From: a virus
Reading direction: 5' to 3' (one strand)
Virus record (IMG/VR): IMGVR_UViG_3300020371_000004
Location: 1 to 64,000 of that record
Length of the DNA stretch: 64,000 nt
The notes below the pieces were generated by a model. It had not been told where the DNA came from. It ran no database searches and saw nothing but the letters and a program-made list of their open reading frames with translations. The translations under genes were made by a program, and so were the position numbers. Shown in pieces: positions 1-64,000 of the stretch. Positions within the stretch are counted from its first letter, which is position 1. Each line of letters begins with the position of its first letter.

Positions 1-2
1 AT

Positions 3-116
3 TTAGAAATGGTTCTGGATTATCTTAACTCTCAAATTGATAATCCTTCAGAGGAACAAATTAACCACGCAATCGCAATTTATGAGGACTATGTTTACAA
101 TGAAGGACTAGTTTGA
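3..116 (+). CDS. C-terminal end of an unidentified small protein (partial)
   Basis: A reading frame open from the window edge ends at TGA 114-116. The 37 visible residues (LEMVLDYLNSQ... to YNEGLV) are acidic and look helical. The start lies outside the window. The family is not recognised. The downstream promoter -35 box (94-99) lies inside its last codons, so the next gene has its own transcription start. Confidence 0.6.
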   Translation, partial: LEMVLDYLNSQIDNPSEEQINHAIAIYEDYVYNEGLV

Positions 117-122
117 TATAAT
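94..122 (+). promoter_or_regulatory. sigma70-type promoter
   Basis: TTTACA (94-99), a 17-base spacer, then a perfect TATAAT (117-122). Expected start is near 129, 18 bases before the ATG at 147. This is a host-type promoter, as expected for an early phage gene. Confidence 0.75.
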
Positions 123-146
123 ATACTCATAGTTAATCACACCCGA

Positions 147-452
147 ATGACTAAACGAGTAAAGGATTTAATTAGTGAACTCGAACTATTAAATCCGAAT
201 GAATCAATCTTTTGTTTATACTATACAAAGGATGATGTAAAAAAGTTAGAATACTATTGCACTGATTGTTATCCTTATACTGATGAACTAGCAGAGCAGA
301 CGATTAGTAAACTAACTGAAGATGGTGATGTAAAGAATACAGTAGACAAGTTAGTTACTAATACAATGAGAGAAGATACTAGTTATCTCGTACAATCAGA
401 ATGTAAGTATGATAGTGATAACATGGTATTAAATGACTCTCCGAGTTACTAA
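147..452 (+). CDS. hypothetical small acidic protein, 101 aa
   Basis: Not recognised. Starts at ATG 147 (MTKRVKDLISELELL) just below a sigma70-type promoter. It is soluble-looking and acidic, with no signal peptide or membrane segment. Four cysteines are visible (FCLYY, YYCTDCY, ECKYD). Its position, promoter type and small size fit the accessory early proteins of T4-like cyanophages, many of which act on the host; that role is a guess. It is followed by a gene-free kilobase. Confidence 0.65.
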   Translation: MTKRVKDLISELELLNPNESIFCLYYTKDDVKKLEYYCTDCYPYTDELAEQTISKLTEDGDVKNTVDKLVTNTMREDTSYLVQSECKYDSDNMVLNDSPSY

Positions 453-557
453 AAAGTGCATCTGTGGAAAAACTTGTGGAAAAACAATCATTAAATAAAT
501 GGTTAAAAAAACATAGTTGCGTGTTTTATGTTTTCCACAGAAGGTGTTGAAAAAGTA

Positions 558-565
558 TATAAATA
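558..565 (+). promoter_or_regulatory. T4-type late promoter with no gene downstream
   Basis: Perfect TATAAATA on the + strand. The next believable ORF starts 900 bases away. It may drive transcription across the repeat region (for example for origin activation) or be chance in AT-rich DNA. Confidence 0.4.
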
Positions 566-674
566 CCCTGTTTTATCTTCGTTATTATGTTCTAAACCCC
601 TCTGGTTATTGTTATCTAAGACCGCAGTATATCATGAGTTGACAAAAAAGTCAAGAAAATTTCTGAAACTTTTT

Positions 675-825
675 GAGTCTCACACATATTACTCGTCTTA
701 TATAAACCTCAGTAAGACTCTAACATTTTATGAGTCCTCTGAGTCTCACTGATTCGTCCATTCTTATGCGAAACTCACTGGTCTCACAGAACTTATGAGT
801 CTCAGACCACTCGAAAATTCGTCCA
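675..825. repeat. short direct repeats GAGTCTCA (3x) and ATTCGTCCA (2x)
   Basis: GAGTCTCA at 675-682, 741-748 and 797-804, with a related AGTCTCA at 837-843. ATTCGTCCA at 752-760 and 817-825. The palindrome GTCCACTGGAC is at 821-831. They lie between the two DnaA-box subclusters and resemble iterons in layout. Confidence 0.55.
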
Positions 826-833
826 CTGGACAC

Positions 834-864
834 AGTAGTCTCATTGTTTTCGGTGTAGACTACT
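834..864. other. 8-bp perfect stem-loop
   Basis: AGTAGTCT (834-841) pairs with AGACTACT (857-864) across a 15-base loop. No T-run follows, so it is not a standard terminator. It sits in the repeat region between the DnaA-box subclusters. Confidence 0.5.
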
Positions 865-1007
865 AGGGTGGTTTTGAGGGAGGGAAGAATTACACAGCAC
901 TATGTGATAATAATTACACAGTGAGTTCGTGTTAGTTTTCCACAGGCAAAGTATTAGTTATCCACAGACCCTGTGGAAAAGTATTATAAACCTGTGGAAA
1001 ACTTTAT

Positions 1008-1244
1008 ACCTGGGGAGGGGGTTTATATTACTAATACACAGTGAGTTTCTGATTGTTTATATACAGCAGTACTACTCACAAACACTCCGAGGGTTTCTAA
1101 TACTTTACAGATTGCCCTTCGTGTATTATAATAAAACAGTGTTGTTTAATTATAATTAAGTAGTACTGGTTAATTCTTATACCCACGGGGGGGTTTATAA
1201 TAACAATTACTTAGTGAGTTCGTGATTGTTATTATACAGCACTA
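1008..1244 (+). repeat. two imperfect ~60-base direct repeats
   Basis: Copy 1 is 1008-1070 and copy 2 is 1182-1244. Both read ACC, a G-run, TTTATA, then AGTGAGTT, CTGATTGTT or GTGATTGTT, and TATACAGCA. A shorter third copy (TTACACAGTGAGTTCGTG) is at 914-931. Copy 2 lies inside the small-RNA candidate. Confidence 0.55.
1104..1132 (+). promoter_or_regulatory. sigma70-type promoter for a small-RNA candidate
   Basis: TTTACA (1104-1109), a 17-base spacer, then TATAAT (1127-1132): the same architecture as the promoter at 94-122. Transcription should begin near 1139. There is no ORF with a ribosome binding site before the terminator at 1253-1278. Confidence 0.65.
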
Positions 1245-1278
1245 AATGACAGTAACCCTACGGGGGGTTAGGTTTTTT
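1139..1278 (+). ncRNA. candidate small non-coding RNA, ~140 nt
   Basis: Bounded by a consensus sigma70-type promoter and a rho-independent terminator, with no credible ORF inside. It contains repeat copy 2. Start and end are inferred from the promoter and terminator. Its class and function are not recognised. Confidence 0.5.
1253..1278 (+). terminator. rho-independent terminator
   Basis: TAACCC (1253-1258) pairs with GGGTTA (1265-1270) across a TACGGG loop, followed by GG and six T (1273-1278). A second small hairpin (GGTTTTT/AAAAACC) overlaps the T-run. Confidence 0.7.
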
Positions 1279-1433
1279 ATAAAAACCGATGGGTCCCCCT
1301 AACCTACAAAAGTATGCATCCACGAGACCTTTACCGTCTCACAAAAAAATTTTCCGAGGGGAAAAACGGGTCTCCGAGGTCCGTTCAAGAAAAAAAATTC
1401 CGAGGGGGGAAAAGGGGTTAAAAACCCCGTCAG

Positions 1434-1442
1434 TGCTATATA
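1434..1442 (+). promoter_or_regulatory. extended -10 promoter candidate
   Basis: TGCTATATA (TG-N-TATATA) 25 bases before the ATG at 1468, with no good -35 box. A GGGGTT/AACCCC hairpin (1414-1428) lies just upstream where a -35 box would be. Confidence 0.35.
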
Positions 1443-1467
1443 ACGGAGAATAGAAATTTCTAAAAGA

Positions 1468-1611
1468 ATGACCGAAGAAGAGAAGGAGTTACTCATCGAG
1501 TGCATTCAATTCCGTTTACAGCACGACAAGTCATTAAATAGTAATGAAGTATTACGTGAAGACTTGGAAGAATTGCTCTTTAAAGTAGAGGATATTGATG
1601 ACTACGTATGA
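1468..1611 (+). CDS. hypothetical 47-aa acidic protein
   Basis: Reading frame from ATG 1468 to TGA 1609-1611 (MTEEEKELLIECIQ... EDIDDYV). It is Glu/Asp/Leu-rich and probably one or two amphipathic helices. It overlaps the next gene by 14 bases in another frame, the tight packing usual for real phage genes. No family recognised. Confidence 0.55.
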   Translation: MTEEEKELLIECIQFRLQHDKSLNSNEVLREDLEELLFKVEDIDDYV

Positions 1612-1756
1612 CATAAAAGTCAAAGGATTAACAGTAATGGAGAGAGTTACTCCAGAACAACTGACACAGAGCATGAAAGATGCTCAAATGATTGTGTGGT
1701 TGAGAGGGGGTAAAATAGAGGACGTTGAGTATGTAATAAATACAAAGTCTTCTTGA
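1598..1756 (+). CDS. hypothetical 52-aa protein
   Basis: ATG 1598 to TGA 1754-1756 (MTTYDIKVKGLTVME... VINTKSS). It has a strand-helix-strand look with the short segment AQMIVWLRGGKIEDVEYV. It overlaps the 47-aa gene upstream, suggesting translational coupling. It resembles the many small conserved unknown proteins of T4-like cyanophages, but I cannot name a family. Confidence 0.55.
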   Translation: MTTYDIKVKGLTVMERVTPEQLTQSMKDAQMIVWLRGGKIEDVEYVINTKSS

Positions 1757-1786
1757 GACGAAAAAAAAACCCCGTCCGCAACGTAG

Positions 1787-1815
1787 TTGCATTTGATGTG
1801 AAGGGGTGATATAAT
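1787..1815 (+). promoter_or_regulatory. sigma70-type promoter
   Basis: TTGCAT (1787-1792), a 17-base spacer, TATAAT (1810-1815); start near 1822, 18 bases before the ATG at 1840. A perfect 5-bp hairpin GCAAC-GTA-GTTGC (1778-1790) overlaps the -35 box. Confidence 0.75.
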
Positions 1816-1839
1816 TACAGAGTTGGAATTTACATTTTT

Positions 1840-2592
1840 ATGGCCAAAGGATTTACAGTAAAAGCAAAGGCACCGACAGTTAATAAGAACGTTGACGACT
1901 TCGACCTTGCAGCAGCAAAGGAGATGATTAAAGGTAAGGCAGTTGTATTCTGTCTACCTGGACGAGGATGTTCATATACCTTTTTGAAGAGTTTTGTACA
2001 GTTGTGTTTTGACCTTGTACAAGCAGGTGCGAGTATTCAGATTAGTCAAGACTATAGTTCCATGGTGAACTTTGCACGATGCAAGTGTCTTGGTGCTAAT
2101 GTATTGCGTGGACCGAATCAGAAACCTTGGGATGGTAAACTGCAATATGATTATCAGTTGTGGATTGACAATGATATTGTCTTCGACACCGAGAAGTTCT
2201 ATCGTCTGGTAGCAATGGATAAGGACATTGCAGCAGGTTGGTACATGACTGAAGATGGTCGTACTACGAGTGTTGCTCACTGGTTGGAAGAGGATGACTT
2301 CCGTACCAATGGTGGAGTGATGAATCACGAAACTGCTGAGACCATGCCGAAGCGTAAGAAACCATTTACAGTTGACTACACTGGTTTCGGATGGGTTCTG
2401 ATTAAGAATGGAGTCTTCGAGAGTCTTGAGTACCCCTGGTTTGCTCCGAAGATGCAGCAATTTGAATCGGGAGAAGTTCAGGATATGTGTGGAGAGGATG
2501 TCTCCTTCTGTCTGGATGCCAAGGAAGCAGGATTTGAAATCTGGTGCGACCCTCGTATTCGTGTTGGTCATGAGAAGACCCGAGTTATCTGA
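1840..2592 (+). CDS. GT-A-fold glycosyltransferase, 250 aa
   Basis: Probably transfers a sugar from a nucleotide-sugar donor. The GT-A signature is seen: a hydrophobic strand ending in a DxD-type motif, WIDNDIVF, with Asp110 and Asp112 as likely metal/nucleotide ligands. A C-terminal GED (218-220) followed by a short helix and a strand ending in VGHEKT (His244) matches the usual late acidic residue and metal-binding His of this fold. The N-terminus VVFCLPGRG is the first beta strand. There is no signal peptide or membrane helix, so it acts in the cytoplasm. It is a monocistronic unit with its own promoter and terminator. Targets could be phage DNA bases, virion proteins or host glycans; the sequence does not say which. 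Confidence 0.75.
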   Translation: MAKGFTVKAKAPTVNKNVDDFDLAAAKEMIKGKAVVFCLPGRGCSYTFLKSFVQLCFDLVQAGASIQISQDYSSMVNFARCKCLGANVLRGPNQKPWDGKLQYDYQLWIDNDIVFDTEKFYRLVAMDKDIAAGWYMTEDGRTTSVAHWLEEDDFRTNGGVMNHETAETMPKRKKPFTVDYTGFGWVLIKNGVFESLEYPWFAPKMQQFESGEVQDMCGEDVSFCLDAKEAGFEIWCDPRIRVGHEKTRVI

Positions 2593-2598
2593 GTCATT

Positions 2599-2621
2599 GA
2601 CCCCTACGGGGGTCTTTTTTT
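2599..2621 (+). terminator. rho-independent terminator
   Basis: GACCCC (2599-2604), TACG loop, GGGGTC (2609-2614), then seven T (2615-2621). Perfect 6-bp stem directly after the glycosyltransferase stop codon. Confidence 0.9.
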
Positions 2622-2625
2622 ATGG

Positions 2626-2654
2626 TTGACGGAGGGTCTTGGAGGTGTTATAGT
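2626..2654 (+). promoter_or_regulatory. sigma70-type promoter
   Basis: TTGACG (2626-2631), a 17-base spacer, TATAGT (2649-2654); start near 2661. The transcript would begin almost directly with a CCACT-GATG-AGTGG hairpin (2664-2677), which could protect its 5' end. Confidence 0.75.
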
Positions 2655-2722
2655 ATATTCAAGCCACTGATGAGTGGTGAAAAAAACCGTAAAAAAACAA
2701 CCGTTTAGGAGACACCAAGATT

Positions 2723-2863
2723 ATGGCAGCACGTCGTGGAAGTGGAAACACCAAACTTGACCCAGTTCCCAAAAAGACTCGTCAGGGGTCTGGCCAACAT
2801 ACTAAATATGCAGCAAGTAGCCGTAATGCTGCTAAGAAACGTTACCGTGGACAAGGTAGGTAA
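2723..2863 (+). CDS. very basic 46-aa protein
   Basis: ATG 2723 to TAA 2861-2863 (MAARRGSGNTKLDP... KKRYRGQGR), preceded by AGGAG at 2707-2711. It has 13 Arg/Lys and a single acidic residue, with Gly/Ser and Asn, so it should bind nucleic acid or an acidic surface. I recall similar short basic proteins as widely conserved in T4-like cyanophages, with unknown role. It is followed two bases later by the ATP-grasp-like gene, so the two are probably translated from one mRNA. Confidence 0.7.
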   Translation: MAARRGSGNTKLDPVPKKTRQGSGQHTKYAASSRNAAKKRYRGQGR

Positions 2864-2865
2864 GT

Positions 2866-3477
2866 ATGTATTATCTGGATGGGAATGTAGAGTATCACGA
2901 TATCCATCCAAAAGACTTGTGGGTCTACAATAAATTACAATTATGTCGGGTTTTGGGGTATAAGTGCGGACCAGTTGGGTCCGATGTCCCAGAACCCAAT
3001 TTTTATATTGTAAAACCAGCAATCAATTTCATGGGAATGTGCCGTCATGCCCGTGTTGTGTGGTTAGATGGGTCAACAGACCACTTCCATCCTGGTGAAT
3101 TCTGGTGTGAGGTCTTTGAAGGAGAGCATTTGAGTGTTGATTATCAGAATGGTGAGTGTAAACTAACAGTCAAAGGGTATCGTAGTCCCGAAAAACCCCT
3201 TTACAAGTGGGACAAATGGGAAAAAATCGACAAAAAGGTAGAATTACCCGAAATTTTGCAAGATTTGGAGGGAAAATACGAATGGATCAACTGTGAATTC
3301 ATTGATGGACACCTAATTGAAGCACATATGCGTCCAAATCCCGATTTTAGGCATGGAAATGTGATTGCAATTCCAAATTGGGGTGATATTAGTCAGTATA
3401 GGGAGTGTGAACTCAAGAAAAATTACAAATATGTCGATGATCCTGACTATAAACGCAAAGGATTCTGGATAGATTAA
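2866..3477 (+). CDS. ATP-grasp-like protein, 203 aa
   Basis: Usually left as hypothetical. Several features read like the ATP-grasp core (carboxylate-amine/thiol ligases). These are a strand with a Lys (FYIVKPAINFMG), then EFWCEVFEGEHLSVDY (the usual acidic strand contacting adenine plus the Gly-Glu turn), and finally WINCEFIDGHLIEAHMRPNP, which resembles the C-terminal ExNxR-type metal-binding strand. The canonical Asn is replaced, and the N-terminal substrate domain is short or missing. If active, it would join a carboxylate to an amine in the cytoplasm. It sits in an operon with the basic 46-aa protein. The domain call is by eye and uncertain. Confidence 0.5.
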   Translation: MYYLDGNVEYHDIHPKDLWVYNKLQLCRVLGYKCGPVGSDVPEPNFYIVKPAINFMGMCRHARVVWLDGSTDHFHPGEFWCEVFEGEHLSVDYQNGECKLTVKGYRSPEKPLYKWDKWEKIDKKVELPEILQDLEGKYEWINCEFIDGHLIEAHMRPNPDFRHGNVIAIPNWGDISQYRECELKKNYKYVDDPDYKRKGFWID

Positions 3478-3532
3478 ATAATACGGAGATAGAACCTCCC
3501 AAAAAGTTCTGTTTAACCGAATGGAGAAACAG

Positions 3533-3772
3533 ATGGCTAAGTATCACGTAGACAGAGACCCTGAATACATGTATAGAATGTGGGGAACAACCTCTTTGAT
3601 TACTGATTACTGGACAAAACCACATAAAACGAACGATGCATCAGAACTTTCTAGTGAAGAACTCAATGCACGACTGAAAAAACAGAATGAATTGCATGAA
3701 AAAATTCGTAATGATGCGGATTATGACGATTGGGAGTATGGAACTGAACCAGTTTACGGAAAAAAGGGTTAA
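3533..3772 (+). CDS. hypothetical 79-aa acidic protein
   Basis: Starts at ATG 3533, not the in-frame ATG at 3521, because GGAG (3523-3526) is correctly placed for the second ATG and nothing precedes the first. It is rich in charged residues, with a central helix (SEELNARLKKQNELHEKI) and an aromatic N-terminus (DPEYMYRMWG). No family recognised. It is the last small gene before the baseplate block. A weak AGAAC/GTTCT hairpin lies upstream (3491-3510). Confidence 0.6.
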   Translation: MAKYHVDRDPEYMYRMWGTTSLITDYWTKPHKTNDASELSSEELNARLKKQNELHEKIRNDADYDDWEYGTEPVYGKKG

Positions 3773-3797
3773 ATAACTATTATAGATAGTATATAAT
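3769..3797 (+). promoter_or_regulatory. promoter region of the baseplate operon
   Basis: A late-type TTAAATA (3769-3775) straddles the upstream stop codon, and a TATAAT (3792-3797) lies 16 bases before ATG 3813 without a good -35. Either could start the baseplate transcript. Confidence 0.4.
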
Positions 3798-3812
3798 ACT
3801 CTTGTTTTATAG

Positions 3813-4214
3813 ATGGCACGAAAGGTCTCTAGGGCATTTAAGGATATTAGTTTATCTTTTATAAAACACCCCGTTACAAATGATATTTTGGCAATCAAAA
3901 ACGAGGATGCCATCAAGAGATCTGTCGTAAATCTGGTACGGACTCAAATTGGTGAGAGATTTTTTGAACCTCTCATTGGAACTTCATTGGAAGGTTCATT
4001 ATTTGAATTATCTACCCCAGAAATTAGCATTTCATTGGAGAGTGAGATAAGAGTTCTACTCGATAACTTTGAACCACGTATCAATATTAGAGATATTCGA
4101 GTAGAACCATCATCAGATGACTATGAATTGAACGTAACTTTAACTTATGACATCGTTGGTCTTGCAATACCTAGACAAAACATCGAGTTTCTTTTACAAC
4201 CAGCTAGGATATAA
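3813..4214 (+). CDS. 25: baseplate wedge subunit gp25
   Basis: A GPW/gp25 family protein at the usual length (133 aa). In contractile tails gp25 sits in the baseplate wedge next to gp6 and nucleates the sheath. Seen: the conserved EPR motif in NFEPRI (Glu87-Pro88-Arg89), the preceding helix (ESEIRVLLDN), and the terminal strands LNVTLTYDI and NIEFLLQP. The segment RTQIGERFFEP (43-53) matches the family N-terminal half, where the protein is reoriented around the sheath initiator. Its stop codon overlaps the start of gene 6 by one base, so the two are translationally coupled as in T4-like phages. Confidence 0.92.
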   Translation: MARKVSRAFKDISLSFIKHPVTNDILAIKNEDAIKRSVVNLVRTQIGERFFEPLIGTSLEGSLFELSTPEISISLESEIRVLLDNFEPRINIRDIRVEPSSDDYELNVTLTYDIVGLAIPRQNIEFLLQPARI

Positions 4215-6103
4215 TGTCGTTCAATCAATTTACAAACTTAGACTTTGATGATTTAAAGTCACAAATTAAAGACTACCTAAGAACAAACAGTAATTTTACT
4301 GATTTTGACTTTGAGGGGTCTAATTTTTCAGTATTGATTGATATTTTAGCATATAACTCATACATTACTGCGTTCAATACGAACATGTCAGTAAATGAGT
4401 CCTTTTTGGATAGTGCTACATTACGAGAAAATGTAGTATCACTTGCTAGAAATATTGGATATGTTCCTCGTTCAAAGAGAGCAGCAAAAGCAAAAGTCAG
4501 TTTTACTGTTGACACTGCTGGATTTTTAGATGTAAGGTCTGTAACGTTAAAAGCAGGTGTGGTTGCACTTGGTGCAATGGCATCGGGTAGTTATATATTC
4601 TCAGTACCAGAAGATATCACTGTTCCTGTTGATGTTAATGGAGTAGGAACTTTTAGTAATATTGATATTTTAGAGGGAACATATCTCACTAAAAACTTCA
4701 CCATGGATGACTCTCAACCAAACCAGAGATTTGTCATTCCTAACTCAGATGTAGATTCAACATCAATTCGTACATTTATCAGTGATTTAACGAACGAAGA
4801 ATATACTCTGTATTCAAATATTTTAAATATTGACAACACATCAAAGATTTTCCTCATCCAAGAGGTTGAGGATGAGAAGTATGAACTTGTATTTGGTGAT
4901 AATGTCTTTGGTAAGAAACCAAATACTGGAAGTTCTATCTTTGTAAGTTACATTATCACCAATGGTAAGGATGGAAACGGTGTTTCTAACTTTACATTCT
5001 CTGGAATTATAGAAGATAACAACCAAAACAGAATCACCACGGGTATCTCTAGAATTTCAACCATTCAATCATCAGAAAATGGTGATGATATTGAAAAAAT
5101 TGATAGTATTAAGTACCTCGCACCTAGGGTTTATTCGTCCCAGTACAGGGCAGTAACAGCAAATGACTATAAGGGTCTAATACCTACTATCTTCCCCAAT
5201 GTAGAGGCAGTGAGTGCCTATGGTGGAGACGAATTAGACCCACCAGAGTATGGAAAAGTGTTCATCTCCATCAAACCAAGGCAAGGTAAGTTCCTTTCTA
5301 AGGTTACCAAGGAACAAATCAAAAAGGACTTGAAGCAATATACAATTGCAGGTATTAAACCTGAGATTGTTGACCTCAAATACCTGTTTGTTGAACTCAA
5401 TACCAGTGTTTACTACAATAGAAGTGCTATTGCAGACGTAACAGCACTGAGAAATCAGGTAATTAGTACTTTGGACTCATATGGAAAGTCATATGACCTG
5501 AATAACTTTGGTGGAAGATTCAAATATAGTAAAGTGGTTGCATTGATTGATGATATTAACCCAGCAATCACGTCAAACATTACTACATTGAAGATAAGAC
5601 GTGATTTACAACCAGTTTTTGGTTCTTTTGCTACTTATGAGATTTGTTTTGGTAATGCTTTCCACATTAAGAAGAAAAATGACGCAGATGACCGTGGATA
5701 CAACATCAAATCCAGTGGATTTAGAATTGAAGGAGTTGATGGTGTAGTTTATATGAGTGATGTTCCTACTGATTCTGAAAAAGGTTCTATTTTCTTCTTC
5801 ACTTTAGTTGATAACGTACCATTTATTATTAAAAATAATGCAGGTGTTATCTACTACAAAAAAGGTGAGATTTTATTAGACACTGTTTCTATTGTAGCAA
5901 CAGAAAGTCCTAATGGTGTTGAAATTGAGGCAATACCAGAGTCAAATGATGTCATCGCATTGAAGGATATATACTTAGACCTAAGTATGGAGAAATTAGT
6001 CGTCAACATGGTTGAAGATAAGATTTCTTCTGGAGAGAATACTTCCGCAACAGAGTATATCGTAACATCAAGCTACGCAAACGGATCAGTATATACAAGA
6101 TAA
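4214..6103 (+). CDS. 6: baseplate wedge subunit gp6
   Basis: Long homologue (629 aa) of T4 gp6, the baseplate J-like protein that forms the iris ring of the wedge. The J-like signatures are VFGDNVFGKKPNTGS (about 225-240) and the RAVTANDYKGLIPTIFPNV segment (about 313-331) followed by a GKVFISIKP strand. The N-terminus (NFTDFDFEGSNFSVLIDILAY) is typical of cyanophage gp6. The order 25-6 directly after each other confirms the call. A C-terminal extension after about residue 490 (IEGVDGVVYMSDVP...) is of unknown role. Confidence 0.9.
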   Translation: MSFNQFTNLDFDDLKSQIKDYLRTNSNFTDFDFEGSNFSVLIDILAYNSYITAFNTNMSVNESFLDSATLRENVVSLARNIGYVPRSKRAAKAKVSFTVDTAGFLDVRSVTLKAGVVALGAMASGSYIFSVPEDITVPVDVNGVGTFSNIDILEGTYLTKNFTMDDSQPNQRFVIPNSDVDSTSIRTFISDLTNEEYTLYSNILNIDNTSKIFLIQEVEDEKYELVFGDNVFGKKPNTGSSIFVSYIITNGKDGNGVSNFTFSGIIEDNNQNRITTGISRISTIQSSENGDDIEKIDSIKYLAPRVYSSQYRAVTANDYKGLIPTIFPNVEAVSAYGGDELDPPEYGKVFISIKPRQGKFLSKVTKEQIKKDLKQYTIAGIKPEIVDLKYLFVELNTSVYYNRSAIADVTALRNQVISTLDSYGKSYDLNNFGGRFKYSKVVALIDDINPAITSNITTLKIRRDLQPVFGSFATYEICFGNAFHIKKKNDADDRGYNIKSSGFRIEGVDGVVYMSDVPTDSEKGSIFFFTLVDNVPFIIKNNAGVIYYKKGEILLDTVSIVATESPNGVEIEAIPESNDVIALKDIYLDLSMEKLVVNMVEDKISSGENTSATEYIVTSSYANGSVYTR

Positions 6104-6104
6104 A

Positions 6105-9100
6105 ATGTCAGATAACAGAGTAACTATTCAGCACATCATTGAAACTCAGATTCCTGAGTTTTTGAATGAGGACTCTCCCCTTTTCAGGGAGTTTCTTGAT
6201 GCGTATTATGTTTCTCAGGAGCATAAGACAGGAACAATAGATCTTGCTGCTCGTTTGCCCGAGTTGAAAGACCTTAAGGCATATAACAATGAGTTGTTTG
6301 CATCTGCCCTTGTCCCATCTTTGCTAGCAGCAGAAGTAACTGCATTTGATACTGACATATCAGTAAGTCATACTATCGGATTTCCCGACAAAGATGGTTT
6401 GATTAGAATTGATAATGAAATCATATATTATAAGTCTAAATCGGCAAACGGTTTTAGTGGTTGCTCTAGAGCATTTAGTGGAATCACGAATATTTTAGAA
6501 AATGCTGTTTCAAATTATAGTGAGACTGACCTTGCTCCACATTCCGCAGGTAGTCAGGTTACAAACCTTTCATTAATCTTTTATGCGGAATTATTTGAGA
6601 AGTTTAAATCACAATTTTTACCTGGATTTGAGGAAAGACAATTTGTACCCCAGGTAGAGATTTCAAACGTGCTTGCAAGAGCAGTTGATTTCTATACTAC
6701 CAAAGGAACAGACACATCATACAAATTATTATTCAGAGCACTTTATGGTGAGAACGTAGAAGTAATAAAACCACAAGAATTTCTTCTCAGACCTTCTGAT
6801 GATAGTTTCTTCAGAACAAAGAATATTCTTGTAGAAAAAATTAGTGGTTCCGACCCACTTGAATTAAATGGAAAAACTCTTTACCAAGAAGTTGGTAATG
6901 TAGAACCAGCAACTGCTGCTATTTTTGTTGTTGAATATAGACCTGTCGATAATAAAGATTTATATGAAATTTCTTTAGACAGCTCTTCTTTCATCTATAA
7001 CTTTAAGACTACTAAGAAAACAAATATCTCGAAACCAGTTTCAGTTAATTCAACAACTATTAATGTTGATTCTACGATTGGATTTCCAAATACTGGAACT
7101 CTTACAGTAACTGATGGAAATTCTTTCTTTAATGTAAGTTATACGGAGAGAACAAATAATCAATTTTTAGGTTGTTCTGGAATTGTTAGTGAAATTCCAT
7201 TTGGGTCAGAAGTTCTTGAAGCAAACTTTGCATATGTGTATGATGATAATGGTGACAAAGTTGAATTTAGACTCATTAATGTTATAGGTAACATTAATTA
7301 TGAAAAAACTTCAAACTTACTGAAGGGTGATAAAATTTCATTATCATCATTTGGTGCTGAATTAAGTGATAAACCTGAATTTAATACTTGGATTTATAAC
7401 AATGTAACTAACCATAAAATCAAATCTATATCCCTTGCAAATGCCTCATCTGGTAATAGATATAGAATTGAATTTTTTGATAATATTAATTTCTTCCTTG
7501 ACCAGGAAGTCATCCTAAAACAAATAGAAATAGCTACAGATTCAGGTATTCCTGGAGTAGTACAAAATCTCATTTCTGATAGGATTGTGGAGGTCGAATG
7601 TTCTACAAGTCCTCTTGATAAAGACACTCTAACTACTTCTTTGATGTTGGGTAAGAGTGATCAGAACGCAACACCTTCAGTTTCTACCATCCCAATTGCA
7701 ATTCAGAATACTTACATTGATGAAAGAAATGAAAACTTCTATGTCGCAGCATCTGGCCTTCCTAACTATACCCTGTTCACAAAAGAACAGGTCATCACTA
7801 CTTCTACTCAAGTTAGTGTTGGTAACACCGATGTTTTAGATACTGACAGAGTACACAAGTTTTATACTGGTGAAAAAATATATTATACACCAAATACAAA
7901 TTCTGGTATTGATACTGGAATCTATCATGTCACTACAGTCGGTGATGTTAAAGATAGTAAGAAGGTAAAACTATCTTTAAGTAAGAGTGATTTATATTCT
8001 AAAAAATATATTACTTTTAGAGATATCTCTGGTGATAGTTTTGTAAAATTAGATTATGAAAATAGAGTTGTTGAAAATCAAAAACTATTCAAGAAATTTA
8101 ATTTTGTAAAAGGTGACCCGTCATTAAGAGAGGTTGCTACCAGAACTACTAATAATAGACAGATTGGTCTATTGGTTAATGGTATTGAAGTTTACTCACC
8201 ATCACTATTCGATGAAAACATTTATTATGGAAAACTAGAATCAATTCTTGTTACTAATCCTGGTTCTGGATATGACGTAATTAATCCACCAGAACTTGAG
8301 ATTAAAGATACTCAAGGAACAGGTGCGAAGGCTTATCTCAATATTAGTGGTGGTCTTTCTGACATTAGGATTGTTACTCCTGGAATTGGATATCAAACAA
8401 AACCAAAGATTACTCTCGTTGGTGGTAATGGTAAGGGTGCTGTTATTGAACCAAATTTAGTCAAGTCTCAAATTGTTGCTGGATTCCAAGGAGATGGAAC
8501 TGGTGTTAATCCTACTACAGATATAATCTCATTCATCAATAAGCATAATTTTGATAATGGTGAGCAAGTTTCATATATCACCAACGGTAATGCTGAACTA
8601 AGACCATTTAAAGAAGACTCTGTTTACTTTGTCGGAGTTGAAAGTCCAACTGAAATCAAATTATATGATAAAGAGTCTGATGCTCTACAAAAAGTCAATC
8701 CAGTAAACATTGTTGGTATTAGTTCTGGTTTCCATTCATTTAAGACACTAGAAGCAAAGAATACCATAACTCAACTTTATGTTCTTAATAGTGGATCTGG
8801 GTACTCAAACAAAATTGTAAAGATTCCATCATTAATTGCTTTTGATGGAACTAACAATGGTGTAAACACTTGGGACCATTATATCCATGCGACAGACCAT
8901 AAATTTAAAGATAAAGATATTGTAAGATACAGCACTACTGGTGATGTAATATCTGGACTATCTACATCTAATGAGTATGTTATCACTGTAGTCAGTAAAG
9001 ATACATTTAAGTTATCTGATATTGGTGGTACAGATGAATTCTTTGATGTTAATCACCGTGAAAAGAGATATATCAATATTAATGGTATTGGAACTGGTGT

Positions 9101-12100
9101 TCATACATTCTCTTATCCTCCAATTAGTTTAAAAATAGAAACATTATCTGGTATTGGTGCAACCTCAATCATTGAACCAAACTTTGAACCAATTGTTCTT
9201 GGTTCAATTGATAGTGTGTTTGTGGAAGATACAGGTGTTGGATATGGTGTATCTGATGTCATTAACTTCCATAGAAGACCCGATATCCAAATCAAAGACA
9301 TTAAATCTGAAGCACTATTGAGACCAATTGTTGTTAATGGTTCTATTGTCGATGTTCAATTCTTAACATTTGGTTCTGGATATGAAAAGGGTATTGACCT
9401 CGTAGTAACTGGAGATGGAACATTTGCAGATTTAAGACCTGTAGTTGATGATAATGGAAGAGTAGTAGCAGTAAATATTGCTAACGGTGGAATTGGATAT
9501 AATTCCGATACTACAGAGATAACTGTCACCAGAAGAGGTATTGATGCTAAATTCTTGGGTGATGTATTTGAGTGGAAAATCAATCAAGCAGAAAAACATA
9601 AGGAATTATTATCAACTCCTGATGAAGCTCTTATTGTTCCAAGTAAAGTAAAAGAATTTGGATTACATCCAGTCAACTTCTACACACCAAAGCTACTTAG
9701 AAGAACTTTAAAAGACCACATTGATGATTCCAATAGGGAAAAACCAGATAATACCCACTCTCCAATTGTTGGATGGGCTTATGATGGAAATCCAATTTAT
9801 GGACCATATGGTGCAGTTGGTTCTAGTATCCAGAAGATTAGATCTAGTTATGCGAAGAAAGTTGAACCCAATCCACTACTACGTCCTTCTACATTCCCCG
9901 AAGGATTCTTTTTGAATGACTTCTATTATGATAGAGCAATTGGTGACTTAGACGAATTTAATGGAAGATTCTGCAAAACTCCAGAATATCCTGATGGAAT
10001 TTATGCATATTTTACAACAATTGATAACAGTGCGGTTGCAAAACCAGAGTATCCATATGTTGTTGGTGAATTCTTTAGAGATTATGTAATTCCAAGGAAT
10101 TATGAACCAAATTTCAATCAAACAATCTCTATTGAAGATCTGAATTTGATTAGAAATACTTCACCATATTACTTAGACTCTGAAACATCAACATATGATT
10201 TGCTTCAAAAGTCTAACGAAAAGTATAAACAAGAATTCAGTGTCACTAGTACACTTAATTCTGGAATTGATGGAGTAAGCATATATTCTCCAGGAACAGG
10301 ATATAAAGTTGGTGATAATATTAACTTTAATAACTTTGGAACTGGTGGAACAGGTGCTTCTGGAGTTGTTTCAAGGATTAAGGGAAAACCCATTAACACT
10401 ATTGAAGTTGGAATTTCAACTCATACTGGAGTTAAGTTATTCACTACTGGAAATTCAGTTATTGGATTTACACAAGAACCACATGGATATGTTACTGGTG
10501 AAATAATTCAAGTTAGTGCAGTTTCTGATGCTGTTCAGGCAAATTTTGAGGGTTCTAGAGAAATTTTTGTTCCACAAAAAACAGTAAATCTACTTTCAGA
10601 TATTGATACACTAGCAGCAACTGGTTTAACTACTTCAATTACTGTTGGTGATGTTAATGGATTCAATACAAATGATTTTATTAGAATTGGTGAGCAAGAA
10701 ACTGCACAAATTGTTAGAATTTCACCAGAAGAATCTAAATTTACTGTAAATAGATTATCAAATTCTGGTATTCATACTGTTGGTATTTCTAGTATTACTT
10801 TACTTCCAACAGAGTTTAGATTTGGTTTAAGTGCAATTAAAAAGCAAATTCCACGCAATGATTTGTATTTCTTTGATGCAAAATCATTTATTGGATTTGG
10901 AACTCAAATTAATAATTATACTTTATCTGATGGAAAGAACTTACCAATTCCTCCAGGTGGAATTTATATCCCAAATCATAATTTCCAAACAGGACAGGAA
11001 TTAAAGTACCATGTTGGTTATGGTGGAACTGGAATTTATGCAGGTGGTCAGGCACTTCAGGATGGTTCAACAGTATATGCTATCAACCTTGGTGTAAACT
11101 TTGTTGGTCTATCAACAGCACCAAACGTAGTAACACCTCTTATCATCAATGATAATGCAGTTGTTACAGGTGCAGCACACTCCCTAGTATCAAATTATTC
11201 TAATGTAACTTGTAAAGTTGAAGAGTTTAGTTTGGATGTTGTTACTGACGGAGCACATAAATTAGAAACAGCAGAGAATGTAAAATTCAATCTTCTACCA
11301 AGACTAACTGATACTTTCAATGTAAGATATGACACTAAGTTAAGAAAATTAACAACAGAAAAAGTTGATTTTGATGCTACTCAAGGTGGTGTTAATATCT
11401 CTACCAATGAAATCAATCTACCCAATAATACTTTTGAAACGGGTGACAAGATTGCTTATTACGTTGGTTCTGGAACTACTATTGGTGGATTAGTTGATAA
11501 TCAAACTTATTTTGTAATTAAAGAAAAGCCAGACTTTATTAGATTATCCGATTTCTTTATCAATGCAAATAATGGTGTTGGAATTTCTCTTACTTCTTAT
11601 GGAACTGGAACCCAACAATTTGCAAAGATTAATCCACCTCTCACTGGAACTAAGCAAAATATAATTAAATTTGACTTATCCGACCCCAGTTTGACTGGAA
11701 TGGATTTGAGAATATTTAAGGATAGCAGTCTATCAATTGACTTAGAAACATACAGATATAGAAGAAATTCTATTGAATCTGGTCTTCCTGGTGCAGAATT
11801 GATTATTGATTCATCTGAAGAGTTTATTGGTAATACTCTTTTCTATAATATTATCCCATTAGCACCAAGTGTAGTTGAAAAACGTCAGTCTTCTGCAGAT
11901 ACTGAGGTTGTTGGAAATAATAAAATTATTCTAAAACCAAGTATTTTCAATCAACAATACTCTGTTGTCTCTATTGGTACTACTACATTCAAGTTTAATC
12001 TAAAAGACAAACCAGAATACTTTAATTACACTGTGAATAGTGGTGTTAGTACTATTTTCTATGATACAGACTCCAGAACTACTGATGGTCCAATTTCTGA

Positions 12101-13871
12101 TATTAAAGTTAATTTTGAAGGAAGAGGATATAGTAAAATTCCAAGAATTGATACGATTGACAGTGATTCTGGTTCTGATGCTGTTATCAAAGCATCATCA
12201 AATACAATTGGTAAAATTGACCTGATTGAAAGGGTTAAGGATGGATTTGATTATCCAACGGACCCAACATTGAGACCAATTCTTAGTGTTCCAGCAGTTT
12301 GTCAGATTAAGGACATTGCTAGAATTGATAATATTGGAATTACGACTGGAGGTAAAGGATACCAGGTTGCTCCAACTCTGAAAGTCATTGGAAATGATGA
12401 TATTGAACTGGAAGCATCAATTCAAGGTGGTAGTGTAACTAATGTTGTAGTCAATAGAAATACTAAAAATCTAAATGGTCCACTAAAAATCGTTGCAACA
12501 CGAAATTCTAATGGATATGACATTGATGATATTACTTACAATATTAGTCAAAATGAAGTTACTCTTGAACTAGTAAACTCAGACTCACAAATCTACCCTC
12601 TAAGTGGAGAATTCCCATTTGAGGTTGGAGATGAGATTTTTGTTGAAAATACAAGAATTTCTGATGCAGATACTAAAAATGGTTATAATTCTTCTGATTA
12701 TAACTATAGATTCTTTGTTGTAAGTGGAATTAGCACAACTAATTTTACAGTCACTTACAGTATGAATGGATTTGGTACAAATCTTGGTGACTACAATACA
12801 GATATCAATTATGGTTATGTAATAAACAAGAAAGATATCGCAACTTTCAAGATGAACATCATTGATGACCTTGGGTATTTCTCTGGTGAAAATGTCATTG
12901 GTTATAACTCTCTAAACCAGCAGGTATTCTCTGCTAAAGTCATGGAGAGTGGATGGGATAATAAAATTAACCAATTGAGACTTATTGACAGTGAAGGTGT
13001 ACTAAAACCTGGTGATAAACTATTAGGTAGTAGGTCTAGATTGTTTGGTACAGTTGAAACTGCTTCCCAATTTAATCTAACAGCTGAACTTCATACTACC
13101 AGAGAGAAAGTCAATGACCTTAAGGATAATGCTGGTTACTTAAATGATTATCAACAAAGAATTGCTGATAATGATTATTATCAAAAGTTCTCATATGCAT
13201 TGAAATCTGAACTTTCTTATGAAAGATGGAGAGAGTCTGTTAGATCATTGGTTCACCCAGCAGGATTTAAGGAATTCTCTGACCTTGATGTTATTTCCAA
13301 CACATCTTCAACAGGTCAAAATATGAAGGTTGGTGTTGGTGATTCTTCACTAAATGTGCTCATCAATGTAGATGGTGGTGGGTCCATGTATGCAAGAAAT
13401 AACTTTGCAATGGTTACTGAGGATGAAATTCTACCAAATGGCACCATTGAACGTATTTTCTTCCCAGAGGGAGTAAATCTCAGACCATATATTCTCAATA
13501 AGACCAATAAAGTTCTGGCAATTGATGATATAAGTTCAAAATTCACTGGATTTACAACTACTACTGGTGGTCAAATAGTTGGACTAACAACATTCTCACT
13601 TACAAATAAAGGATTCCCACTATTCTATAGAGAGTTTGATGGTGGTAATGAGACAAACTTTGATATACAAAGTGATAGATTTACATTCCAGAATCACAAT
13701 TTCCAGTCTGGGCAGACTCTTAAGTATGTGACTAAAGATGTTCTTAGAACACCAGTTGGAATTGCTAATACTTTTGTTGAAAATTCTTTCTCATATCCAT
13801 CACCAACAAATACATTTGATTCTCCATTCGATAGTTATGATTCAACTGTCAGAACATTCGATGAGAATTAA
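6105..13871 (+). CDS. giant baseplate wedge protein (gp7 position) with YHYH domain, 2588 aa
   Basis: It occupies the place of T4 gene 7 but is about 2.5 times longer than T4 gp7. The N-terminus (IETQIPEFLNEDSPLFREF) and C-terminus (YERWRESVRSLVHPAGFKEF) look like conserved virion segments. Between them are many beta-rich modules. Some are of a GSGY type (for example TNPGSGYDVINPPELEI), others of a DNEIIYYKS type. At residues about 1218-1320 lies a YHYH-family domain, recognised by HSPIVGWAYDGNPIYGPYG, a GDLDEFNGRF motif and TPEYPDGIYAYF. It starts two bases after gene 6. Its role is probably structural, in the wedge outer region. The gp7 name is by position, not by sequence match. Confidence 0.75.
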   Translation: MSDNRVTIQHIIETQIPEFLNEDSPLFREFLDAYYVSQEHKTGTIDLAARLPELKDLKAYNNELFASALVPSLLAAEVTAFDTDISVSHTIGFPDKDGLIRIDNEIIYYKSKSANGFSGCSRAFSGITNILENAVSNYSETDLAPHSAGSQVTNLSLIFYAELFEKFKSQFLPGFEERQFVPQVEISNVLARAVDFYTTKGTDTSYKLLFRALYGENVEVIKPQEFLLRPSDDSFFRTKNILVEKISGSDPLELNGKTLYQEVGNVEPATAAIFVVEYRPVDNKDLYEISLDSSSFIYNFKTTKKTNISKPVSVNSTTINVDSTIGFPNTGTLTVTDGNSFFNVSYTERTNNQFLGCSGIVSEIPFGSEVLEANFAYVYDDNGDKVEFRLINVIGNINYEKTSNLLKGDKISLSSFGAELSDKPEFNTWIYNNVTNHKIKSISLANASSGNRYRIEFFDNINFFLDQEVILKQIEIATDSGIPGVVQNLISDRIVEVECSTSPLDKDTLTTSLMLGKSDQNATPSVSTIPIAIQNTYIDERNENFYVAASGLPNYTLFTKEQVITTSTQVSVGNTDVLDTDRVHKFYTGEKIYYTPNTNSGIDTGIYHVTTVGDVKDSKKVKLSLSKSDLYSKKYITFRDISGDSFVKLDYENRVVENQKLFKKFNFVKGDPSLREVATRTTNNRQIGLLVNGIEVYSPSLFDENIYYGKLESILVTNPGSGYDVINPPELEIKDTQGTGAKAYLNISGGLSDIRIVTPGIGYQTKPKITLVGGNGKGAVIEPNLVKSQIVAGFQGDGTGVNPTTDIISFINKHNFDNGEQVSYITNGNAELRPFKEDSVYFVGVESPTEIKLYDKESDALQKVNPVNIVGISSGFHSFKTLEAKNTITQLYVLNSGSGYSNKIVKIPSLIAFDGTNNGVNTWDHYIHATDHKFKDKDIVRYSTTGDVISGLSTSNEYVITVVSKDTFKLSDIGGTDEFFDVNHREKRYININGIGTGVHTFSYPPISLKIETLSGIGATSIIEPNFEPIVLGSIDSVFVEDTGVGYGVSDVINFHRRPDIQIKDIKSEALLRPIVVNGSIVDVQFLTFGSGYEKGIDLVVTGDGTFADLRPVVDDNGRVVAVNIANGGIGYNSDTTEITVTRRGIDAKFLGDVFEWKINQAEKHKELLSTPDEALIVPSKVKEFGLHPVNFYTPKLLRRTLKDHIDDSNREKPDNTHSPIVGWAYDGNPIYGPYGAVGSSIQKIRSSYAKKVEPNPLLRPSTFPEGFFLNDFYYDRAIGDLDEFNGRFCKTPEYPDGIYAYFTTIDNSAVAKPEYPYVVGEFFRDYVIPRNYEPNFNQTISIEDLNLIRNTSPYYLDSETSTYDLLQKSNEKYKQEFSVTSTLNSGIDGVSIYSPGTGYKVGDNINFNNFGTGGTGASGVVSRIKGKPINTIEVGISTHTGVKLFTTGNSVIGFTQEPHGYVTGEIIQVSAVSDAVQANFEGSREIFVPQKTVNLLSDIDTLAATGLTTSITVGDVNGFNTNDFIRIGEQETAQIVRISPEESKFTVNRLSNSGIHTVGISSITLLPTEFRFGLSAIKKQIPRNDLYFFDAKSFIGFGTQINNYTLSDGKNLPIPPGGIYIPNHNFQTGQELKYHVGYGGTGIYAGGQALQDGSTVYAINLGVNFVGLSTAPNVVTPLIINDNAVVTGAAHSLVSNYSNVTCKVEEFSLDVVTDGAHKLETAENVKFNLLPRLTDTFNVRYDTKLRKLTTEKVDFDATQGGVNISTNEINLPNNTFETGDKIAYYVGSGTTIGGLVDNQTYFVIKEKPDFIRLSDFFINANNGVGISLTSYGTGTQQFAKINPPLTGTKQNIIKFDLSDPSLTGMDLRIFKDSSLSIDLETYRYRRNSIESGLPGAELIIDSSEEFIGNTLFYNIIPLAPSVVEKRQSSADTEVVGNNKIILKPSIFNQQYSVVSIGTTTFKFNLKDKPEYFNYTVNSGVSTIFYDTDSRTTDGPISDIKVNFEGRGYSKIPRIDTIDSDSGSDAVIKASSNTIGKIDLIERVKDGFDYPTDPTLRPILSVPAVCQIKDIARIDNIGITTGGKGYQVAPTLKVIGNDDIELEASIQGGSVTNVVVNRNTKNLNGPLKIVATRNSNGYDIDDITYNISQNEVTLELVNSDSQIYPLSGEFPFEVGDEIFVENTRISDADTKNGYNSSDYNYRFFVVSGISTTNFTVTYSMNGFGTNLGDYNTDINYGYVINKKDIATFKMNIIDDLGYFSGENVIGYNSLNQQVFSAKVMESGWDNKINQLRLIDSEGVLKPGDKLLGSRSRLFGTVETASQFNLTAELHTTREKVNDLKDNAGYLNDYQQRIADNDYYQKFSYALKSELSYERWRESVRSLVHPAGFKEFSDLDVISNTSSTGQNMKVGVGDSSLNVLINVDGGGSMYARNNFAMVTEDEILPNGTIERIFFPEGVNLRPYILNKTNKVLAIDDISSKFTGFTTTTGGQIVGLTTFSLTNKGFPLFYREFDGGNETNFDIQSDRFTFQNHNFQSGQTLKYVTKDVLRTPVGIANTFVENSFSYPSPTNTFDSPFDSYDSTVRTFDEN

Positions 13872-13873
13872 CA

Positions 13874-13881
13874 GATAAATA
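13874..13881 (+). promoter_or_regulatory. T4-type late promoter
   Basis: GATAAATA, 22 bases before the ATG at 13903 and just after the stop of the giant wedge gene. Confidence 0.65.
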
Positions 13882-13902
13882 AAAGAAAAAGTATCGTGTG
13901 CA

Positions 13903-15318
13903 ATGGCGAAATTAGGGATAAATACTGGTTCCACTCCAAATGATGGCACTGGTGACTCATTATTGAGTGGTGCTATAAAAGTTAATTCCAATTTTGACGA
14001 GATTTACGCCGCATTGGGTGATGGTTCTTCAATCACCAACTCCATCGACTTTGCGGTTGTTGCTGGTTACTCTACGGCATCTGGTATTGCTACCTATGCC
14101 GTTAATTCTGGTGTCTCTACATATGCAATAACAGCAGGTGTAGCAACTAATTCTAGTCTTGCTTCCGTTGCATCGTATGCTTTTTCTGCTGGAATTGCAA
14201 CAGAAGCACTATTTGCTGGTGGATTAGGTGGAACTCCAGATATTATTGTTGGTGATGTAACTGCATCTACATTAACTGGAGCAGGAGAAAGAATTTCTGG
14301 TATTGTCACATACCTCGTTGCTGGTGATAATATTGGAATTGATACTAATTTTGGTCAAGTTACCATTAATAATAACAAACCAGATGATTTCCCATCAAAA
14401 TGGGTTCAATCTGGTGTTGGAATTCATACCTTTGCAAATGTTGGTCTTGGTACAGATAATCCACTTGCAGACTTCCATGTTCATAGTTCCAATGCGAAGT
14501 TTACAGATGGAAGTACTTTAAGTTTGGATGATAACAATCCAATTAACTTTGGTTCTTCTGGTGCTTCTGACTCTACAGTATTCTTTGATGGTAATGAATT
14601 AGTTCTAAAATCTGGATCAAAAATTAGTATTAAAGGTGCAAATACCAAGATACTTGATGCACCTAATGCTGAAGGTCCAATTCTTTATTACAATGGTGTA
14701 GAAAAACTCCAAATACAGCAAACTGGAGTTGATATTACAGGAAAAACAGAAATTTCTAGTGATATCAATGTAGTAGGTGTTGCAACTGCTAGTGAGTTCC
14801 ATGGTGATGGTTCCAATCTCACAGCACTTCGTGCTGAGCAACTTGAAGGTGGTCCTCTGCCAGTGCTTGATGGTCAAGCATTGACTGGAATTGCAACAAT
14901 GCGTTCTAAGGTATCTGTAGCAGCAACTGCTTATGGTGTTATCTTTACTGGAGTTGGATTTACTGAGTTTGAAGCATACAATACTTACTCACTCTTAAAA
15001 ATTGGTGTTAGTACATCCAATGTTAGAGTTAGATTGTATGCTGATATTACATCAAGAAACAACGATACTGGTAGAGCAGTTGGTGCAGCATATTCCACAA
15101 GTGTCCATCTAATCCATGATGAATTCATTGGAGAGACAGCAGAATCTTACTCTCCACTTGGAACTTATGGTAAGAGACAAGTAATTGCACCAGCAATTAC
15201 TGGATTTAATATGGAAGATGGTAATAGAGATGGAAAAATCTATGCAACATTTGATAATTACACTGGTTTTGCAACCGATATCACTACAGTTCTAGAAATT
15301 GTAAGATTAGAATTCTGA
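13903..15318 (+). CDS. tail fibre/baseplate-associated protein with GDGS motif, 471 aa
   Basis: The N-terminus (INTGSTPNDGTGDSL... IKVNSNFDEIYAAL) matches a module common in cyanophage tail proteins. The middle is Ala/Gly/Ser/Thr-rich low-complexity beta sequence (ATNSSLASVASYAF) as in trimeric fibres. Around residues 294-310 it carries GVATASEFHGDGSNLTAL, the fibre repeat used again in later genes. The C-terminal 100 residues form a globular tip-like domain (YADITSRNNDTGRAVGAAY). No enzyme motif is visible. It has its own late promoter. Probably an adhesin or fibre attached to the baseplate. Confidence 0.65.
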   Translation: MAKLGINTGSTPNDGTGDSLLSGAIKVNSNFDEIYAALGDGSSITNSIDFAVVAGYSTASGIATYAVNSGVSTYAITAGVATNSSLASVASYAFSAGIATEALFAGGLGGTPDIIVGDVTASTLTGAGERISGIVTYLVAGDNIGIDTNFGQVTINNNKPDDFPSKWVQSGVGIHTFANVGLGTDNPLADFHVHSSNAKFTDGSTLSLDDNNPINFGSSGASDSTVFFDGNELVLKSGSKISIKGANTKILDAPNAEGPILYYNGVEKLQIQQTGVDITGKTEISSDINVVGVATASEFHGDGSNLTALRAEQLEGGPLPVLDGQALTGIATMRSKVSVAATAYGVIFTGVGFTEFEAYNTYSLLKIGVSTSNVRVRLYADITSRNNDTGRAVGAAYSTSVHLIHDEFIGETAESYSPLGTYGKRQVIAPAITGFNMEDGNRDGKIYATFDNYTGFATDITTVLEIVRLEF

Positions 15319-15351
15319 TAATGAGCAATAGTCAATAACGAGTAAAATAAT

Positions 15352-18300
15352 ATGAGAACAGTACCAGGATCAGGAGCACAATTTACTCCAATATTTAACT
15401 CCGACTATGGTGTAGAGTCCTTCATTGTAGGGGCTGGTGGAACAGATTATGATCCAAATGACCCACCAAAGATTGAGATTGATGAAACGAATGTACCTAT
15501 ACAAGAGGGTGTATTTTTTCCTATCATTAGGAATGGTGAAATCGTAAGGATTGCAGTATTAGAAAAAGGATTTGGATACTCACCACTTATTCTTGCTGGT
15601 GGCAGAAAAGTTGGTATCGCAACAACTTCATTTGTAGAGAGTTCTCTTCTTGTTAGAACTGGTGTTGGAACTGAAGTTTCTGTCTCTGTTGCAAGTACTG
15701 ATTCTCATGTAATCATGGCAGTTGAGGGTAGTGAAGGTTCTTCTATCCTTGAAAATGGTTACAATAAAACAATCACACAATCTGGTTATGCTGGAACATC
15801 AGCACCTGTTGTTCCAGATGGTAGTAGCAATCAAAATGCATTTTACGGGTTTACTCATCCATTTGAATCTTATGCAACCAGTGGTGTAGGAACTGGTTCT
15901 AAGTACAATGTATTCATTGTTTATGACTCTGGCACTGGTAATGCAATATCAACATCAATCGTTCTTAGAGAGGGTGGTAATGGGTATGCAGTAGGGGATA
16001 CTGTGTCTATTGCAGGAACCTATATGGGTGGTCAAACTCCTGCTAATGACCTTACATTTACGGTAAGTGCTGTTGCAAATACAAGAATTCCAGCACAAGC
16101 AAATGTAGTATATTCTGACTTGGAAGCAGAAACTATAGTTGGTTCTGGAACAAGTGCAATATTTGAGATTTCAAGAGATGGTCTTGGTGATATTACCGAT
16201 ATTAGTGTAACTAACGGTGGTCGTGAATATGAAATGACCAGTCTGCTGAAGATTTTAGGAACAGCAGTTGGTGGTGTAACACCTCAAGATGATATTTTCC
16301 TTTCACCAAAGGTTCTTGGTGCAGATAAGTTACCACAAAAATTATATGTTAGAAAGTTAGATAATAATACGTTCACAGTTTCGGGTCTATCTACATCATC
16401 AAAACTTGATATCACCTCTGTTGGTGAAGGAACTCATACTCTTGAGTATGAAGATTCAAATGAAAGTAGTATAATTTCCATTGATAATATAGTACAAAAT
16501 CCTCTCTATAGGAGAGACCTTTCTGTAGGATTGGCACAGACAGTTGGATATACAAGTAGTACGATTTATCTTACTGGAATAAGTTCAATCACTGTTGCAG
16601 ATACCATTCAGGTAGGTTCCGAATTCTTTAAAATTAATACTATTGGTCTTGGTGCTACAAACGAGTTTGGAGTAACTAGAGGGTACTTGGGTACTAGAGT
16701 TGATTACCATGCTGTTGGAACGGCAGTAACTATCCATAGAGGGGATTATAATATTGTTAATGATGAAATTCACTTTACTACTGCACCATATGGTCCAGTA
16801 GGACCAGAAGGATTAAAGGTCAACTCAACATTTAGTGGAAGAGCATTTAGTAGAAGGTTTGATCCAGGAACTCCAAATGATAGAAACGTCATCTTTGATG
16901 ACCTGTCAACACAATTTGTTGGTGCGTCATCAACTGAGTTTGTATTGAGAACAAATGAGGAAAGAATTGTTGGCATCTACACAGATACAAATACAGTTTT
17001 AGCAAGTGGAATTGATGTTAATAATAATCCATTAGTATTCATCAATAATGTTCCACAGATTTCAGGAACTGATTTTACTGTTGATAATGACAACGATGGT
17101 AATAATAGAATAAGATTCCTTACTGGAACACCTTCTGCTGGTAGAATTGTTAGAACTGGATTAACTAGTGGTACTGGTTATGCTCCATTAATTGGTGCTG
17201 GTGCAACTGTAACAATTACTGGTGGTCAGATTACTGATATTCATCTAAGAGGTTCTGGTAGTGGATATAGAAATCAACCAGAAATCTCTTTAAGTGCTGC
17301 TGCAGGTGCAGGTGCTGCATTTACTTGTACTGTTGGTGCAGGAGGAACAATATCATCTATCAGTGTTGTAAATGCTGGTGCTGGTTATACTGCTGGTGCA
17401 GAAGTTAATATTGGAATTCCATCAAACTATTTCTCTGTTCCACTGGTCTATGCCAATGGTTATACTGGAAATGGAGAGGGTGCTAAAGCAGATTTACAAG
17501 TTGGTAATAGTGGTGACATAATTTCGTTTATGATGTCAGACCCTGGTGAATTCTATAGAGTTCAGGATGTTTTAACTCCAGATACATCATCTAATGGTTT
17601 AGTCACTTCAACTTCTGGAACCTTTACAGAGTTCTTAGTTGAAGTTGAAGATATCATGACTGACAAGTTTAGTGGATTCTATCCTGGTCAATTTATTCAA
17701 TTTGATAATATTGAAAGATTCTTCAATGGTTCAAAGAGGAAGTTTACCCTAACTGTTTCTCAAGGAGGAGAAACAGAAATTTTGAGTCTTAAAATAGACC
17801 CAACAAGTGACATGGATTTGGCACAAAACATGTTTGTGTACATTAATGATATTCTCCAAGCACCAAACCAGTCATATGATTTTGATGGATCTAGAATCGT
17901 ATTTACTGAACCACCAGTGCCAAATTCTAAATGCACAATTTTGTATTATAGAGGTTCTGACTTAGATGTTGAGCAGGTAGACCCACCAAGAACAATTAAA
18001 GAGGGTGATGGTGTTCAAATTGGAGATAATGTTTTAGATCCAAAGGATAGACCACAGTTTGAACGTATTGTTAAGAAGATTATTTCTTCAAACTCACTAG
18101 ATACATTTACATATGATAGTATTGGAATCAATACAGATCCAACTGCCGAACGTCCTATAAGATGGACAAAACAGACAGAAGATAAGATTATTAATGGTGT
18201 TCTTTACTCTAAAGCTAGACCAGACCTTAAATCTCGTGTAGAACCTACTGCAAAGTTAATTAAAACATTAACTCCTGGTGCAAACGAAATTTATGTTGAT

Positions 18301-20205
18301 AATGCATATCCATTATTTGTTGATGTAGATGAGTTATCGGAAGATATTAACAATGTAAAAGTTGTTGATACGGGTGAGGTTAGAGCAGCAATTTCTTCAG
18401 CAACTGTTTCTGCTGCTTCTACAATATCTTCAATTTCAGTTATTGATGGTGGAATTGGATTCTATAGAAATTCAAGTCCTATAGTTGCTATTTCTTCTGC
18501 AGTTATAAGTAAGAAAGACCCCATTTTCGGTTGGGTTGGTATTTCTACTACCTCTGGTATTTCAACTACAAATACATACAGTGACATTGTAATTGGTAAA
18601 CCTATTGTTGCAGTTGGTTCTAGTGGTGCTCTTGGAATCTCAACTAATGGTTTTGAGTGGGCAGAAGAGTATATTGGTTATGGTGGAACAATCAACTTTA
18701 ACTCTGTTGCAGTTGCAGCAACATCTAGATTCTTTGCTGCAGGTGATAATCAGAAGTTGGTTGTTAATACTGGTGTTGGTACAGGATTCCCTAACCCTTG
18801 GACAGAGATTAAGTTACTGAAAGAGACTGTTGTTCTTGGTCTTCCACAACCAGTAATTACTTTTAGTCAATATAGTGGTGACTTTAAGTCTGTTTCACAT
18901 TCATCATTCCATGATACTAGTGTTGTTGTTGGTTCAAATAATGGTGTCTTCAGTGGAGTTGGTATTGGGACAACATCTTTCTTTGAACGAACACCTGGAA
19001 CTTTTGCTAACTTCAATGCAGTAGCAAATAATGGTGCTGTTTATGTTGCAGTTGGTGATGCTGCAACAATTATCCATTCTTCTGATGGTGGATTTATTTG
19101 GGCACAAATACCACCATTACCATCAACTAGAAACTTCTTAGATGTAATCTGGACAGGAACTCAGTTTGTATTGGTTGGTGAGCATGGAACCATCTTTACT
19201 TCAACTGCTGGAACTACAAATTGGAATAGAATTGTACCTAATATTGGTGATCACCTGCATAAGATTAAGTATGAATATGGTGTTTACGTTGCAGTAAACC
19301 ATGTTGGTCAAGTTCTGTTCTCATTAGACCTTTCTTATTGGACTTATAGAGATACAAATCAGACCCAAGCAGTTAGTGACTTGGCATTCATTCCAGTTCC
19401 ACCACCTGCATTCTCAAGACCTGCAGGTATGGATGTTGTAAATGAAGATGGTAGATATATTCTTGTTGGTGCTGGTGGAACAATTATGTATGCAGACCCT
19501 GTATACAATAGAGCAACAGCAACTGCAAACTTAGTTAATGGTGTGGTTGACAGTGTAGATGTTGATAATCCTGGATTTGGATATCTATCCAATCCACCAA
19601 TAATTATTGAATCGGGAACTACTCTTCAAGAAGAAATCTTCTCAATCAAAGCAGAGGGTGATTATGGTGAGATTGTTGAAGTTGGTGTCGGTAATTCATT
19701 CATTGATTTTAGACTTAAGTCTGAAGATTATGACAATGCTACCTTAGGAATTGGATATTCCTCACTTAATGTATTTGGTATCACTAACTCTCAGATTTCT
19801 GTAGGTGATTACTTCGTAATTACTGACAGCAATACCACAATTGGTGCTGGTCTCGCACTGACAGGAATTACGACTAGCACTGGTGGATTAAATAACTATG
19901 CAGAGTCTGTAGTTGGTGTTGCATATACAACTCTAGATGGTGTGTACAGAGCAGAAAGAGTTAGTGAAGCTTATGCGGGAATTGTTACTGTACGATGTAT
20001 GTTTGCCTTCCAGAATAATGCTGCCATTCAAGTTAATGTAAATAACAATACAAATGGTATCCATGGTAAATATTCCTGGGGAAGAATCCACGATTTCCAG
20101 AACAGAGCAGTGTTCTCACCAAAACACTTTACTGTTGATTTAAGTAATGGTCTCACTGGTCTTTCAACTTCCGCAGATGTCTTCAGAACGAGAGGTCTGA
20201 AGTAA
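15352..20205 (+). CDS. 1617-aa virion protein with a seven-bladed beta-propeller
   Basis: The first two thirds consist of repeated GSGY-type beta modules (IVGAGGTDYDPNDPPKIEI; LRGSGSGYRNQPEISL; VVNAGAGYTAGAEVNI). Residues about 1083-1384 form seven successive YCF48/BNR-like blades. Each has a strand such as VYVAVGDAATIIHSSDGG or FVLVGEHGTIFTSTAG followed by a Trp or aromatic residue (FIWAQI, TNWNRI, SYWTYR). Seven blades can be counted, enough to close a propeller. The last part returns to GSGY-like sequence and a small C-terminal domain. The role is likely structural or receptor-contacting at the baseplate periphery. No late promoter is obvious upstream; it may be read through from the preceding gene. 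Confidence 0.7.
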   Translation: MRTVPGSGAQFTPIFNSDYGVESFIVGAGGTDYDPNDPPKIEIDETNVPIQEGVFFPIIRNGEIVRIAVLEKGFGYSPLILAGGRKVGIATTSFVESSLLVRTGVGTEVSVSVASTDSHVIMAVEGSEGSSILENGYNKTITQSGYAGTSAPVVPDGSSNQNAFYGFTHPFESYATSGVGTGSKYNVFIVYDSGTGNAISTSIVLREGGNGYAVGDTVSIAGTYMGGQTPANDLTFTVSAVANTRIPAQANVVYSDLEAETIVGSGTSAIFEISRDGLGDITDISVTNGGREYEMTSLLKILGTAVGGVTPQDDIFLSPKVLGADKLPQKLYVRKLDNNTFTVSGLSTSSKLDITSVGEGTHTLEYEDSNESSIISIDNIVQNPLYRRDLSVGLAQTVGYTSSTIYLTGISSITVADTIQVGSEFFKINTIGLGATNEFGVTRGYLGTRVDYHAVGTAVTIHRGDYNIVNDEIHFTTAPYGPVGPEGLKVNSTFSGRAFSRRFDPGTPNDRNVIFDDLSTQFVGASSTEFVLRTNEERIVGIYTDTNTVLASGIDVNNNPLVFINNVPQISGTDFTVDNDNDGNNRIRFLTGTPSAGRIVRTGLTSGTGYAPLIGAGATVTITGGQITDIHLRGSGSGYRNQPEISLSAAAGAGAAFTCTVGAGGTISSISVVNAGAGYTAGAEVNIGIPSNYFSVPLVYANGYTGNGEGAKADLQVGNSGDIISFMMSDPGEFYRVQDVLTPDTSSNGLVTSTSGTFTEFLVEVEDIMTDKFSGFYPGQFIQFDNIERFFNGSKRKFTLTVSQGGETEILSLKIDPTSDMDLAQNMFVYINDILQAPNQSYDFDGSRIVFTEPPVPNSKCTILYYRGSDLDVEQVDPPRTIKEGDGVQIGDNVLDPKDRPQFERIVKKIISSNSLDTFTYDSIGINTDPTAERPIRWTKQTEDKIINGVLYSKARPDLKSRVEPTAKLIKTLTPGANEIYVDNAYPLFVDVDELSEDINNVKVVDTGEVRAAISSATVSAASTISSISVIDGGIGFYRNSSPIVAISSAVISKKDPIFGWVGISTTSGISTTNTYSDIVIGKPIVAVGSSGALGISTNGFEWAEEYIGYGGTINFNSVAVAATSRFFAAGDNQKLVVNTGVGTGFPNPWTEIKLLKETVVLGLPQPVITFSQYSGDFKSVSHSSFHDTSVVVGSNNGVFSGVGIGTTSFFERTPGTFANFNAVANNGAVYVAVGDAATIIHSSDGGFIWAQIPPLPSTRNFLDVIWTGTQFVLVGEHGTIFTSTAGTTNWNRIVPNIGDHLHKIKYEYGVYVAVNHVGQVLFSLDLSYWTYRDTNQTQAVSDLAFIPVPPPAFSRPAGMDVVNEDGRYILVGAGGTIMYADPVYNRATATANLVNGVVDSVDVDNPGFGYLSNPPIIIESGTTLQEEIFSIKAEGDYGEIVEVGVGNSFIDFRLKSEDYDNATLGIGYSSLNVFGITNSQISVGDYFVITDSNTTIGAGLALTGITTSTGGLNNYAESVVGVAYTTLDGVYRAERVSEAYAGIVTVRCMFAFQNNAAIQVNVNNNTNGIHGKYSWGRIHDFQNRAVFSPKHFTVDLSNGLTGLSTSADVFRTRGLK

Positions 20206-20220
20206 CTGTAAATTTGTCCA

Positions 20221-20227
20221 CTAAATA
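20221..20227 (+). promoter_or_regulatory. T4-type late promoter
   Basis: CTAAATA followed by AAAG, 22 bases before the ATG of the gp8-like gene. Confidence 0.65.
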
Positions 20228-20248
20228 AAAGAAAAGTATTCTAGTAAA

Positions 20249-21814
20249 ATGCCTGCGATAATTACTGAACAATTTAGGGTGATGAACGCCGAAACCTTCG
20301 TTAATAGTTTGGTTTCGGTAGGTAATACTGCTAACACTTATTATACTTTTATTGGTCAACCAAACAGTCTGAATGTTCAGGCAGGTGGTTCAGCAGATTG
20401 GAATAATGGACCTGCACCACTTGATGGATTTGAAGAAGAAAACTCCATCAAGGAAACGATTCTTGCTATGAAAAAGGTGACAAAGCAAGATGTTAGGAGA
20501 ATGATTAGAAAGGTGAACTGGATTTCTGGTTCTACCTATGAGATGTATCGTCATGACTACAACATCTACAATCAGACTCCTGTAACTAATCAACCAAATC
20601 TCTATTCTTCTAATTTTTATGTAATCAATGAAGACTTTAGAGTCTACATTTGTTTGCAGAATGGTACTGACCCAGAGAACCCAAAGGGAAGACCATCTTT
20701 TGACCAACCAACTTTCGTAGATTTGGAACCACGACCAGCAGGAACAAGTGGTGACGGTTATATCTGGAAGTATTTGTTTACCGTAAAACCATCGGAAATT
20801 GTAAAGTTTGATTCTATTGAGTTTATTCCTGTTCCTGAAGATTGGGGCACTAAAGGAGAAACTATTTCTACCAAGAACAATGCAATTGATGGTAAAGTAG
20901 AAATTATAACTATTACTAATAGAGGTATTGGTTATCAACCAATCTCAAAATCATTCACAAATATTCCAATCCTTGGTGATGGTGAAGGTGGAAAAGCAAC
21001 TATCACTGTTGACTCATTTGGTAAAGTTTCCGAAGTATTTGTTACTGATGGTGGTAGTGGATATACAAAGGGAATTATTGAGTTCAATCCAGGTGCTCCA
21101 GGAATTCCATCAGAATTATCTAACTCAGGTTCATTAGCAACTTTTAACGTAATTATCCCACCTAAAGGTGGTCATGGATATGATATTTACAGAGAACTTG
21201 GTGCATATAGAGTTTTAGTTTACTCACGTTATCTAACAGATGAGTCAAACCCAGATATTATCCTAGGAAACGACTTTGCTAGAGTTGGAATCATTAAAAA
21301 TCCAATGATTCTTGGTAGTGATACGGAAAGACTTACAACAGGTGAAGTAAGTGCATTAAACTCTTTAAAACTTTCTGGAGTTACTACACAAACAACATAT
21401 CCAGTTGATTCTATTATCACTCAAACTACTGGTTTGGGTGTAACTGCTATTGGTTTTGTTGCTTCTTGGGATGATGTGACAGGTGTTCTCAAATATTATC
21501 AACCTGTTGGACTAGCAACTGAAGGTGTTAACTACAAGATTAATAAGTTCTCGTCATCCATTGCTGGTGGTGGTTCATTTAGTATTAATTGCCCTAAGGT
21601 AGTTGGTCCAGCACTCAGTATTGATACGGACTTTACGGGTATTAGTACCGTAATAAATAATAAGACATATCAGCTGGGCAGCAATTTTGTGTCTGGAATT
21701 TCATCAGCAGAGTATAACAAAAAGTCTGGTGAGATAATTTATATTGACAACAGAAGGGCAATTCCAAGGTCCACAAGCCAAAAAGAAGATATTAAAATCG
21801 TATTGGAGTTCTAA
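20249..21814 (+). CDS. 8: baseplate wedge subunit gp8-like
   Basis: The N-terminus (MPAIITEQFRVMNAETFVNS) and the following YYTFIGQPNSLN segment match the cyanophage proteins called gp8, the dimeric wedge subunit linking gp6, gp7 and gp10 in T4. It is longer (521 aa) than T4 gp8 (334 aa). The extra length is two GSGY modules in the middle (TNRGIGYQPISKSFTNI; TDGGSGYTKGIIEFNP). It is preceded by a late promoter and followed six bases later by the DUF4815-type gene, so both are probably co-expressed. Confidence 0.75.
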   Translation: MPAIITEQFRVMNAETFVNSLVSVGNTANTYYTFIGQPNSLNVQAGGSADWNNGPAPLDGFEEENSIKETILAMKKVTKQDVRRMIRKVNWISGSTYEMYRHDYNIYNQTPVTNQPNLYSSNFYVINEDFRVYICLQNGTDPENPKGRPSFDQPTFVDLEPRPAGTSGDGYIWKYLFTVKPSEIVKFDSIEFIPVPEDWGTKGETISTKNNAIDGKVEIITITNRGIGYQPISKSFTNIPILGDGEGGKATITVDSFGKVSEVFVTDGGSGYTKGIIEFNPGAPGIPSELSNSGSLATFNVIIPPKGGHGYDIYRELGAYRVLVYSRYLTDESNPDIILGNDFARVGIIKNPMILGSDTERLTTGEVSALNSLKLSGVTTQTTYPVDSIITQTTGLGVTAIGFVASWDDVTGVLKYYQPVGLATEGVNYKINKFSSSIAGGGSFSINCPKVVGPALSIDTDFTGISTVINNKTYQLGSNFVSGISSAEYNKKSGEIIYIDNRRAIPRSTSQKEDIKIVLEF

Positions 21815-21820
21815 AGTCAA

Positions 21821-24800
21821 ATGCCACAAAATACTAATTTAAATGTATCTCCATACTTTGATGATTTTGATTCCGAAAAGAATTATCAAAGAGTTCTATT
21901 TAAACCAGCAACTCCACTTCAGGCAAGAGAACTAACGACTTTACAATCCATTCTTCAGAATCAGATTGAAAAGTTTGGACAGCACTTCTTCAAAGAAGGT
22001 TCTGTTGTTATTCCTGGTCAAATTGCATACGATTCTCAATATACTTCTGTCCAAATTGATGAGTCACACCTTGGTGTTCCTGTATCTCTTTATATTCAAA
22101 GTTTAATTGGAAAGACAATTAAAGGTGAGAATAGTGGTGTAAGGGCAAAAGTTGAAAATTATATTACAAATACTGAATCAGAAAGAGACAACTATACACT
22201 ATATCTTAAGTATCAAAGCTCTAGTGATGATGACTTTTCTACAGAAAAGTTTGTTGATGGTGAGAACCTTGTAGCAGAAGAAGATATTTTCTATGGTGTT
22301 TCTGCTATCAGAGATGGTTCCACATTTGCAACTACAATTATCCAAAATTCTACAGCAATTGGTTCTGCTGTAAAGATTGCTGCTGGTGTTTACTTTGTTA
22401 GAGGATTCTTTGTAGAGGTAAATCCACAGACAGTAATTCTAGACCAATATACTAGCAATCCAACATATAGAGTTGGTCTATTAATTAATGAAGAATTGGC
22501 AGTTGCTTCCAATTCATATGAAGATTTATTTGATAATGCACAGGGATTTTCTAATTTCTCAGCACCTGGTGCTGATAGATTAAAGTTCGGATTAACTTTA
22601 ATCAAAAAAGAGATTGATGATTTCAACGATGAAAACTTTGTTGAACTTCTAAGAGTAGAGAATGGTGTTCTTAGACAATTTGTAAAAGAGAGCAACTATA
22701 ATTTAATTAGAGATGAGTTAGCAAGAAGAACTTATGATGAATCTGGTGATTACTATGTAAGACCATTTTCTCTTACTATAAGAGAGTCTCTAAATGATAG
22801 AGTAGGAAATAATGGTGTATTTAATGAGAATCAAGCAACTAAGTCTGGAAATTCTCCAAATGACAATTTAGGATCACTTCTTGTATCTCCAGGTAAAGCA
22901 GTAGTTCGTGGATATTCATTAGAAACCATTGATACGACTATTGTTGACTTTGAAAAACCAAGAACTACTGCAAAAGCAGAGAATCAGGCAATTCCATTTA
23001 GTGTTGGAAGACAAATTTTTGTCAATAATGTAAATGGTTCTGCTCCTGTTGGATTTGGTTCAACTTCCCAAATAGCACTATATGATACAAGAACATCACA
23101 GGAAGGTCTTGTATCTGGTCAGAAAATTGGTATTGCAAGACTATATGATTTAAAGTTAAGAAATGCTAGTTATGAAGGTGCTAATACTCAATTTGAAGCA
23201 TCTTTATATGATGTTCAGACATATACTGTATTGCGTCTAAATGCTACAACAAACTTATCCAAATCAACATATATTGAAGGAAACTCTAGTGGTGCCAGTG
23301 GTTATGTTGTAGAAGATGTAGTAGCAACAGACTTAGTAAAACTATACCAAGTTTCTGGAACATTTAAAAAAGAAGAATCGTTATCATTTAATGGTATTTC
23401 TGATGGAAGAATAATTACAAATATTCGTGATTATTCTTTAGGAGATGTTCATCAAATTGCATCTGACAACTATGCTGTAGGTCTTGGAACATTTACTGCA
23501 GACCCAGTTTTATCTCAAGTAACTATTCTCACAGAACCTGGTGCTCAATTCAGTATTACTGCAGAATCTCTAGGTGTCAGTACAGTAACAAGTTCTAGTC
23601 CAGCACCATTTGTTGGAATTCAAACTGGTGATATCGTATCTTATACTAAGCAAGGTTTTAGTATTCCAACCTTGAATAAAGTTATTGAAGTAACTCAAAG
23701 TGAAATTAAAATTGCAGAGACTACCGATTTAGCAAATATCAATGATGGTGCTCTTCCTTCTGTTGGAATCACTGCTAATGACTTTAAGAAAGTATCATTG
23801 GAAGTTCTTAATACTTCAAATGCTTTCTTGTTTGCTAAATTAAATCATAAAAATGTTGAGAGTCTTGATCTCAGCACGTCTTCCATTATACTTAGAAAGT
23901 CATATAGTGTAAACGTTGTATCAAATGCGTTCTCTGCAACTCTTGAATCTGATATTGATTTAACTTTAGAACCATTTGATGAAGAAGATTACAGTCTTGC
24001 ATATACTGCTGGTGATATTGAACCTCTTAATAACCAAAAGGTTGCTGTATCTGGAAGAACTATTGGTCTTAGCAACTTGACCCAAAATGGTCCTGCTATA
24101 CTTACAGTTACCTATAAGAAAGTAAACACCACCGAGAAAGCAAAGACATTTAATAGATGTGAAAGTCTAATTATCAATGGTTCTAACCAGACCTCATCTG
24201 GTGTTGGTAGAACTACTCTTAATGATGGTCTGATTAACAGAGAATATTATGGATTGAGAGTTCAGGATAGAGACATATCATTAAATGTTCCTGATGTTGT
24301 TAATGTTCTTGGAATTTATGAGTCTTCTACTGTAAATGACCCATCTCTCCCAAGAATACATTTTAGTGCGTTAAATTCAAGTATTGGAAACCTAATTAGA
24401 GGTGAAAGAGTCATTGGTTCAACCACTGGAGCAGTTGCAGCATTTGTTGAATCTGATGGCAATAATATTGCAGAAATTGTTTATCTGAATGAGAATAGAT
24501 TTGCACTCAACGAAGAGGTTACTTTCCAAGAAACCAATATTACTGGAACAATTAGTGCTGTTGATGTTGGTGATAAGAATATCAAAGAAAACTTTATTCT
24601 AGATAATGGTCAAAGACCAGAAATTTATGATTATGCTAGGTTGATTAGAAAGTCTGGAGTATCTGCTCCTACTAAAAAAATTAGAGTAATCTACAACTCA
24701 TATAGCATTTCTTCTTCATCGGAAGGTGACTTTGTATCTGTAGATTCTTATGGAAGAGACAGATACAGCAAAGATATTGCAACTATTAATGGTGTCAGAA

Positions 24801-27800
24801 ATTCTGACATGATTGATTTAAGACCAAGAGTTACGGAATTTAATGTATCCTCGGCAGATAAGTCACCTTTTGAATTTAATGCAAGACTCTTTGAATTAAA
24901 TGCAAACTCAAGTGATTCAATTGTAGCAAAAGATAGAACAATCAATCTATCTTACAATTTCTATCTACCAAGAATTGATAAACTATTCCTAACCAAGGAA
25001 GGAACGTTTACCATTAATAAAGGTGTTCCATCATTAGCACCAAAATCACCAAACAAGTTAGACTCTGCACTTGAAATTGCTACCATATATTTCCCAGCAT
25101 ATCTTTACAATACTAAAGATGCAAGAGTATCTCTATCTACACATAAGAGATATACCATGAAGGATATCTCTAGACTTGAGGATAGACTATCTAATGTTGA
25201 ATTCTATAGTTCATTATCTCTTCTAGAGACAGATACCAAAAACCTTTCAATCAGAGACCCACAGACTGGTCTTGATAAGTTTAAGTCAGGATTCTTTGTA
25301 GATAACTTTAAGTCATATGATGGTGGTGACCTGTCAAACCCAGTTTACAGGGCATCTGTAGACACCGCATATGGTTACTTAAGACCACAACACTACACAA
25401 CTTCGGTTGACCTAGTTGTTGGTTCTGAAGCAGTTATTGGCATTGGAACAACATCTAACCCAGATGTTGACCTGAGATTTGCTACTGATTTGGGTAATAG
25501 CAACGTCAAGAGAATTAATGACCTTGTTATCCTTGATTATAGTGATAAACTATATGTAGAAAACAGATTTGCTACTAGAGTTGAGAACGTAAACCCATTC
25601 AATACACCAAGTTGGATTGGTAGTATTGAACTAAACCCATCTACAGATACTTGGGTAGAAACTAGAAGAACAGAAAGAACGGATGACGTTGAAGGCAACT
25701 TTGAAGCAACAATGTCTCAGTTGGGTGTAGATTCCAATACTGGTCTATCACCAGTCAATTGGAATGTATGGGAAACAAATTGGGTTGGTGTAAACAATGT
25801 AGAAGGACCAGTAATTACACAAATTCAAAACGGTTCTAGAATTGTTGATACTAGTGTCACTACTGATTGGTGGAGCAGAACAACTACAACTACTTGGGAA
25901 GATTCATTCACACAGTTCAGAAATGATACATTTACCACTACAACAGAACAATCTAGACAAGGTATTCAGTTTGGTGTAAGTGAGAGATTTGATACTGTAA
26001 ATCTTGGTGACAGACTTGTCTCTAGAGTTCTCATTACCTTAATGAGGTCTAGAAATGTTGAAGCAGTTGCTAGAAGACTAAAACCATCCACTAGATTCTA
26101 CGCATTCTTCGATAATACTGATGTAACCAACTTCATAGTTCCAAAACTGATTGAAGTCAGGATGACAAGTGGAACTTTCCAAGAAGGTGAAACAGTCACT
26201 GGATTTATACCAGTTTCTGGTACAAATAGGTCTATTACTTTCCGTCTTGCACAGCAAAACCATAAGTACGGTCCATACAACATTCCTACTGAAACATATA
26301 GGGAAAATCCTTATAATCCAAATAGCACACTATCTAATTCATATTCATCAACAACTACTGTTCTGAACGTTGATACTGCAAGTCTTGAGAATCAAGCAGA
26401 TTCAAGATTCTTCGGTTCAATCGTTAAAGATATGCAACTTGTTGGTTCTGATAGTAATGCAGTTGCAACAGTTTCTGACATTAGACTTATCTCTGACTCT
26501 GCAGGAACCCTAATTTCTTCATTCTTTATTCCTGACCCAACTGTTCCATCAAACCCAACGTTTGAAACTGGAACTAAGACACTTAAGTTGACGACAAGTC
26601 AGGTCAATAGTGACATTAAAGGTATCTCTGACAGTATGGCAGAGGCAAACTTCACTGCTAGTGGTAATATTGATAATATTGAGAATACTACTCTTAGAAT
26701 TAGAAATGCTGAAGTTGAAAGAAACATTAGAAATGAGAATAGAACTCTTACAGAGACGGAAGATAGATTAGTTGCTAACACCATTACAACTAACAGATTG
26801 GAAACATCTAGAGTAAGGATTAGATGGGTTGATCCACTTGCTCAGACGTTCCAGGTTCTTGATAATAATGGAATTTTTGTCACCAAGTGTGAATTGTACT
26901 TCCAGTCAATTGACCCAGGAAATATCCCTTGTACTTTAGAGATTAGAACTTCTGAACTTGGTCAACCAACACAGGAAATTCTACCTTTTGCAGAGGTCAG
27001 CCTCAATCCAAGTGAAATTAATGTTTCTGATGATGCATCAGTCCCAACAACGTTCACATTCCCTGCACCAGTATTCCTGGAAGGTGGAAATGACTATGCA
27101 CTAGTCTTGATTTCAAATTCCAATGAATATAATGTCTGGATTTCCAGAATGACTGAGGTTGATGTTTCAACCAGCAACAAACCAGAAGCAGAGAAGATTA
27201 TTGTTTCTCAGCAACCATCTCTTGGTTCACTATTCAAGTCACAGAATGGTGCTACTTGGGAACCATCTCAGTTAGAAGACCTTAAGTTCTCTCTTTACAG
27301 AGCAGAATTCACTTCACAGACAGGAAGTTTCCGTTTCTACAACCCAGATTTGGGTGTAGGCAACAGACAGATTGCATCATTGAGACCAAATCCAATTGTT
27401 GCTGAGTCTAAAGAAGTTCTTGTTGGTATGTCTGGAAGTCTAACTTCAACAGATGTTACCAATCTAATTCCTGGAACATCTATATTCCAGGCAAATTATC
27501 CAAACTTCTCTGCTAAACTCAAGAGTATTGTTGGTACGATTGGAATTGGAAGTGCTCTATCAATTACAAATTCTGGTACTGGATATACTAGCAATGCGAC
27601 CTACAGTAATGCACCACTAACAACTATCAGTGGTAGAGGGTTTGGTGGTAAAGTCAATATCACAATTTCTAATGGTGTTGCAGTTGCAGCAACTGTATCT
27701 GTTGGTGGTACAGGATATGCTATGGGTGATACCCTAACAGTTGAACCACAATATACTGGAAACTTTGGTGAGAATCTTATTATTTCTATTCCGAATGAGG

Positions 27801-29353
27801 TTGGTGTCATCACAGCATTCAATTCGTTAATTGTTGACCAAGTACAGGATGAATTAAATGCTTCAGGAATTGGCAATGAAATTTCATACGTTAATCCTTC
27901 AAATGGTATTTCAACAATCAGCAATGGTTATGTAAACTATACTGAGACACTATCTGATGGTCTACATTTCAAGGTTAACCATAACAATCATGGAATGTAT
28001 GATGTTTCAAATAAAATTACCCTATATGGAATTGAATCAGACGTTGCTCCAGAAAAACTAAGTGCTGATTATAATCAGTCTTCCACTGCTGAGATACAAC
28101 TTTCAAATGTTGGAATATTCACTTCATTTGAGAATCTACCAGTTTCTACTGATAATCCAGGTTACATTAAGATTAACCATGAAATCATTAAGTATACTGC
28201 TGTAGATACATCACTGATGCAACTCAGTGGTATTACTAGAGGAATTGATGATAATACTGATGATATCTATCCATCAGTTATGGTTGGTTTGCATCCAGCT
28301 GGTTCACCAGTATTTAAGTATGAATTTAATGGTGTTTCATTGAGAAGAATCAATAGAACTCACTCTATGAATCAAGTTGATTCTAAGTATCAAATCGAAA
28401 TGGATAGTTACTATCTCAAGATTGTAACCAATGAGCAGGGTAAAGATAGATTGTTTGGTCCACCAAAACTTCACTTTAATGAAACTAAGACTGGTGGAAC
28501 ATATGATATGAATATTTCAGCATCTGGATCTAATATTCTTGGTGGTCCTAAAGCATCACAGAATGTTCAGTTTGATAGTATTAGACCTAATGTTCAAAGA
28601 CTTCTTCCAGAATCTACAATCATTGATGCTAAGATTAGGACTGTAAGTGGTTCAAGTGTTGATGGTAGTGAAACACCATTCCGTAGCAGTGGTTTTGAAC
28701 CAATTTCACTCAATTCAAATAATCTTTTCAATACACCAAGAATTATTGCTTCCAGAGTAAATGAACTTCAACATTTGCAAAGTAGCAATGGTTATAAGTC
28801 ATTTGAAATGGAGATGAATCTGGCAACAACAGATACTAAGGTATCTCCAGTTATTGACTTGGATAGAGTTAATGTCATTACCACAATGAACAGAATTGAC
28901 TCACCAGTTACCAATATGTTGAGTGATAAGAGAGTCAATAGTCTTTACGATGATCCACACTCTGCAATCTATGTCTCAAGAGTAATTAGATTGGCAAAAG
29001 GTTCTACTGGACTTAAGGTTTACTTTGATGCATATAGAGATGCAACCAATGATATTAGGGTAATGTATAGATTACTGAGACCAGATACTCCAGACAATCA
29101 AGAGTTGTTTGAATTTATGCCTGGTTTTGAAAATCTAGATAGCAATGGAAACATTCTTGATCCTAAGAATAATAATGGATTACCAGACAGACTAGTAAAT
29201 CCATCTGCATCTCCTTCTGATTTGAGGTCTTATGAATTCACTTCTAAAGAAGTTCCATTGTTTGATGGATTCCAAATCAAAATTATTATGAGTGGAACAA
29301 ATCAAGCATATGTTCCTAAGATTAAAGACTTGAGAGTAATTGCAACTATCTGA
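21821..29353 (+). CDS. giant DUF4815-type virion protein, 2510 aa
   Basis: The N-terminus (LNVSPYFDDFDSEKNYQRVL, then ATPLQARELTTLQSILQNQI and FGQHFFKEGSVVIPG) matches the DUF4815 domain known from phage tail proteins. Long beta-rich stretches follow, then a coiled-coil-like piece near residues 1600-1660 (AEVERNIRNENRTLTETEDR). A conserved domain begins with RIRWVDPLAQTFQV (about 1667-1680), a GSGY module (SITNSGTGYTSNATYS), and a C-terminal beta domain ending in KIKDLRVIATI. It may replace T4 gp10 or connect baseplate to fibres; this is positional inference. Its stop overlaps the next start (TGATG). Confidence 0.75.
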   Translation: MPQNTNLNVSPYFDDFDSEKNYQRVLFKPATPLQARELTTLQSILQNQIEKFGQHFFKEGSVVIPGQIAYDSQYTSVQIDESHLGVPVSLYIQSLIGKTIKGENSGVRAKVENYITNTESERDNYTLYLKYQSSSDDDFSTEKFVDGENLVAEEDIFYGVSAIRDGSTFATTIIQNSTAIGSAVKIAAGVYFVRGFFVEVNPQTVILDQYTSNPTYRVGLLINEELAVASNSYEDLFDNAQGFSNFSAPGADRLKFGLTLIKKEIDDFNDENFVELLRVENGVLRQFVKESNYNLIRDELARRTYDESGDYYVRPFSLTIRESLNDRVGNNGVFNENQATKSGNSPNDNLGSLLVSPGKAVVRGYSLETIDTTIVDFEKPRTTAKAENQAIPFSVGRQIFVNNVNGSAPVGFGSTSQIALYDTRTSQEGLVSGQKIGIARLYDLKLRNASYEGANTQFEASLYDVQTYTVLRLNATTNLSKSTYIEGNSSGASGYVVEDVVATDLVKLYQVSGTFKKEESLSFNGISDGRIITNIRDYSLGDVHQIASDNYAVGLGTFTADPVLSQVTILTEPGAQFSITAESLGVSTVTSSSPAPFVGIQTGDIVSYTKQGFSIPTLNKVIEVTQSEIKIAETTDLANINDGALPSVGITANDFKKVSLEVLNTSNAFLFAKLNHKNVESLDLSTSSIILRKSYSVNVVSNAFSATLESDIDLTLEPFDEEDYSLAYTAGDIEPLNNQKVAVSGRTIGLSNLTQNGPAILTVTYKKVNTTEKAKTFNRCESLIINGSNQTSSGVGRTTLNDGLINREYYGLRVQDRDISLNVPDVVNVLGIYESSTVNDPSLPRIHFSALNSSIGNLIRGERVIGSTTGAVAAFVESDGNNIAEIVYLNENRFALNEEVTFQETNITGTISAVDVGDKNIKENFILDNGQRPEIYDYARLIRKSGVSAPTKKIRVIYNSYSISSSSEGDFVSVDSYGRDRYSKDIATINGVRNSDMIDLRPRVTEFNVSSADKSPFEFNARLFELNANSSDSIVAKDRTINLSYNFYLPRIDKLFLTKEGTFTINKGVPSLAPKSPNKLDSALEIATIYFPAYLYNTKDARVSLSTHKRYTMKDISRLEDRLSNVEFYSSLSLLETDTKNLSIRDPQTGLDKFKSGFFVDNFKSYDGGDLSNPVYRASVDTAYGYLRPQHYTTSVDLVVGSEAVIGIGTTSNPDVDLRFATDLGNSNVKRINDLVILDYSDKLYVENRFATRVENVNPFNTPSWIGSIELNPSTDTWVETRRTERTDDVEGNFEATMSQLGVDSNTGLSPVNWNVWETNWVGVNNVEGPVITQIQNGSRIVDTSVTTDWWSRTTTTTWEDSFTQFRNDTFTTTTEQSRQGIQFGVSERFDTVNLGDRLVSRVLITLMRSRNVEAVARRLKPSTRFYAFFDNTDVTNFIVPKLIEVRMTSGTFQEGETVTGFIPVSGTNRSITFRLAQQNHKYGPYNIPTETYRENPYNPNSTLSNSYSSTTTVLNVDTASLENQADSRFFGSIVKDMQLVGSDSNAVATVSDIRLISDSAGTLISSFFIPDPTVPSNPTFETGTKTLKLTTSQVNSDIKGISDSMAEANFTASGNIDNIENTTLRIRNAEVERNIRNENRTLTETEDRLVANTITTNRLETSRVRIRWVDPLAQTFQVLDNNGIFVTKCELYFQSIDPGNIPCTLEIRTSELGQPTQEILPFAEVSLNPSEINVSDDASVPTTFTFPAPVFLEGGNDYALVLISNSNEYNVWISRMTEVDVSTSNKPEAEKIIVSQQPSLGSLFKSQNGATWEPSQLEDLKFSLYRAEFTSQTGSFRFYNPDLGVGNRQIASLRPNPIVAESKEVLVGMSGSLTSTDVTNLIPGTSIFQANYPNFSAKLKSIVGTIGIGSALSITNSGTGYTSNATYSNAPLTTISGRGFGGKVNITISNGVAVAATVSVGGTGYAMGDTLTVEPQYTGNFGENLIISIPNEVGVITAFNSLIVDQVQDELNASGIGNEISYVNPSNGISTISNGYVNYTETLSDGLHFKVNHNNHGMYDVSNKITLYGIESDVAPEKLSADYNQSSTAEIQLSNVGIFTSFENLPVSTDNPGYIKINHEIIKYTAVDTSLMQLSGITRGIDDNTDDIYPSVMVGLHPAGSPVFKYEFNGVSLRRINRTHSMNQVDSKYQIEMDSYYLKIVTNEQGKDRLFGPPKLHFNETKTGGTYDMNISASGSNILGGPKASQNVQFDSIRPNVQRLLPESTIIDAKIRTVSGSSVDGSETPFRSSGFEPISLNSNNLFNTPRIIASRVNELQHLQSSNGYKSFEMEMNLATTDTKVSPVIDLDRVNVITTMNRIDSPVTNMLSDKRVNSLYDDPHSAIYVSRVIRLAKGSTGLKVYFDAYRDATNDIRVMYRLLRPDTPDNQELFEFMPGFENLDSNGNILDPKNNNGLPDRLVNPSASPSDLRSYEFTSKEVPLFDGFQIKIIMSGTNQAYVPKIKDLRVIATI

Positions 29354-29556
29354 TGAAACCAATTAAAGATAATAATGGTCTTCTCCGAGATGAGAAGACC
29401 AATGCTGTCATTAATATTAATGATGTTGAATATGATGCATATCTTGCAGAAAAAAAGAGAATACTTTCTGAAAAAAGAGATATTGACAACATGAAGAAGG
29501 ACATTGATGAAATTAAAGATGCCCTTCACCTCATCCTTAACAAGCTAAATACATAA
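29353..29556 (+). CDS. small coiled-coil protein, 67 aa
   Basis: Starts inside the stop codon of the giant gene (ATG 29353), indicating translational coupling. The first part is a short domain (NAVININDVEYDAYL). The second is a charged helix with heptad-like spacing (ILSEKRDIDNMKKDIDEIKDAL...), probably an oligomerising coiled coil. It is likely a minor baseplate or chaperone protein for its giant partner. No family name. Confidence 0.7.
   Translation: MKPIKDNNGLLRDEKTNAVININDVEYDAYLAEKKRILSEKRDIDNMKKDIDEIKDALHLILNKLNT
29545..29551 (+). promoter_or_regulatory. possible late promoter
   Basis: CTAAATA inside the last codons of the coiled-coil gene, 20 bases before ATG 29572. It matches the motif and the spacing of the other late promoters, but may be coding sequence only. 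Confidence 0.4.
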
Positions 29557-29571
29557 AAAGTACTTTTTGCT

Positions 29572-29907
29572 ATGGCAGCAAAGATAATCAACCTAGTTGT
29601 AGAGCAAAATGCTGATTTTCAGGCAACTGTTACCATTTCAAATGATAACGGTACTAAGCTAAATCTGACTAACTACACTGCAGCATGTAAAATTAAAAAA
29701 AGTCCTTTGTCTAGCACAGTTGCTGGTACAATGACTGTATCTTTCGTTGATAGAGTTAACGGAAAAATCATGCTGTCTATGAACTCAACTACAACTGCAG
29801 CACTTCCTGGTGGAAGACATGTTTATGATGTAATCATCACATCTCCAACTAATTTTGTCACAAGAGTCATTCAAGGAAGTCTGCTTGTTAGCCCAGGAGT
29901 GAGTTGA
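29572..29907 (+). CDS. small beta-sandwich-like virion protein, 111 aa
   Basis: MAAKIINLVVEQNADFQATV begins an alternating beta pattern that continues to the end (KLNLTNYTAACKIKKS, HVYDVIITSPTNFVTR). It resembles the N-terminal modules of phage baseplate upper proteins (BppU-like), where an Ig-like domain anchors receptor-binding parts. That is a weak fold-level resemblance. It shares one base with the next gene's ATG (TGATG). Confidence 0.6.
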   Translation: MAAKIINLVVEQNADFQATVTISNDNGTKLNLTNYTAACKIKKSPLSSTVAGTMTVSFVDRVNGKIMLSMNSTTTAALPGGRHVYDVIITSPTNFVTRVIQGSLLVSPGVS

Positions 29908-30617
29908 TGAGTAATAACTATGAAGTTACAGTAACATCTCCAGATTTAACAGTAAATGTTGACGATAGTGGTGCCTTTAGTGCTTCTATTAACTATGAAG
30001 CACCAACAAAAAGTATTCAACATACCAATTTAATACTTGATAATTTTTCATCTGGATTTGATGGCATCACAACGCAATTTCCTCTAACAGTTAATGGTGT
30101 TCCTTATTCACCGTCCAATGAACAACAACTGATAATACAAATTAATGGTGTTGTTTTAAGACCAACTATTGATTATACAGTTTCTGGTTCAACCATAACA
30201 TTTGTGATTCCTCCAAGTGGTGGACAAACATTTTCTGGTGTTGCATTACAAACAATTGCAGATTTAACTAGAACTGTTGTTTTTCATATTGATAATGGGT
30301 CTGTTGATATTCAACCAGGTAGTAAAGGACTACTAACACTTGATGTTGCTGGTACAATTGAAGAGTGGAGAGTTCTATCCGACCAAACAGGAGTCATTGC
30401 TATAGACATTGAAAAGTCAACATTTGATAATTATCCGAATAATTTTTCATCTATTGTGGGTAGTGAATATCCTGTTCTTATAAATCAGAATAAACGCAAA
30501 GATGAAGAGTTAACAACTTGGTCAAAAAACCTCGCACTTGGTGATGTGCTTAAATTTGTAGTTTTATCATGCACAGGAATTCAAAAATGTTCTGTATTTT
30601 TGAAGTTGAAACTTTAA
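29907..30617 (+). CDS. hypothetical virion protein, 236 aa
   Basis: The start is taken at ATG 29907, which overlaps the previous stop, rather than at the TTG three bases upstream. The N-terminus (NYEVTVTSPDLTVNVDDSG) is beta-rich. A middle module (LTVNGVPYSPSNEQQLIIQI.. GVVLRPTIDYTVSGSTITF) is of the kind repeated in phage tail proteins. The last 90 residues (KGLLTLDVAGTIEEWRVLSD) form a second compact domain. No enzymatic motif is seen. It closes the baseplate transcription block before a strong late promoter. Confidence 0.6.
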   Translation: MSNNYEVTVTSPDLTVNVDDSGAFSASINYEAPTKSIQHTNLILDNFSSGFDGITTQFPLTVNGVPYSPSNEQQLIIQINGVVLRPTIDYTVSGSTITFVIPPSGGQTFSGVALQTIADLTRTVVFHIDNGSVDIQPGSKGLLTLDVAGTIEEWRVLSDQTGVIAIDIEKSTFDNYPNNFSSIVGSEYPVLINQNKRKDEELTTWSKNLALGDVLKFVVLSCTGIQKCSVFLKLKL

Positions 30618-30634
30618 CATCACTTATTAAACAT

Positions 30635-30642
30635 TATAAATA
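30635..30642 (+). promoter_or_regulatory. strong T4-type late promoter
   Basis: Perfect TATAAATA 46 bases before ATG 30688, with a TAGGAG ribosome site (30672-30677). Together with codon use and the downstream terminator it marks a highly expressed gene. Confidence 0.8.
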
Positions 30643-30687
30643 AATCTAGAAAGCATTCCAATAAACGTAAGATAGGAGACTTTATCA

Positions 30688-32070
30688 ATGGCACTTTTAG
30701 TACCAGATTGTGGCGAACTTCAATCCCTAAGGTATCTCGTTAACAGTGATCACAGAATTCCTAGGAATCTGATTCTAAAACTATATTCTAGTTCAACGAC
30801 ACCTGCTGAAGGGGATGTTCCTTCACAGACAACTTATTATGAACCATATGATGCATCAGGTTCACTTGGTTATGGTGTTTCACCATCTAACGGATATCCT
30901 GGTGTAATTAACAATAGATTTGACCAGGACTATTCCAGACAGTACGGTATTCTCCTTAATGGTAATCTTTGGAATGTAAGAACGATTACCACTGCAATCG
31001 CAACTCCTACTGGTTCTGGTACAGTTAACGAGTATCTAATTACTGTTGATAGCACAACCAACATTGCTGTTGGTCACTATGTAAGTGGTGGTGGTGTTGG
31101 TTCCAACGCAACTGTTGCTGCAATCGATGGTAACACAATCGTCCTAACTGTTCCTAACACATCTACGTTTACCAACCAACCACTTGAGTTTGGTGTTGGT
31201 ACAACTACTGCATCCTATCCTGAGCAAACTTTCACCTTCACCTCTGCTGCTAATAACCAGTATGGTTACTACCTAGTAAGAGCAAATAACCTTCCTAAGG
31301 AAATCCACGGTGTTGAGAATGCTACTTCTGTTGCTGAAGCAGTTGCAATTGGTAAGACTCTAACAACTGGTACTATCGGTCAGTCATACTTGACTCTCTT
31401 CGATAAGAAGTACGAGCCAACCATCACTGGAACTGGTGGTGATTACGAACTGACAGTTAACGTTAACACTGGTATCACAACTAACCAAAGAGTTGCAGGT
31501 CTTGGTATTGCAGATGGAACCAGAGTTACTGGTGTAACTGGAACTACAATTTACCTGTCTAAGGCACTGACTGGTTCTGCTTCTGGAATCGGTACATTCT
31601 TCGAGAACGTTGGTGAAGACATCTGTGTAGGTATGGCAGTTACCCACAGCAACGTACAGGGTGAAGTTAATGCAATTACTCCTGGTACTAAGGTTACTGG
31701 TTTCGATGAAATCGAGAGAATTGTATATCTTGATAAGGAACTAGTTAACAACGTACAGACTGCTACTGGTGACCAAGTTAACTTCGGTACTTCTCACGTC
31801 ACTGCAACTGACCACGGTCTACAACCAGGTGATGTAATCTACTTGGCAGCAGGTGCAGGTAATACAACTACCCAATCCTCAACTTACACTGTACACCGTT
31901 CACTCGACGCAAATACTTTCTCAACCGTACCTGCTCTTGCAGTTGGTGCAGGTGGAAGTTCCACAATCTACAGCAGCATCATGTTTGCTGAAAGATTTAC
32001 AAACGGTCCATACAACATTCAGAACAACGGTGACCAAATTAAGGTTACCCTTAACATCAGCCTTGACTGA
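30688..32070 (+). CDS. abundant virion structural protein, 460 aa
   Basis: The N-terminus (MALLVPDCGELQSLRYLVNS) matches a protein group found in the virion of many cyanophages. The middle contains two repeats of a TTNIAVGHYVSGGGVGSNA / GITTNQRVAGLGIADG type, each followed by an ITVD/YLSKAL strand. It is beta-rich and soluble with no catalytic motif. Codon choice shifts to C-ending Asn, Phe and Asp codons (AAC, TTC, GAC) compared with its neighbours, as expected for strong translation. It stands alone between a perfect late promoter and a 7-bp terminator. Its place in the particle (tail decoration or fibre) cannot be read from sequence. Confidence 0.7.
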   Translation: MALLVPDCGELQSLRYLVNSDHRIPRNLILKLYSSSTTPAEGDVPSQTTYYEPYDASGSLGYGVSPSNGYPGVINNRFDQDYSRQYGILLNGNLWNVRTITTAIATPTGSGTVNEYLITVDSTTNIAVGHYVSGGGVGSNATVAAIDGNTIVLTVPNTSTFTNQPLEFGVGTTTASYPEQTFTFTSAANNQYGYYLVRANNLPKEIHGVENATSVAEAVAIGKTLTTGTIGQSYLTLFDKKYEPTITGTGGDYELTVNVNTGITTNQRVAGLGIADGTRVTGVTGTTIYLSKALTGSASGIGTFFENVGEDICVGMAVTHSNVQGEVNAITPGTKVTGFDEIERIVYLDKELVNNVQTATGDQVNFGTSHVTATDHGLQPGDVIYLAAGAGNTTTQSSTYTVHRSLDANTFSTVPALAVGAGGSSTIYSSIMFAERFTNGPYNIQNNGDQIKVTLNISLD

Positions 32071-32100
32071 TACATTTTACTTGATTTCATACTATATCAT

Positions 32101-32132
32101 GGAGGGGTTGCGGAATCGTGGCCCCTCCTTTT
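32101..32132 (+). terminator. rho-independent terminator
   Basis: GGAGGGG (32101-32107) pairs with CCCCTCC (32122-32128), followed by TTTT. The short T-run suggests partial read-through into the fibre gene, which has no clear promoter of its own. Confidence 0.8.
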
Positions 32133-32159
32133 CCTTGTTTTCACTAAAGAGAATGCGAG

Positions 32160-34358
32160 ATGCCAGCACTTAATGTAGGAATAAATTCAACCTTTGAGCA
32201 GCAAAGACTTGTCATCAATACACTTGCAGTTGATGTCAATTCTATCCTTACTGGAACTGCTGGAATAGCAACGTACTCACCATTGTCGGGAATTGCATCT
32301 AATGCAGTTCGTCTAGATGGTCAGTTACCAAGTTATTACCTGGATTATGGGAACCATACTGGAACACCAACCAGTTTATCTCAGTTTACTAATGATGTAG
32401 GTTTCATTACTTCATTTAACATTAACAGTGGAGTCACTGTTAGTGGTGTCATGACTGCTACAACATTTGATGGTAATCTGACAGGTAATGTAACTGGAAC
32501 ACTTTTTGGTAATGTTAGTGGTGGTAATGTAAGTGGTACTTTATCTGGTGATGGAAGCAATATTTCTAACCTAAATGCTTCTAGGATAACATCAGGCACC
32601 TTGAGTGCTTCACATATTCCTGTACTCAACCAGAATACTTCTGGAACTGCTGCAGGACTAAGTGGTAACCCAACTATCGGAATTACTTCTTTAACGGCAT
32701 CAGGGAGGATTGTAGGTGCTGCTGTAGATAACGTAATTCCATTCTTATATTCCGATTTAAGTGACTTGCCAAGTGCAAGTAGTTATCATGGTGCATTTGC
32801 TCACGTTCATAACACAGGTTCAGCATACTTTGCACATGGTGGAAACTGGGAAAAACTCGTAAATTATAATACTGATTCAGATAATATATCCATTGGTGGT
32901 ACATTATCTGCTGTTGGTGATGTCGTAGTTACTGGTATTGTAACTGCTACTAGATTCTTTGGAGATGGTTCTCAACTAACAGGTGTTGGTGGTGGATCTG
33001 GTGGACTACAGATTTATGATGAATATAACCTAATTGGTACAGCATCTTCACTTAACTTTGTTGGTGGAAATATATCAGCAAACTTTGTTAATGGTTATGT
33101 TACAGTTAACGTAACTGATACTGATACAAATTATTGGGAAAGAAATAGTTCTGGAATTAGTACAACATCATATCTTGGTATTCAGACCTCAAATCCAAAC
33201 TATTCATTGGAAGTTGGTCCATATGGAAGTACTGGTATTGATTTTTATGTTCATGGAAGAAGTTGGTTTAATAATCAAATCAATACCCCAATTGTTGGTT
33301 TAGGAACACTTTCAATTAACTCGGAAACTAGGCTTTCTTCTTTACCTAGAATTGTAACATCAGAACTTGCAGTTGGTAACATCTCTACGACTAGAGTTCT
33401 TAACGTTACAGGTGATGCACATATTGGGGCAGGATTAACAGTCCATGGTGAACTTGATATTAATGATGATTTAAGAGTTAAAGATAACAAATATATTACT
33501 GTTGGTGATGGATTTGACCTATCAATTTATCATGATACGATTAATAGTCATATTGCCGACCAGGGAACTGGTAGTCTGATTATTCGTGGTAGTGATGTTG
33601 TAATTAAAAATGCAGCAGACAGCAAAGTATCTGCAGAATTTACAGGTGGTGCAGAAGCAAAACTTTTCTACGATAATTCAGAGAAGTTTTCTACAGTTAG
33701 CACTGGTACAACAACTTATGGTACGCACTTTGCAACAAGATTTGCGGGTGATGGAAGTCTACTAACAGGTGTTATTTCTTCATCAAGTGTTGGTCTCGCA
33801 ATTCAAGGTGCAGGAACTCCAGTTGGTACTGCTACTACATTAAACTTTGTTGGTGCTGGTGTAAATCCAACAGTTACTGGTGGTATTGCAACCATTGATA
33901 TTTCTGCTGCAGTTGGTAGTGCAGGTAGATTTAAGGATGGTACTTCAGGTATACATACAACAGCACCTGCTGTAGGTTTAGGTACAACTAATCCAAAAAC
34001 ACAACTCCAGGTTGGTGATGTTTATGGTATAGAGGTCTATAGTGGTATTACATCAGTCACTGCTGGTGTTGCAACTGATGGTGTAGGTGGATGGACTATT
34101 GCCGATACAGATTTCCTAAGTGTAGATTACAAACTATACTTTAATTACAATGGCACAGTTCAAACCCAGAGAGCATCAGTGATGCATGATGGAACCACAG
34201 CATATGTTCAACCATATGCAATGATGATGACAGGAAATACTGCAGTAATGTCAATTGATGCAGTAATTTCAAATGGACAAGTAATTCCAAGATGGACACC
34301 AGGAACTGGAATAACTGGTATTGTTACATATAGAGTAGTAAGGGAGTCAATGCTATGA
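32160..34358 (+). CDS. tail fibre protein with GDGS repeats, 732 aa
   Basis: The N-terminus (LNVGINSTFEQQRLVINTLA) is probably the attachment part. Then come Gly/Ser/Thr-rich repeats typical of trimeric fibres: VTATRFFGDGSQLTGVGG (about 261-278) and ATRFAGDGSLLTG near 523-535, with a GNLTGNVTGTLFGNVSGGNV stretch in the first third. The last 90 residues (RASVMHDGTTAYVQPYAMMM... TPGTGITGIVTYRVV) form a tip domain also found at the end of the 973-aa fibre downstream. It overlaps the first subtilase gene by ATGA, so the fibre and the protease are translated as a pair. Confidence 0.75.
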   Translation: MPALNVGINSTFEQQRLVINTLAVDVNSILTGTAGIATYSPLSGIASNAVRLDGQLPSYYLDYGNHTGTPTSLSQFTNDVGFITSFNINSGVTVSGVMTATTFDGNLTGNVTGTLFGNVSGGNVSGTLSGDGSNISNLNASRITSGTLSASHIPVLNQNTSGTAAGLSGNPTIGITSLTASGRIVGAAVDNVIPFLYSDLSDLPSASSYHGAFAHVHNTGSAYFAHGGNWEKLVNYNTDSDNISIGGTLSAVGDVVVTGIVTATRFFGDGSQLTGVGGGSGGLQIYDEYNLIGTASSLNFVGGNISANFVNGYVTVNVTDTDTNYWERNSSGISTTSYLGIQTSNPNYSLEVGPYGSTGIDFYVHGRSWFNNQINTPIVGLGTLSINSETRLSSLPRIVTSELAVGNISTTRVLNVTGDAHIGAGLTVHGELDINDDLRVKDNKYITVGDGFDLSIYHDTINSHIADQGTGSLIIRGSDVVIKNAADSKVSAEFTGGAEAKLFYDNSEKFSTVSTGTTTYGTHFATRFAGDGSLLTGVISSSSVGLAIQGAGTPVGTATTLNFVGAGVNPTVTGGIATIDISAAVGSAGRFKDGTSGIHTTAPAVGLGTTNPKTQLQVGDVYGIEVYSGITSVTAGVATDGVGGWTIADTDFLSVDYKLYFNYNGTVQTQRASVMHDGTTAYVQPYAMMMTGNTAVMSIDAVISNGQVIPRWTPGTGITGIVTYRVVRESML

Positions 34359-36949
34359 TTATAGACTGGACTGACGAAGAGAATATTGAAGCACTAAATC
34401 AAGCATATCAAGATGAGATTGCTGAGTTAGAGAAGGTTCCTGATGATCCAACAGCAAGGGTTCAGTATGTTATTGGGTGCGAAAATGCTTCGGATTGGCA
34501 ATATGTCCATCAAGTATTAATCACTGATGGTACTAGTGAAAATATTCTTCCAACAAATTCAATAAATTGTGTAGATGATTGTAAGCATAGTCCCGTAAAA
34601 GGAAGATATATTTTAACTGCTGAGCAAGCAGAAACAATAAAAGAGCACCCAAAAGTTAAATATATTCACCCAGACTTTAGTAGATACCAGGGAACATATA
34701 AACCACCTACACACGAAATTATATGTGCTGCTAAGTACAATAGGTATAACAGTAATAGAAGGCAGTATAGGGATATGCAAGTATCCATGCCATATACACC
34801 TACAGATGCAGAAGCAGGACGTAGTGGATATCAGCTATCTAGGTGTATGCAAGTTGATGACCCTTGGTGGGGTGAAACTGGAACATATCAAACAAAGAAT
34901 GATGTTGTTTTAAATCAAAAAATTCAGCAATATGGTGATGCTTCTGATGTTGATGTAATTGTTACAGATACTGAAGCATGGTATGGACATCCAGAGTTTA
35001 TTAATACCGCAATAAGAAGTACAGCAACTAATGATGGATATAATTCCACTGGTTCTGGTCCTTCAAACTATAGAGGTGGTAATGTTTTACCTGGTAATGG
35101 TTATTGTGATATTTTAGACATTTACTTAGACGCACCATATTACATCGATCCAGATTTCTTTGATAATGACCCAGGAAATAGATTGATAACAAGATTTGAT
35201 GGAACTATGGTTCCTGTTGAATCTGTAGCAAGAAGTTGGTGGTCTAGTAATTCACTATCTTCGAGATCATCAAAGTTTGTAAGTCCAAGTAATGGTGGTA
35301 CTGCCACTGGACTTAACGATTTTGGTGTTATTAATGGTGGTAGTCAATGGACCTCCTATACCAGAGCAAGAAATAATGGTTCAAATAGTGCATATTGCAC
35401 AGGAAGTGGAACTCATGCTACTCAATGTATGGGTGTTTGTTATGGAAGGGGACAAGGATGGGCATATAATGCAAATAAGTGGCATATAAACAATATTGGT
35501 AGCAGTGCTGTTAGTATTGAAGGATCTGCAGATTTAATTAAAGTATTCCACAACTGCAAACCTAATAATCCGTCTTTAGGGACAAAAGACCCAACATTAA
35601 CAAGTAATAGCTGGGGATATCGTTCCACTTCTCACTCTACCGTTTATAGTGCTGGTTCTAATTATGTGTTTTTCAGGCATGGTCAAGGAACTGGTAATGT
35701 AGCTGCAGCATCTGCGTCATATAGTAGCTCATCTACTATGCCAAATTGTCTTAGAACTGTTGGATATTATGGTGATGGTGGTAGAATGAAGGGAGAAATG
35801 CTTCCTAATTCTATGGTGACTGCATGGACTGAACTGGTTGATGCTGGAGTTATCACTGTAGTTGCTGCAGGAAATTCAAACCAAAAGCAAGTTCAACCAA
35901 ATCATCCAGATTTTGATAATTTCTGGACACATAGTGGAACTGGTGGTGGAGGTGGTTCAAATACTAATTTACTTGCGAATACTCATTATGAGTTTAGTGT
36001 TGAATGTTATAACACAATGAACAGACCTGGATTCCCACAGCAGGTTGGTAGACATACAGATTCTAATGGTAACGTTGTACTGAACAAGGTTATTAATATG
36101 GGTGCATTAGATTATCAGTATCAATCAACTGGGCATGAGAGAAAAGTAAATTATAGTGATATGGGTAATGGTATTGATTGTTATGCACCAGCAGATGATG
36201 CTTTAGGTGCAACTAGAGGAAGTTCTGGTGAAGGAATCCACCCAGAGACATATCCTGAACTTTCTGTTACAGCAGTCGATAATGATTTTGGTGGTACAAG
36301 TTCTGCATGTCCAGTAGCAGCAGGATTGATTGCAACTAAACTGCAGTATAACAGGGCATGGTCTTGGAGTGATGTAAAAACTTGGATTCTAAACTTAACC
36401 CAACAAAATACAAGTAAGTTTTATGTTGGAAATGAAGCAACAACAGTTACTTCTAATGATTGGCAAGATACCGTCCATCTTAACGGAGGTAGTCCTATCG
36501 TCATATATGACAAGGAAACAGGACAAGAGCCTTCTGGTGGTTTTGGAAGTATTCAATCTAATACTTATTCAATCACAGAAGGAGCTACAATTAATGTAAC
36601 AATACATGCAGTTGGTGTTTCTGCTGGAACATATTATTATTCTATCGAAAGTATTCCAGGTGAAGATTACACAGTTCCAGGAGATGGATTTAGTCCTACA
36701 GGAACAACAGGCAATATTTCTTATAATGGTACTGGAAATATTACCTTTAACATAGTTACAACCACTGATTTAATTACAACTACAGACGCTAGAATAAGAA
36801 TTAGAATTCGGGAAAATGCTGTTAACGGACCAATCGTTGCAACTACTGACGATATTATAGTTACTGGAACATTAGACCCAGTACCATTCCAGTTTGCGTC
36901 TGGTGGAGCTCAGTGGGGTGGTGGTGTCATAGTGACTTTTCAACCGTAA
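34355..36949 (+). CDS. subtilisin-like (S8) protease, tail-associated, paralogue 1, 864 aa
   Basis: Residues about 37-110 resemble a subtilase I9 propeptide: VQYVIGCENASDWQYVHQVL, then GRYILTAEQAETIKEHPKVK. The catalytic domain has Asp205 (VIVTDTEAWYGHPEF), His354 (GTHATQCMGVCYG), oxyanion Asn507 (VVAAGNSN) and Ser649 (GGTSSACPVAAGL), so the full triad is intact. A conserved motif YYIDPDFFDNDPGNRL lies between Asp and His. Residues about 730-845 form a Calx-beta-like beta sandwich (SITEGATINVTI ... ARIRIRIRENAVNGP). There is no signal peptide, so export is unlikely and incorporation into the virion is more plausible. It is translationally coupled to the fibre upstream. Substrate may be host surface protein or the fibre itself; this is not known. 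Confidence 0.85.
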   Translation: MIIDWTDEENIEALNQAYQDEIAELEKVPDDPTARVQYVIGCENASDWQYVHQVLITDGTSENILPTNSINCVDDCKHSPVKGRYILTAEQAETIKEHPKVKYIHPDFSRYQGTYKPPTHEIICAAKYNRYNSNRRQYRDMQVSMPYTPTDAEAGRSGYQLSRCMQVDDPWWGETGTYQTKNDVVLNQKIQQYGDASDVDVIVTDTEAWYGHPEFINTAIRSTATNDGYNSTGSGPSNYRGGNVLPGNGYCDILDIYLDAPYYIDPDFFDNDPGNRLITRFDGTMVPVESVARSWWSSNSLSSRSSKFVSPSNGGTATGLNDFGVINGGSQWTSYTRARNNGSNSAYCTGSGTHATQCMGVCYGRGQGWAYNANKWHINNIGSSAVSIEGSADLIKVFHNCKPNNPSLGTKDPTLTSNSWGYRSTSHSTVYSAGSNYVFFRHGQGTGNVAAASASYSSSSTMPNCLRTVGYYGDGGRMKGEMLPNSMVTAWTELVDAGVITVVAAGNSNQKQVQPNHPDFDNFWTHSGTGGGGGSNTNLLANTHYEFSVECYNTMNRPGFPQQVGRHTDSNGNVVLNKVINMGALDYQYQSTGHERKVNYSDMGNGIDCYAPADDALGATRGSSGEGIHPETYPELSVTAVDNDFGGTSSACPVAAGLIATKLQYNRAWSWSDVKTWILNLTQQNTSKFYVGNEATTVTSNDWQDTVHLNGGSPIVIYDKETGQEPSGGFGSIQSNTYSITEGATINVTIHAVGVSAGTYYYSIESIPGEDYTVPGDGFSPTGTTGNISYNGTGNITFNIVTTTDLITTTDARIRIRIRENAVNGPIVATTDDIIVTGTLDPVPFQFASGGAQWGGGVIVTFQP

Positions 36950-36956
36950 CTAAATA
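36950..36956 (+). promoter_or_regulatory. T4-type late promoter
   Basis: CTAAATA overlapping the end of paralogue 1, 29 bases before ATG 36985. Confidence 0.6.
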
Positions 36957-36984
36957 GTAAAAAGTTCTAGTGTTTACTTGAAAT

Positions 36985-39480
36985 ATGTTTGACGAAGAAA
37001 TTCTAGAAACACCTGGGTTTCAGGAAGAAAAAGACAAACTTCCTAAAGAACCAGAAGGTGATGTAGATAAGGAATATGTTGTCGTTTGCCATACCAATGA
37101 AGGATGGCAAACGATTCATAGTCTCATCATGGAAGAAAATACTTCCGAGGACTATGTTCCTAATACATCAAAGAAATGTTGCAATGATAAGAAACATAGT
37201 CCTACTAGAGGAATCTATATGATGACAGACTCTGAGGCAGAGGAACTCAGGTCCCATGAATTAGTTGAGACTGTAAATATTAATCGTGCTGCATATCCAG
37301 GAACATATAGAATTGATCCTGCTTTAATGAAAGATGGAATTGGACCACAATATAGGTATGGTTCAAATGTTAAACACCAAAAAGACCCTACTTTTCCATC
37401 TACTCCTACATTAGCAGATTTAAATCGTGCTGGATATGCTATCTTAAGACATTCCTCGTATCAAGATCCTTGGTATGGAAGTTCAGCATCTACAGTAATT
37501 AATGATAGAGCTCAGCATTATGGTGCTGGTGAAGATACTGATATCATTACTGTTGACGAAGATATGTGGTTTGGACATATCGAATTTCAAAATAATACAG
37601 GAACTGGTCCAACTAACTACAAGGGAGGAAATGTTCTTCCAGGAAATGGAACTTGCGATTTGCTATGTTTGGTGAATGATTCACCATATTATATTGACCC
37701 AGATTTCTTTGATGCTGATCCAGCAAATAGATTAGAAACTAGATGGGATGGAACAATAGTCCCAACGGAAGCTGCTGCTAATGGTTGGTGGCGTAATAAC
37801 TCATTGTCATATAGGTCATCAAAGTTTGTAAGTCCGTCTAATGGTGGTACTGCTACTGGTAATAATGATTTCGGCACTATACTTGTTTCATCTAATTATA
37901 CTAGAGCAAGACAAAATGGATCCAATACTGCATATCAAACCAGTGGTGGAAGTCATTCAACACCATGTGCTTCCTTAGCATATGGGAGAAGTTATGGATG
38001 GGCATATAATGCAAATAAGTGGCATATTGCCCTTATGGGTTCTTATGCTGTAGATGAAGAAGATATTTTTGATATGATAAAAATATTTCATCAGTGTAAA
38101 CCAATAAATCCCACATACGGAAATAGAGACCATACATTATGTACAAATAGTTATGGTTATAGGTCTTATGCTCCACCATCTAGTGGATATTACTATTATG
38201 AGACCCCCGATGATGGTACTGGAGGAGTTTACTATTCGTCAAAACCTAAATTTCTTAGTAATTTTTATCAAAGTTATATTAGATCTGAGATGCTCCCCAA
38301 TTCATTACTAACTGCTGGTAATGAAATGATTGATGCTGGTGTTATTTTTGTGTGTTCTGCAGGAAATACTAGACAAAAACTAGTGAAGGCAACCCACCCA
38401 TCTTGGTATAACTATGTTTCTACTAGTAATAACCACACTATGGCAGATACACAATTCAGTTCTGGTGGATTCAATTGGGTGAAATCTGTAAATAGACAAG
38501 GATTTCCTGGTCAAATTGGTAAAGTTGGTGTTGGAACAAATACTGTTTATAGAACTTTTCCAATTGGATGCCTAAGTGGTGGCCACCGTTCAGATGGAAG
38601 AGAGCAAAGAGCAGTTTACAGCAATATGGGTAATCTAATTGTTGGATTTGCTGCTGGTGATAGGCAAGCAGCAGCATGTGATGACAACGCTGGTTCTCGT
38701 AAGAATCGTTATGATGCTTATTATACTCTTAATGGAGTTCAATCTGTAGAGTCTGAAGATAGAGAATTTAATGGTACAAGTGCTGCATCTCCAGTAGCTT
38801 GCGGATTCTTAGCAACTAAAATGCAGCATAATAGGACTTGGGACTGGCAAGATTTGATGAACTGGATTGAAAGTTTGACTCCAGTCAATAGTTCAGAATT
38901 TTATTATGGTACTGAATCAACTACTGCTACAGATAATAACTGGGATGATGATTACAGTATAGAAGGTCATCCTGGATATGTATTTTATGATGCAACAACT
39001 GGTGGAAATGAATCTTCTTATAGGTGGGATGCTGCTTCTGGTAATGTTGCTACACAAAATCCTAAAGAAGTAACAGAAGGTGGTACTGCAACTGTCACAC
39101 TCTCCACTAATGCACCTGACGGAACTTACTATTACGTTGTTGAGAAAGATGACCACCAATCTGATATTCAAGCAAGTGATTTTGATACAGGAGGAGGTTT
39201 CCTGGGAATGTATGGTGCATTCTCTGTTTCTGGTGGTGCAGCAACACTTAATTTCAAAATTGCAGCTGATGCAGTTGCAGTAAATGAAACAGAATCATTT
39301 AGAGTTAGAGTTAGGAGTGGTAGCACTACAGGACCTGTTGTTGCAACTTCACATGATTTTATAATTTTAGATTCTTCCTCTGGAGGTGGTGGTGGTGGTG
39401 GAGGAACACCAGCAACACCTTTCGTTTTTGCATCTGGTGACGGTCTGACATTTACTGGTGTCAGCATAAGTTTCTCTTGA
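36985..39480 (+). CDS. subtilisin-like (S8) protease, paralogue 2, 831 aa
   Basis: Same plan as paralogue 1. The propeptide-like part has EYVVVCHTNEGWQTIHSLIM and RGIYMMTDSEAEELRSHE. The catalytic residues are Asp191 (IITVDEDMWFGHIEF), His324 (GGSHSTPCASLAYG), Asn461 (VCSAGNTRQK) and Ser599 (NGTSAASPVACGF). Asp is followed by Glu-Asp rather than the usual Thr-Gly. The shared YYIDPDFFDADPANRLETRW motif is present. It ends with the same Calx-beta-like module (about 685-800), then a short Gly-rich linker and a hydrophobic end. It has its own late promoter upstream and another right at its stop codon. Location and substrate are inferred as for paralogue 1. Confidence 0.85.
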   Translation: MFDEEILETPGFQEEKDKLPKEPEGDVDKEYVVVCHTNEGWQTIHSLIMEENTSEDYVPNTSKKCCNDKKHSPTRGIYMMTDSEAEELRSHELVETVNINRAAYPGTYRIDPALMKDGIGPQYRYGSNVKHQKDPTFPSTPTLADLNRAGYAILRHSSYQDPWYGSSASTVINDRAQHYGAGEDTDIITVDEDMWFGHIEFQNNTGTGPTNYKGGNVLPGNGTCDLLCLVNDSPYYIDPDFFDADPANRLETRWDGTIVPTEAAANGWWRNNSLSYRSSKFVSPSNGGTATGNNDFGTILVSSNYTRARQNGSNTAYQTSGGSHSTPCASLAYGRSYGWAYNANKWHIALMGSYAVDEEDIFDMIKIFHQCKPINPTYGNRDHTLCTNSYGYRSYAPPSSGYYYYETPDDGTGGVYYSSKPKFLSNFYQSYIRSEMLPNSLLTAGNEMIDAGVIFVCSAGNTRQKLVKATHPSWYNYVSTSNNHTMADTQFSSGGFNWVKSVNRQGFPGQIGKVGVGTNTVYRTFPIGCLSGGHRSDGREQRAVYSNMGNLIVGFAAGDRQAAACDDNAGSRKNRYDAYYTLNGVQSVESEDREFNGTSAASPVACGFLATKMQHNRTWDWQDLMNWIESLTPVNSSEFYYGTESTTATDNNWDDDYSIEGHPGYVFYDATTGGNESSYRWDAASGNVATQNPKEVTEGGTATVTLSTNAPDGTYYYVVEKDDHQSDIQASDFDTGGGFLGMYGAFSVSGGAATLNFKIAADAVAVNETESFRVRVRSGSTTGPVVATSHDFIILDSSSGGGGGGGGTPATPFVFASGDGLTFTGVSISFS

Positions 39481-39486
39481 TAAATA
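39480..39486 (+). promoter_or_regulatory. T4-type late promoter
   Basis: ATAAATA (GATAAATA from 39479) overlapping the TGA stop of paralogue 2, 24 bases before ATG 39510. Confidence 0.65.
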
Positions 39487-39509
39487 ACTAAAAGTAGTAT
39501 TCCCATCAG

Positions 39510-42431
39510 ATGGCAAATAAAGGATTTGGTGCAGAGAAAATTAATCTAATCGGTGGTGGGACTCCTAATATTAGTAGTCCTAACGACTTGAATTTAACTG
39601 CAGATAATGTTGCAATCAGCACCAATGCATCTATCGGTGGTAATTTGACTGTTTCTGGTGGACTTACATTACCGAGTGGTATTGTAACTGCTACTGGACA
39701 CTATGGTCCAATTTACATTGAAGAAAGTTCAGATGATGACGTATTTTATGATATACCTTTTCTAAATTCTACTGGTTCTGCAAATAATTATAGGCAGTTA
39801 CAAATTGACGCAGGTCAATTGCAATTTAATGCATCAGATAATTCACTAAGATTATATGGTGCAATGTATGCCAGTAGAGGATTTTCAATTGGTATTCAGT
39901 CTGCTGGAACAACCATTGTCAATCAAGGAAGTCAATATGTTGAAGGCATAAACTTTGCTGGTGCAGGAAATACTATTACATATAATAGCTCTTCAAGGTA
40001 TGTAACAGTAGAAATTGCAGGTAGTAGTGGTGGGGCAGGTGTTGGTACAAATACTAATATAAACACAACTGGTATTATTACTGCTGCTGCATTTAACAGT
40101 CCCTACTACAACTCTGGAGTGCCCTACATTGGTGTGGGTGCAGGGGCAACTCAAATTGAATTCCAAGCACCAAATGTTGCCATAACAACTGACATGACTG
40201 TTGGTGGTGCTATTAATGCTGCTGGTGCAGTTTTTAGTGGTATTGCTACAGGAACTTTTGTTGGTGATGGTTCTGGTCTAATTGGACTTGCTGGTATTGG
40301 TTCTGGTATCCAGGTTATGGATAATGGAACCCTTGTAGGTATGGCTCAGACCATTGATTTTGGTACTGATCTAACTGTATCAAATATTTCTGCTGGTATT
40401 GTAACTGTTAGCAATGCAATCAATCTTGTAGGAATTGATACTGTTGGTGTATCCATATTCAATCATATTGATGCCTCAGGTATTGTAACTGCAACATCTT
40501 TTGATACTATTGGTGGTGTTGGTCAATCACCAGTCATTAATTCTGGTATATACACCACTCTTACACTAAATTCACCTACTGTTGCAATCAGTACTGATAT
40601 GACGGTTGGTGGAAACCTAACCGTAACAGGAACAATTAATGGAAGTAATCTAGGAGGAACTCTAGCACCAGATGGAATTAACATGCTGGGGCAGAAGTAT
40701 ATTACTTTCTATAAAGATAATAGTACTGCATTCTCAAGTCACAACTCTGAAATGTATGGTACTTCCTATGGAACTACCATTTGGAGAGAATATGCTACTG
40801 CTGCTGGTGACGGTATTAGAATTGGAACTAAAGAATTAACCATAGAGCCCCAAAATCTATATGGGCATATGGCAAAGTTCACTCAAAATGGACCAGTGTA
40901 CTTAAGTTGGGGTGGTCATATAGGAGAGGGAACTGAACATAAACATAAATTTGCAACTAGTGGAATTGGTGTTTCTGTTCTATACACGAACGGTACATAT
41001 GGTCATATGGATGTTCGTGACATCAATGCAACTGGTGTCGTTACTGCAACATCTTTTACTGGTGACGGTTCTGGACTGACTGGAGTTACTGCAACTGGTT
41101 CTGGTATTGTTGTTAAAAATAGTGGAGCATTAGTAGGTACAGCAGCAACAGTTGATTTCGGAACTAATCTTTCTGTATCCGCAGTTTCTGCTGGTGTTGT
41201 AACTGTGACTGCTAGTGGTTCTGGTGGTGGTGGAAGTACAGCAGGAATTGATACTGCTGGAGTTTCACACTTCAATCACATTAATGCAGTTGGTGTTATT
41301 ACAGCAAATACATTTGCAAGTTATGCTGGTGGTGCATCTTCTATTACTAGTCCTGGTGCCTTAACTATTGCTGCACCTCATGTTGCTATTACAACCTCAG
41401 TAAGTATCGGTGGTACAGCAAGTATTGGTGATACTCTCTCAATGTTTGATGATGATTTAAAAATCTTCAAAAATAACAGTAGTGGAAACGTTGTAATTCA
41501 AGAACTTAGTGGCGGAAGTCTTAATATTAATGCTAATGACTTACAACTAAAAGATTATCTTGGTCAAGAGAATAAAGCAAGATTTATAACAAATGGTGCA
41601 GTAGAACTGTATTATGATAACTCTCTTAAATTTGAAACTACTGGATTTGGTGTAACCATTTATGGTAGCACCATGATATCTAATTCTCTTGATGTTGGTG
41701 ATACCAATGTCTCTGGTGATTTAAATGTAACTGGTGATGTTACTTCTGCTCGATTCATTGGTGATGGTTCTGGTCTGACAGGTGTTGTTGGTTCTGGTTC
41801 TGGTGTAATCGTTCAGGATGGTGGATCGATTGTTGGTACTGCAGGTACAATTAACTTTGGTACAAACCTAAGTGTTTCTGCAATTTCTGCTGGTGTTGTA
41901 ACTGTTACTGCTAGTGGTTCTGGTGGTGGTGGAACCACACAGAACCTCTTTGAATCCATTGCAGTTTCTGGTCAGAGTAATGTAACTGCTGATAGTGCAA
42001 CTGATGTACTGACATTCGTTGCTGGTAGTAACATGACTATCACAACAAATGCAGCAACTGATACTATCACCTTTAACTCCACTGGAGGTGGAGGAGGTGG
42101 TGGAGGAGGCACAAGTGGGGTATATTCATGGGATGCTGCTTCTTTAACTCTAGAGAATGTTGACACAGTAAACCTTTCTACTGATAGTTTCAGGGGTGCT
42201 GAGTATCATATTCATATTGAGCACTCTCAAGGAATACAATCTCAGAAAGTTCTAATCATGCAGGATGGAACTAATGCATATGCTAATGAATTTGCAATTA
42301 TGCATGATAACAATTTGCTTGTTTCTATTGGTGCATCAGTTAGTGGAGGCAATTTCTACTTAAATGCTACACCAGAATCTGGTGTAACTGGTGTTACAAC
42401 TCTCAGATATCTTAAGACTATCATTAGTTGA
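39510..42431 (+). CDS. long tail fibre protein, 973 aa
   Basis: The N-terminus (MANKGFGAEKINLIGGGTPN... VAISTNASIGGNLTVSGG) is shared with the cupredoxin-fibre gene at 45458, so both probably attach to the same site. GDGSGLTGV-type repeats follow. A module SGIVVKNSGALVGTAATVDF... ending in a SAGVVTVTASGSGGGG linker occurs three times (DNA copies near 40265-40410, 41053-41236, 41753-41935). The last 100 residues (SFRGAEYHIHIEHSQGIQSQ... KVLIMQDGTNAYANEFAIMH) form a tip domain related to that of the 732-aa fibre. No enzyme motif. It is followed 15 bases later by the third subtilase. Confidence 0.75.
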   Translation: MANKGFGAEKINLIGGGTPNISSPNDLNLTADNVAISTNASIGGNLTVSGGLTLPSGIVTATGHYGPIYIEESSDDDVFYDIPFLNSTGSANNYRQLQIDAGQLQFNASDNSLRLYGAMYASRGFSIGIQSAGTTIVNQGSQYVEGINFAGAGNTITYNSSSRYVTVEIAGSSGGAGVGTNTNINTTGIITAAAFNSPYYNSGVPYIGVGAGATQIEFQAPNVAITTDMTVGGAINAAGAVFSGIATGTFVGDGSGLIGLAGIGSGIQVMDNGTLVGMAQTIDFGTDLTVSNISAGIVTVSNAINLVGIDTVGVSIFNHIDASGIVTATSFDTIGGVGQSPVINSGIYTTLTLNSPTVAISTDMTVGGNLTVTGTINGSNLGGTLAPDGINMLGQKYITFYKDNSTAFSSHNSEMYGTSYGTTIWREYATAAGDGIRIGTKELTIEPQNLYGHMAKFTQNGPVYLSWGGHIGEGTEHKHKFATSGIGVSVLYTNGTYGHMDVRDINATGVVTATSFTGDGSGLTGVTATGSGIVVKNSGALVGTAATVDFGTNLSVSAVSAGVVTVTASGSGGGGSTAGIDTAGVSHFNHINAVGVITANTFASYAGGASSITSPGALTIAAPHVAITTSVSIGGTASIGDTLSMFDDDLKIFKNNSSGNVVIQELSGGSLNINANDLQLKDYLGQENKARFITNGAVELYYDNSLKFETTGFGVTIYGSTMISNSLDVGDTNVSGDLNVTGDVTSARFIGDGSGLTGVVGSGSGVIVQDGGSIVGTAGTINFGTNLSVSAISAGVVTVTASGSGGGGTTQNLFESIAVSGQSNVTADSATDVLTFVAGSNMTITTNAATDTITFNSTGGGGGGGGGTSGVYSWDAASLTLENVDTVNLSTDSFRGAEYHIHIEHSQGIQSQKVLIMQDGTNAYANEFAIMHDNNLLVSIGASVSGGNFYLNATPESGVTGVTTLRYLKTIIS
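41053..41935 (+). repeat. internal repeat of the 973-aa fibre
   Basis: The stretch 41053-41236 is repeated with divergence at 41753-41935. Each starts with GGTGAYGGTTCTGG and ends with a run of GGTGGTGGTGGAA. A more diverged copy begins near 40265. In-frame duplication of fibre modules is common, and such copies can recombine. Confidence 0.6.
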
Positions 42432-42446
42432 ATAGGAGAATAGTAA

Positions 42447-45437
42447 ATGAACGTACCATCTTCAACAGAAAAGAACGTATACACTGTCGGTTGTGAGACA
42501 GAAGAAGATTGGATTTATATTCGTGATGCTTTACTTGACGAAAATTGGTTAGATGATGAAGAAATACCAACTGAAGCATGTGAGTGTGTAAGTGATAAAA
42601 AAGTAGGACACACTAGAGGCATCTTTATGTTGACAGATGCCGAAGCAGAGCAACTTAAACAGCATCCTAAGGTTGAGTATGCTCATCATGATAGTTCTTA
42701 TTACCAAGATTATTATAGACCACCTCTTGAGGAAAGATACTTTGGTTTAGATTATGGTCAAAAGTATCAGTGGAGATGGGAAAACAGAGTATTAATTGAA
42801 AGAGCAAATCAGTCTCAATCAAATTTCTATCCAGATCATAAAACACCACGTCAAATCAACAAAGCTGGTTGGGAATTAGCTCGTCCAGCAGCAAAAAGAG
42901 ACCTTTGGCATTATCTTAAAGAGGCTAATGGTTTAAGTGGTGATGTAACTGCATATTCTATCAGTGCTAGATTGGCAAGAACAACAACTGGTGAAGATGT
43001 TGATATGATTGCCTGTGATACAGGAACTTGGTGTAGTCATCCAGAATTTATCAATAATCTTCCTGGTGTTGAGTATCCAAGAAATTATAAAGGTGGTAAT
43101 GCTTTAGACCCTAATGGTGGTTCTGCAGTTCTAGACTTATTTTTACATGGTCCATACTATATTGACCCAGAATGGTTTGATGCTGACCCAGCAGATAGAT
43201 TAACAGTAAGATGGGATGGGACTGTAATTCCGATAAGATACTGGGCTCAGAAATGGTGGTCTGATAGTGACAGTCGTTCTCCTCAATTTAACAATGTTGA
43301 TGAAGTTAGCATTGGTTATAGTTACTATGAACAATGGTCTATCGGTGATTTATATGGTAATGGTGGTGCAAGTTCTCATGGTACTTCAGTTGCCTCTCAG
43401 ATGTATGGAAGAACTCATGGATGGGCATATAATGCCAATAAATGGGCAATAAGAACAGATATAACTTCATTTGATGATATGTTTGATGCGATAACTATAT
43501 TTCATCAAAATAAACCAGTAAACCCAAAGCACGGAAATAGAAACCCAACAATATGTAATCATAGTTGGGGTTATGTTAATCCCGAAATGGGTGGTGGATA
43601 TCAGTATAGAAGTGGACACCACTGGTTTAGACCAAGTAGTGCAACTGTTACTACTACTGCTACTGAATGGTCTATTGCTCCCTCACCAACATCTTGGTAC
43701 ACTGCAGTTCAGCCAAACCATTCACAAAATGCAAAAGAACAGTGGTTTAGGTATCTTGGTTATTATGGATACGGTTCTACATTCCCATGTGAACTACTTT
43801 CCCATGGTGATTTAACTGCTTCCACAAATTGTTTTAATTCTGGAGTTATTCATGTTGTTGCTCCAGGAAATTCAAACCAGAAAATGGTATTTTCTGACCA
43901 TGAAGATTATAACAATCATTTTGCTCCAAATCGAGATGATGCAACTAGATCATTTAATAGTAACACACTTACACTCAGTGGTAAGACTTATTATAGGTCA
44001 ACGAACAGAATAGGTTATCCTGGTCAATCTGGTAGGTATTATGATGAAGGAAAGTATAAGTACAAAGCACTAATTGTTGGTGCTCTTTCTGATATGTGGG
44101 GGACTGATAATGGAGTCTATAAAGAGTTTAAAGTAGACTATAGCAACATGGGTGAAGTTGTTGATTGCTACTGTGCTGCACATGACACACAGGCAGCAAC
44201 CAATAAGGAGTTTGGTGATAATAGTAGTTGGAGAAGAGCAGATAATGAAGCTTTCTATGAATTATATAATGTTGGTGCTGCATCTACTTATACCTCAAGT
44301 TCGTATATAAGTGGTTTCAAGGCATATACAGATACAGCAACCAATAGAGGTGGTGACCCAAATGCAAATAAGTATTGGGGTCTCAGTAGTCCAAATGATT
44401 GGCCTGATGTTTTAGGTCAAGGTCGTCAAAACCATGGAAGTAGTAGAGTTGTAGTTGGTCCCAACTCTTGCGGTAGAGGATTGGGAAGACCCGAAACAAT
44501 TTTATTTAAATCAAATACAGGTCATCGTTTTGCAACTGGTGGTAGTCTTAATTACCCAACAGTAACTTACACTGGAATTGCCGCAACTTTCCGTGGTCGT
44601 GTTGGTATTCAAACTACAGAACCAGAACCAGCAACAAACTATTCAACTCTTGCTGATTGGAGATGTTATAGATGCGATCTACCATTTACTTTTGATTATT
44701 GTGGTGTTACTACCAATAGAGTTGGAATTTCTCCATGGGGAGTTCTTGAAATTGGTGGTGAAGGTTCACATAGTAAGACTAGTACCGAGGTTTCTTGGAT
44801 ACACCATGGTGGAGTTCCAAAGTGGGGACAGATTGCCCTTAATCATGGGCATGTAAGTCCTTATGTAGGTATTCGTACAGAGGTTTTAGGAGTAGCTCCA
44901 AATAGACAATTCTGGGTTAGATATGAGTCTAAAGATGGCAGTGGACATACCAGTGGTGATATGGACACTGTATGGGAGGCAGTTTTTACTGAAAATTCTG
45001 GTGTAGTAGACTTCCATGTAGAAACTAATACTCACATAGGGGAGACTACCCAGACTGTAGATAACGACTACTTCCATGATGATTGGTTTAGTGGAACAAG
45101 TTCTGCTGCACCTATTGCTTGCGGTATCGTTGGAACTAAATTGGAAGTTAATAGAACATGGGATTATGCTGATGTGAAGAACTGGGTTACTACAAAAGTT
45201 GGTATTTCAAGTAGTGATGAGTTTTATTATGGTGATGAAGCACCAAGTGGAACTAATGCACGCAATGATATTTCTTGGGGAACGGTAACCAGTCTTCATG
45301 GAGGTAGTCCAATTATATTATGGAATGCACCAACTGACAATGACCCACCTATTGAAAATCAATTACAGATTGATATTGGTAGTAATTTAACCATTGAAGG
45401 TGGAACCAACAACTTAAATATTAAATACGAACAATAA
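42447..45437 (+). CDS. subtilisin-like (S8) protease, paralogue 3 with large insertion, 996 aa
   Basis: The propeptide-like N-terminus has NVYTVGCETEEDWIYIRDAL-type sequence and TRGIFMLTDAEAEQLKQHPK. Catalytic residues: Asp191 (IACDTGTWCSHPEF, the canonical DTG), His311 (SSHGTSVASQMYG, nearest of the three to the classical HGTxVA), Asn475 (VVAPGNSNQK) and Ser885 (SGTSSAAPIACGI). Asn to Ser spans 410 residues, against about 140 in the other two, so some 270 residues are inserted (about 590-870). The insert is rich in Gly, His and Trp (LNHGHVSPYVGIRTEVLGVA) and may be a binding domain. There is no Calx-beta-like end; the tail is short (LQIDIGSNLTIEGGTNNLNI). It follows the 973-aa fibre by 15 bases. 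Confidence 0.85.
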   Translation: MNVPSSTEKNVYTVGCETEEDWIYIRDALLDENWLDDEEIPTEACECVSDKKVGHTRGIFMLTDAEAEQLKQHPKVEYAHHDSSYYQDYYRPPLEERYFGLDYGQKYQWRWENRVLIERANQSQSNFYPDHKTPRQINKAGWELARPAAKRDLWHYLKEANGLSGDVTAYSISARLARTTTGEDVDMIACDTGTWCSHPEFINNLPGVEYPRNYKGGNALDPNGGSAVLDLFLHGPYYIDPEWFDADPADRLTVRWDGTVIPIRYWAQKWWSDSDSRSPQFNNVDEVSIGYSYYEQWSIGDLYGNGGASSHGTSVASQMYGRTHGWAYNANKWAIRTDITSFDDMFDAITIFHQNKPVNPKHGNRNPTICNHSWGYVNPEMGGGYQYRSGHHWFRPSSATVTTTATEWSIAPSPTSWYTAVQPNHSQNAKEQWFRYLGYYGYGSTFPCELLSHGDLTASTNCFNSGVIHVVAPGNSNQKMVFSDHEDYNNHFAPNRDDATRSFNSNTLTLSGKTYYRSTNRIGYPGQSGRYYDEGKYKYKALIVGALSDMWGTDNGVYKEFKVDYSNMGEVVDCYCAAHDTQAATNKEFGDNSSWRRADNEAFYELYNVGAASTYTSSSYISGFKAYTDTATNRGGDPNANKYWGLSSPNDWPDVLGQGRQNHGSSRVVVGPNSCGRGLGRPETILFKSNTGHRFATGGSLNYPTVTYTGIAATFRGRVGIQTTEPEPATNYSTLADWRCYRCDLPFTFDYCGVTTNRVGISPWGVLEIGGEGSHSKTSTEVSWIHHGGVPKWGQIALNHGHVSPYVGIRTEVLGVAPNRQFWVRYESKDGSGHTSGDMDTVWEAVFTENSGVVDFHVETNTHIGETTQTVDNDYFHDDWFSGTSSAAPIACGIVGTKLEVNRTWDYADVKNWVTTKVGISSSDEFYYGDEAPSGTNARNDISWGTVTSLHGGSPIILWNAPTDNDPPIENQLQIDIGSNLTIEGGTNNLNIKYEQ

Positions 45438-45440
45438 ATA
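45434..45440 (+). promoter_or_regulatory. T4-type late promoter
   Basis: ATAAATA overlapping the stop of paralogue 3, 18 bases before ATG 45458. Confidence 0.6.
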
Positions 45441-45457
45441 GTTAAAAGACTCAAACA

Positions 45458-46183
45458 ATGGCTAATAAAAGTTTTTCCGTTAGAGAATTTGAGATTGTTG
45501 GAAATTCTGGCAATTCTAAATTAACATCTACCGAGTATATTGAACTTAATACACCTAGAGTTGCTATTAGCACTGACTTAACTGTTGGTGGAACAGTGAG
45601 GAGTGATATAAGTCTTCCAGGACATAGTTTAACTGCTCTTCAGGCAAACATAACAGGGGTTACAACCATGTCCTCTGTCAGTGTTGTTGGTGTATGTACG
45701 GCAGCATCTTTCTCTGGTTCTGGAGTAGGTTTAACTGCGTTATCTGCACCGCAACTTACTGGTTCTTTACCTGCACTAGATGCATCATCACTTACCAATA
45801 CTGTTGGAACTATCACTGCTGGAGCAGGAGTAACAATAAATCAAGGGACGGGAACAGTACATGTATCCCAAGGAATTACTTATGTTGTTGGTGGTAACAC
45901 TAGTGGATATACAATGGTTGGTCCAGGTGTTTTGCAGACATCTTTAAATCCAACCATTTATTTACATAGAGGATTTGTATATATTTTTAACAATACCACT
46001 GGTTCAGGTCACCCATTCCGTATTCAATATACTGGTACAACAACTGGATACGGTAGCACATGGGTAACTGGAAATACAGCAGGGACTCAGATGTTTGTTG
46101 TTCCTCATGATGCTCCAAGCACTCTTGAATATCAATGTACTATCCACCCTGGAATGAAAGGGACATTTGTTATACCTTCTTGA
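45458..46183 (+). CDS. short fibre protein ending in a cupredoxin domain, 241 aa
   Basis: Residues 1-110 repeat the N-terminus and fibre motifs of the 973-aa protein (ELNTPRVAISTDLTVGGTV; TAASFSGSGVGLTAL). Residues about 150-241 form a cupredoxin-like beta sandwich. The strand PTIYLHRGFVYIFNNTTGSG leads to His185 (GHPFRIQ), and YQCTIHPGMKG supplies Cys227, His230 and Met233. The C-x2-H-x2-M spacing and a His about 40 residues earlier are those of amicyanin-type blue copper proteins. A type-1 copper site is therefore expected; binding is inferred. Its place after the fibres and proteases suggests a tail-tip location. There is no signal peptide, unlike periplasmic cupredoxins. Confidence 0.75.
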   Translation: MANKSFSVREFEIVGNSGNSKLTSTEYIELNTPRVAISTDLTVGGTVRSDISLPGHSLTALQANITGVTTMSSVSVVGVCTAASFSGSGVGLTALSAPQLTGSLPALDASSLTNTVGTITAGAGVTINQGTGTVHVSQGITYVVGGNTSGYTMVGPGVLQTSLNPTIYLHRGFVYIFNNTTGSGHPFRIQYTGTTTGYGSTWVTGNTAGTQMFVVPHDAPSTLEYQCTIHPGMKGTFVIPS

Positions 46184-46265
46184 CAAGACTATTCATATAT
46201 GATTATAATGAGTCTGTGGACGGTCAAGGGTTACTTATATCTTTAAATACTAGATTCTAACTAAC

Positions 46266-46272
46266 CTAAATA
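46266..46272 (+). promoter_or_regulatory. T4-type late promoter
   Basis: CTAAATA 129 bases before ATG 46395. Transcription should start near 46279, directly before the three-way-junction leader. Confidence 0.6.
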
Positions 46273-46283
46273 GTCAAATATGG

Positions 46284-46394
46284 AAGGTTTCTAGTGACTT
46301 GTAAGGAAATAAAAGTTACTAAGAATATTCAGGGTGTTGCGAGTATGCCCTGTCTAGAAACCTTTGTACGCATTAGAGAGAGGATGCGTTAAGT
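46284..46394 (+). promoter_or_regulatory. structured 5' leader: three-way junction plus SD-in-loop hairpin
   Basis: Outer stem: 46284-46294 pairs with 46354-46364, 11 perfect bp. Arm 1: 46295-46300 with 46313-46318, 6 bp with one G-U. Arm 2: 46330-46337 with 46345-46352, 8 bp with two G-U and a 7-base loop. A separate hairpin, ACGCAT (46368-46373) with ATGCGT (46384-46389), holds the Shine-Dalgarno sequence GAGAGAGG in its 10-base loop, just before ATG 46395. An in-frame-independent ATG-CGT-TAA mini-ORF (46384-46392) lies in its 3' side. It is not a tRNA: there is no TpsiC arm and only three helices. Confidence 0.6.
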
Positions 46395-49300
46395 ATGGCT
46401 CTCTTTCAATACAACTTAGGCAGTGAAATTCCGTTTAGTAGTATTGATTATGGATTTATTAATGAAACACCTACAACCCCATCGGAAGACCACGGAGATT
46501 TAGCAGTAGTTGCTCAGACGACTATTGCTCCAGATGATATTGTCTCCACATATAGTGGTAGTCTTAGCACCGTAACTATTACTAATACTGGAAGTGGTGT
46601 TGGTGAGTTTGGTGGATTTAATGTAGCAAGACATATTAAGTTTACTGGAGCTGGTACAAGAGCATTTACTTTTGCATTTGATACAAGTAATCGTGAAGAG
46701 ATAACATTTTCAGTTATTCGTGGCACTGATTCAAATGGTGGTGAACTTCCTGATAGTGGTGAAGACCTTCTATTTGAATATTCAACTAATGGTGGAAGCA
46801 CTTGGACTGGAACCCAAGTTTTAGCTGCATACAATGATACTGCATTTAATAATTTAAATGATGTTACTGTAACACTACCTACAGCAGCAAGAGTATCTAA
46901 TGCACAGTTTAGAATTAGACAAGCAAGTAATAGTGGTTCTAATTATGATCAATGGGGTGTAACTGCAGTTACTATTGGTGGTGAGATACTTACTACTGAA
47001 GATTATGGATTCTTAACACCTGCAAGGCAGACTGTTCCATACGGTAGACTCAAGATTGTTCAAGAGTTTGCTGACGACAGACTACTCAGGAATAGTGTTG
47101 GTGGTATTGAATTTACCCTTGGTGGTAAAGCAAATATCTTTACTCTACCAATTCATGTTGGTAGAGGATTCTTGCGTCTTGATGGCAAGGAGTTCACAAG
47201 AATTACTCTGCGTTACATCGGAAGTGGCACATTCAGCCACTTCGGTGGATCTGCAGAGGCAGTATCGAATGCAACACCAGCACAAACACCACTCTTCACG
47301 GTTGCTGGTGTTGCTACCGAAAAATTTGGAAAAGGAAATTATACAGCAACAGGTCAGTTCTCCGCATTCACGGGTGCCGCAGAGGTCGTATCCATCAGTG
47401 GAGCAACAAGACAAGACCTATTCAGAATTAGAGGTGCAGCACACGATACTCACACAGAGAATTACGTTGGTGAGGGTAGACTATTTGCTGTACAAGGTGC
47501 TTCAGAAGCATTTAAAGTCGAAGAGAAGGCAAGTGGTCTATTCTCCTTTAAAGGCACCTCCAAAGAAACTATACAATCAAATAACGTTGTATCTGTTGAG
47601 ACTCAGATATCTGGTTCTGGTTCAGAGTCAATTACACCTGCGGTACGACCAGGTTCTGGAGAGGCAACGTTTAGTGGTGCAATTACAAATGAGCATGTAA
47701 GGTTCCATCAATTTGGTACTGGTACATTATCTTCCTTCAGTGGAACTGCAGAAACAAGCAACAGAGTTGTATTCAGTTACAATGAAAGTTCTGTTGTTAA
47801 TGCAGAAACTCTTGATTATGGACTTATTACTGAAGGATTTGCGGATGAACCAATCAGTAATTACGCAAATGTACCAATTAGTACACTTGCAAATGAAGTA
47901 GTATCTGAGTTTGGAAGATATCCAAATAGAGAGGAATTTGGTCATATTTCTATTGACCCAGAGCAATCTATTCATACTCCTGGATATAACCATGTTGATT
48001 ATGGTTATATTAATACCACCAATAGATTCCCATTCGGTAAGTTCCAATCTGAAGATGGTGGAGACTTAACTTATGAGTCTGCACAAATTGGAATCAGAGT
48101 CAGACCCATTACACCTGGTCCAACACTCCGACTTGAAGGTACTGCAGGTATCTTTACACTACCAATTCATAAAGGTGAAGGATACTTCAGATTTGAAGGT
48201 AAGTCTGTTGTTAGAATTAGAGCAGTCTACTACGGATCTGGTAAGTTCAGTAACTTCGGTGGTAGTGCTGAAGCAACTTCAAATGCTGATTCTGGAAGGA
48301 AGATTCTCTTCAGAGTTGCTGGTGATGCACATGCTGTTGTGCGTTTTGTTTATATTGGAGAAGGTTCTCTCTTTACATTTGTTTCCAAGACAGAATCCAC
48401 TTCAGTCACAGAAAAACCACAAGCTCTTTACAAGTTTACTGGTTCTGCAGTCGAAAAGAATACCGAGAACTATGTTGGTACAGGTTCTCTATTTACATTT
48501 GTTTCTTCTACAGATTCTACTGTTATCAACAGTGCAGCATCTGGTCTCTTTACCTTCAAGGGTTCGGGTATCGAGAAGAATACAGAGAACTATGTTGGTC
48601 AAGGTTCTTTGTTTACATTTGTTTCCAAGTCGGAAGCAACTGTTGTTCAGTCTGTCGCACAAACACTATTCAGATTTACAGGTGCGATTACAAACGAGCA
48701 TGTAAGATTCCACCAGTTTGGTACTGGAACATTCTCTGCCTTCAGTGGAACTGCATATCACGAAAGAGTTGCATTCGATTATAATGAAGACTCTATTGTT
48801 AATGTCAGACATGATAATTATGGATTAATTACTGAAGGTAGTGCTGACCAACCAATTTCCGACTTTGCTAACGACCCAATTAGTCTTTACGCTAATGAGC
48901 AAGTCTCCGAGTTTGGTAGATTTGCGAATAGAGAGGACTTTGGTCACATTTCTATTGACCCAGAGCAATCTATCAACACTCATGGTCATCGTCATGATGA
49001 TTATGGTTACATTAATACCACCAATAGATTCCCATTCGGTGGATTCACCTTTGAAGATGAAAATGAAGGTGTTGATACTGCAGGAATTAGATTCCAACTC
49101 AGAGCACCTACATCAGGTACTGAACTTAGACTTCAGGGTCAAGCTGAAATTTATGTACTCCCAGTACACATCGGTGGTGGTATCACCAGATTTGCTGGAG
49201 ATGCAACTATCAGAATCAGAGCCGTCTACTACGGATCTGGTAAGTTTAGTAACTTCGGTGGTAGTGCCGAGGCAATTTCCAATGTTGACTCTGGAAGACA

Positions 49301-52300
49301 AGTTCTCTTCAGAGTTTCTGGTGATTCCCATAATACTATACGTTTCGTCGAGGTTGGTACAGGTTCTCTATTCACCTTCGTATCCAAGACGGAATCCACT
49401 TCAGTTACAGAAAAACCACAAGTTCTCTACAAGTTTACTGGTTCTGCAGTCGAGAAGAACACAGAATCTTACGTTGGAAAGGGTTCTCTATTTACATTTG
49501 TTTCTTCTACAGAATCCACTGTTATCAACAGTGCAGCATCTGGTCTTTTCTCTATCAAAGGTTCAGCAGAAGAAAAGAATACAGAAGTATATGTTGGAAA
49601 AGGTTCTTTGTTCACATTTGTTTCCAAGTCGGAAGCAACTGTTGTTCAAAGCAAAGCTCAAGGATTGTTCAAGATTTCTGGTGCAATCACAAACGAGCAT
49701 GTCAGATTCCATCAGTTTGGTACTGGTACATTCTCTACATTCAGTGGAACTGCCTATCACGAAAGAGTTGCGTTTGATTACAACGAAGATTCTATCGTTA
49801 ATGTTGACCATGAGAATTATGGTTTCATTACTCAAGGTAGTGCTGACCAACCAATTTCTGACTTTGCTAACGACCCAATTAGTCTCTATGCTAATGAGCA
49901 GGTCTCTGAATTCGGAAGATTCTCCAATAGAGAAGACTTTGGTCATATCTCTATCGACCCAGAGCAATCCGTCAACACTCATGGTTGGAATCATATTGAT
50001 TATGGTTACATTAATACCACGAACAGATTCCCATTCGGTGGATTTACCTTCGACGATGGCAGTGTTACATCTGCAACTTCCAAGTTACAGGTAAAACTAC
50101 CTGTCGAAGGACCTGTATTCCAAATCAGTGGTGTTTCGGACAATCGTGTACTACCAGTTATTATTGGTGGTGGATTCACCAGACTTGGTGGAGATGCACT
50201 TGTCAAGATTACCGCAGTTTGGTACGGATCTGGTTCAGTATTCTCCTTTGTTGGTGGTGCAGAAGCAACTTCATCTACTGTACCAACAGAAGCACCACTT
50301 CTCGACTTCAATGGTACTGCAAGGGAGAGATTTGGAAAGGGCAACTACGATGCCAGTGGTACATTCTCCACATTCTCTGGTGCTGGAGAAACTGCAATTA
50401 TCAGCAACAAAGCAGACGTTCTCTTCGATGTTAACGGTACTGCTATTGAGAAGCATACCGAAAATTACGTTGGAGAAGGTTCTCTCTTCGGATTTGTCTC
50501 TGCTACAGAATCTACTGTTATCAACAGTGCAGCATCTGGACTCTTCAAGTTCCAAGGTGGAGCAATCGAGAAGAACACCGAGAACTATGTTGGTACTGGT
50601 TCTCTGTTTGCATTCGACAGTTCTACAGAAGCAACGGAAGTTCTCAGCACTGCATCTGGACTCTTCAAGTTCAGTGGTGCTGCAACCAATGTTCAGGTCA
50701 GGTTCCACCAGTTTGGTACTGGTTCACTCTTTGGATTCAATGGTGGAGCAGAGTCTGTCACATTCGACTATAGCTGCCATGGTTCGATTGTTAACATTGG
50801 GGCAGATAATTATGGATTCATTACTGAATCTGTTGTTGACCAGACAATTACTGATTATGCAAATGAGCAGATTAGCACTTATGCGAATGAGGTAGTATCT
50901 GACTTTGGTATTGATCCTAATCAGGAATCCTTTGGACATATCTCCATCGATCCTGAGCAATCCATCAATACTCATGGTTGGAATCATGAAGATTATGGAC
51001 TTATCACCGAACCTGAAGGTGGTAATAAGTTCCCATGTGTCCATCTCAAGTTTGGTGGAGAAAGATTCAACGAATCCAGAGTCTTTGGATATGCAGGTTC
51101 TGGTACATTCTCTACATTCTCTGGTGCTGCAGAAGCAAGAGCAATTGTACCTCCTTCTAAGGGTCTATTTAAAGTTCATGGTTCTGGTGGTATTATTGCT
51201 TCCCTATCCCATATTGGATCTGGTGAAATCCACATTGGTGATTCTGGAATTGATAAGTTTATCAAGGTTCAATTCTCCCCACCAACCACTGGTGTTCTAT
51301 TCAAGTTCTCTGGTGGACTGGATGTCAGTGGTGTCAACGAGAGACCATCCGACCTCAAGGCAACATTTGCAGAAGTTGGACATGCAAAACTCCGCATTGC
51401 AGGAGATGCATTTACTACCTTCCATCTTGGACATATTGGAAGTGGTCAACTCGATATCAATGGCAATGCTATCGAGAAGCATACCGAAGCATACGTTGGT
51501 TCTGGTTCTCTCTTCGCATTTACTGGTGGGGCAGAAAGTTTCACTGTCGATCTTCCAGAATTTGCAACTCTATTCAGATTTGCTGGAAATGCAGTCGAGA
51601 AGAATACCGAGAACTACGTTGGTACGGGTTCTCTGTTCACCTTTGTTTCCAAGACAGAATCTACAACTTCTGCGGAACAACCAAAAGTACTCTTCAATAT
51701 CGAAGGTGCTTCTGTCAACAGAATCCTATTCCATTACTACGGTACTGGAAACTTCTCCACATTTGGTGGTGCTGCAGAAGCAAGAGCAGTCACCAAGGAA
51801 GCAGGTGGTCTGTTCACATTCAGTGGCAACGCACCAGAATCCATCACTCCAGCACCACATATTGGTTCTGGTTCTCTGTTTACATTTGTTGGCAAGACAG
51901 AAGCATTTGTCGCAAGCGACGACTTGGTTGCACCACCACTATTCAAGATTGGTGGAGATGCAATCATTGGATTCTCTCTTGGTATTATTGGTCGTGGTGG
52001 ACTCGATGTTCTCCAGAAAGTTACCAAACTCGATGTTGAAGGTAAGAACAGATTCGTTGGTGCTCAAGAAAGAAGAGCAATCAACAATCCTGCTTCTGTA
52101 CTCTTCAGTATCGACGGAAACGTCAAAATCTTCTTTGTCTTCCAAGAAACTGGTGGTGGATTTACCAGAGTTGCTGGAGAAGCATTCACTGAAGTTACAC
52201 CTAGACATACTGGTCGTGGTAAGACTTCTCTACATGGTGAGGTCACCATGTCTGCTTCCCTATCTCATATTGGATCGGGAACAATCTTCGGATTCGTTGG

Positions 52301-53516
52301 TGGTGCAGAATCTCGTGCAATAGACCTCCCACCACAAAAGGGACTACTCAGATTTGCTGGTACTGCACCAGAAGTTTATATCCGTGGACCAGAACTTGGA
52401 GATGTATCTCTCCAACTCAAGTCTTCCGACGTATTTGTCAGATTCAAGCTCAGCCATATTTCGGATGGTTCCAGAATCCATGTCGATGGAGATGGAGCAG
52501 AAGCAAGAGTCAGACCATACGAAGGTTCTGGTACACTCTTTGGATTCAGTGGTGCAACGGAAGCTCGCACAATCGACCTCCCACCACAGGTTCCAACACT
52601 CTTCAGATTTGCTGGAAACTCTGGAGAAAGAGAAACCAATGCACATCTTGGTTCTGGTTCACTCTTTGGATTCGATTCTGCAACAGAAGTCAGAGTTGCT
52701 TCCCCAGAACTTTCTGGACTATTCAAAGTTCAGGGCACTGGTGCAGAAGCAAAAACCAAGGTATTTACTGGTTCTGGTGTATTCGATCTCAACACCAAGA
52801 CAGACGGACTGGATACTCTTGGCAAGCAAGTTTATATCAGTGCTCCAGAATCTACAACTGTCAATCCACCAGAACATACTCAGGTATTCACTTTCTCTGG
52901 TTCTGCTGTTGCTACAGAAGACAGAGCATATCAGGGAACTGGAACACTATTTGGATTTACAGGAGCAGCAGAATCCAGAGCAGTTGTACCAGATTCTACA
53001 GGTCTATTCAAGGTTCAGGGTTCTGGAGAAGAATCCAGAAGCAGAATTTACTCTGGAACAGGAAGAGTATTTGGATTTACTGGTGGTGCAGAGGCAACAG
53101 CAGTTACCGAAAATGTACCAGGTTCTCTCTTCAAATTTACTGGAGAAGTTACTGTTGTTCGCAGATTCCCACCACATGTTGGTTCTGGAACACTATTCTC
53201 CTTCACTGGTGCAACAGAATCTCAAACAATTGCACCACCAGTTGCAACACTCTTCGAGTTCAACGGAAACGTTGCAGAATCCAGAAGCAGAGTTTACACA
53301 GGTTCTGGAACACTCGTTACATTCAAGTCTGCAACTATCGCAAGACGTGTTCCATACGATGTTACTCAGGGACTTTTCAAACTTGTTGGAGCACTCAACG
53401 AATCTTTTGTTCCTTCTGGATACGTTGGTACGACTGGAGTTCAATTCATTGGGGCATCTACAGATAGAAGGATTGAATTTGAGTCACCAAAACCAACACA
53501 AATATACATCGTCTAA
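46395..53516 (+). CDS. giant nested-repeat virion protein, 2373 aa
   Basis: The N-terminus is ALFQYNLGSEIPFSSIDYGF. Residues about 45-195 resemble a reelin-type beta-sandwich with an Asp-box-like EDLLFEYSTNGGSTW. The rest is repetitive. Short units of about 36 residues (KNTENYVGTGSLFTFVS... TEST... INSAASGLFKF) alternate with a longer block (ADQPISDFANDPISLYANEQ, FGHISIDPEQSINTHG, DYGYINTTNRFPFG). The block recurs about every 1000 bases, starting near 47770, 48772, 49773 and 50763. No enzyme motif. It is probably a long extended fibre or adhesin. It is preceded by a late promoter and a structured leader. The C-ending codon use over the repeat part creates long false ORFs in other frames. Confidence 0.8.
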   Translation: MALFQYNLGSEIPFSSIDYGFINETPTTPSEDHGDLAVVAQTTIAPDDIVSTYSGSLSTVTITNTGSGVGEFGGFNVARHIKFTGAGTRAFTFAFDTSNREEITFSVIRGTDSNGGELPDSGEDLLFEYSTNGGSTWTGTQVLAAYNDTAFNNLNDVTVTLPTAARVSNAQFRIRQASNSGSNYDQWGVTAVTIGGEILTTEDYGFLTPARQTVPYGRLKIVQEFADDRLLRNSVGGIEFTLGGKANIFTLPIHVGRGFLRLDGKEFTRITLRYIGSGTFSHFGGSAEAVSNATPAQTPLFTVAGVATEKFGKGNYTATGQFSAFTGAAEVVSISGATRQDLFRIRGAAHDTHTENYVGEGRLFAVQGASEAFKVEEKASGLFSFKGTSKETIQSNNVVSVETQISGSGSESITPAVRPGSGEATFSGAITNEHVRFHQFGTGTLSSFSGTAETSNRVVFSYNESSVVNAETLDYGLITEGFADEPISNYANVPISTLANEVVSEFGRYPNREEFGHISIDPEQSIHTPGYNHVDYGYINTTNRFPFGKFQSEDGGDLTYESAQIGIRVRPITPGPTLRLEGTAGIFTLPIHKGEGYFRFEGKSVVRIRAVYYGSGKFSNFGGSAEATSNADSGRKILFRVAGDAHAVVRFVYIGEGSLFTFVSKTESTSVTEKPQALYKFTGSAVEKNTENYVGTGSLFTFVSSTDSTVINSAASGLFTFKGSGIEKNTENYVGQGSLFTFVSKSEATVVQSVAQTLFRFTGAITNEHVRFHQFGTGTFSAFSGTAYHERVAFDYNEDSIVNVRHDNYGLITEGSADQPISDFANDPISLYANEQVSEFGRFANREDFGHISIDPEQSINTHGHRHDDYGYINTTNRFPFGGFTFEDENEGVDTAGIRFQLRAPTSGTELRLQGQAEIYVLPVHIGGGITRFAGDATIRIRAVYYGSGKFSNFGGSAEAISNVDSGRQVLFRVSGDSHNTIRFVEVGTGSLFTFVSKTESTSVTEKPQVLYKFTGSAVEKNTESYVGKGSLFTFVSSTESTVINSAASGLFSIKGSAEEKNTEVYVGKGSLFTFVSKSEATVVQSKAQGLFKISGAITNEHVRFHQFGTGTFSTFSGTAYHERVAFDYNEDSIVNVDHENYGFITQGSADQPISDFANDPISLYANEQVSEFGRFSNREDFGHISIDPEQSVNTHGWNHIDYGYINTTNRFPFGGFTFDDGSVTSATSKLQVKLPVEGPVFQISGVSDNRVLPVIIGGGFTRLGGDALVKITAVWYGSGSVFSFVGGAEATSSTVPTEAPLLDFNGTARERFGKGNYDASGTFSTFSGAGETAIISNKADVLFDVNGTAIEKHTENYVGEGSLFGFVSATESTVINSAASGLFKFQGGAIEKNTENYVGTGSLFAFDSSTEATEVLSTASGLFKFSGAATNVQVRFHQFGTGSLFGFNGGAESVTFDYSCHGSIVNIGADNYGFITESVVDQTITDYANEQISTYANEVVSDFGIDPNQESFGHISIDPEQSINTHGWNHEDYGLITEPEGGNKFPCVHLKFGGERFNESRVFGYAGSGTFSTFSGAAEARAIVPPSKGLFKVHGSGGIIASLSHIGSGEIHIGDSGIDKFIKVQFSPPTTGVLFKFSGGLDVSGVNERPSDLKATFAEVGHAKLRIAGDAFTTFHLGHIGSGQLDINGNAIEKHTEAYVGSGSLFAFTGGAESFTVDLPEFATLFRFAGNAVEKNTENYVGTGSLFTFVSKTESTTSAEQPKVLFNIEGASVNRILFHYYGTGNFSTFGGAAEARAVTKEAGGLFTFSGNAPESITPAPHIGSGSLFTFVGKTEAFVASDDLVAPPLFKIGGDAIIGFSLGIIGRGGLDVLQKVTKLDVEGKNRFVGAQERRAINNPASVLFSIDGNVKIFFVFQETGGGFTRVAGEAFTEVTPRHTGRGKTSLHGEVTMSASLSHIGSGTIFGFVGGAESRAIDLPPQKGLLRFAGTAPEVYIRGPELGDVSLQLKSSDVFVRFKLSHISDGSRIHVDGDGAEARVRPYEGSGTLFGFSGATEARTIDLPPQVPTLFRFAGNSGERETNAHLGSGSLFGFDSATEVRVASPELSGLFKVQGTGAEAKTKVFTGSGVFDLNTKTDGLDTLGKQVYISAPESTTVNPPEHTQVFTFSGSAVATEDRAYQGTGTLFGFTGAAESRAVVPDSTGLFKVQGSGEESRSRIYSGTGRVFGFTGGAEATAVTENVPGSLFKFTGEVTVVRRFPPHVGSGTLFSFTGATESQTIAPPVATLFEFNGNVAESRSRVYTGSGTLVTFKSATIARRVPYDVTQGLFKLVGALNESFVPSGYVGTTGVQFIGASTDRRIEFESPKPTQIYIV
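47770..51033 (+). repeat. four ~1-kb tandem repeat units in the giant gene
   Basis: A conserved block of about 265 bases (encoding YNEDSIVN... to NTTNRFPFG) begins near 47770, 48772, 49773 and 50763. Units 2 and 3 are the most alike and unit 4 is the most degenerate. Each unit is filled with several 108-111-base sub-repeats. These are likely sites of recombination and of assembly error. Confidence 0.75.
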
Positions 53517-53521
53517 GGTTG

Positions 53522-53528
53522 ATAAATA
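53522..53528 (+). promoter_or_regulatory. T4-type late promoter
   Basis: ATAAATA (GATAAATA from 53521), 23 bases before ATG 53551 and right after the stop of the giant gene. Confidence 0.65.
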
Positions 53529-53550
53529 CTTTTATAGAATTCCCTTATAA

Positions 53551-54000
53551 ATGGCAAATACTAAACGTGTACAGATCCGTAAGGGTTCTGAGCCAGAACA
53601 TCAGGCTTTTACTGGTGCTCTGGCTGAAATCACTTACGATACAGACAAAAAGTCCATCAGAATGCATGATGGAACAACTTTGGGTGGTTTTGACGTACAA
53701 AAATCTAGATACGATTTTTTAAATTCTACCACCACTCTAGTTACTAATGTTAAGTACTTTGCCGACACCGTGAACGGAGCGTTCTCCGTTACCTTGCCTA
53801 CCTTTAAGGCAATTGGTGATACTATTATTATAGTGGATGCCGAAGCATATTGGGATATAAATAATCTCACGGTGCTAACTCAAAATAATGAAACATTTAA
53901 GGATTATACAGGACTAATTGAATCCCCTTTGGTGTGTGATGTTGCTGGTGCGGCAATAGAACTTATTTGGGAAGGCAGTTACTGGAGATTAATCGCATGA
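53551..54000 (+). CDS. Mtd-N-like fibre/adhesin protein, 149 aa
   Basis: Residues about 5-47 (KRVQIRKGSEPEHQAFTG, AEITYDTDKKSIRMHDGTTL, GGF) match the N-terminal module found in the Bordetella phage major tropism determinant and many tail fibres. There it attaches receptor-binding parts to the tail. The remaining 100 residues are a beta domain with an IIIVDAEAYWDINNLTVL strand pair and an ELIWEGSYWRLIA end, common in phage appendage tips. No variable-repeat or reverse transcriptase is near, so this is not a diversity-generating system in this window. It shares ATGA with the next gene. Confidence 0.75.
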   Translation: MANTKRVQIRKGSEPEHQAFTGALAEITYDTDKKSIRMHDGTTLGGFDVQKSRYDFLNSTTTLVTNVKYFADTVNGAFSVTLPTFKAIGDTIIIVDAEAYWDINNLTVLTQNNETFKDYTGLIESPLVCDVAGAAIELIWEGSYWRLIA

Positions 54001-54380
54001 CAATGTTTCTAAGCGGGAGTATGCTTTCTGGCTCTGGTGGGGGCGGAGGAGGTGGAAAATTATTTTCTCAGCAAAATGATTTCTACATCCATGCACTCAG
54101 AAGAGATGCAGATGGAATGCTTCGATACACCAAAATTAAAACCACTGATTCAGAAGTTGGTGATTTCCACAGATTGGATGGAACTCCATATCCCGATTTC
54201 TTAGATGGTGCTGATTATGTAGAGCAAACTACAGAAGAAAAAACATATACAAACCATCCGCAAGATAAATACCAACAGTATAGGTTTGATTTTAGACGCA
54301 TCACTTATTTTATTGATGACGATGGATATCTTGTTGCAAGATTTGGAAGTTATGATTACAACACCGAAGGACCTAAGTAA
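53997..54380 (+). CDS. Gly-rich small virion protein, 127 aa
   Basis: The start is placed at ATG 53997, which overlaps the previous stop (ATGA), rather than at a TTG 30 bases upstream. A Ser/Gly stretch (SGSMLSGSGGGGGGGKLF) is followed by an acidic, aromatic domain (DFYIHALRRDADGMLRYTKI ... YRFDFRRITYFIDDDGYLVA). A Gly-rich N-terminus is often a flexible linker in phage fibre proteins. It lies between the Mtd-N-like gene and the CBM/beta-helix fibre and is likely part of the same appendage. Family not recognised. Confidence 0.6.
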   Translation: MTMFLSGSMLSGSGGGGGGGKLFSQQNDFYIHALRRDADGMLRYTKIKTTDSEVGDFHRLDGTPYPDFLDGADYVEQTTEEKTYTNHPQDKYQQYRFDFRRITYFIDDDGYLVARFGSYDYNTEGPK

Positions 54381-54395
54381 GGAATTTAACAAAAA

Positions 54396-57300
54396 ATGGC
54401 AGACTTTAGACTTGGAAGACTAAAATTCAACTGGAGAGGTGACTGGGCAGCAGGAACCGCTTACGTCATCGATGACATCGTAAAGTTTGGTGCAAATACT
54501 TACGTCTGTACCACCAATCATACTTCCGTCACTGATGAAACTACATGGTATGCAACAGACCTTTCAAAATGGTCACTTCATACTGAAGGTTTAGTTCAGA
54601 GAGGAACTTGGACACCTGGTGTTTACTATAAAATTAATGATGTCGTTGATTACGGTAACACTCAGTATCGTGTCACTGCAGGATTCTCCACAAATACATT
54701 TGCTACAACATATCTAACTGAGTATCTCAGAGGATTCCAATACGAAGATACTTGGGATAGTGCAACCGAATACCAACCAGGTGACTTTGTTACCTATGGT
54801 GGTTACTCTTATGTTGCAACTAGTATTCATACTAATAAAGTTCCAACTGATTATCTGGCAGCAGATTGGGATGTAGTAACTACTGGATTTGATTCTGTAG
54901 GAACATATTCAACTACAGTTGACTACAAACCAGGTGATGTTGTTCAGTTTGGTGGTTATGCATATGTTGCAGAAACAAAGTCAACAAATGTCCATCCAAC
55001 AACAACACCAGATTGGAACCTTATTGTAAAGGGTATTAACTGGGCTGGTTCTTATCAGACAGCAACCACTTATGAACTAGGTGATGCAGTTCAAAGAAAT
55101 AGTAATTCATACATTAGTGTTGCATCAACCAACACTGGTAATGACCCTGCTTCTGACACTCTAGGTAATTACTGGAATGCTTTAACACAAGGTGCTGAGA
55201 CAAATGTTCTCACTACTGCTGGTGACCTTTTAGTTCAAGGTGGTGCTGGTGCATCAAGATTACCTGTTGGTGCTGCTGGTTCAGTTCTTGCAGTATCTGA
55301 TTCTGGATATCCAGAATGGCAACCAAATAATGTATCTGAGCAAGTTTTCTATGTAACTGAGGAAGGTGCTGATAATAATACTGGTGAAAATATTCAAAAT
55401 TCATTTGCAACATTAGGCAGAGCATTATCTGTTGTAAATGGTGCTGCAACAATTTATGTAAAAGCTGGTATCTATGATGAAGTACTTCCTTTAACTGTTC
55501 CACCTGATGTAACAGTTGTTGGTGATAACATCAGAACAACTAAGATTAGAGCAGCAGGTGGTTCATCAAATACTTGGACTTTGACTCTAGGACAGGAGTT
55601 AAATAATGTTGCATTTGGTTCAGTAATTCAGTTCTCAAATGGTGCTAGATGTACTTACATTGATAGTAATGCTCATGAAGATGTAATTACTGTAATCAGA
55701 AACACTGCTTATGCACCTCCACTAAGTGGAAATTACATTACATATGTTGATAACATTCCATATAGTGGTCCAACAACATATATTAATAGCTACGTCAATG
55801 AGACGAATGCTCATACCAAGATGTTCTTGATGAGCGACAAGACTATGCTTAAAGATCTTCAAATGGAAGGTCTTACTGGATATACTGCTGCTAGTACAGT
55901 TAACACTGCATCAGGTTCTATCAATGGAACCACATTAACTTCAAGTGGTTTAATTGATGACCATGTAGGAACAACAGTTACTGGTACTAATGTTGCTGCA
56001 AATACTAAGATTGTTAACGTATTGAATGCAACAACTGCAGAAGTTAGCATTTCACAGTCCGTATCTACAACAACTCTTACATTTACTGCACCACCTCAGG
56101 ATATTAATAATGCACACATTAAGGGTGTATATATTTCACTGAATCCATCATCTCCAATCACCAAGTCACCATATATTTCGCAGTGTTCTGCATTCTCAAC
56201 TGGTGGTGTTGGTGCTATTGTTGACGGTAGAATTCATAGACACTTCCCTGTTGGAAGTGCAACCCCTTCTAACAAGTCAATTGTTTTTGACTCCTTTACT
56301 AACATCCACGATAACGGTGTTTCATTCTGGGTTACAAACAATGCTGCTGCAGAATTCGTTTCTTGCTTCAGTTACTATGCTCATATTTCTTATGCAGCAA
56401 CCCGTGGTGGAAGAATTCGTTCACTTGCAGGTAACTCCTCCTGGGGTACTTACGGTCTTGTAAGTTCTGGTTATAACTTCGATGAAACTCCAATTACTGG
56501 TACTGTTGAAGGTCTACAAGTTAAGTTTGATCCTACCACAATTACTGGTGCTGGTTTTAATGAAGGTGGAAGATTTATTGGACAGACTTCTGGTGCAGAA
56601 GGATACATCAACTCTTCCCAGACTGATAAACTAATTTATTCTCTCGTTACTGCTGGTCCACTTGGACTCGGAACTGGTTTCTCAGTTGGAGAAACAATCC
56701 GTGCTGATAACGGCACAACCGCAGATCTTGTTCCTAACACTGACTGTAACACTGGTATTAATGGGTTTACATTCCCAATGGCTGGATTACCAGCAGGTAT
56801 GGAAGACGGTGGTAGTGTAGAGTTCGTAACTGGTAGTGGTAATGGTGGATTTAATAACCAAGTAATTACTGGTGCTGACCAATTTACTTATGTTGTATCC
56901 AACGTTTCATACAGAGCACCTGACGGAAGAGGTTCTGTTCAGGTAAATAGAGGACAACTTGGTTCTGTTGCTGCTGGACATACTGGTGGTGCTGTTGGTG
57001 GAATCGTTGCATATCCAGAAGCTGGAGTTACTGAAACTCTGCTCTCTACTGTTGGAGCTGGAGATACAACAATCTTCGTTTCATCCACAACTGGATTTAC
57101 TCAGGGTGGATATGCAAAAGTTGCAGACGAATTGATGAAGATTGTAACTATTGTATCCAGTACTTCACTTGAAGTTGAACGTGCTGCTGATGGTTCTGGT
57201 GCTGCTGGTTCATATAACAACGGTGCTGCAACAGTTGCTATCGGTGCTTCCACAGTTCTCGCAGCAGAATTGTTCAGGGATGCAATTAATAGTGATACAG

Positions 57301-57923
57301 AAATTAGAGTTGATGATGCAAGTGTATTTGGTACAAATCAAATTCTTAAGATTGACTCCGAATTCTTAGATGTCACTGCTGTAAATACAGACACTGTTGG
57401 TACTTCAATCGTTGTCCTTGCTGAAGAAAAAGCAGCAAGAGCTTATGATGGTCAGCAAGTTAAGATTAGATTCCTTTATTCACAAGGAAGATTCACTGGT
57501 CATGACTTCCTACAAGTTGGAACTGGTGGAACAACTACAACAAATTGGCCTGGAACACCTGCTCAGGATCCAGTACAAACCCAAGAAGTTGTCGAAGATT
57601 TCCCAGGACGTGTCTTCTATGTTTCTGCTGACTCTAACGGTAACTTCCGTGTTGGTAGATACTTTAAGGTTAACCAGGCAACTGGTTCTGCAACCCTGAA
57701 TGCTTCTGCATTCGACCTTTCTGGTCTATCTTCCTTGAGACTGGGTTCAATTGGTGCTCAGTTGGGTGCTCAAATTAATGAGTTCTCTACTGATACCACA
57801 CTCTCTCAAAATAGTAATGAAAAAGTTCCTACTCAAGCAGCAGTCAAGGCATACATTGACAATGCAGATACTAGGACAAAGGCACAATCAGGCCGTGATG
57901 CGTTCTTCTATGGCATGAGCTGA
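54396..57923 (+). CDS. tail fibre with CBM-like repeats and beta-helix, 1175 aa
   Basis: The first 270 residues hold five copies of a CBM5/12-like module. Each has a Trp or Tyr near the start, then a turn such as YVIDDIVKFGANTYVC, YQPGDFVTYGGYSYVA or YKPGDVVQFGGYAYVA, and a final W; such modules bind chitin or similar glycans. Residues about 310-480 (TGENIQNSFATLGRALSVVN, TIYVKAGIYDEVLPLTVPPD) look like the start of a right-handed beta-helix as in pectin lyases and tailspikes, though no catalytic residues can be assigned. The C-terminus (FRVGRYFKVNQATGSATL... NEKVPTQAAVKAYIDN) is typical of cyanophage fibres. Likely a host-glycan-binding fibre. Its stop codon lies in a 9-bp hairpin. Confidence 0.75.
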   Translation: MADFRLGRLKFNWRGDWAAGTAYVIDDIVKFGANTYVCTTNHTSVTDETTWYATDLSKWSLHTEGLVQRGTWTPGVYYKINDVVDYGNTQYRVTAGFSTNTFATTYLTEYLRGFQYEDTWDSATEYQPGDFVTYGGYSYVATSIHTNKVPTDYLAADWDVVTTGFDSVGTYSTTVDYKPGDVVQFGGYAYVAETKSTNVHPTTTPDWNLIVKGINWAGSYQTATTYELGDAVQRNSNSYISVASTNTGNDPASDTLGNYWNALTQGAETNVLTTAGDLLVQGGAGASRLPVGAAGSVLAVSDSGYPEWQPNNVSEQVFYVTEEGADNNTGENIQNSFATLGRALSVVNGAATIYVKAGIYDEVLPLTVPPDVTVVGDNIRTTKIRAAGGSSNTWTLTLGQELNNVAFGSVIQFSNGARCTYIDSNAHEDVITVIRNTAYAPPLSGNYITYVDNIPYSGPTTYINSYVNETNAHTKMFLMSDKTMLKDLQMEGLTGYTAASTVNTASGSINGTTLTSSGLIDDHVGTTVTGTNVAANTKIVNVLNATTAEVSISQSVSTTTLTFTAPPQDINNAHIKGVYISLNPSSPITKSPYISQCSAFSTGGVGAIVDGRIHRHFPVGSATPSNKSIVFDSFTNIHDNGVSFWVTNNAAAEFVSCFSYYAHISYAATRGGRIRSLAGNSSWGTYGLVSSGYNFDETPITGTVEGLQVKFDPTTITGAGFNEGGRFIGQTSGAEGYINSSQTDKLIYSLVTAGPLGLGTGFSVGETIRADNGTTADLVPNTDCNTGINGFTFPMAGLPAGMEDGGSVEFVTGSGNGGFNNQVITGADQFTYVVSNVSYRAPDGRGSVQVNRGQLGSVAAGHTGGAVGGIVAYPEAGVTETLLSTVGAGDTTIFVSSTTGFTQGGYAKVADELMKIVTIVSSTSLEVERAADGSGAAGSYNNGAATVAIGASTVLAAELFRDAINSDTEIRVDDASVFGTNQILKIDSEFLDVTAVNTDTVGTSIVVLAEEKAARAYDGQQVKIRFLYSQGRFTGHDFLQVGTGGTTTTNWPGTPAQDPVQTQEVVEDFPGRVFYVSADSNGNFRVGRYFKVNQATGSATLNASAFDLSGLSSLRLGSIGAQLGAQINEFSTDTTLSQNSNEKVPTQAAVKAYIDNADTRTKAQSGRDAFFYGMS

Positions 57924-57933
57924 GGCTCATGCC
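57912..57933 (+). other. 9-bp hairpin containing the stop codon
   Basis: GGCATGAGC (57912-57920), TGAG loop, GCTCATGCC (57925-57933). The loop holds the TGA stop. No T-run follows, so it is better read as an RNA-end stabiliser or processing site than as a standard terminator. Confidence 0.6.
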
Positions 57934-57942
57934 TTAGTGGCA

Positions 57943-57974
57943 ATAAATAATTAAACTAATCAGTTCACTAAATA
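57943..57974 (+). promoter_or_regulatory. tandem late promoters
   Basis: ATAAATA (57943-57949) and CTAAATA (57968-57974), 51 and 26 bases before ATG 58000, followed by an AGGAAAGAG ribosome site. Confidence 0.6.
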
Positions 57975-57999
57975 CTAGTATAGGAAAGAGTTTTGTAAA

Positions 58000-58317
58000 A
58001 TGGCATCTGGAATCTTAGGGCAATCTGCCCCATCAGCAACCACAAACACCACTGTTTATACAGTTCCTGCTGCAACCACTTCTGTTGTAAACGTAAACGT
58101 TCTTAACAGAGGCACTTCTGCTGCTACGGTACGCATTGCACTTGCTGCAGCATCATCACCAACAGATGGTGAGTACATCGAGTACGATGCAATCGTACCT
58201 CCAAAAGGTGTACTGGAAAGAACAGGGATTGCACTTAACGCAGGAAAACTAGTTGTAGTTTATGCTTCATCTGGTGACACCTCTGTTAATGTGTATGGAC
58301 TAGAAACCGCTGTTTGA
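58000..58317 (+). CDS. small conserved virion-type protein, 105 aa
   Basis: MASGILGQSAPSATTNTTVY followed by a regular beta pattern (SVVNVNVLNRGTSAATVRIA, YIEYDAIVPPKGVLERTGIA, GDTSVNVYGLET). It looks like a single Ig-like or jelly-roll domain. I recall similar small proteins beside tail-fibre genes in many cyanophages. It begins the transcript that carries the Cys-rich gene, with 13 bases to the next ORF. Confidence 0.65.
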   Translation: MASGILGQSAPSATTNTTVYTVPAATTSVVNVNVLNRGTSAATVRIALAAASSPTDGEYIEYDAIVPPKGVLERTGIALNAGKLVVVYASSGDTSVNVYGLETAV

Positions 58318-58330
58318 TAGGAGAAAGCAA

Positions 58331-58609
58331 ATGGGAAGGTTTTTGGGTTTAGCATCAAATAGAGGAGCAGGTGGTGGTGGTTCCACACTAGTGGAAGAAT
58401 TTGACCGTGCAACTGGCATCACAACTGATGCGAGTAACAATGTTACAGCTGTGACATTGGGTAGTCTGGAATATAGCAACGTATTGTATCATAGTACTCA
58501 ACCAGGAATTGTTACCTCTTTCACTGAAACGGCAAGTGGAGCATCTAAAGATTATGAAATTTCATATGATAGTGATTTCCATGTGACAGCAATTACGGAG
58601 GTACAGTAA
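58331..58609 (+). CDS. hypothetical small protein, 92 aa
   Basis: A Gly-rich start (MGRFLGLASNRGAGGGGSTL) then a beta-rich part (NVTAVTLGSLEYSNVLYHST, KDYEISYDSDFHVTAITEV). A repeat-like motif of a question-and-answer strand pair is seen in other phage fibre proteins, but the family is not identified. It ends one base before the ATG of the Cys-rich gene. Confidence 0.6.
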   Translation: MGRFLGLASNRGAGGGGSTLVEEFDRATGITTDASNNVTAVTLGSLEYSNVLYHSTQPGIVTSFTETASGASKDYEISYDSDFHVTAITEVQ

Positions 58610-58610
58610 A

Positions 58611-59660
58611 ATGGCGGCAGACGTACTATTATATAATGCGTTAAACGACCTTAACGCATCCAAAAGAGCACAAGTTGCTGCTCTTGATTCTCAAATTGCA
58701 GCAAAAGCAACTGAATGTGCTGGTTATGAAAATACAATTGCAACTAATAGTGTAGCAATTGCTAATCAGGCAGGTCCAGAACACCCAGAACTTTGGGGTC
58801 TTATTCCAACTCAACCTGCAGAAGGTGGAAACTTCGATAGTGGATTTAAAGTTTGTGATACTTCTGGTTACTTCCGTTGTGGTTCAAGTTGCACTTGGAC
58901 TGTTCCAACTGGTGTAACTTGTGCTCGTTTCCAAATTTGGGGTTCTGGTGCAGGAACTGGTTCATCATGTTGCTGTGGATGGACACATATCGGTCCTTCT
59001 GGTGCATATGCATCTGTAATTATTCCAGTAACAGAAGGTGATACATACACCTTATGTGGTGGTTGTGCATATTGTTGTTATGGAACAAGAGGACAGGTAA
59101 CAGTTCAAGGTTGCCCATCTTATGTAACTGGTACTGGTCTCACCAACTTCTGTGCTGAAGGTGGAATAGCAGGAATGTTCTGCGAGATGAAAGTAAGATG
59201 CTCAATGGCATTAATTTGCTGTAACTATTGCATCTACTCTGCAGGTTCTTCTTGTATTTGTACAACTGGTACTGACGTTTGTATTAATGGCAACCAAGGT
59301 GGTTATACCTGCTCAAATAGTGCAGGTGCAGTAAATATCAGAAAGAGTTGTTCCATGTATTATGGTTCAGCAGCAAGTGGAACTGTATATGGTATTCAGG
59401 GTGCATACCACCTAACTCAAGAAGGTAATGGTGCTCAAATTTGCATCAGGCACGCACCAATTTATGGATTCCCCAATGACTCCTGCTGCCACTGCTGTAT
59501 GGCTACATCAGGTAGAGCAGGTTTACAGAGATCTGCATGTGCTGGATACATGCAAATTCCATCTGCTGGTGGATGGGCAGCATATACCTGTACTGGTTGT
59601 AATGACCACTGTGGTGATGCTGGTAGAATGGGTATGGTTTGTGTATCTTGGAAGGCTTGA
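58611..59660 (+). CDS. cysteine-rich tail protein A, 349 aa
   Basis: A helical N-terminus (ALNDLNASKRAQVAALDSQI) of about 55 residues, probably a trimerising or attachment coil, is followed by a domain with 34 Cys (about 10%), including CCC, CAYCC, CCNYC and CCHCC clusters. The core (WTVPTGVTCARFQIWGSGAG, AYASVIIPVTEGDTYTLCGG) is like Gly-rich phage fibre tips, with Cys placed in turns. A second copy of the plan is the 349-aa gene at 60357. No signal peptide. The Cys could form disulfides in the virion or bind metal; both are inference. Confidence 0.7.
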   Translation: MAADVLLYNALNDLNASKRAQVAALDSQIAAKATECAGYENTIATNSVAIANQAGPEHPELWGLIPTQPAEGGNFDSGFKVCDTSGYFRCGSSCTWTVPTGVTCARFQIWGSGAGTGSSCCCGWTHIGPSGAYASVIIPVTEGDTYTLCGGCAYCCYGTRGQVTVQGCPSYVTGTGLTNFCAEGGIAGMFCEMKVRCSMALICCNYCIYSAGSSCICTTGTDVCINGNQGGYTCSNSAGAVNIRKSCSMYYGSAASGTVYGIQGAYHLTQEGNGAQICIRHAPIYGFPNDSCCHCCMATSGRAGLQRSACAGYMQIPSAGGWAAYTCTGCNDHCGDAGRMGMVCVSWKA

Positions 59661-59666
59661 TAATAC

Positions 59667-59673
59667 ATAAATA
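59667..59673 (+). promoter_or_regulatory. T4-type late promoter
   Basis: ATAAATA (CATAAATA from 59666), 41 bases before ATG 59714. A palindrome CTCTAGAG with AGAGGA lies in the leader. Confidence 0.6.
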
Positions 59674-59713
59674 ATCATATTAAAGGAAAAACTCTAGAGG
59701 ATAGCTTAGAACA

Positions 59714-60352
59714 ATGATTACTAAGGAGTTCACATATGCCCTGCCCGATGAATTATGGGTAGAAGGTGTTTCAGGTGATGTAACTGGAACTTGGACTTAT
59801 GAAGGTCCAGAAACAATTAAACTATATGCAGATCCCGATGACGGTACTATTACTGCCATCGACCCTGGTCATCCTCTCCCTGCAGGGAATGTAGAGGTAA
59901 CTATTGATGCAAATGCTAATCCAGAATTGGCAGAAATGGTTGCTCACTTCTTCACAGATGATGTAGTGAACAATCCTACTTTTGAGGATGTTACCATGGA
60001 CAATGGTGATATCTACAAAAGATTGACAAATCCTCGTATGATTGATGCATATGAACTTCAATATGATGCAGAGAATGATGCACTAAAACTTGCACAAGTT
60101 CTTAGAGCAATTGACGACAGTGGAAAGGTTACTGCCCAGCAGAGAAAAGATAAGATGCAAGCTTATCTGGATGAATATGATTTTGGAACAGACACTAATG
60201 CTGCTATTCAAACATACATCGATACTTTGACTACCTATATCAATAACTATGTTGGTGTTCAGCCATGGAAGTACATTAATATTCCTCAAGCAGAAGCAGC
60301 ACCCAAGATTCCAGCAGCAATTCAGGCTGAAATTAATAAACTGGGAGTATAA
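59714..60352 (+). CDS. hypothetical protein between the Cys-rich genes, 212 aa
   Basis: A short beta part (EFTYALPDELWVEGVSGDVT), an acidic middle (NANPELAEMVAHFFTDDVVN), and a helical second half (QRKDKMQAYLDEYDFGTDTN) ending in Ala/Pro-rich sequence. It has no Cys at all, in contrast to both neighbours. Position between two paralogous adhesins and its acidic helical character would suit a chaperone or adaptor, but this is a guess. Five bases separate it from the next ATG. Confidence 0.6.
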   Translation: MITKEFTYALPDELWVEGVSGDVTGTWTYEGPETIKLYADPDDGTITAIDPGHPLPAGNVEVTIDANANPELAEMVAHFFTDDVVNNPTFEDVTMDNGDIYKRLTNPRMIDAYELQYDAENDALKLAQVLRAIDDSGKVTAQQRKDKMQAYLDEYDFGTDTNAAIQTYIDTLTTYINNYVGVQPWKYINIPQAEAAPKIPAAIQAEINKLGV

Positions 60353-60356
60353 TTAA

Positions 60357-61406
60357 ATGGACGTATTATCGTATTCTGCTTTTAATGAAAGCAAAAAGTT
60401 AGACGACTTAATTGCACAAAGAACTACTGAGTTAGCAACTAAAACGGCAGAAACTGCCACTAAGGCTTCCAATGCTGCTCAGTTTAATGCCAGTTCATTA
60501 TGTTGGTTGCAGTGTGTGGAACCCTGCCTTCAGGGTTGCCCTCACGCAGAGAGCCTTTGGTGCTTTATTCCTGGATTAGATACCGTTACTGACGGTCAAA
60601 AGATTTGTAATACCTGTCCACAATTTAACTGTGGTAACTGCTGCTTATGGACTGTTCCTGAGGGTGCTACCCAGATTAGATTCCAATTATGGGGTGCTGG
60701 TGGTGGTTCAAGTACTGGTTGCTGCTGTGGTGGTTCACCTTTTGGAGCAACGGGTGCATATGCATCAGTAATTATTCCTGCAACTCCAGGTTGTCAGTAT
60801 ACTATTTGTACTGGTTGTGCATATTGCTGCTTCCCATCTGTTGGTGGAGTTGGTAGAGTTGCTGGATGCCCAACATGGATCACTGGTTACGGTCTTGATA
60901 ACGTCTGTGCTGCAGGTGGACCTGGAAACATGGGTGAGTGGATGAGTACTTATGGTAAGGCAAATACTTACAGAATGAGTCACCATTCTCACCCATCTGC
61001 TGGTCCATGCTTCTGTAATAATGGTGCTGATTATTGCTTCAACAGCTCCTGTGCTACTTGTGGTATTATTCCAATCGTCCCTGCTGGTGAATACTTTGGA
61101 ACAGTAACACACCCAGATGCTGTAGGTAGTATCGTATATGGTATTAGAGGTATGTGGCCTTGCATCTGCTTCCAAACAGATCACTATGGTTATCAGCAGC
61201 ATCCTCCAGTCTATGGATTTGAATCTGTATCCAAATGTAATCCTTCTTGGTCTTCTGGATATTGTTGCGGATGTGAATGTAGTGCTGGTAGAGGATATCT
61301 CCAAGTTCCTGGTGCAGGTGGTTACTACTCTACCGCAATGGGTGGTGCGACTAGTATGTGCGGAGATATGGGTAGAATGGGTATGGTCTGCATTCAGTGG
61401 AAGTAA
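60357..61406 (+). CDS. cysteine-rich tail protein B, 349 aa
   Basis: Paralogue of the gene at 58611, with the same length and the same number of Cys (34). The N-terminal helix (FNESKKLDDLIAQRTTELAT) is followed by a Cys-rich segment (CWLQCVEPCLQGCPHAESLW) absent from protein A. The shared core has GNCCLWTVPEGATQIRFQLW, GAYASVIIPATPG and CTGCAYCC. It ends in SMCGDMGRMGMVCIQWK, matching the end of protein A (GDAGRMGMVCVSWKA). His-rich stretches (MSHHSHP, QQHPP) could add metal ligands. Likely a surface-exposed tip protein. Confidence 0.7.
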   Translation: MDVLSYSAFNESKKLDDLIAQRTTELATKTAETATKASNAAQFNASSLCWLQCVEPCLQGCPHAESLWCFIPGLDTVTDGQKICNTCPQFNCGNCCLWTVPEGATQIRFQLWGAGGGSSTGCCCGGSPFGATGAYASVIIPATPGCQYTICTGCAYCCFPSVGGVGRVAGCPTWITGYGLDNVCAAGGPGNMGEWMSTYGKANTYRMSHHSHPSAGPCFCNNGADYCFNSSCATCGIIPIVPAGEYFGTVTHPDAVGSIVYGIRGMWPCICFQTDHYGYQQHPPVYGFESVSKCNPSWSSGYCCGCECSAGRGYLQVPGAGGYYSTAMGGATSMCGDMGRMGMVCIQWK

Positions 61407-61423
61407 TACCCTTCTGATTACAT

Positions 61424-61431
61424 TATAAATA
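61424..61431 (+). promoter_or_regulatory. T4-type late promoter
   Basis: Perfect TATAAATA, 34 bases before ATG 61458. The leader is short and has no clear Shine-Dalgarno sequence. Confidence 0.75.
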
Positions 61432-61457
61432 TTTGAAAATACATCGTTATTTGTTTT

Positions 61458-62561
61458 ATGAACAAAGCATTTTTTATTAACGGTGGAGCAGGGAGAGTTC
61501 TCTGCTCCATTCCTGCGTTGGAGCATCATGCAAAAACCAATAAAGACTTCGTAATTGTTGCAGAGTCTTGGGGAGAATTATATTTAACAAGCCCTATCCT
61601 TCGGGAGAGGGCATTTCCTATGCATCATAAAAATCTTTTTGAGGATTATCTCAAAGATAAGGAAATTATTAGTCCAGAACCTTATAGATTAAATGCTTAT
61701 TTCAACCAAAAAGCAAATTTGATTCAAGCATTTGATATGCTAATTAATGGTCTTGATGAAGTTCCAGAAACTAAAGAATTGAAGTTAGAACTTCCTAAAG
61801 ACACTCAGATACTTGGATATAATTTAGTTAGTGAAGTAAAAGAAAAACTTAAAAAAGATAAGGTTGTTGTTTTCCAACCATTTGGAAGTACAGTAAAAAC
61901 TGAAGGTAAGTTTATTACTGATTCTTCTGGAAGAAGTTTTGAGATGAAGAATGTATATTCTATCATTGAAGAACTCAAAAAAGATTATGGTGTTATCCTA
62001 ATGTCAAATGTGGAGATTCCTGGTTGGGAAGACCTTGGTGTAGCAAAACCATCAGGAACAGGTCTTCTTGAATGGTGTGGTATAATTAATGCTTCAGATT
62101 ATTTCTTGGGGTGTGATAGTGTAGGGCAGCATATGGCACATGGACTAAATAAACCAGCAACTGTAGTCATTGGTTCAACGTATCCAGAGAACATTTCATA
62201 TCCTGGAAATAAAAACTTTAAGATTATAGATTTGGGTAACGAGAAAAGAAAGTATACCCCAATCAGAATGACTTTTGACCAATGTATTGACTTAAATAAT
62301 GAATCCCTAATGGTTATTGAAACTGATAATCAGATTAAAGATTTAAAGAAGTCGATAGTTAATAAAATTGGTACTTCAAAGAAAGTATCAAAATCTACAT
62401 TTAATGCTGGAAGTAGCAATGTTAAGGGAGCAAAAATGCCTCCTCAGGCATCCTTTTCTTCAGGAGGAGGAGCAGTAGATACTCTTTTAAGTGGTTCTAA
62501 AAAGAGTACCAAAAAGACTACTATAGATAAAGTTTTAGAACTTGATAACGCAAAAAATTGA
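61458..62561 (+). CDS. GT9-like (heptosyltransferase-type) glycosyltransferase, 367 aa
   Basis: GT-B fold signature of family 9. The N-terminal strand (AFFINGGAGRVLCSIPALEH) is the acceptor-side first strand. The C-terminal donor part has GCDSVGQHMAHGLNKPATVV (218-237) and IGSTYPENISYPG, matching the GT9 GxDxGxxHxAxAL..P pattern (Asp220, His225). GT9 enzymes transfer heptose or related sugars to lipopolysaccharide or O-linked glycans. After about residue 300 comes an unusual Ser/Lys/Gly-rich tail (SKSTFNAGSSNVKGA, SFSSGGGAVDTLLSG) not part of the fold. It precedes a carbamoyltransferase gene, implying a joint sugar-modification path. Confidence 0.7.
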   Translation: MNKAFFINGGAGRVLCSIPALEHHAKTNKDFVIVAESWGELYLTSPILRERAFPMHHKNLFEDYLKDKEIISPEPYRLNAYFNQKANLIQAFDMLINGLDEVPETKELKLELPKDTQILGYNLVSEVKEKLKKDKVVVFQPFGSTVKTEGKFITDSSGRSFEMKNVYSIIEELKKDYGVILMSNVEIPGWEDLGVAKPSGTGLLEWCGIINASDYFLGCDSVGQHMAHGLNKPATVVIGSTYPENISYPGNKNFKIIDLGNEKRKYTPIRMTFDQCIDLNNESLMVIETDNQIKDLKKSIVNKIGTSKKVSKSTFNAGSSNVKGAKMPPQASFSSGGGAVDTLLSGSKKSTKKTTIDKVLELDNAKN

Positions 62562-62570
62562 GGTTTTACT

Positions 62571-64000
62571 ATGGAAAGAGACGAAGTAATTGTTGCTATT
62601 ACTAGAGGACATAACGCAAGTACCACCTTAATGATTAATGGTGAAATTAAGTGGTATCTTGAAGAAGAAAGAATCACAAGAAGGAAGTATGATGGATGTC
62701 CTCTTGCAGGTCTAATTCAAGTTTCTAAAGAAGTTGACCATATTGATGAACTAATCATCTGCCATACACATAGAGGTGGTCCACAAACCGACTGGACAGC
62801 AACAGACATTTATGAGGCATTGGTTCAGAAACTATTTAAGTTTGATACGAATAATCTACCTGCTGTTCATTTTGTAGATACTATTCACCATGAACTTCAT
62901 GCTGCAGTTGGATTTATAAATTCTGGATTTGATGAAGCAGTATGTGTTATTGCTGATGGTGCTGGTAGTTTTCTTGAAAGTACCGAATGGGAAGGAACAG
63001 CATTTGAATTTGAAACCATTTTTAAGGCAGAATGGCCAAAGAATAATGGTGAATCAATGCTTAAATTTGAAACACTTTGGAAGCATTTAGGTCAAAAAGA
63101 TTCAAGAAAATCTGATATTATCTTTGGTGGTACAACTCTAATCGATAGTTATTTGGGAATCACAAAAGCATATGAAGCAGTTACTGAGTATTGTGGATTC
63201 CAATCTATTGATGCTGGAAAAACAATGGGTCTTTCTCCTTACGGAAAAGAAAATCCAGAACTTCCTAGTTTGTTAGATGAAAATGGTAATATCACAAGAG
63301 CACTATTCATTCCAAACTATCCTAATGGATCTTGGATTGATATTGGTGTAAGTGAAGCACTTCAAAAAGATTGCTCAGAAGAAAATACAGCAATTAAAGA
63401 AAGTGGTGGTTATACTCAAACTCAAAAAGATATGGCATATGCTGTTCAGAAAATGACTGAACAAAAGATGTGTGATCTAATCAGAAAAGCAGTAGAACTT
63501 TCTGGTTGTAATAATGTTATAGTTTGTGGTGGTTATGGTCTTAACTGCGTTGCAAATTATAAGTATTGGCAAAATTTTCCAGATATTAATATTCATTGTG
63601 AACCAATTGCACATGATGGTGGTATTTCTATTGGTGCAGCAAAACTTCTTTATTCCAGAAAGCACGAACTTCAAGAACCTTGGCCAGTACAAACGTCTAT
63701 TTACTATGGACCTCAGTATGATTATTCTGAATATGAAAAGGCAATTGCTGACTTAGAGACTACAGATGTTTCTTATGATGATATTGCTAAACTAATTCGT
63801 GAAGGAAACATTGTTACTATTTTCCAAGGTCGTTCTGAAGGTGGTCCTAGAGCACTAGGTAATAGGTCTATTCTGTTTGACCCAACTATTAAAAATGGTA
63901 AAGATATTGTCAACAGTGTTAAAAAACGAGAGTTCTTCAGACCATTTGCATGTAGCATAAAAGAAGAAAGTGTACATGAATACTTCGATTTGGCAGGTCG
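62571..64000 (+). CDS. carbamoyltransferase, NodU/CmcH/TobZ family (partial, 3' end missing)
   Basis: The reading frame is open from ATG 62571 to the window edge (476 codons), so the C-terminus lies outside. Family motifs: RGHNAS (about 12-17, nucleotide-binding N-terminal fold), DTIHHELHAA (103-112) with the conserved His pair of the carbamoyl-transfer site, ADGAG, MGLSPYGKE, GGYGLNCVANYKYW and GGPRALGNRSIL (about 424-435), the YrdC-like part. These enzymes use carbamoyl phosphate and ATP to put a carbamoyl group on a sugar hydroxyl, as on Nod factors and antibiotics. Cytoplasmic. Next to a GT9-like gene, the target is probably a phage- or host-surface glycan; I infer this from context. Confidence 0.9.
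   Translation, partial: MERDEVIVAITRGHNASTTLMINGEIKWYLEEERITRRKYDGCPLAGLIQVSKEVDHIDELIICHTHRGGPQTDWTATDIYEALVQKLFKFDTNNLPAVHFVDTIHHELHAAVGFINSGFDEAVCVIADGAGSFLESTEWEGTAFEFETIFKAEWPKNNGESMLKFETLWKHLGQKDSRKSDIIFGGTTLIDSYLGITKAYEAVTEYCGFQSIDAGKTMGLSPYGKENPELPSLLDENGNITRALFIPNYPNGSWIDIGVSEALQKDCSEENTAIKESGGYTQTQKDMAYAVQKMTEQKMCDLIRKAVELSGCNNVIVCGGYGLNCVANYKYWQNFPDINIHCEPIAHDGGISIGAAKLLYSRKHELQEPWPVQTSIYYGPQYDYSEYEKAIADLETTDVSYDDIAKLIREGNIVTIFQGRSEGGPRALGNRSILFDPTIKNGKDIVNSVKKREFFRPFACSIKEESVHEYFDLAG

Follow-up and report, generated by a model that had tools for sequence, protein, structure and literature searches.

Cupredoxins differ in the details of their metal sites: Gln naturally replaces the axial Met in stellacyanin, and rusticyanin has a longer Cys-His-Met loop. 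The phage-tail metal sites known to us, iron or zinc in spikes and fibers, are structural. Cyanophages do carry a cupredoxin gene, petE, and in the accessible part of PMC3037559 the true phage petE (T4-GC 225) is a gene of 324-369 bases that is given a role in host metabolism. Literature searches on cupredoxins or type 1 copper in phage tails and on plastocyanin-like domains in cyanophage baseplates gave no description of the domain reported here, and the matches to searches on cyanophage cupredoxins or virion cupredoxin domains concern Borgs and a plant virus. The literature searched does not describe a conserved putative type-1 site on virion appendages, nor the retention of such a redox-type copper site on the attachment structures of hundreds of phages, although cupredoxins themselves are well known. 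The domain is within reach of standard tools, since one record bears the label 'PetE' and one P-SSM2 fiber passes the Pfam score.

A short fiber-type protein ends in a predicted cupredoxin domain

The window analyzed is a 64,000-base stretch (positions 1 to 64,000) of the 83,361-base virus record IMGVR_UViG_3300020371_000004. The gp6 protein of this virus is 60-63% identical to those of the Synechococcus phages S-SCSM2R, Sf-FS3 and S-SSM7. The ORF of interest lies within a structural-gene cluster (Table 1), and its coordinates and length are as given in a preliminary description made from the sequence. The residues proposed there as copper ligands were found in the contexts GHPFRIQ (His185) and YQCTIHPGMKG (Cys227, His230 and Met233), the latter having the C-x2-H-x2-M spacing. 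The N terminus that the protein was said to share with the 973-residue fiber is indeed present, but the similarity is modest (22 of 62 identities, E 2e-6 in a single BLASTP comparison).

Table 1 Positions of the cupredoxin ORF, its parts and its upstream neighbor in the window
Feature	Position	Strand	Evidence
ORF, short fiber-type protein with cupredoxin domain, 241 residues	45458-46183	+	PHROG 677 (tail), residues 96-240, E 1.5e-35
N-terminal fiber part, residues 1-135	45458-45862	+	BLASTP against N terminus of 973-residue fiber
Predicted cupredoxin domain, residues 136-241	45863-46180	+	AlphaFold2, Foldseek, VIA, alignments of domain copies
His185 codon, putative copper ligand	46010-46012	+	His in 281 of 285 distinct rows (matches listed)
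Cys227 codon, putative copper ligand	46136-46138	+	Cys in 283 of 285 distinct rows (matches listed)
His230 codon, putative copper ligand	46145-46147	+	His in 282 of 285 distinct rows (matches listed)
Met233 codon, putative axial ligand	46154-46156	+	276 Met, 8 Gln and 1 Ile in 285 distinct rows (matches listed)
Subtilisin-like (S8) protein directly upstream	42447-45437	+	PF00082, 37.8 bits (cut-off 21.8); PHROG 9158

The structure prediction proposed as a check in the preliminary description gave a well-modeled cupredoxin domain. AlphaFold2 run on a 67-row alignment of the domain produced nine strands with a mean pLDDT of 91.9 and a pTM of 0.84, in keeping with the Greek-key beta-sandwich of about eight strands typical of the superfamily. 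Each of the 20 PDB chains that Foldseek matched at E<=0.001 is a nitrite reductase, plastocyanin, amicyanin, rusticyanin or laccase, and the top VIA-align match of the domain model was residues 24-132 of 2dv6 (Z 10.7; 93 residues superposed with an rmsd of 2.2 A and 24% identity). The full-length model built from 22 sequences had a pLDDT of only 64.0 and its N-terminal half is unreliable (residues 68-138 are mostly below 50 in the monomer model), as may be expected if a trimeric fiber was folded as a monomer.

Searches at the sequence level pointed the same way. Using the single window protein, phmmer found one PDB sequence at E<=10, the copper nitrite reductase 2vmj (E 0.003), a variant into which an amicyanin loop was introduced. 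With a profile of 18 diverse copies, 19 PDB sequences matched at E<=0.1, and every one is an amicyanin, plastocyanin or copper nitrite reductase. A profile of 67 copies matched 54: 51 copper proteins of the cupredoxin superfamily and three ankyrin chimeras. Other off-family matches came from single-sequence searches (titin and cohesin, each with E near 0.8, and cytochrome f with E 0.76). Family models also point to cupredoxins, although the window protein itself falls below both cut-offs: the window domain scores 13.5 bits to Pfam PF00127 (Copper-bind) against a gathering score of 21.2, and the protein scores 19.1 bits to the NCBIfam amicyanin equivalog TIGR02657 against 110.2. Weak TIGR02657 matches were seen in 12 of the 18 family members of the first alignment, and a P-SSM2 fiber having two of the domains reaches 23.3 bits to PF00127 over the whole protein, above the 21.2 cut-off. 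Note that a Pfam scan of the 18-member alignment also gave weak matches to unrelated families (e.g., At5g54830 in 6 of 18). A profile search of the virus record found no second cupredoxin domain.

Together with the ligand conservation given below, the fold model and the PDB matches back the original call of a cupredoxin domain with an amicyanin-like loop and a type-1 ligand set at the end of a fiber protein. These data support the assignment of the C-terminal part of the ORF as a cupredoxin domain bearing a putative type-1 copper ligand set.

Which residue serves as the first His ligand depends on the register of the alignment. Alignments to amicyanin and 2vmj place phage Pro186 on the Pro that precedes their copper His, so that Phe187 rather than His185 falls at the His position. 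In the alignment of the second P-SSM2 domain with rusticyanin, GHPFWI pairs with GHSFDI, His on His. Multicopper oxidases, too, carry His-Pro at the type-1 ligand. At the position favored by the amicyanin and 2vmj alignments, 87 of the 90 clusters have Phe, Leu or Met, whereas the His185 position is His in 281 of 285 rows, and His185 is therefore taken as the first putative ligand. In the model Cys227 ends a strand, His230 and Met233 lie in the next loop, and His185 stands just before a strand. Pro follows the first His in 277 of the 285 rows from the matches listed. By these alignments the His-Pro pair is a mark of the phage cupredoxin family, the corresponding pairs being His-Asn in amicyanin and His-Ser in rusticyanin.

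The putative copper ligands are conserved and are lost together

The sample, drawn from 340 sources, comprised 404 domain matches distributed over 381 ORFs, among the matches listed (the best 80 per scan), and is tilted to close relatives of the queries. Removal of 14 matches gapped at the first His or the Met and merging of identical rows left 285 distinct rows, a set that favors four-ligand copies because the collecting profile was built from copies having all four ligands. Among the matches listed, 273 of the 285 distinct rows carry the complete set of four ligands, as do 83 of the 90 clusters formed at 80% identity, the representatives of which have a mean pairwise identity of about 40%. 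When 100 columns are ranked by conservation, those of the ligands come third to sixth, and a Tyr and the Pro that follows the first His stand above or level with them. In the rows listed, the His, Cys, His and axial Met or Gln of a candidate type-1 site are conserved. The preliminary description had named a lack of His or Cys conservation in phage homologues as grounds for abandoning the assignment; instead, the three residues were kept in 281, 283 and 282 of the 285 rows. This conservation matters because C-x2-H-x2-[MQ] alone has 12 occurrences across the six reading frames of the window (two of these end in M). The short motif is weak evidence by itself, and it is the conservation that argues that the copper-site signature is real.

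Twelve rows are exceptional: eight have only the Met to Gln change, one lacks the first His alone (L322), and three have lost at least two of the His, Cys and His residues (Asp-Ser-Asn-Met in L237, Asp-Ser-Asn-Ile in L337 and Arg-Cys-Phe-Met, also in L337). Independent loss would predict 0.09 rows with at least two losses against the three observed, a statistic that ignores relatedness (two of the rows share a contig). Joint loss of the ligands, with Met to Gln as the main single change, is as expected of one metal site. The ORFs L237:3686-4294 and L337:4634-6286, in which Asp, Ser and Asn replace His, Cys and His but the remaining sequence pattern is kept, offer natural metal-free controls. 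The stellacyanin-like Gln is found in L072:1688-4681, L096:2270-4720 and six similar loci of a second large-protein family.

The domain is common in marine cyanophages

The preliminary description considered such a ligand set unusual on a viral appendage. This does not hold: tblastn of the window protein matched 321 of 50,697 phage records, of which 249 are named Synechococcus, 50 Cyanophage, 19 Prochlorococcus and three Marine virus, and the domain is common in marine cyanophages. The T7-like (Autographiviridae) phages P-GSP1 and P-SCSP2 are among the matched records. For scale, the gp6 of the window matches 373 Synechococcus-named and 61 Cyanophage-named records, sets that were counted separately from those of the domain. 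A query of another domain type also matched one record named Actinomycetia. Outside the phage records, 84,980 species genomes were scanned, and of 133 candidate stretches one proved to be a relative. This match (L339, PAWX01000033.1) is preceded directly by an S8 ORF and stands on a contig assigned to a gammaproteobacterial MAG, which is probably a misbinned cyanophage contig.

Phage S-PM2 has no intact copy in bases 1-188000 of its 196280, in which no [YF]xC-x2-H-x2-[MQ] occurs; the domain is therefore not essential to such phages. Weak profile matches were found in the same 188 kb, the best (E 0.0048) being in ORF S-PM2p089 (L342:8174-11932). This virion structural protein has AHIF ... YYYCATQSQDH without the full spacing, possibly an eroded cupredoxin-like domain to judge from the residues that remain.

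Carrier proteins include a family member found in virions

The domain is C-terminal in gp9-labeled proteins, such as those of P-SSM4, Syn33 and S-ShM2 (PHROG 677, T4-GC 398), and lies near the fiber start in P-GSP1, P-SCSP2 and P-SSM2. In the group to which the virus of the window belongs, the protein that it caps is a fiber. Further carriers are large baseplate-region proteins and proteins having a subtilisin-like domain. Among the matches listed, 21 ORFs have two domains in tandem and one has three. The Syn33, P-SSM4 and S-SZBM1 carriers have Pfam T4_gp9_10_N at their N terminus; it was not found in those of S-ShM2, S-H34 and Bellamy. In S-SSM7 petE lies beside the gp9-labeled gene.

The window protein matches PHROG 677 ('baseplate wedge tail fiber protein connector') only at profile positions 279-409 of 412, whereas window ORF 13903-15318 matches positions 1-140 together with T4_gp9_10_N. 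The split implies that this phage has as two genes the 'gp9' halves that are fused in other cyanophages. Orthology of the window protein to T4 gp9 was considered and rejected, as no Pfam family was found in the window protein and the gp9-type N terminus is in ORF 13903-15318. Databases label homologues gp9, yet the window carrier, judged by its domain make-up, is not a T4 gp9 orthologue.

A homologue has been found in particles. In the accessible part of PMC9146016, the 498-residue 'Baseplate wedge protein' S-SZBM1_206 was identified from nine peptides (24.9% coverage) in CsCl-purified particles. The S-SZBM1 carrier CDS is 1497 bases; its two neighbors, of 1599 and 1848 bases, have the sizes expected for the 532- and 615-residue proteins 207 and 205 of the table in the same part of PMC9146016, and thus a domain-bearing member of the family is a virion protein. 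By analogy, we infer that the window protein is also a virion protein.

Subtilisin-like proteins are recurrent neighbors

Among the 381 cupredoxin ORFs (matches listed), an S8 ORF lies within 200 bases upstream in 87 and downstream in two, and both domains are in the same ORF in seven. The other 285 have neither an S8 neighbor nor a fusion, a count that includes loci ending near the domain. The S8-then-cupredoxin order is also annotated in S-SCSM2R, S-SSM7 and P-SSM2. Single proteins with a subtilisin-like domain and one or two cupredoxin matches are found in L325, L326, L327, L328, L332, L335 and L336.

Three S8 genes (34355-36949, 36985-39480 and 42447-45437), all above the Pfam cut-off, are interleaved with the fiber genes of the window, which is striking for one structural cluster. 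Downstream of the cupredoxin gene, positions 46395-53516 encode a highly repetitive protein of 2373 residues with repeat units such as GSLFTFVSKTEST; its first 535 residues were compared and gave PHROG 11522, of unknown function. Positions 58611-59660 and 60357-61406 encode paralogous glycine- and cysteine-rich proteins of 349 residues (PHROG 35878, function unknown), and such cysteine-rich proteins are odd products of a reducing cytoplasm.

Possible roles of the putative copper site

The reading we favor, with a probability of roughly 55%, is that a type-1 copper cupredoxin caps a short virion fiber of a T4-like cyanophage and acts as a copper-locked, swappable connector or host-contact module that would have no need of electron transfer. 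From the intact ligands and the recurrence of the domain in hundreds of related phages, these cyanophages probably carry copper on their attachment apparatus, and the domain is most likely a copper-locked, swappable appendage module. Marine cyanophages place such modules on gp9 (the tail-fiber connector), on fibers, and on or next to subtilisin-like proteins. The cyanobacterial cytoplasm is kept copper-poor, and the chain may be made there in copper-free form, with copper picked up at lysis or from sea water. Bound copper would then lock the loop bearing Cys227, His230 and Met233 to His185, and the rigid domain could serve as a connector or, given its position, as a host-contact module at the baseplate periphery, perhaps working beside the protease-like protein at the cell surface.

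Alternatively, the site may be redox-active, the fiber copper exchanging electrons with a partner in the host envelope or reporting surface redox and so gating adsorption or the protease. The complete, conserved His2CysMet/Gln set would suit this role, the nearest folds include the electron carriers rusticyanin, amicyanin and plastocyanin, and all 321 named records are cyanophages or marine viruses. However, the 188 kb of S-PM2 (a phage with light-dependent adsorption) have no intact copy, and we consider the idea rather unlikely. Several marine cyanomyoviruses adsorb in a light-dependent manner (accessible part of PMC2984593), and an involvement of the domain in this behavior is weakened by S-PM2. 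A wider version, a redox switch at the host surface on most T4-like and some podoviral marine cyanophages, in which electron flow from the host or the redox state of its surface would alter the oxidation state of the copper and thereby license fiber release, receptor binding or the protease, seems quite unlikely.

Another explanation is that the domain is an ordinary beta-sandwich decoration in which the copper-site sequence is kept for structure and binds zinc or no metal. In the loss variants (DSNM in L237 and DSNI in L337) the remainder of the domain is retained, and the fold is therefore probably able to form even when the site is gone. In contrast, retention of all four ligands in 273 of 285 rows despite about 40% identity would be odd in a metal-free domain, and Met to Gln is a natural axial swap; we find this explanation distinctly doubtful.

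Virions might also take up copper from the lysate or sea water, thereby protecting the particles or exploiting host copper uptake, by analogy with a proposal made for the iron of phage tails. Tandem copies (two domains in 21 ORFs, three in one) are in line with such sequestration or delivery, and several copies of a gp9 or fiber trimer are expected per particle, from T4. We think this very unlikely, since the conserved site is of redox rather than storage type. Finally, an auxiliary plastocyanin for host photosynthesis is hardly credible and was rejected despite the PetE annotation of the S-SCSM2R homologue, because the domain is fused to fiber and gp9 parts, one homologue is in virions (accessible part of PMC9146016) and the true phage petE (T4-GC 225) is a separate gene of 324-369 bases (accessible part of PMC3037559).

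If the copper-locked module does bind copper, cyanophage particles would constitute a mobile oceanic copper pool, and copper or the redox state may influence whether they adsorb. Proteins like that of the window are misleadingly labeled by both 'baseplate wedge tail fiber connector' and 'PetE'.

Comparison with known systems

The closest fold to the phage domain is the N-terminal cupredoxin domain of a three-domain copper nitrite reductase (2dv6, 6tfd), which is part of an enzyme and has no phage or fiber context. Amicyanin shares the Cys-x2-His-x2-Met loop (YHCTAHPFM in a mutant entry) and matches the 67-copy profile from E 5.5e-6, but has Asn after its copper His (PHNVHF) where 277 of 285 phage rows have Pro. 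Rusticyanin resembles the phage domain in fold and in its GHSFDI segment (GHPFWI in the second P-SSM2 domain), although it is a free electron carrier whereas the phage domain is borne on a fiber. The cyanophage PetE (T4-GC 225) belongs to the same superfamily but is encoded by a separate short gene. The gp9-labeled cyanophage proteins have the same C-terminal domain as the window protein, which itself matches just the end of the PHROG 677 profile; the phage of the window encodes its gp9-type N-terminal part elsewhere.

Follow-up and report, generated by a model that had tools for sequence, protein, structure and literature searches.

A predicted structured leader RNA before a giant repeat protein gene in T4-like cyanophages

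Overview

A folded leader of 116 nucleotides (46279–46394, + strand) precedes the gene for a giant repeat protein (46395..53516, + strand; 2373 amino acids; PHROG 11522, of unknown function) in the window, by which we mean the whole 64,000-nucleotide stretch of viral DNA that was analysed. In the reading that we prefer, and that we hold with about as much confidence as doubt, it is a cis-acting 5′ leader of a late transcript in which a three-way junction caps the mRNA and two mutually exclusive hairpins restrain initiation. Judging from computation on two distinct sequences, the fold probably adjusts the frequency of ribosome initiation on the gene. Late leaders are generally short in this type of T4-like cyanophage, and a leader that is long, folded, and kept marks a gene that seems to be worth post-transcriptional control.

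The initial annotation had described the leader as a translation or stability control element for the largest repeat protein. Control of translation or stability is still the best reading, because the leader is exceptional among late genes and because substitutions, with one compensatory change among them, leave the junction intact. However, the Shine-Dalgarno sequence (SD), which had been thought to be displayed, is predicted to be hidden. Nor is the protein the largest, as two larger open reading frames lie in the window (2588 amino acids, 6105–13871, and 2510 amino acids, 21821–29353).

The protein is probably structural. Near its N-terminus it has a reelin-subrepeat-like domain (residues 80–195, Pfam PF21471), and relatives of this domain in other cyanophages sit in proteins that are annotated as baseplate wedge subunits. 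The upstream gene (45458..46183, + strand; 241 amino acids; PHROG 677) encodes a gp9-type baseplate wedge/tail fibre connector, whose homologs in cyanophages are annotated as gp9 or PetE.

The three-way junction

The 11 bases at 46284–46294 (AAGGTTTCTAG) are fully complementary to 46354–46364 (CTAGAAACCTT), as the initial annotation noted in proposing an 11-bp outer stem around arms of 6 and 8 bp. In the ensemble, however, the inner pairs of this stem (46292–46294) also belong to arm 1, which leaves an outer stem of 8–9 bp instead of 11 and makes arm 1 longer than 6 bp. According to the MFE and ensemble predictions and the consensus fold, the junction covers 46283..46365 (+ strand), and its outer stem (46283/46284–46291 with 46357–46364/46365) encloses two arms. 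Arm 1 (46292..46321, + strand) has 8–9 bp and a 12-nt loop (46292/46293–46300 with 46313–46320/46321; pair probability 0.98–0.99). Arm 2 (46330..46352, + strand) has the 8 bp first described (46330–46337 with 46345–46352; pair probability about 1), and its loop, UGCGAGU, is invariant in the window and in the two related contigs discussed below. Within this loop, UGCG (46339–46342) is complementary to CGCA at 46369–46372, in the 5′ arm of the hairpin H1 (see below). This might be a pseudoknot that connects the junction with the SD switch, although chance could easily give four pairs.

The leader has a predicted energy of −34.7 kcal/mol (z = −3.76), and none of 400 shuffled sequences was as low. 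The homologous leader in the contig L003 is also more stable than all of its 400 shuffles (z = −4.98). Of 400 background windows of the same length from the 64 kb, 14 had z ≤ −2.9 and 13 had an equal or lower energy, which places the fold of the leader within the top few percent; judged on energy alone, it is not unique. The strongest of the 400 windows tested, 47201–47316, lies in coding sequence (−50.9 kcal/mol, z = −7.5). As a prediction, the three-way junction is real.

Substitutions in related leaders

Our alignment of the leader has three sequences, two of them distinct: the window and the IMG/VR contigs L002 and L003. L002 is identical over 46279–46394 and L003 is 93% identical, with 10 substitutions; the same gene lies downstream in both. 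L003 is part of a contig of 250,613 bases that encodes the T4-type capsid protein gp23 and two photosystem reaction-centre genes, so we consider it to be from a T4-like cyanophage. (In this related contig, at G002:C1:163609-164465, the second photosystem reaction-centre gene is split between two open frames; possible causes are a frameshift, an assembly error, and a small insertion.)

None of the 10 substitutions in L003 breaks a pair of the junction. The arm 2 pair 46333–46349 shows a compensatory change, from G-C in the window to A-U in L003; two one-sided changes in arm 1 give U-G pairs; and 5 of the 10 changes are crowded into the nine bases 46321–46329. When the same number of changes was placed at random, all pairs were kept with at least one compensation in just 0.26% of trials, and this rarity supports the junction. 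The initial annotation had named paired positions that vary without compensation as the observation to speak against the structure, and we saw none between L003 and the window. It had also looked to covariation in related leaders, which the junction shows as kept pairs and one compensatory change; there was no change in either of the alternative hairpins at the SD.

A different explanation is that the leader has no function, being intergenic DNA from a recombination event that folds by chance. Indeed, a few percent of windows fold equally well, the leader is found in one lineage only, and overall it has diverged about as much as synonymous sites in the adjoining gene, so its conservation as such is not evidence. 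We nevertheless think that this is quite unlikely, given the pair-preserving pattern of substitutions, the preserved promoters (see below), and a window with 93% coding sequence and otherwise short late leaders.

No other carriers of the leader emerged from further scans by pattern and by protein, a DNA search of phage records found nothing, and neither this genome nor the relative has a second copy. Pattern matches in L006–L008 and L017–L018 proved to be unrelated DNA, and weak model matches in L035, L055, and L056 were at chance level, with broken pairs.

Homologs of the gene do occur behind other kinds of spacers. L030, L033, and L034 have the same N-terminus (MALFQYN or MALFQYE) and a late-type motif close by, which leaves no room for a structure of this kind. 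In S-CAM1, S-CAM3, and L005 the spacers are unrelated, and in S-CAM1 and S-CAM3 a terminator-like hairpin takes the place of the leader. As their leaders are short or unrelated, these six homologs cannot extend the alignment. Because they lack a comparable leader, the structured leader would most simply be a lineage-specific gain.

Two promoters and a long late leader

Upstream of the leader is a sigma-70 promoter with a perfect match to the consensus (TTGACA-18-TATAAT, 46180..46209, + strand; 12/12), which the initial annotation overlooked and which has a predicted transcript start near 46216. It is inside the tail/baseplate gene cluster, and its −35 box overlaps the stop codon of the upstream gene. 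The hexamers are identical in L002 and L003, though the spacer has diverged in L003. The sigma-70 promoter could in principle yield a separate transcript, early or middle, that acts as a small non-coding RNA or as an R-loop primer for replication, with the fold being secondary. A perfect, conserved early-type promoter within a late gene cluster fits this idea, as does the A+T content of 68–74% downstream of it, which recalls the layout of T4 oriF and oriG, where a promoter is combined with an A+T-rich unwinding element (PMC3016281). But there is no terminator between the promoter and the gene, the cumulative GC skew does not turn at the site, and tandem early and late promoters, which are thought to give middle expression, are known in cyanomyoviruses without an origin (PMC2984593). 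We strongly doubt that a separate RNA is the explanation.

The second promoter is a T4-type late motif, CTAAATA (46266..46272, + strand), which is identical in L002 and L003. A late promoter at 46266 had been proposed in the initial annotation, and it is credible because CTAAATA is concentrated in intergenic DNA: 6 of the 7 copies in the window are intergenic, and intergenic DNA makes up 6.8% of the window (p about 7e-7). If the geometry is that of T4 late promoters, as we presume, then the late transcript would start at about 46278–46280, or about 4–6 nt 5′ of the first stem. Both this motif and its counterpart in L003 are 129 nt from the start codon; most late motifs in the window and the relative are 16–56 nt before the next start. 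(Some other late motifs are over 100 nt from the next start, and these may be chance matches.) The leader is an outlier in length for late genes of this type of phage.

In the related contig (G002:C1, about 220607–220642), a late promoter motif lies within a short palindrome (CTCTGACTAAATAGTCAGAG) just before the start of a gene, so that hairpin and late promoter look merged.

Two predicted exclusive hairpins at the ribosome binding site

The SD (GAGAGAGG, 46376–46383) lies in the loop of a hairpin that we term H1 (46368..46389, + strand; 46368–46373 with 46384–46389), and its distance from the AUG, 11 nt, is on the long side. H1 is the SD-in-loop hairpin of the initial annotation. It is present in the sequence and folds well by itself (z = −4.3), but it appears to be a transient state: it is optimal only for transcripts that end before about 46402 (with a probability near 1 up to 46400), and its probability falls below 0.02 once the start of the coding sequence is included. 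Folding of 46279–46420, a check that the initial annotation had suggested, gives the three-way junction but not H1; instead, the SD pairs with codons 2–4. The whole structure of that annotation does appear when the leader is folded alone (46279–46394), with no coding sequence attached. In this alternative helix, H2 (46376..46405, + strand), 46376–46382 pairs with 46399–46405 and 46384–46387 pairs with 46393–46396, which covers both the SD and the start codon and excludes H1. H2 is predicted to replace H1 from 46404 on and to reach a probability of about 0.9–0.97 once 46405 has been transcribed. So, at the predicted equilibrium, the SD is not displayed in a loop. The same exchange is predicted at both 25 and 37 °C, and also for L003; H2 does not differ between transcripts that begin at 46216 and at 46279.

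How unusual is this arrangement? H2 alone is not exceptional relative to shuffles (z = −1.45). SD-to-early-codon helices of at least 8 bp are found in 7 of 212 genes. With −16.4 kcal/mol, the initiation region is more structured than that of any other of the 17 large genes in the window, and it ranks about sixth of the 212 genes of the window and the relative. The SD region (46355–46394) has no changes in 40 nt among the three sequences (p = 0.012), so neither H1 nor H2 has support from covariation; this invariance is compatible with constraint, but it does not tell H1 and H2 apart. We also considered conserved codons as proof of H2 and rejected this argument, as codons are mostly identical in any case where the residue is unchanged (177 of 198) and, by our own arithmetic, codon usage would give the needed codons with a chance of about 16%. 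In the cell, translating ribosomes may prevent pairing of the SD region.

A three-codon mini-ORF (AUG-CGU-UAA, 46384–46392) comes directly after the SD, with two bases between its end and the main start codon. This layout would permit termination-reinitiation; the mini-ORF is invariant in the three sequences and uninformative.

We propose the following sequence of events. Transcription from the late promoter would begin a few bases before the three-way junction, which would then cap the 5′ end and might slow decay. H1 would show the SD in its loop for as long as RNA polymerase remains close to the start codon. H2 would form next, with codons 2–4, and would bury the SD and the start codon; we infer this kinetic order from the predicted folds of successively longer transcripts. 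The net effect would be low or transcription-coupled initiation on a giant protein. Should H1 really give way to H2 in this manner, the leader would offer a compact example of an initiation site whose open period is confined to its own transcription. A stricter version, in which the leader is a co-transcriptional timer and ribosomes load only between the synthesis of the SD and that of codons 2–4 (possibly modulated at the junction by a ligand or a protein), is unlikely, but if true it would be a previously undescribed cyanophage leader RNA.

Alternatively, the leader could be purely an mRNA stabiliser, whose 5′-terminal stem shields the 7-kb message from RNase E-type decay, and H1 and H2 could be incidental. 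The predicted late start, just before the first stem, suits this role. Also, the substitutions support the junction, and H2 is not exceptional. On the other hand, a pure 5′ stabiliser does not need the SD hairpin, which is part of the invariant 46355–46394, and other long genes of this phage manage without such a leader. We consider pure stabilisation to be rather unlikely, though worth keeping in mind.

Comparison with known leader RNAs

Neither at the gathering score nor with a limit of E ≤ 5 did the leader match any Rfam family, and the same search recognised PhotoRC-II and wcaG in the related 250-kb contig. (In the related cyanophage contig there are two wcaG RNAs in tandem, L041 9751–9956.) PhotoRC-II, wcaG, manA, and glnA are structured RNAs that sit in possible 5′ leaders in T4-like cyanophages (PMC2864571, PMC9964418); in contrast, our leader precedes a repeat protein gene and not a photosynthesis or metabolic gene. 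Few structured leaders of a non-metabolic kind are on record for cyanophages, and this one would add to them.

Could it sense a ligand or a protein, as a riboswitch or as an operator for a phage RNA-binding protein? A three-way junction with the invariant UGCGAGU loop, ahead of an SD switch, has the right look, and there are precedents: T4 gp32 and gp43 bind the structured leaders of their own mRNAs (PMC3014915), and cyanophages have structured metabolic leaders (PMC2864571). This is very improbable, however, given that nothing in Rfam matches even at E = 5, that a metabolite switch would be out of place on a structural gene, and that the element occurs once per genome and in a single lineage.

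Another comparison is to T4 genes 38 and 25, which have split ribosome binding sites where a hairpin between the SD and the AUG aids initiation (PMC3014915). The likeness is that a hairpin lies at the SD and that the SD is rather far from the AUG. However, H1 holds the SD in its loop, and there is no hairpin between 46384 and 46394.

The closest likeness is to T4 genes e, soc, 49, and I-TevI, which have inhibitory structures at their initiation regions, with leaders that bury the SD (PMC3014915). These also come from a T4-type phage, with a late promoter and with the SD and start codon in a helix (here, the predicted H2). For gene e and I-TevI, the 5′ strand of the SD helix is missing from late transcripts, and this frees the SD. 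In the cyanophage leader, the blocking strand is instead in the coding sequence and is present in both transcripts; the predicted late start is upstream of every stem, and no strand of the SD helix is lost. We therefore reject an early/late switch of the gene e type, because transcripts from 46216 and from 46279 hold the same SD structure. The best reading is that the leader works like the inhibitory initiation-region structures of T4, but not as a switch of the gene e type.
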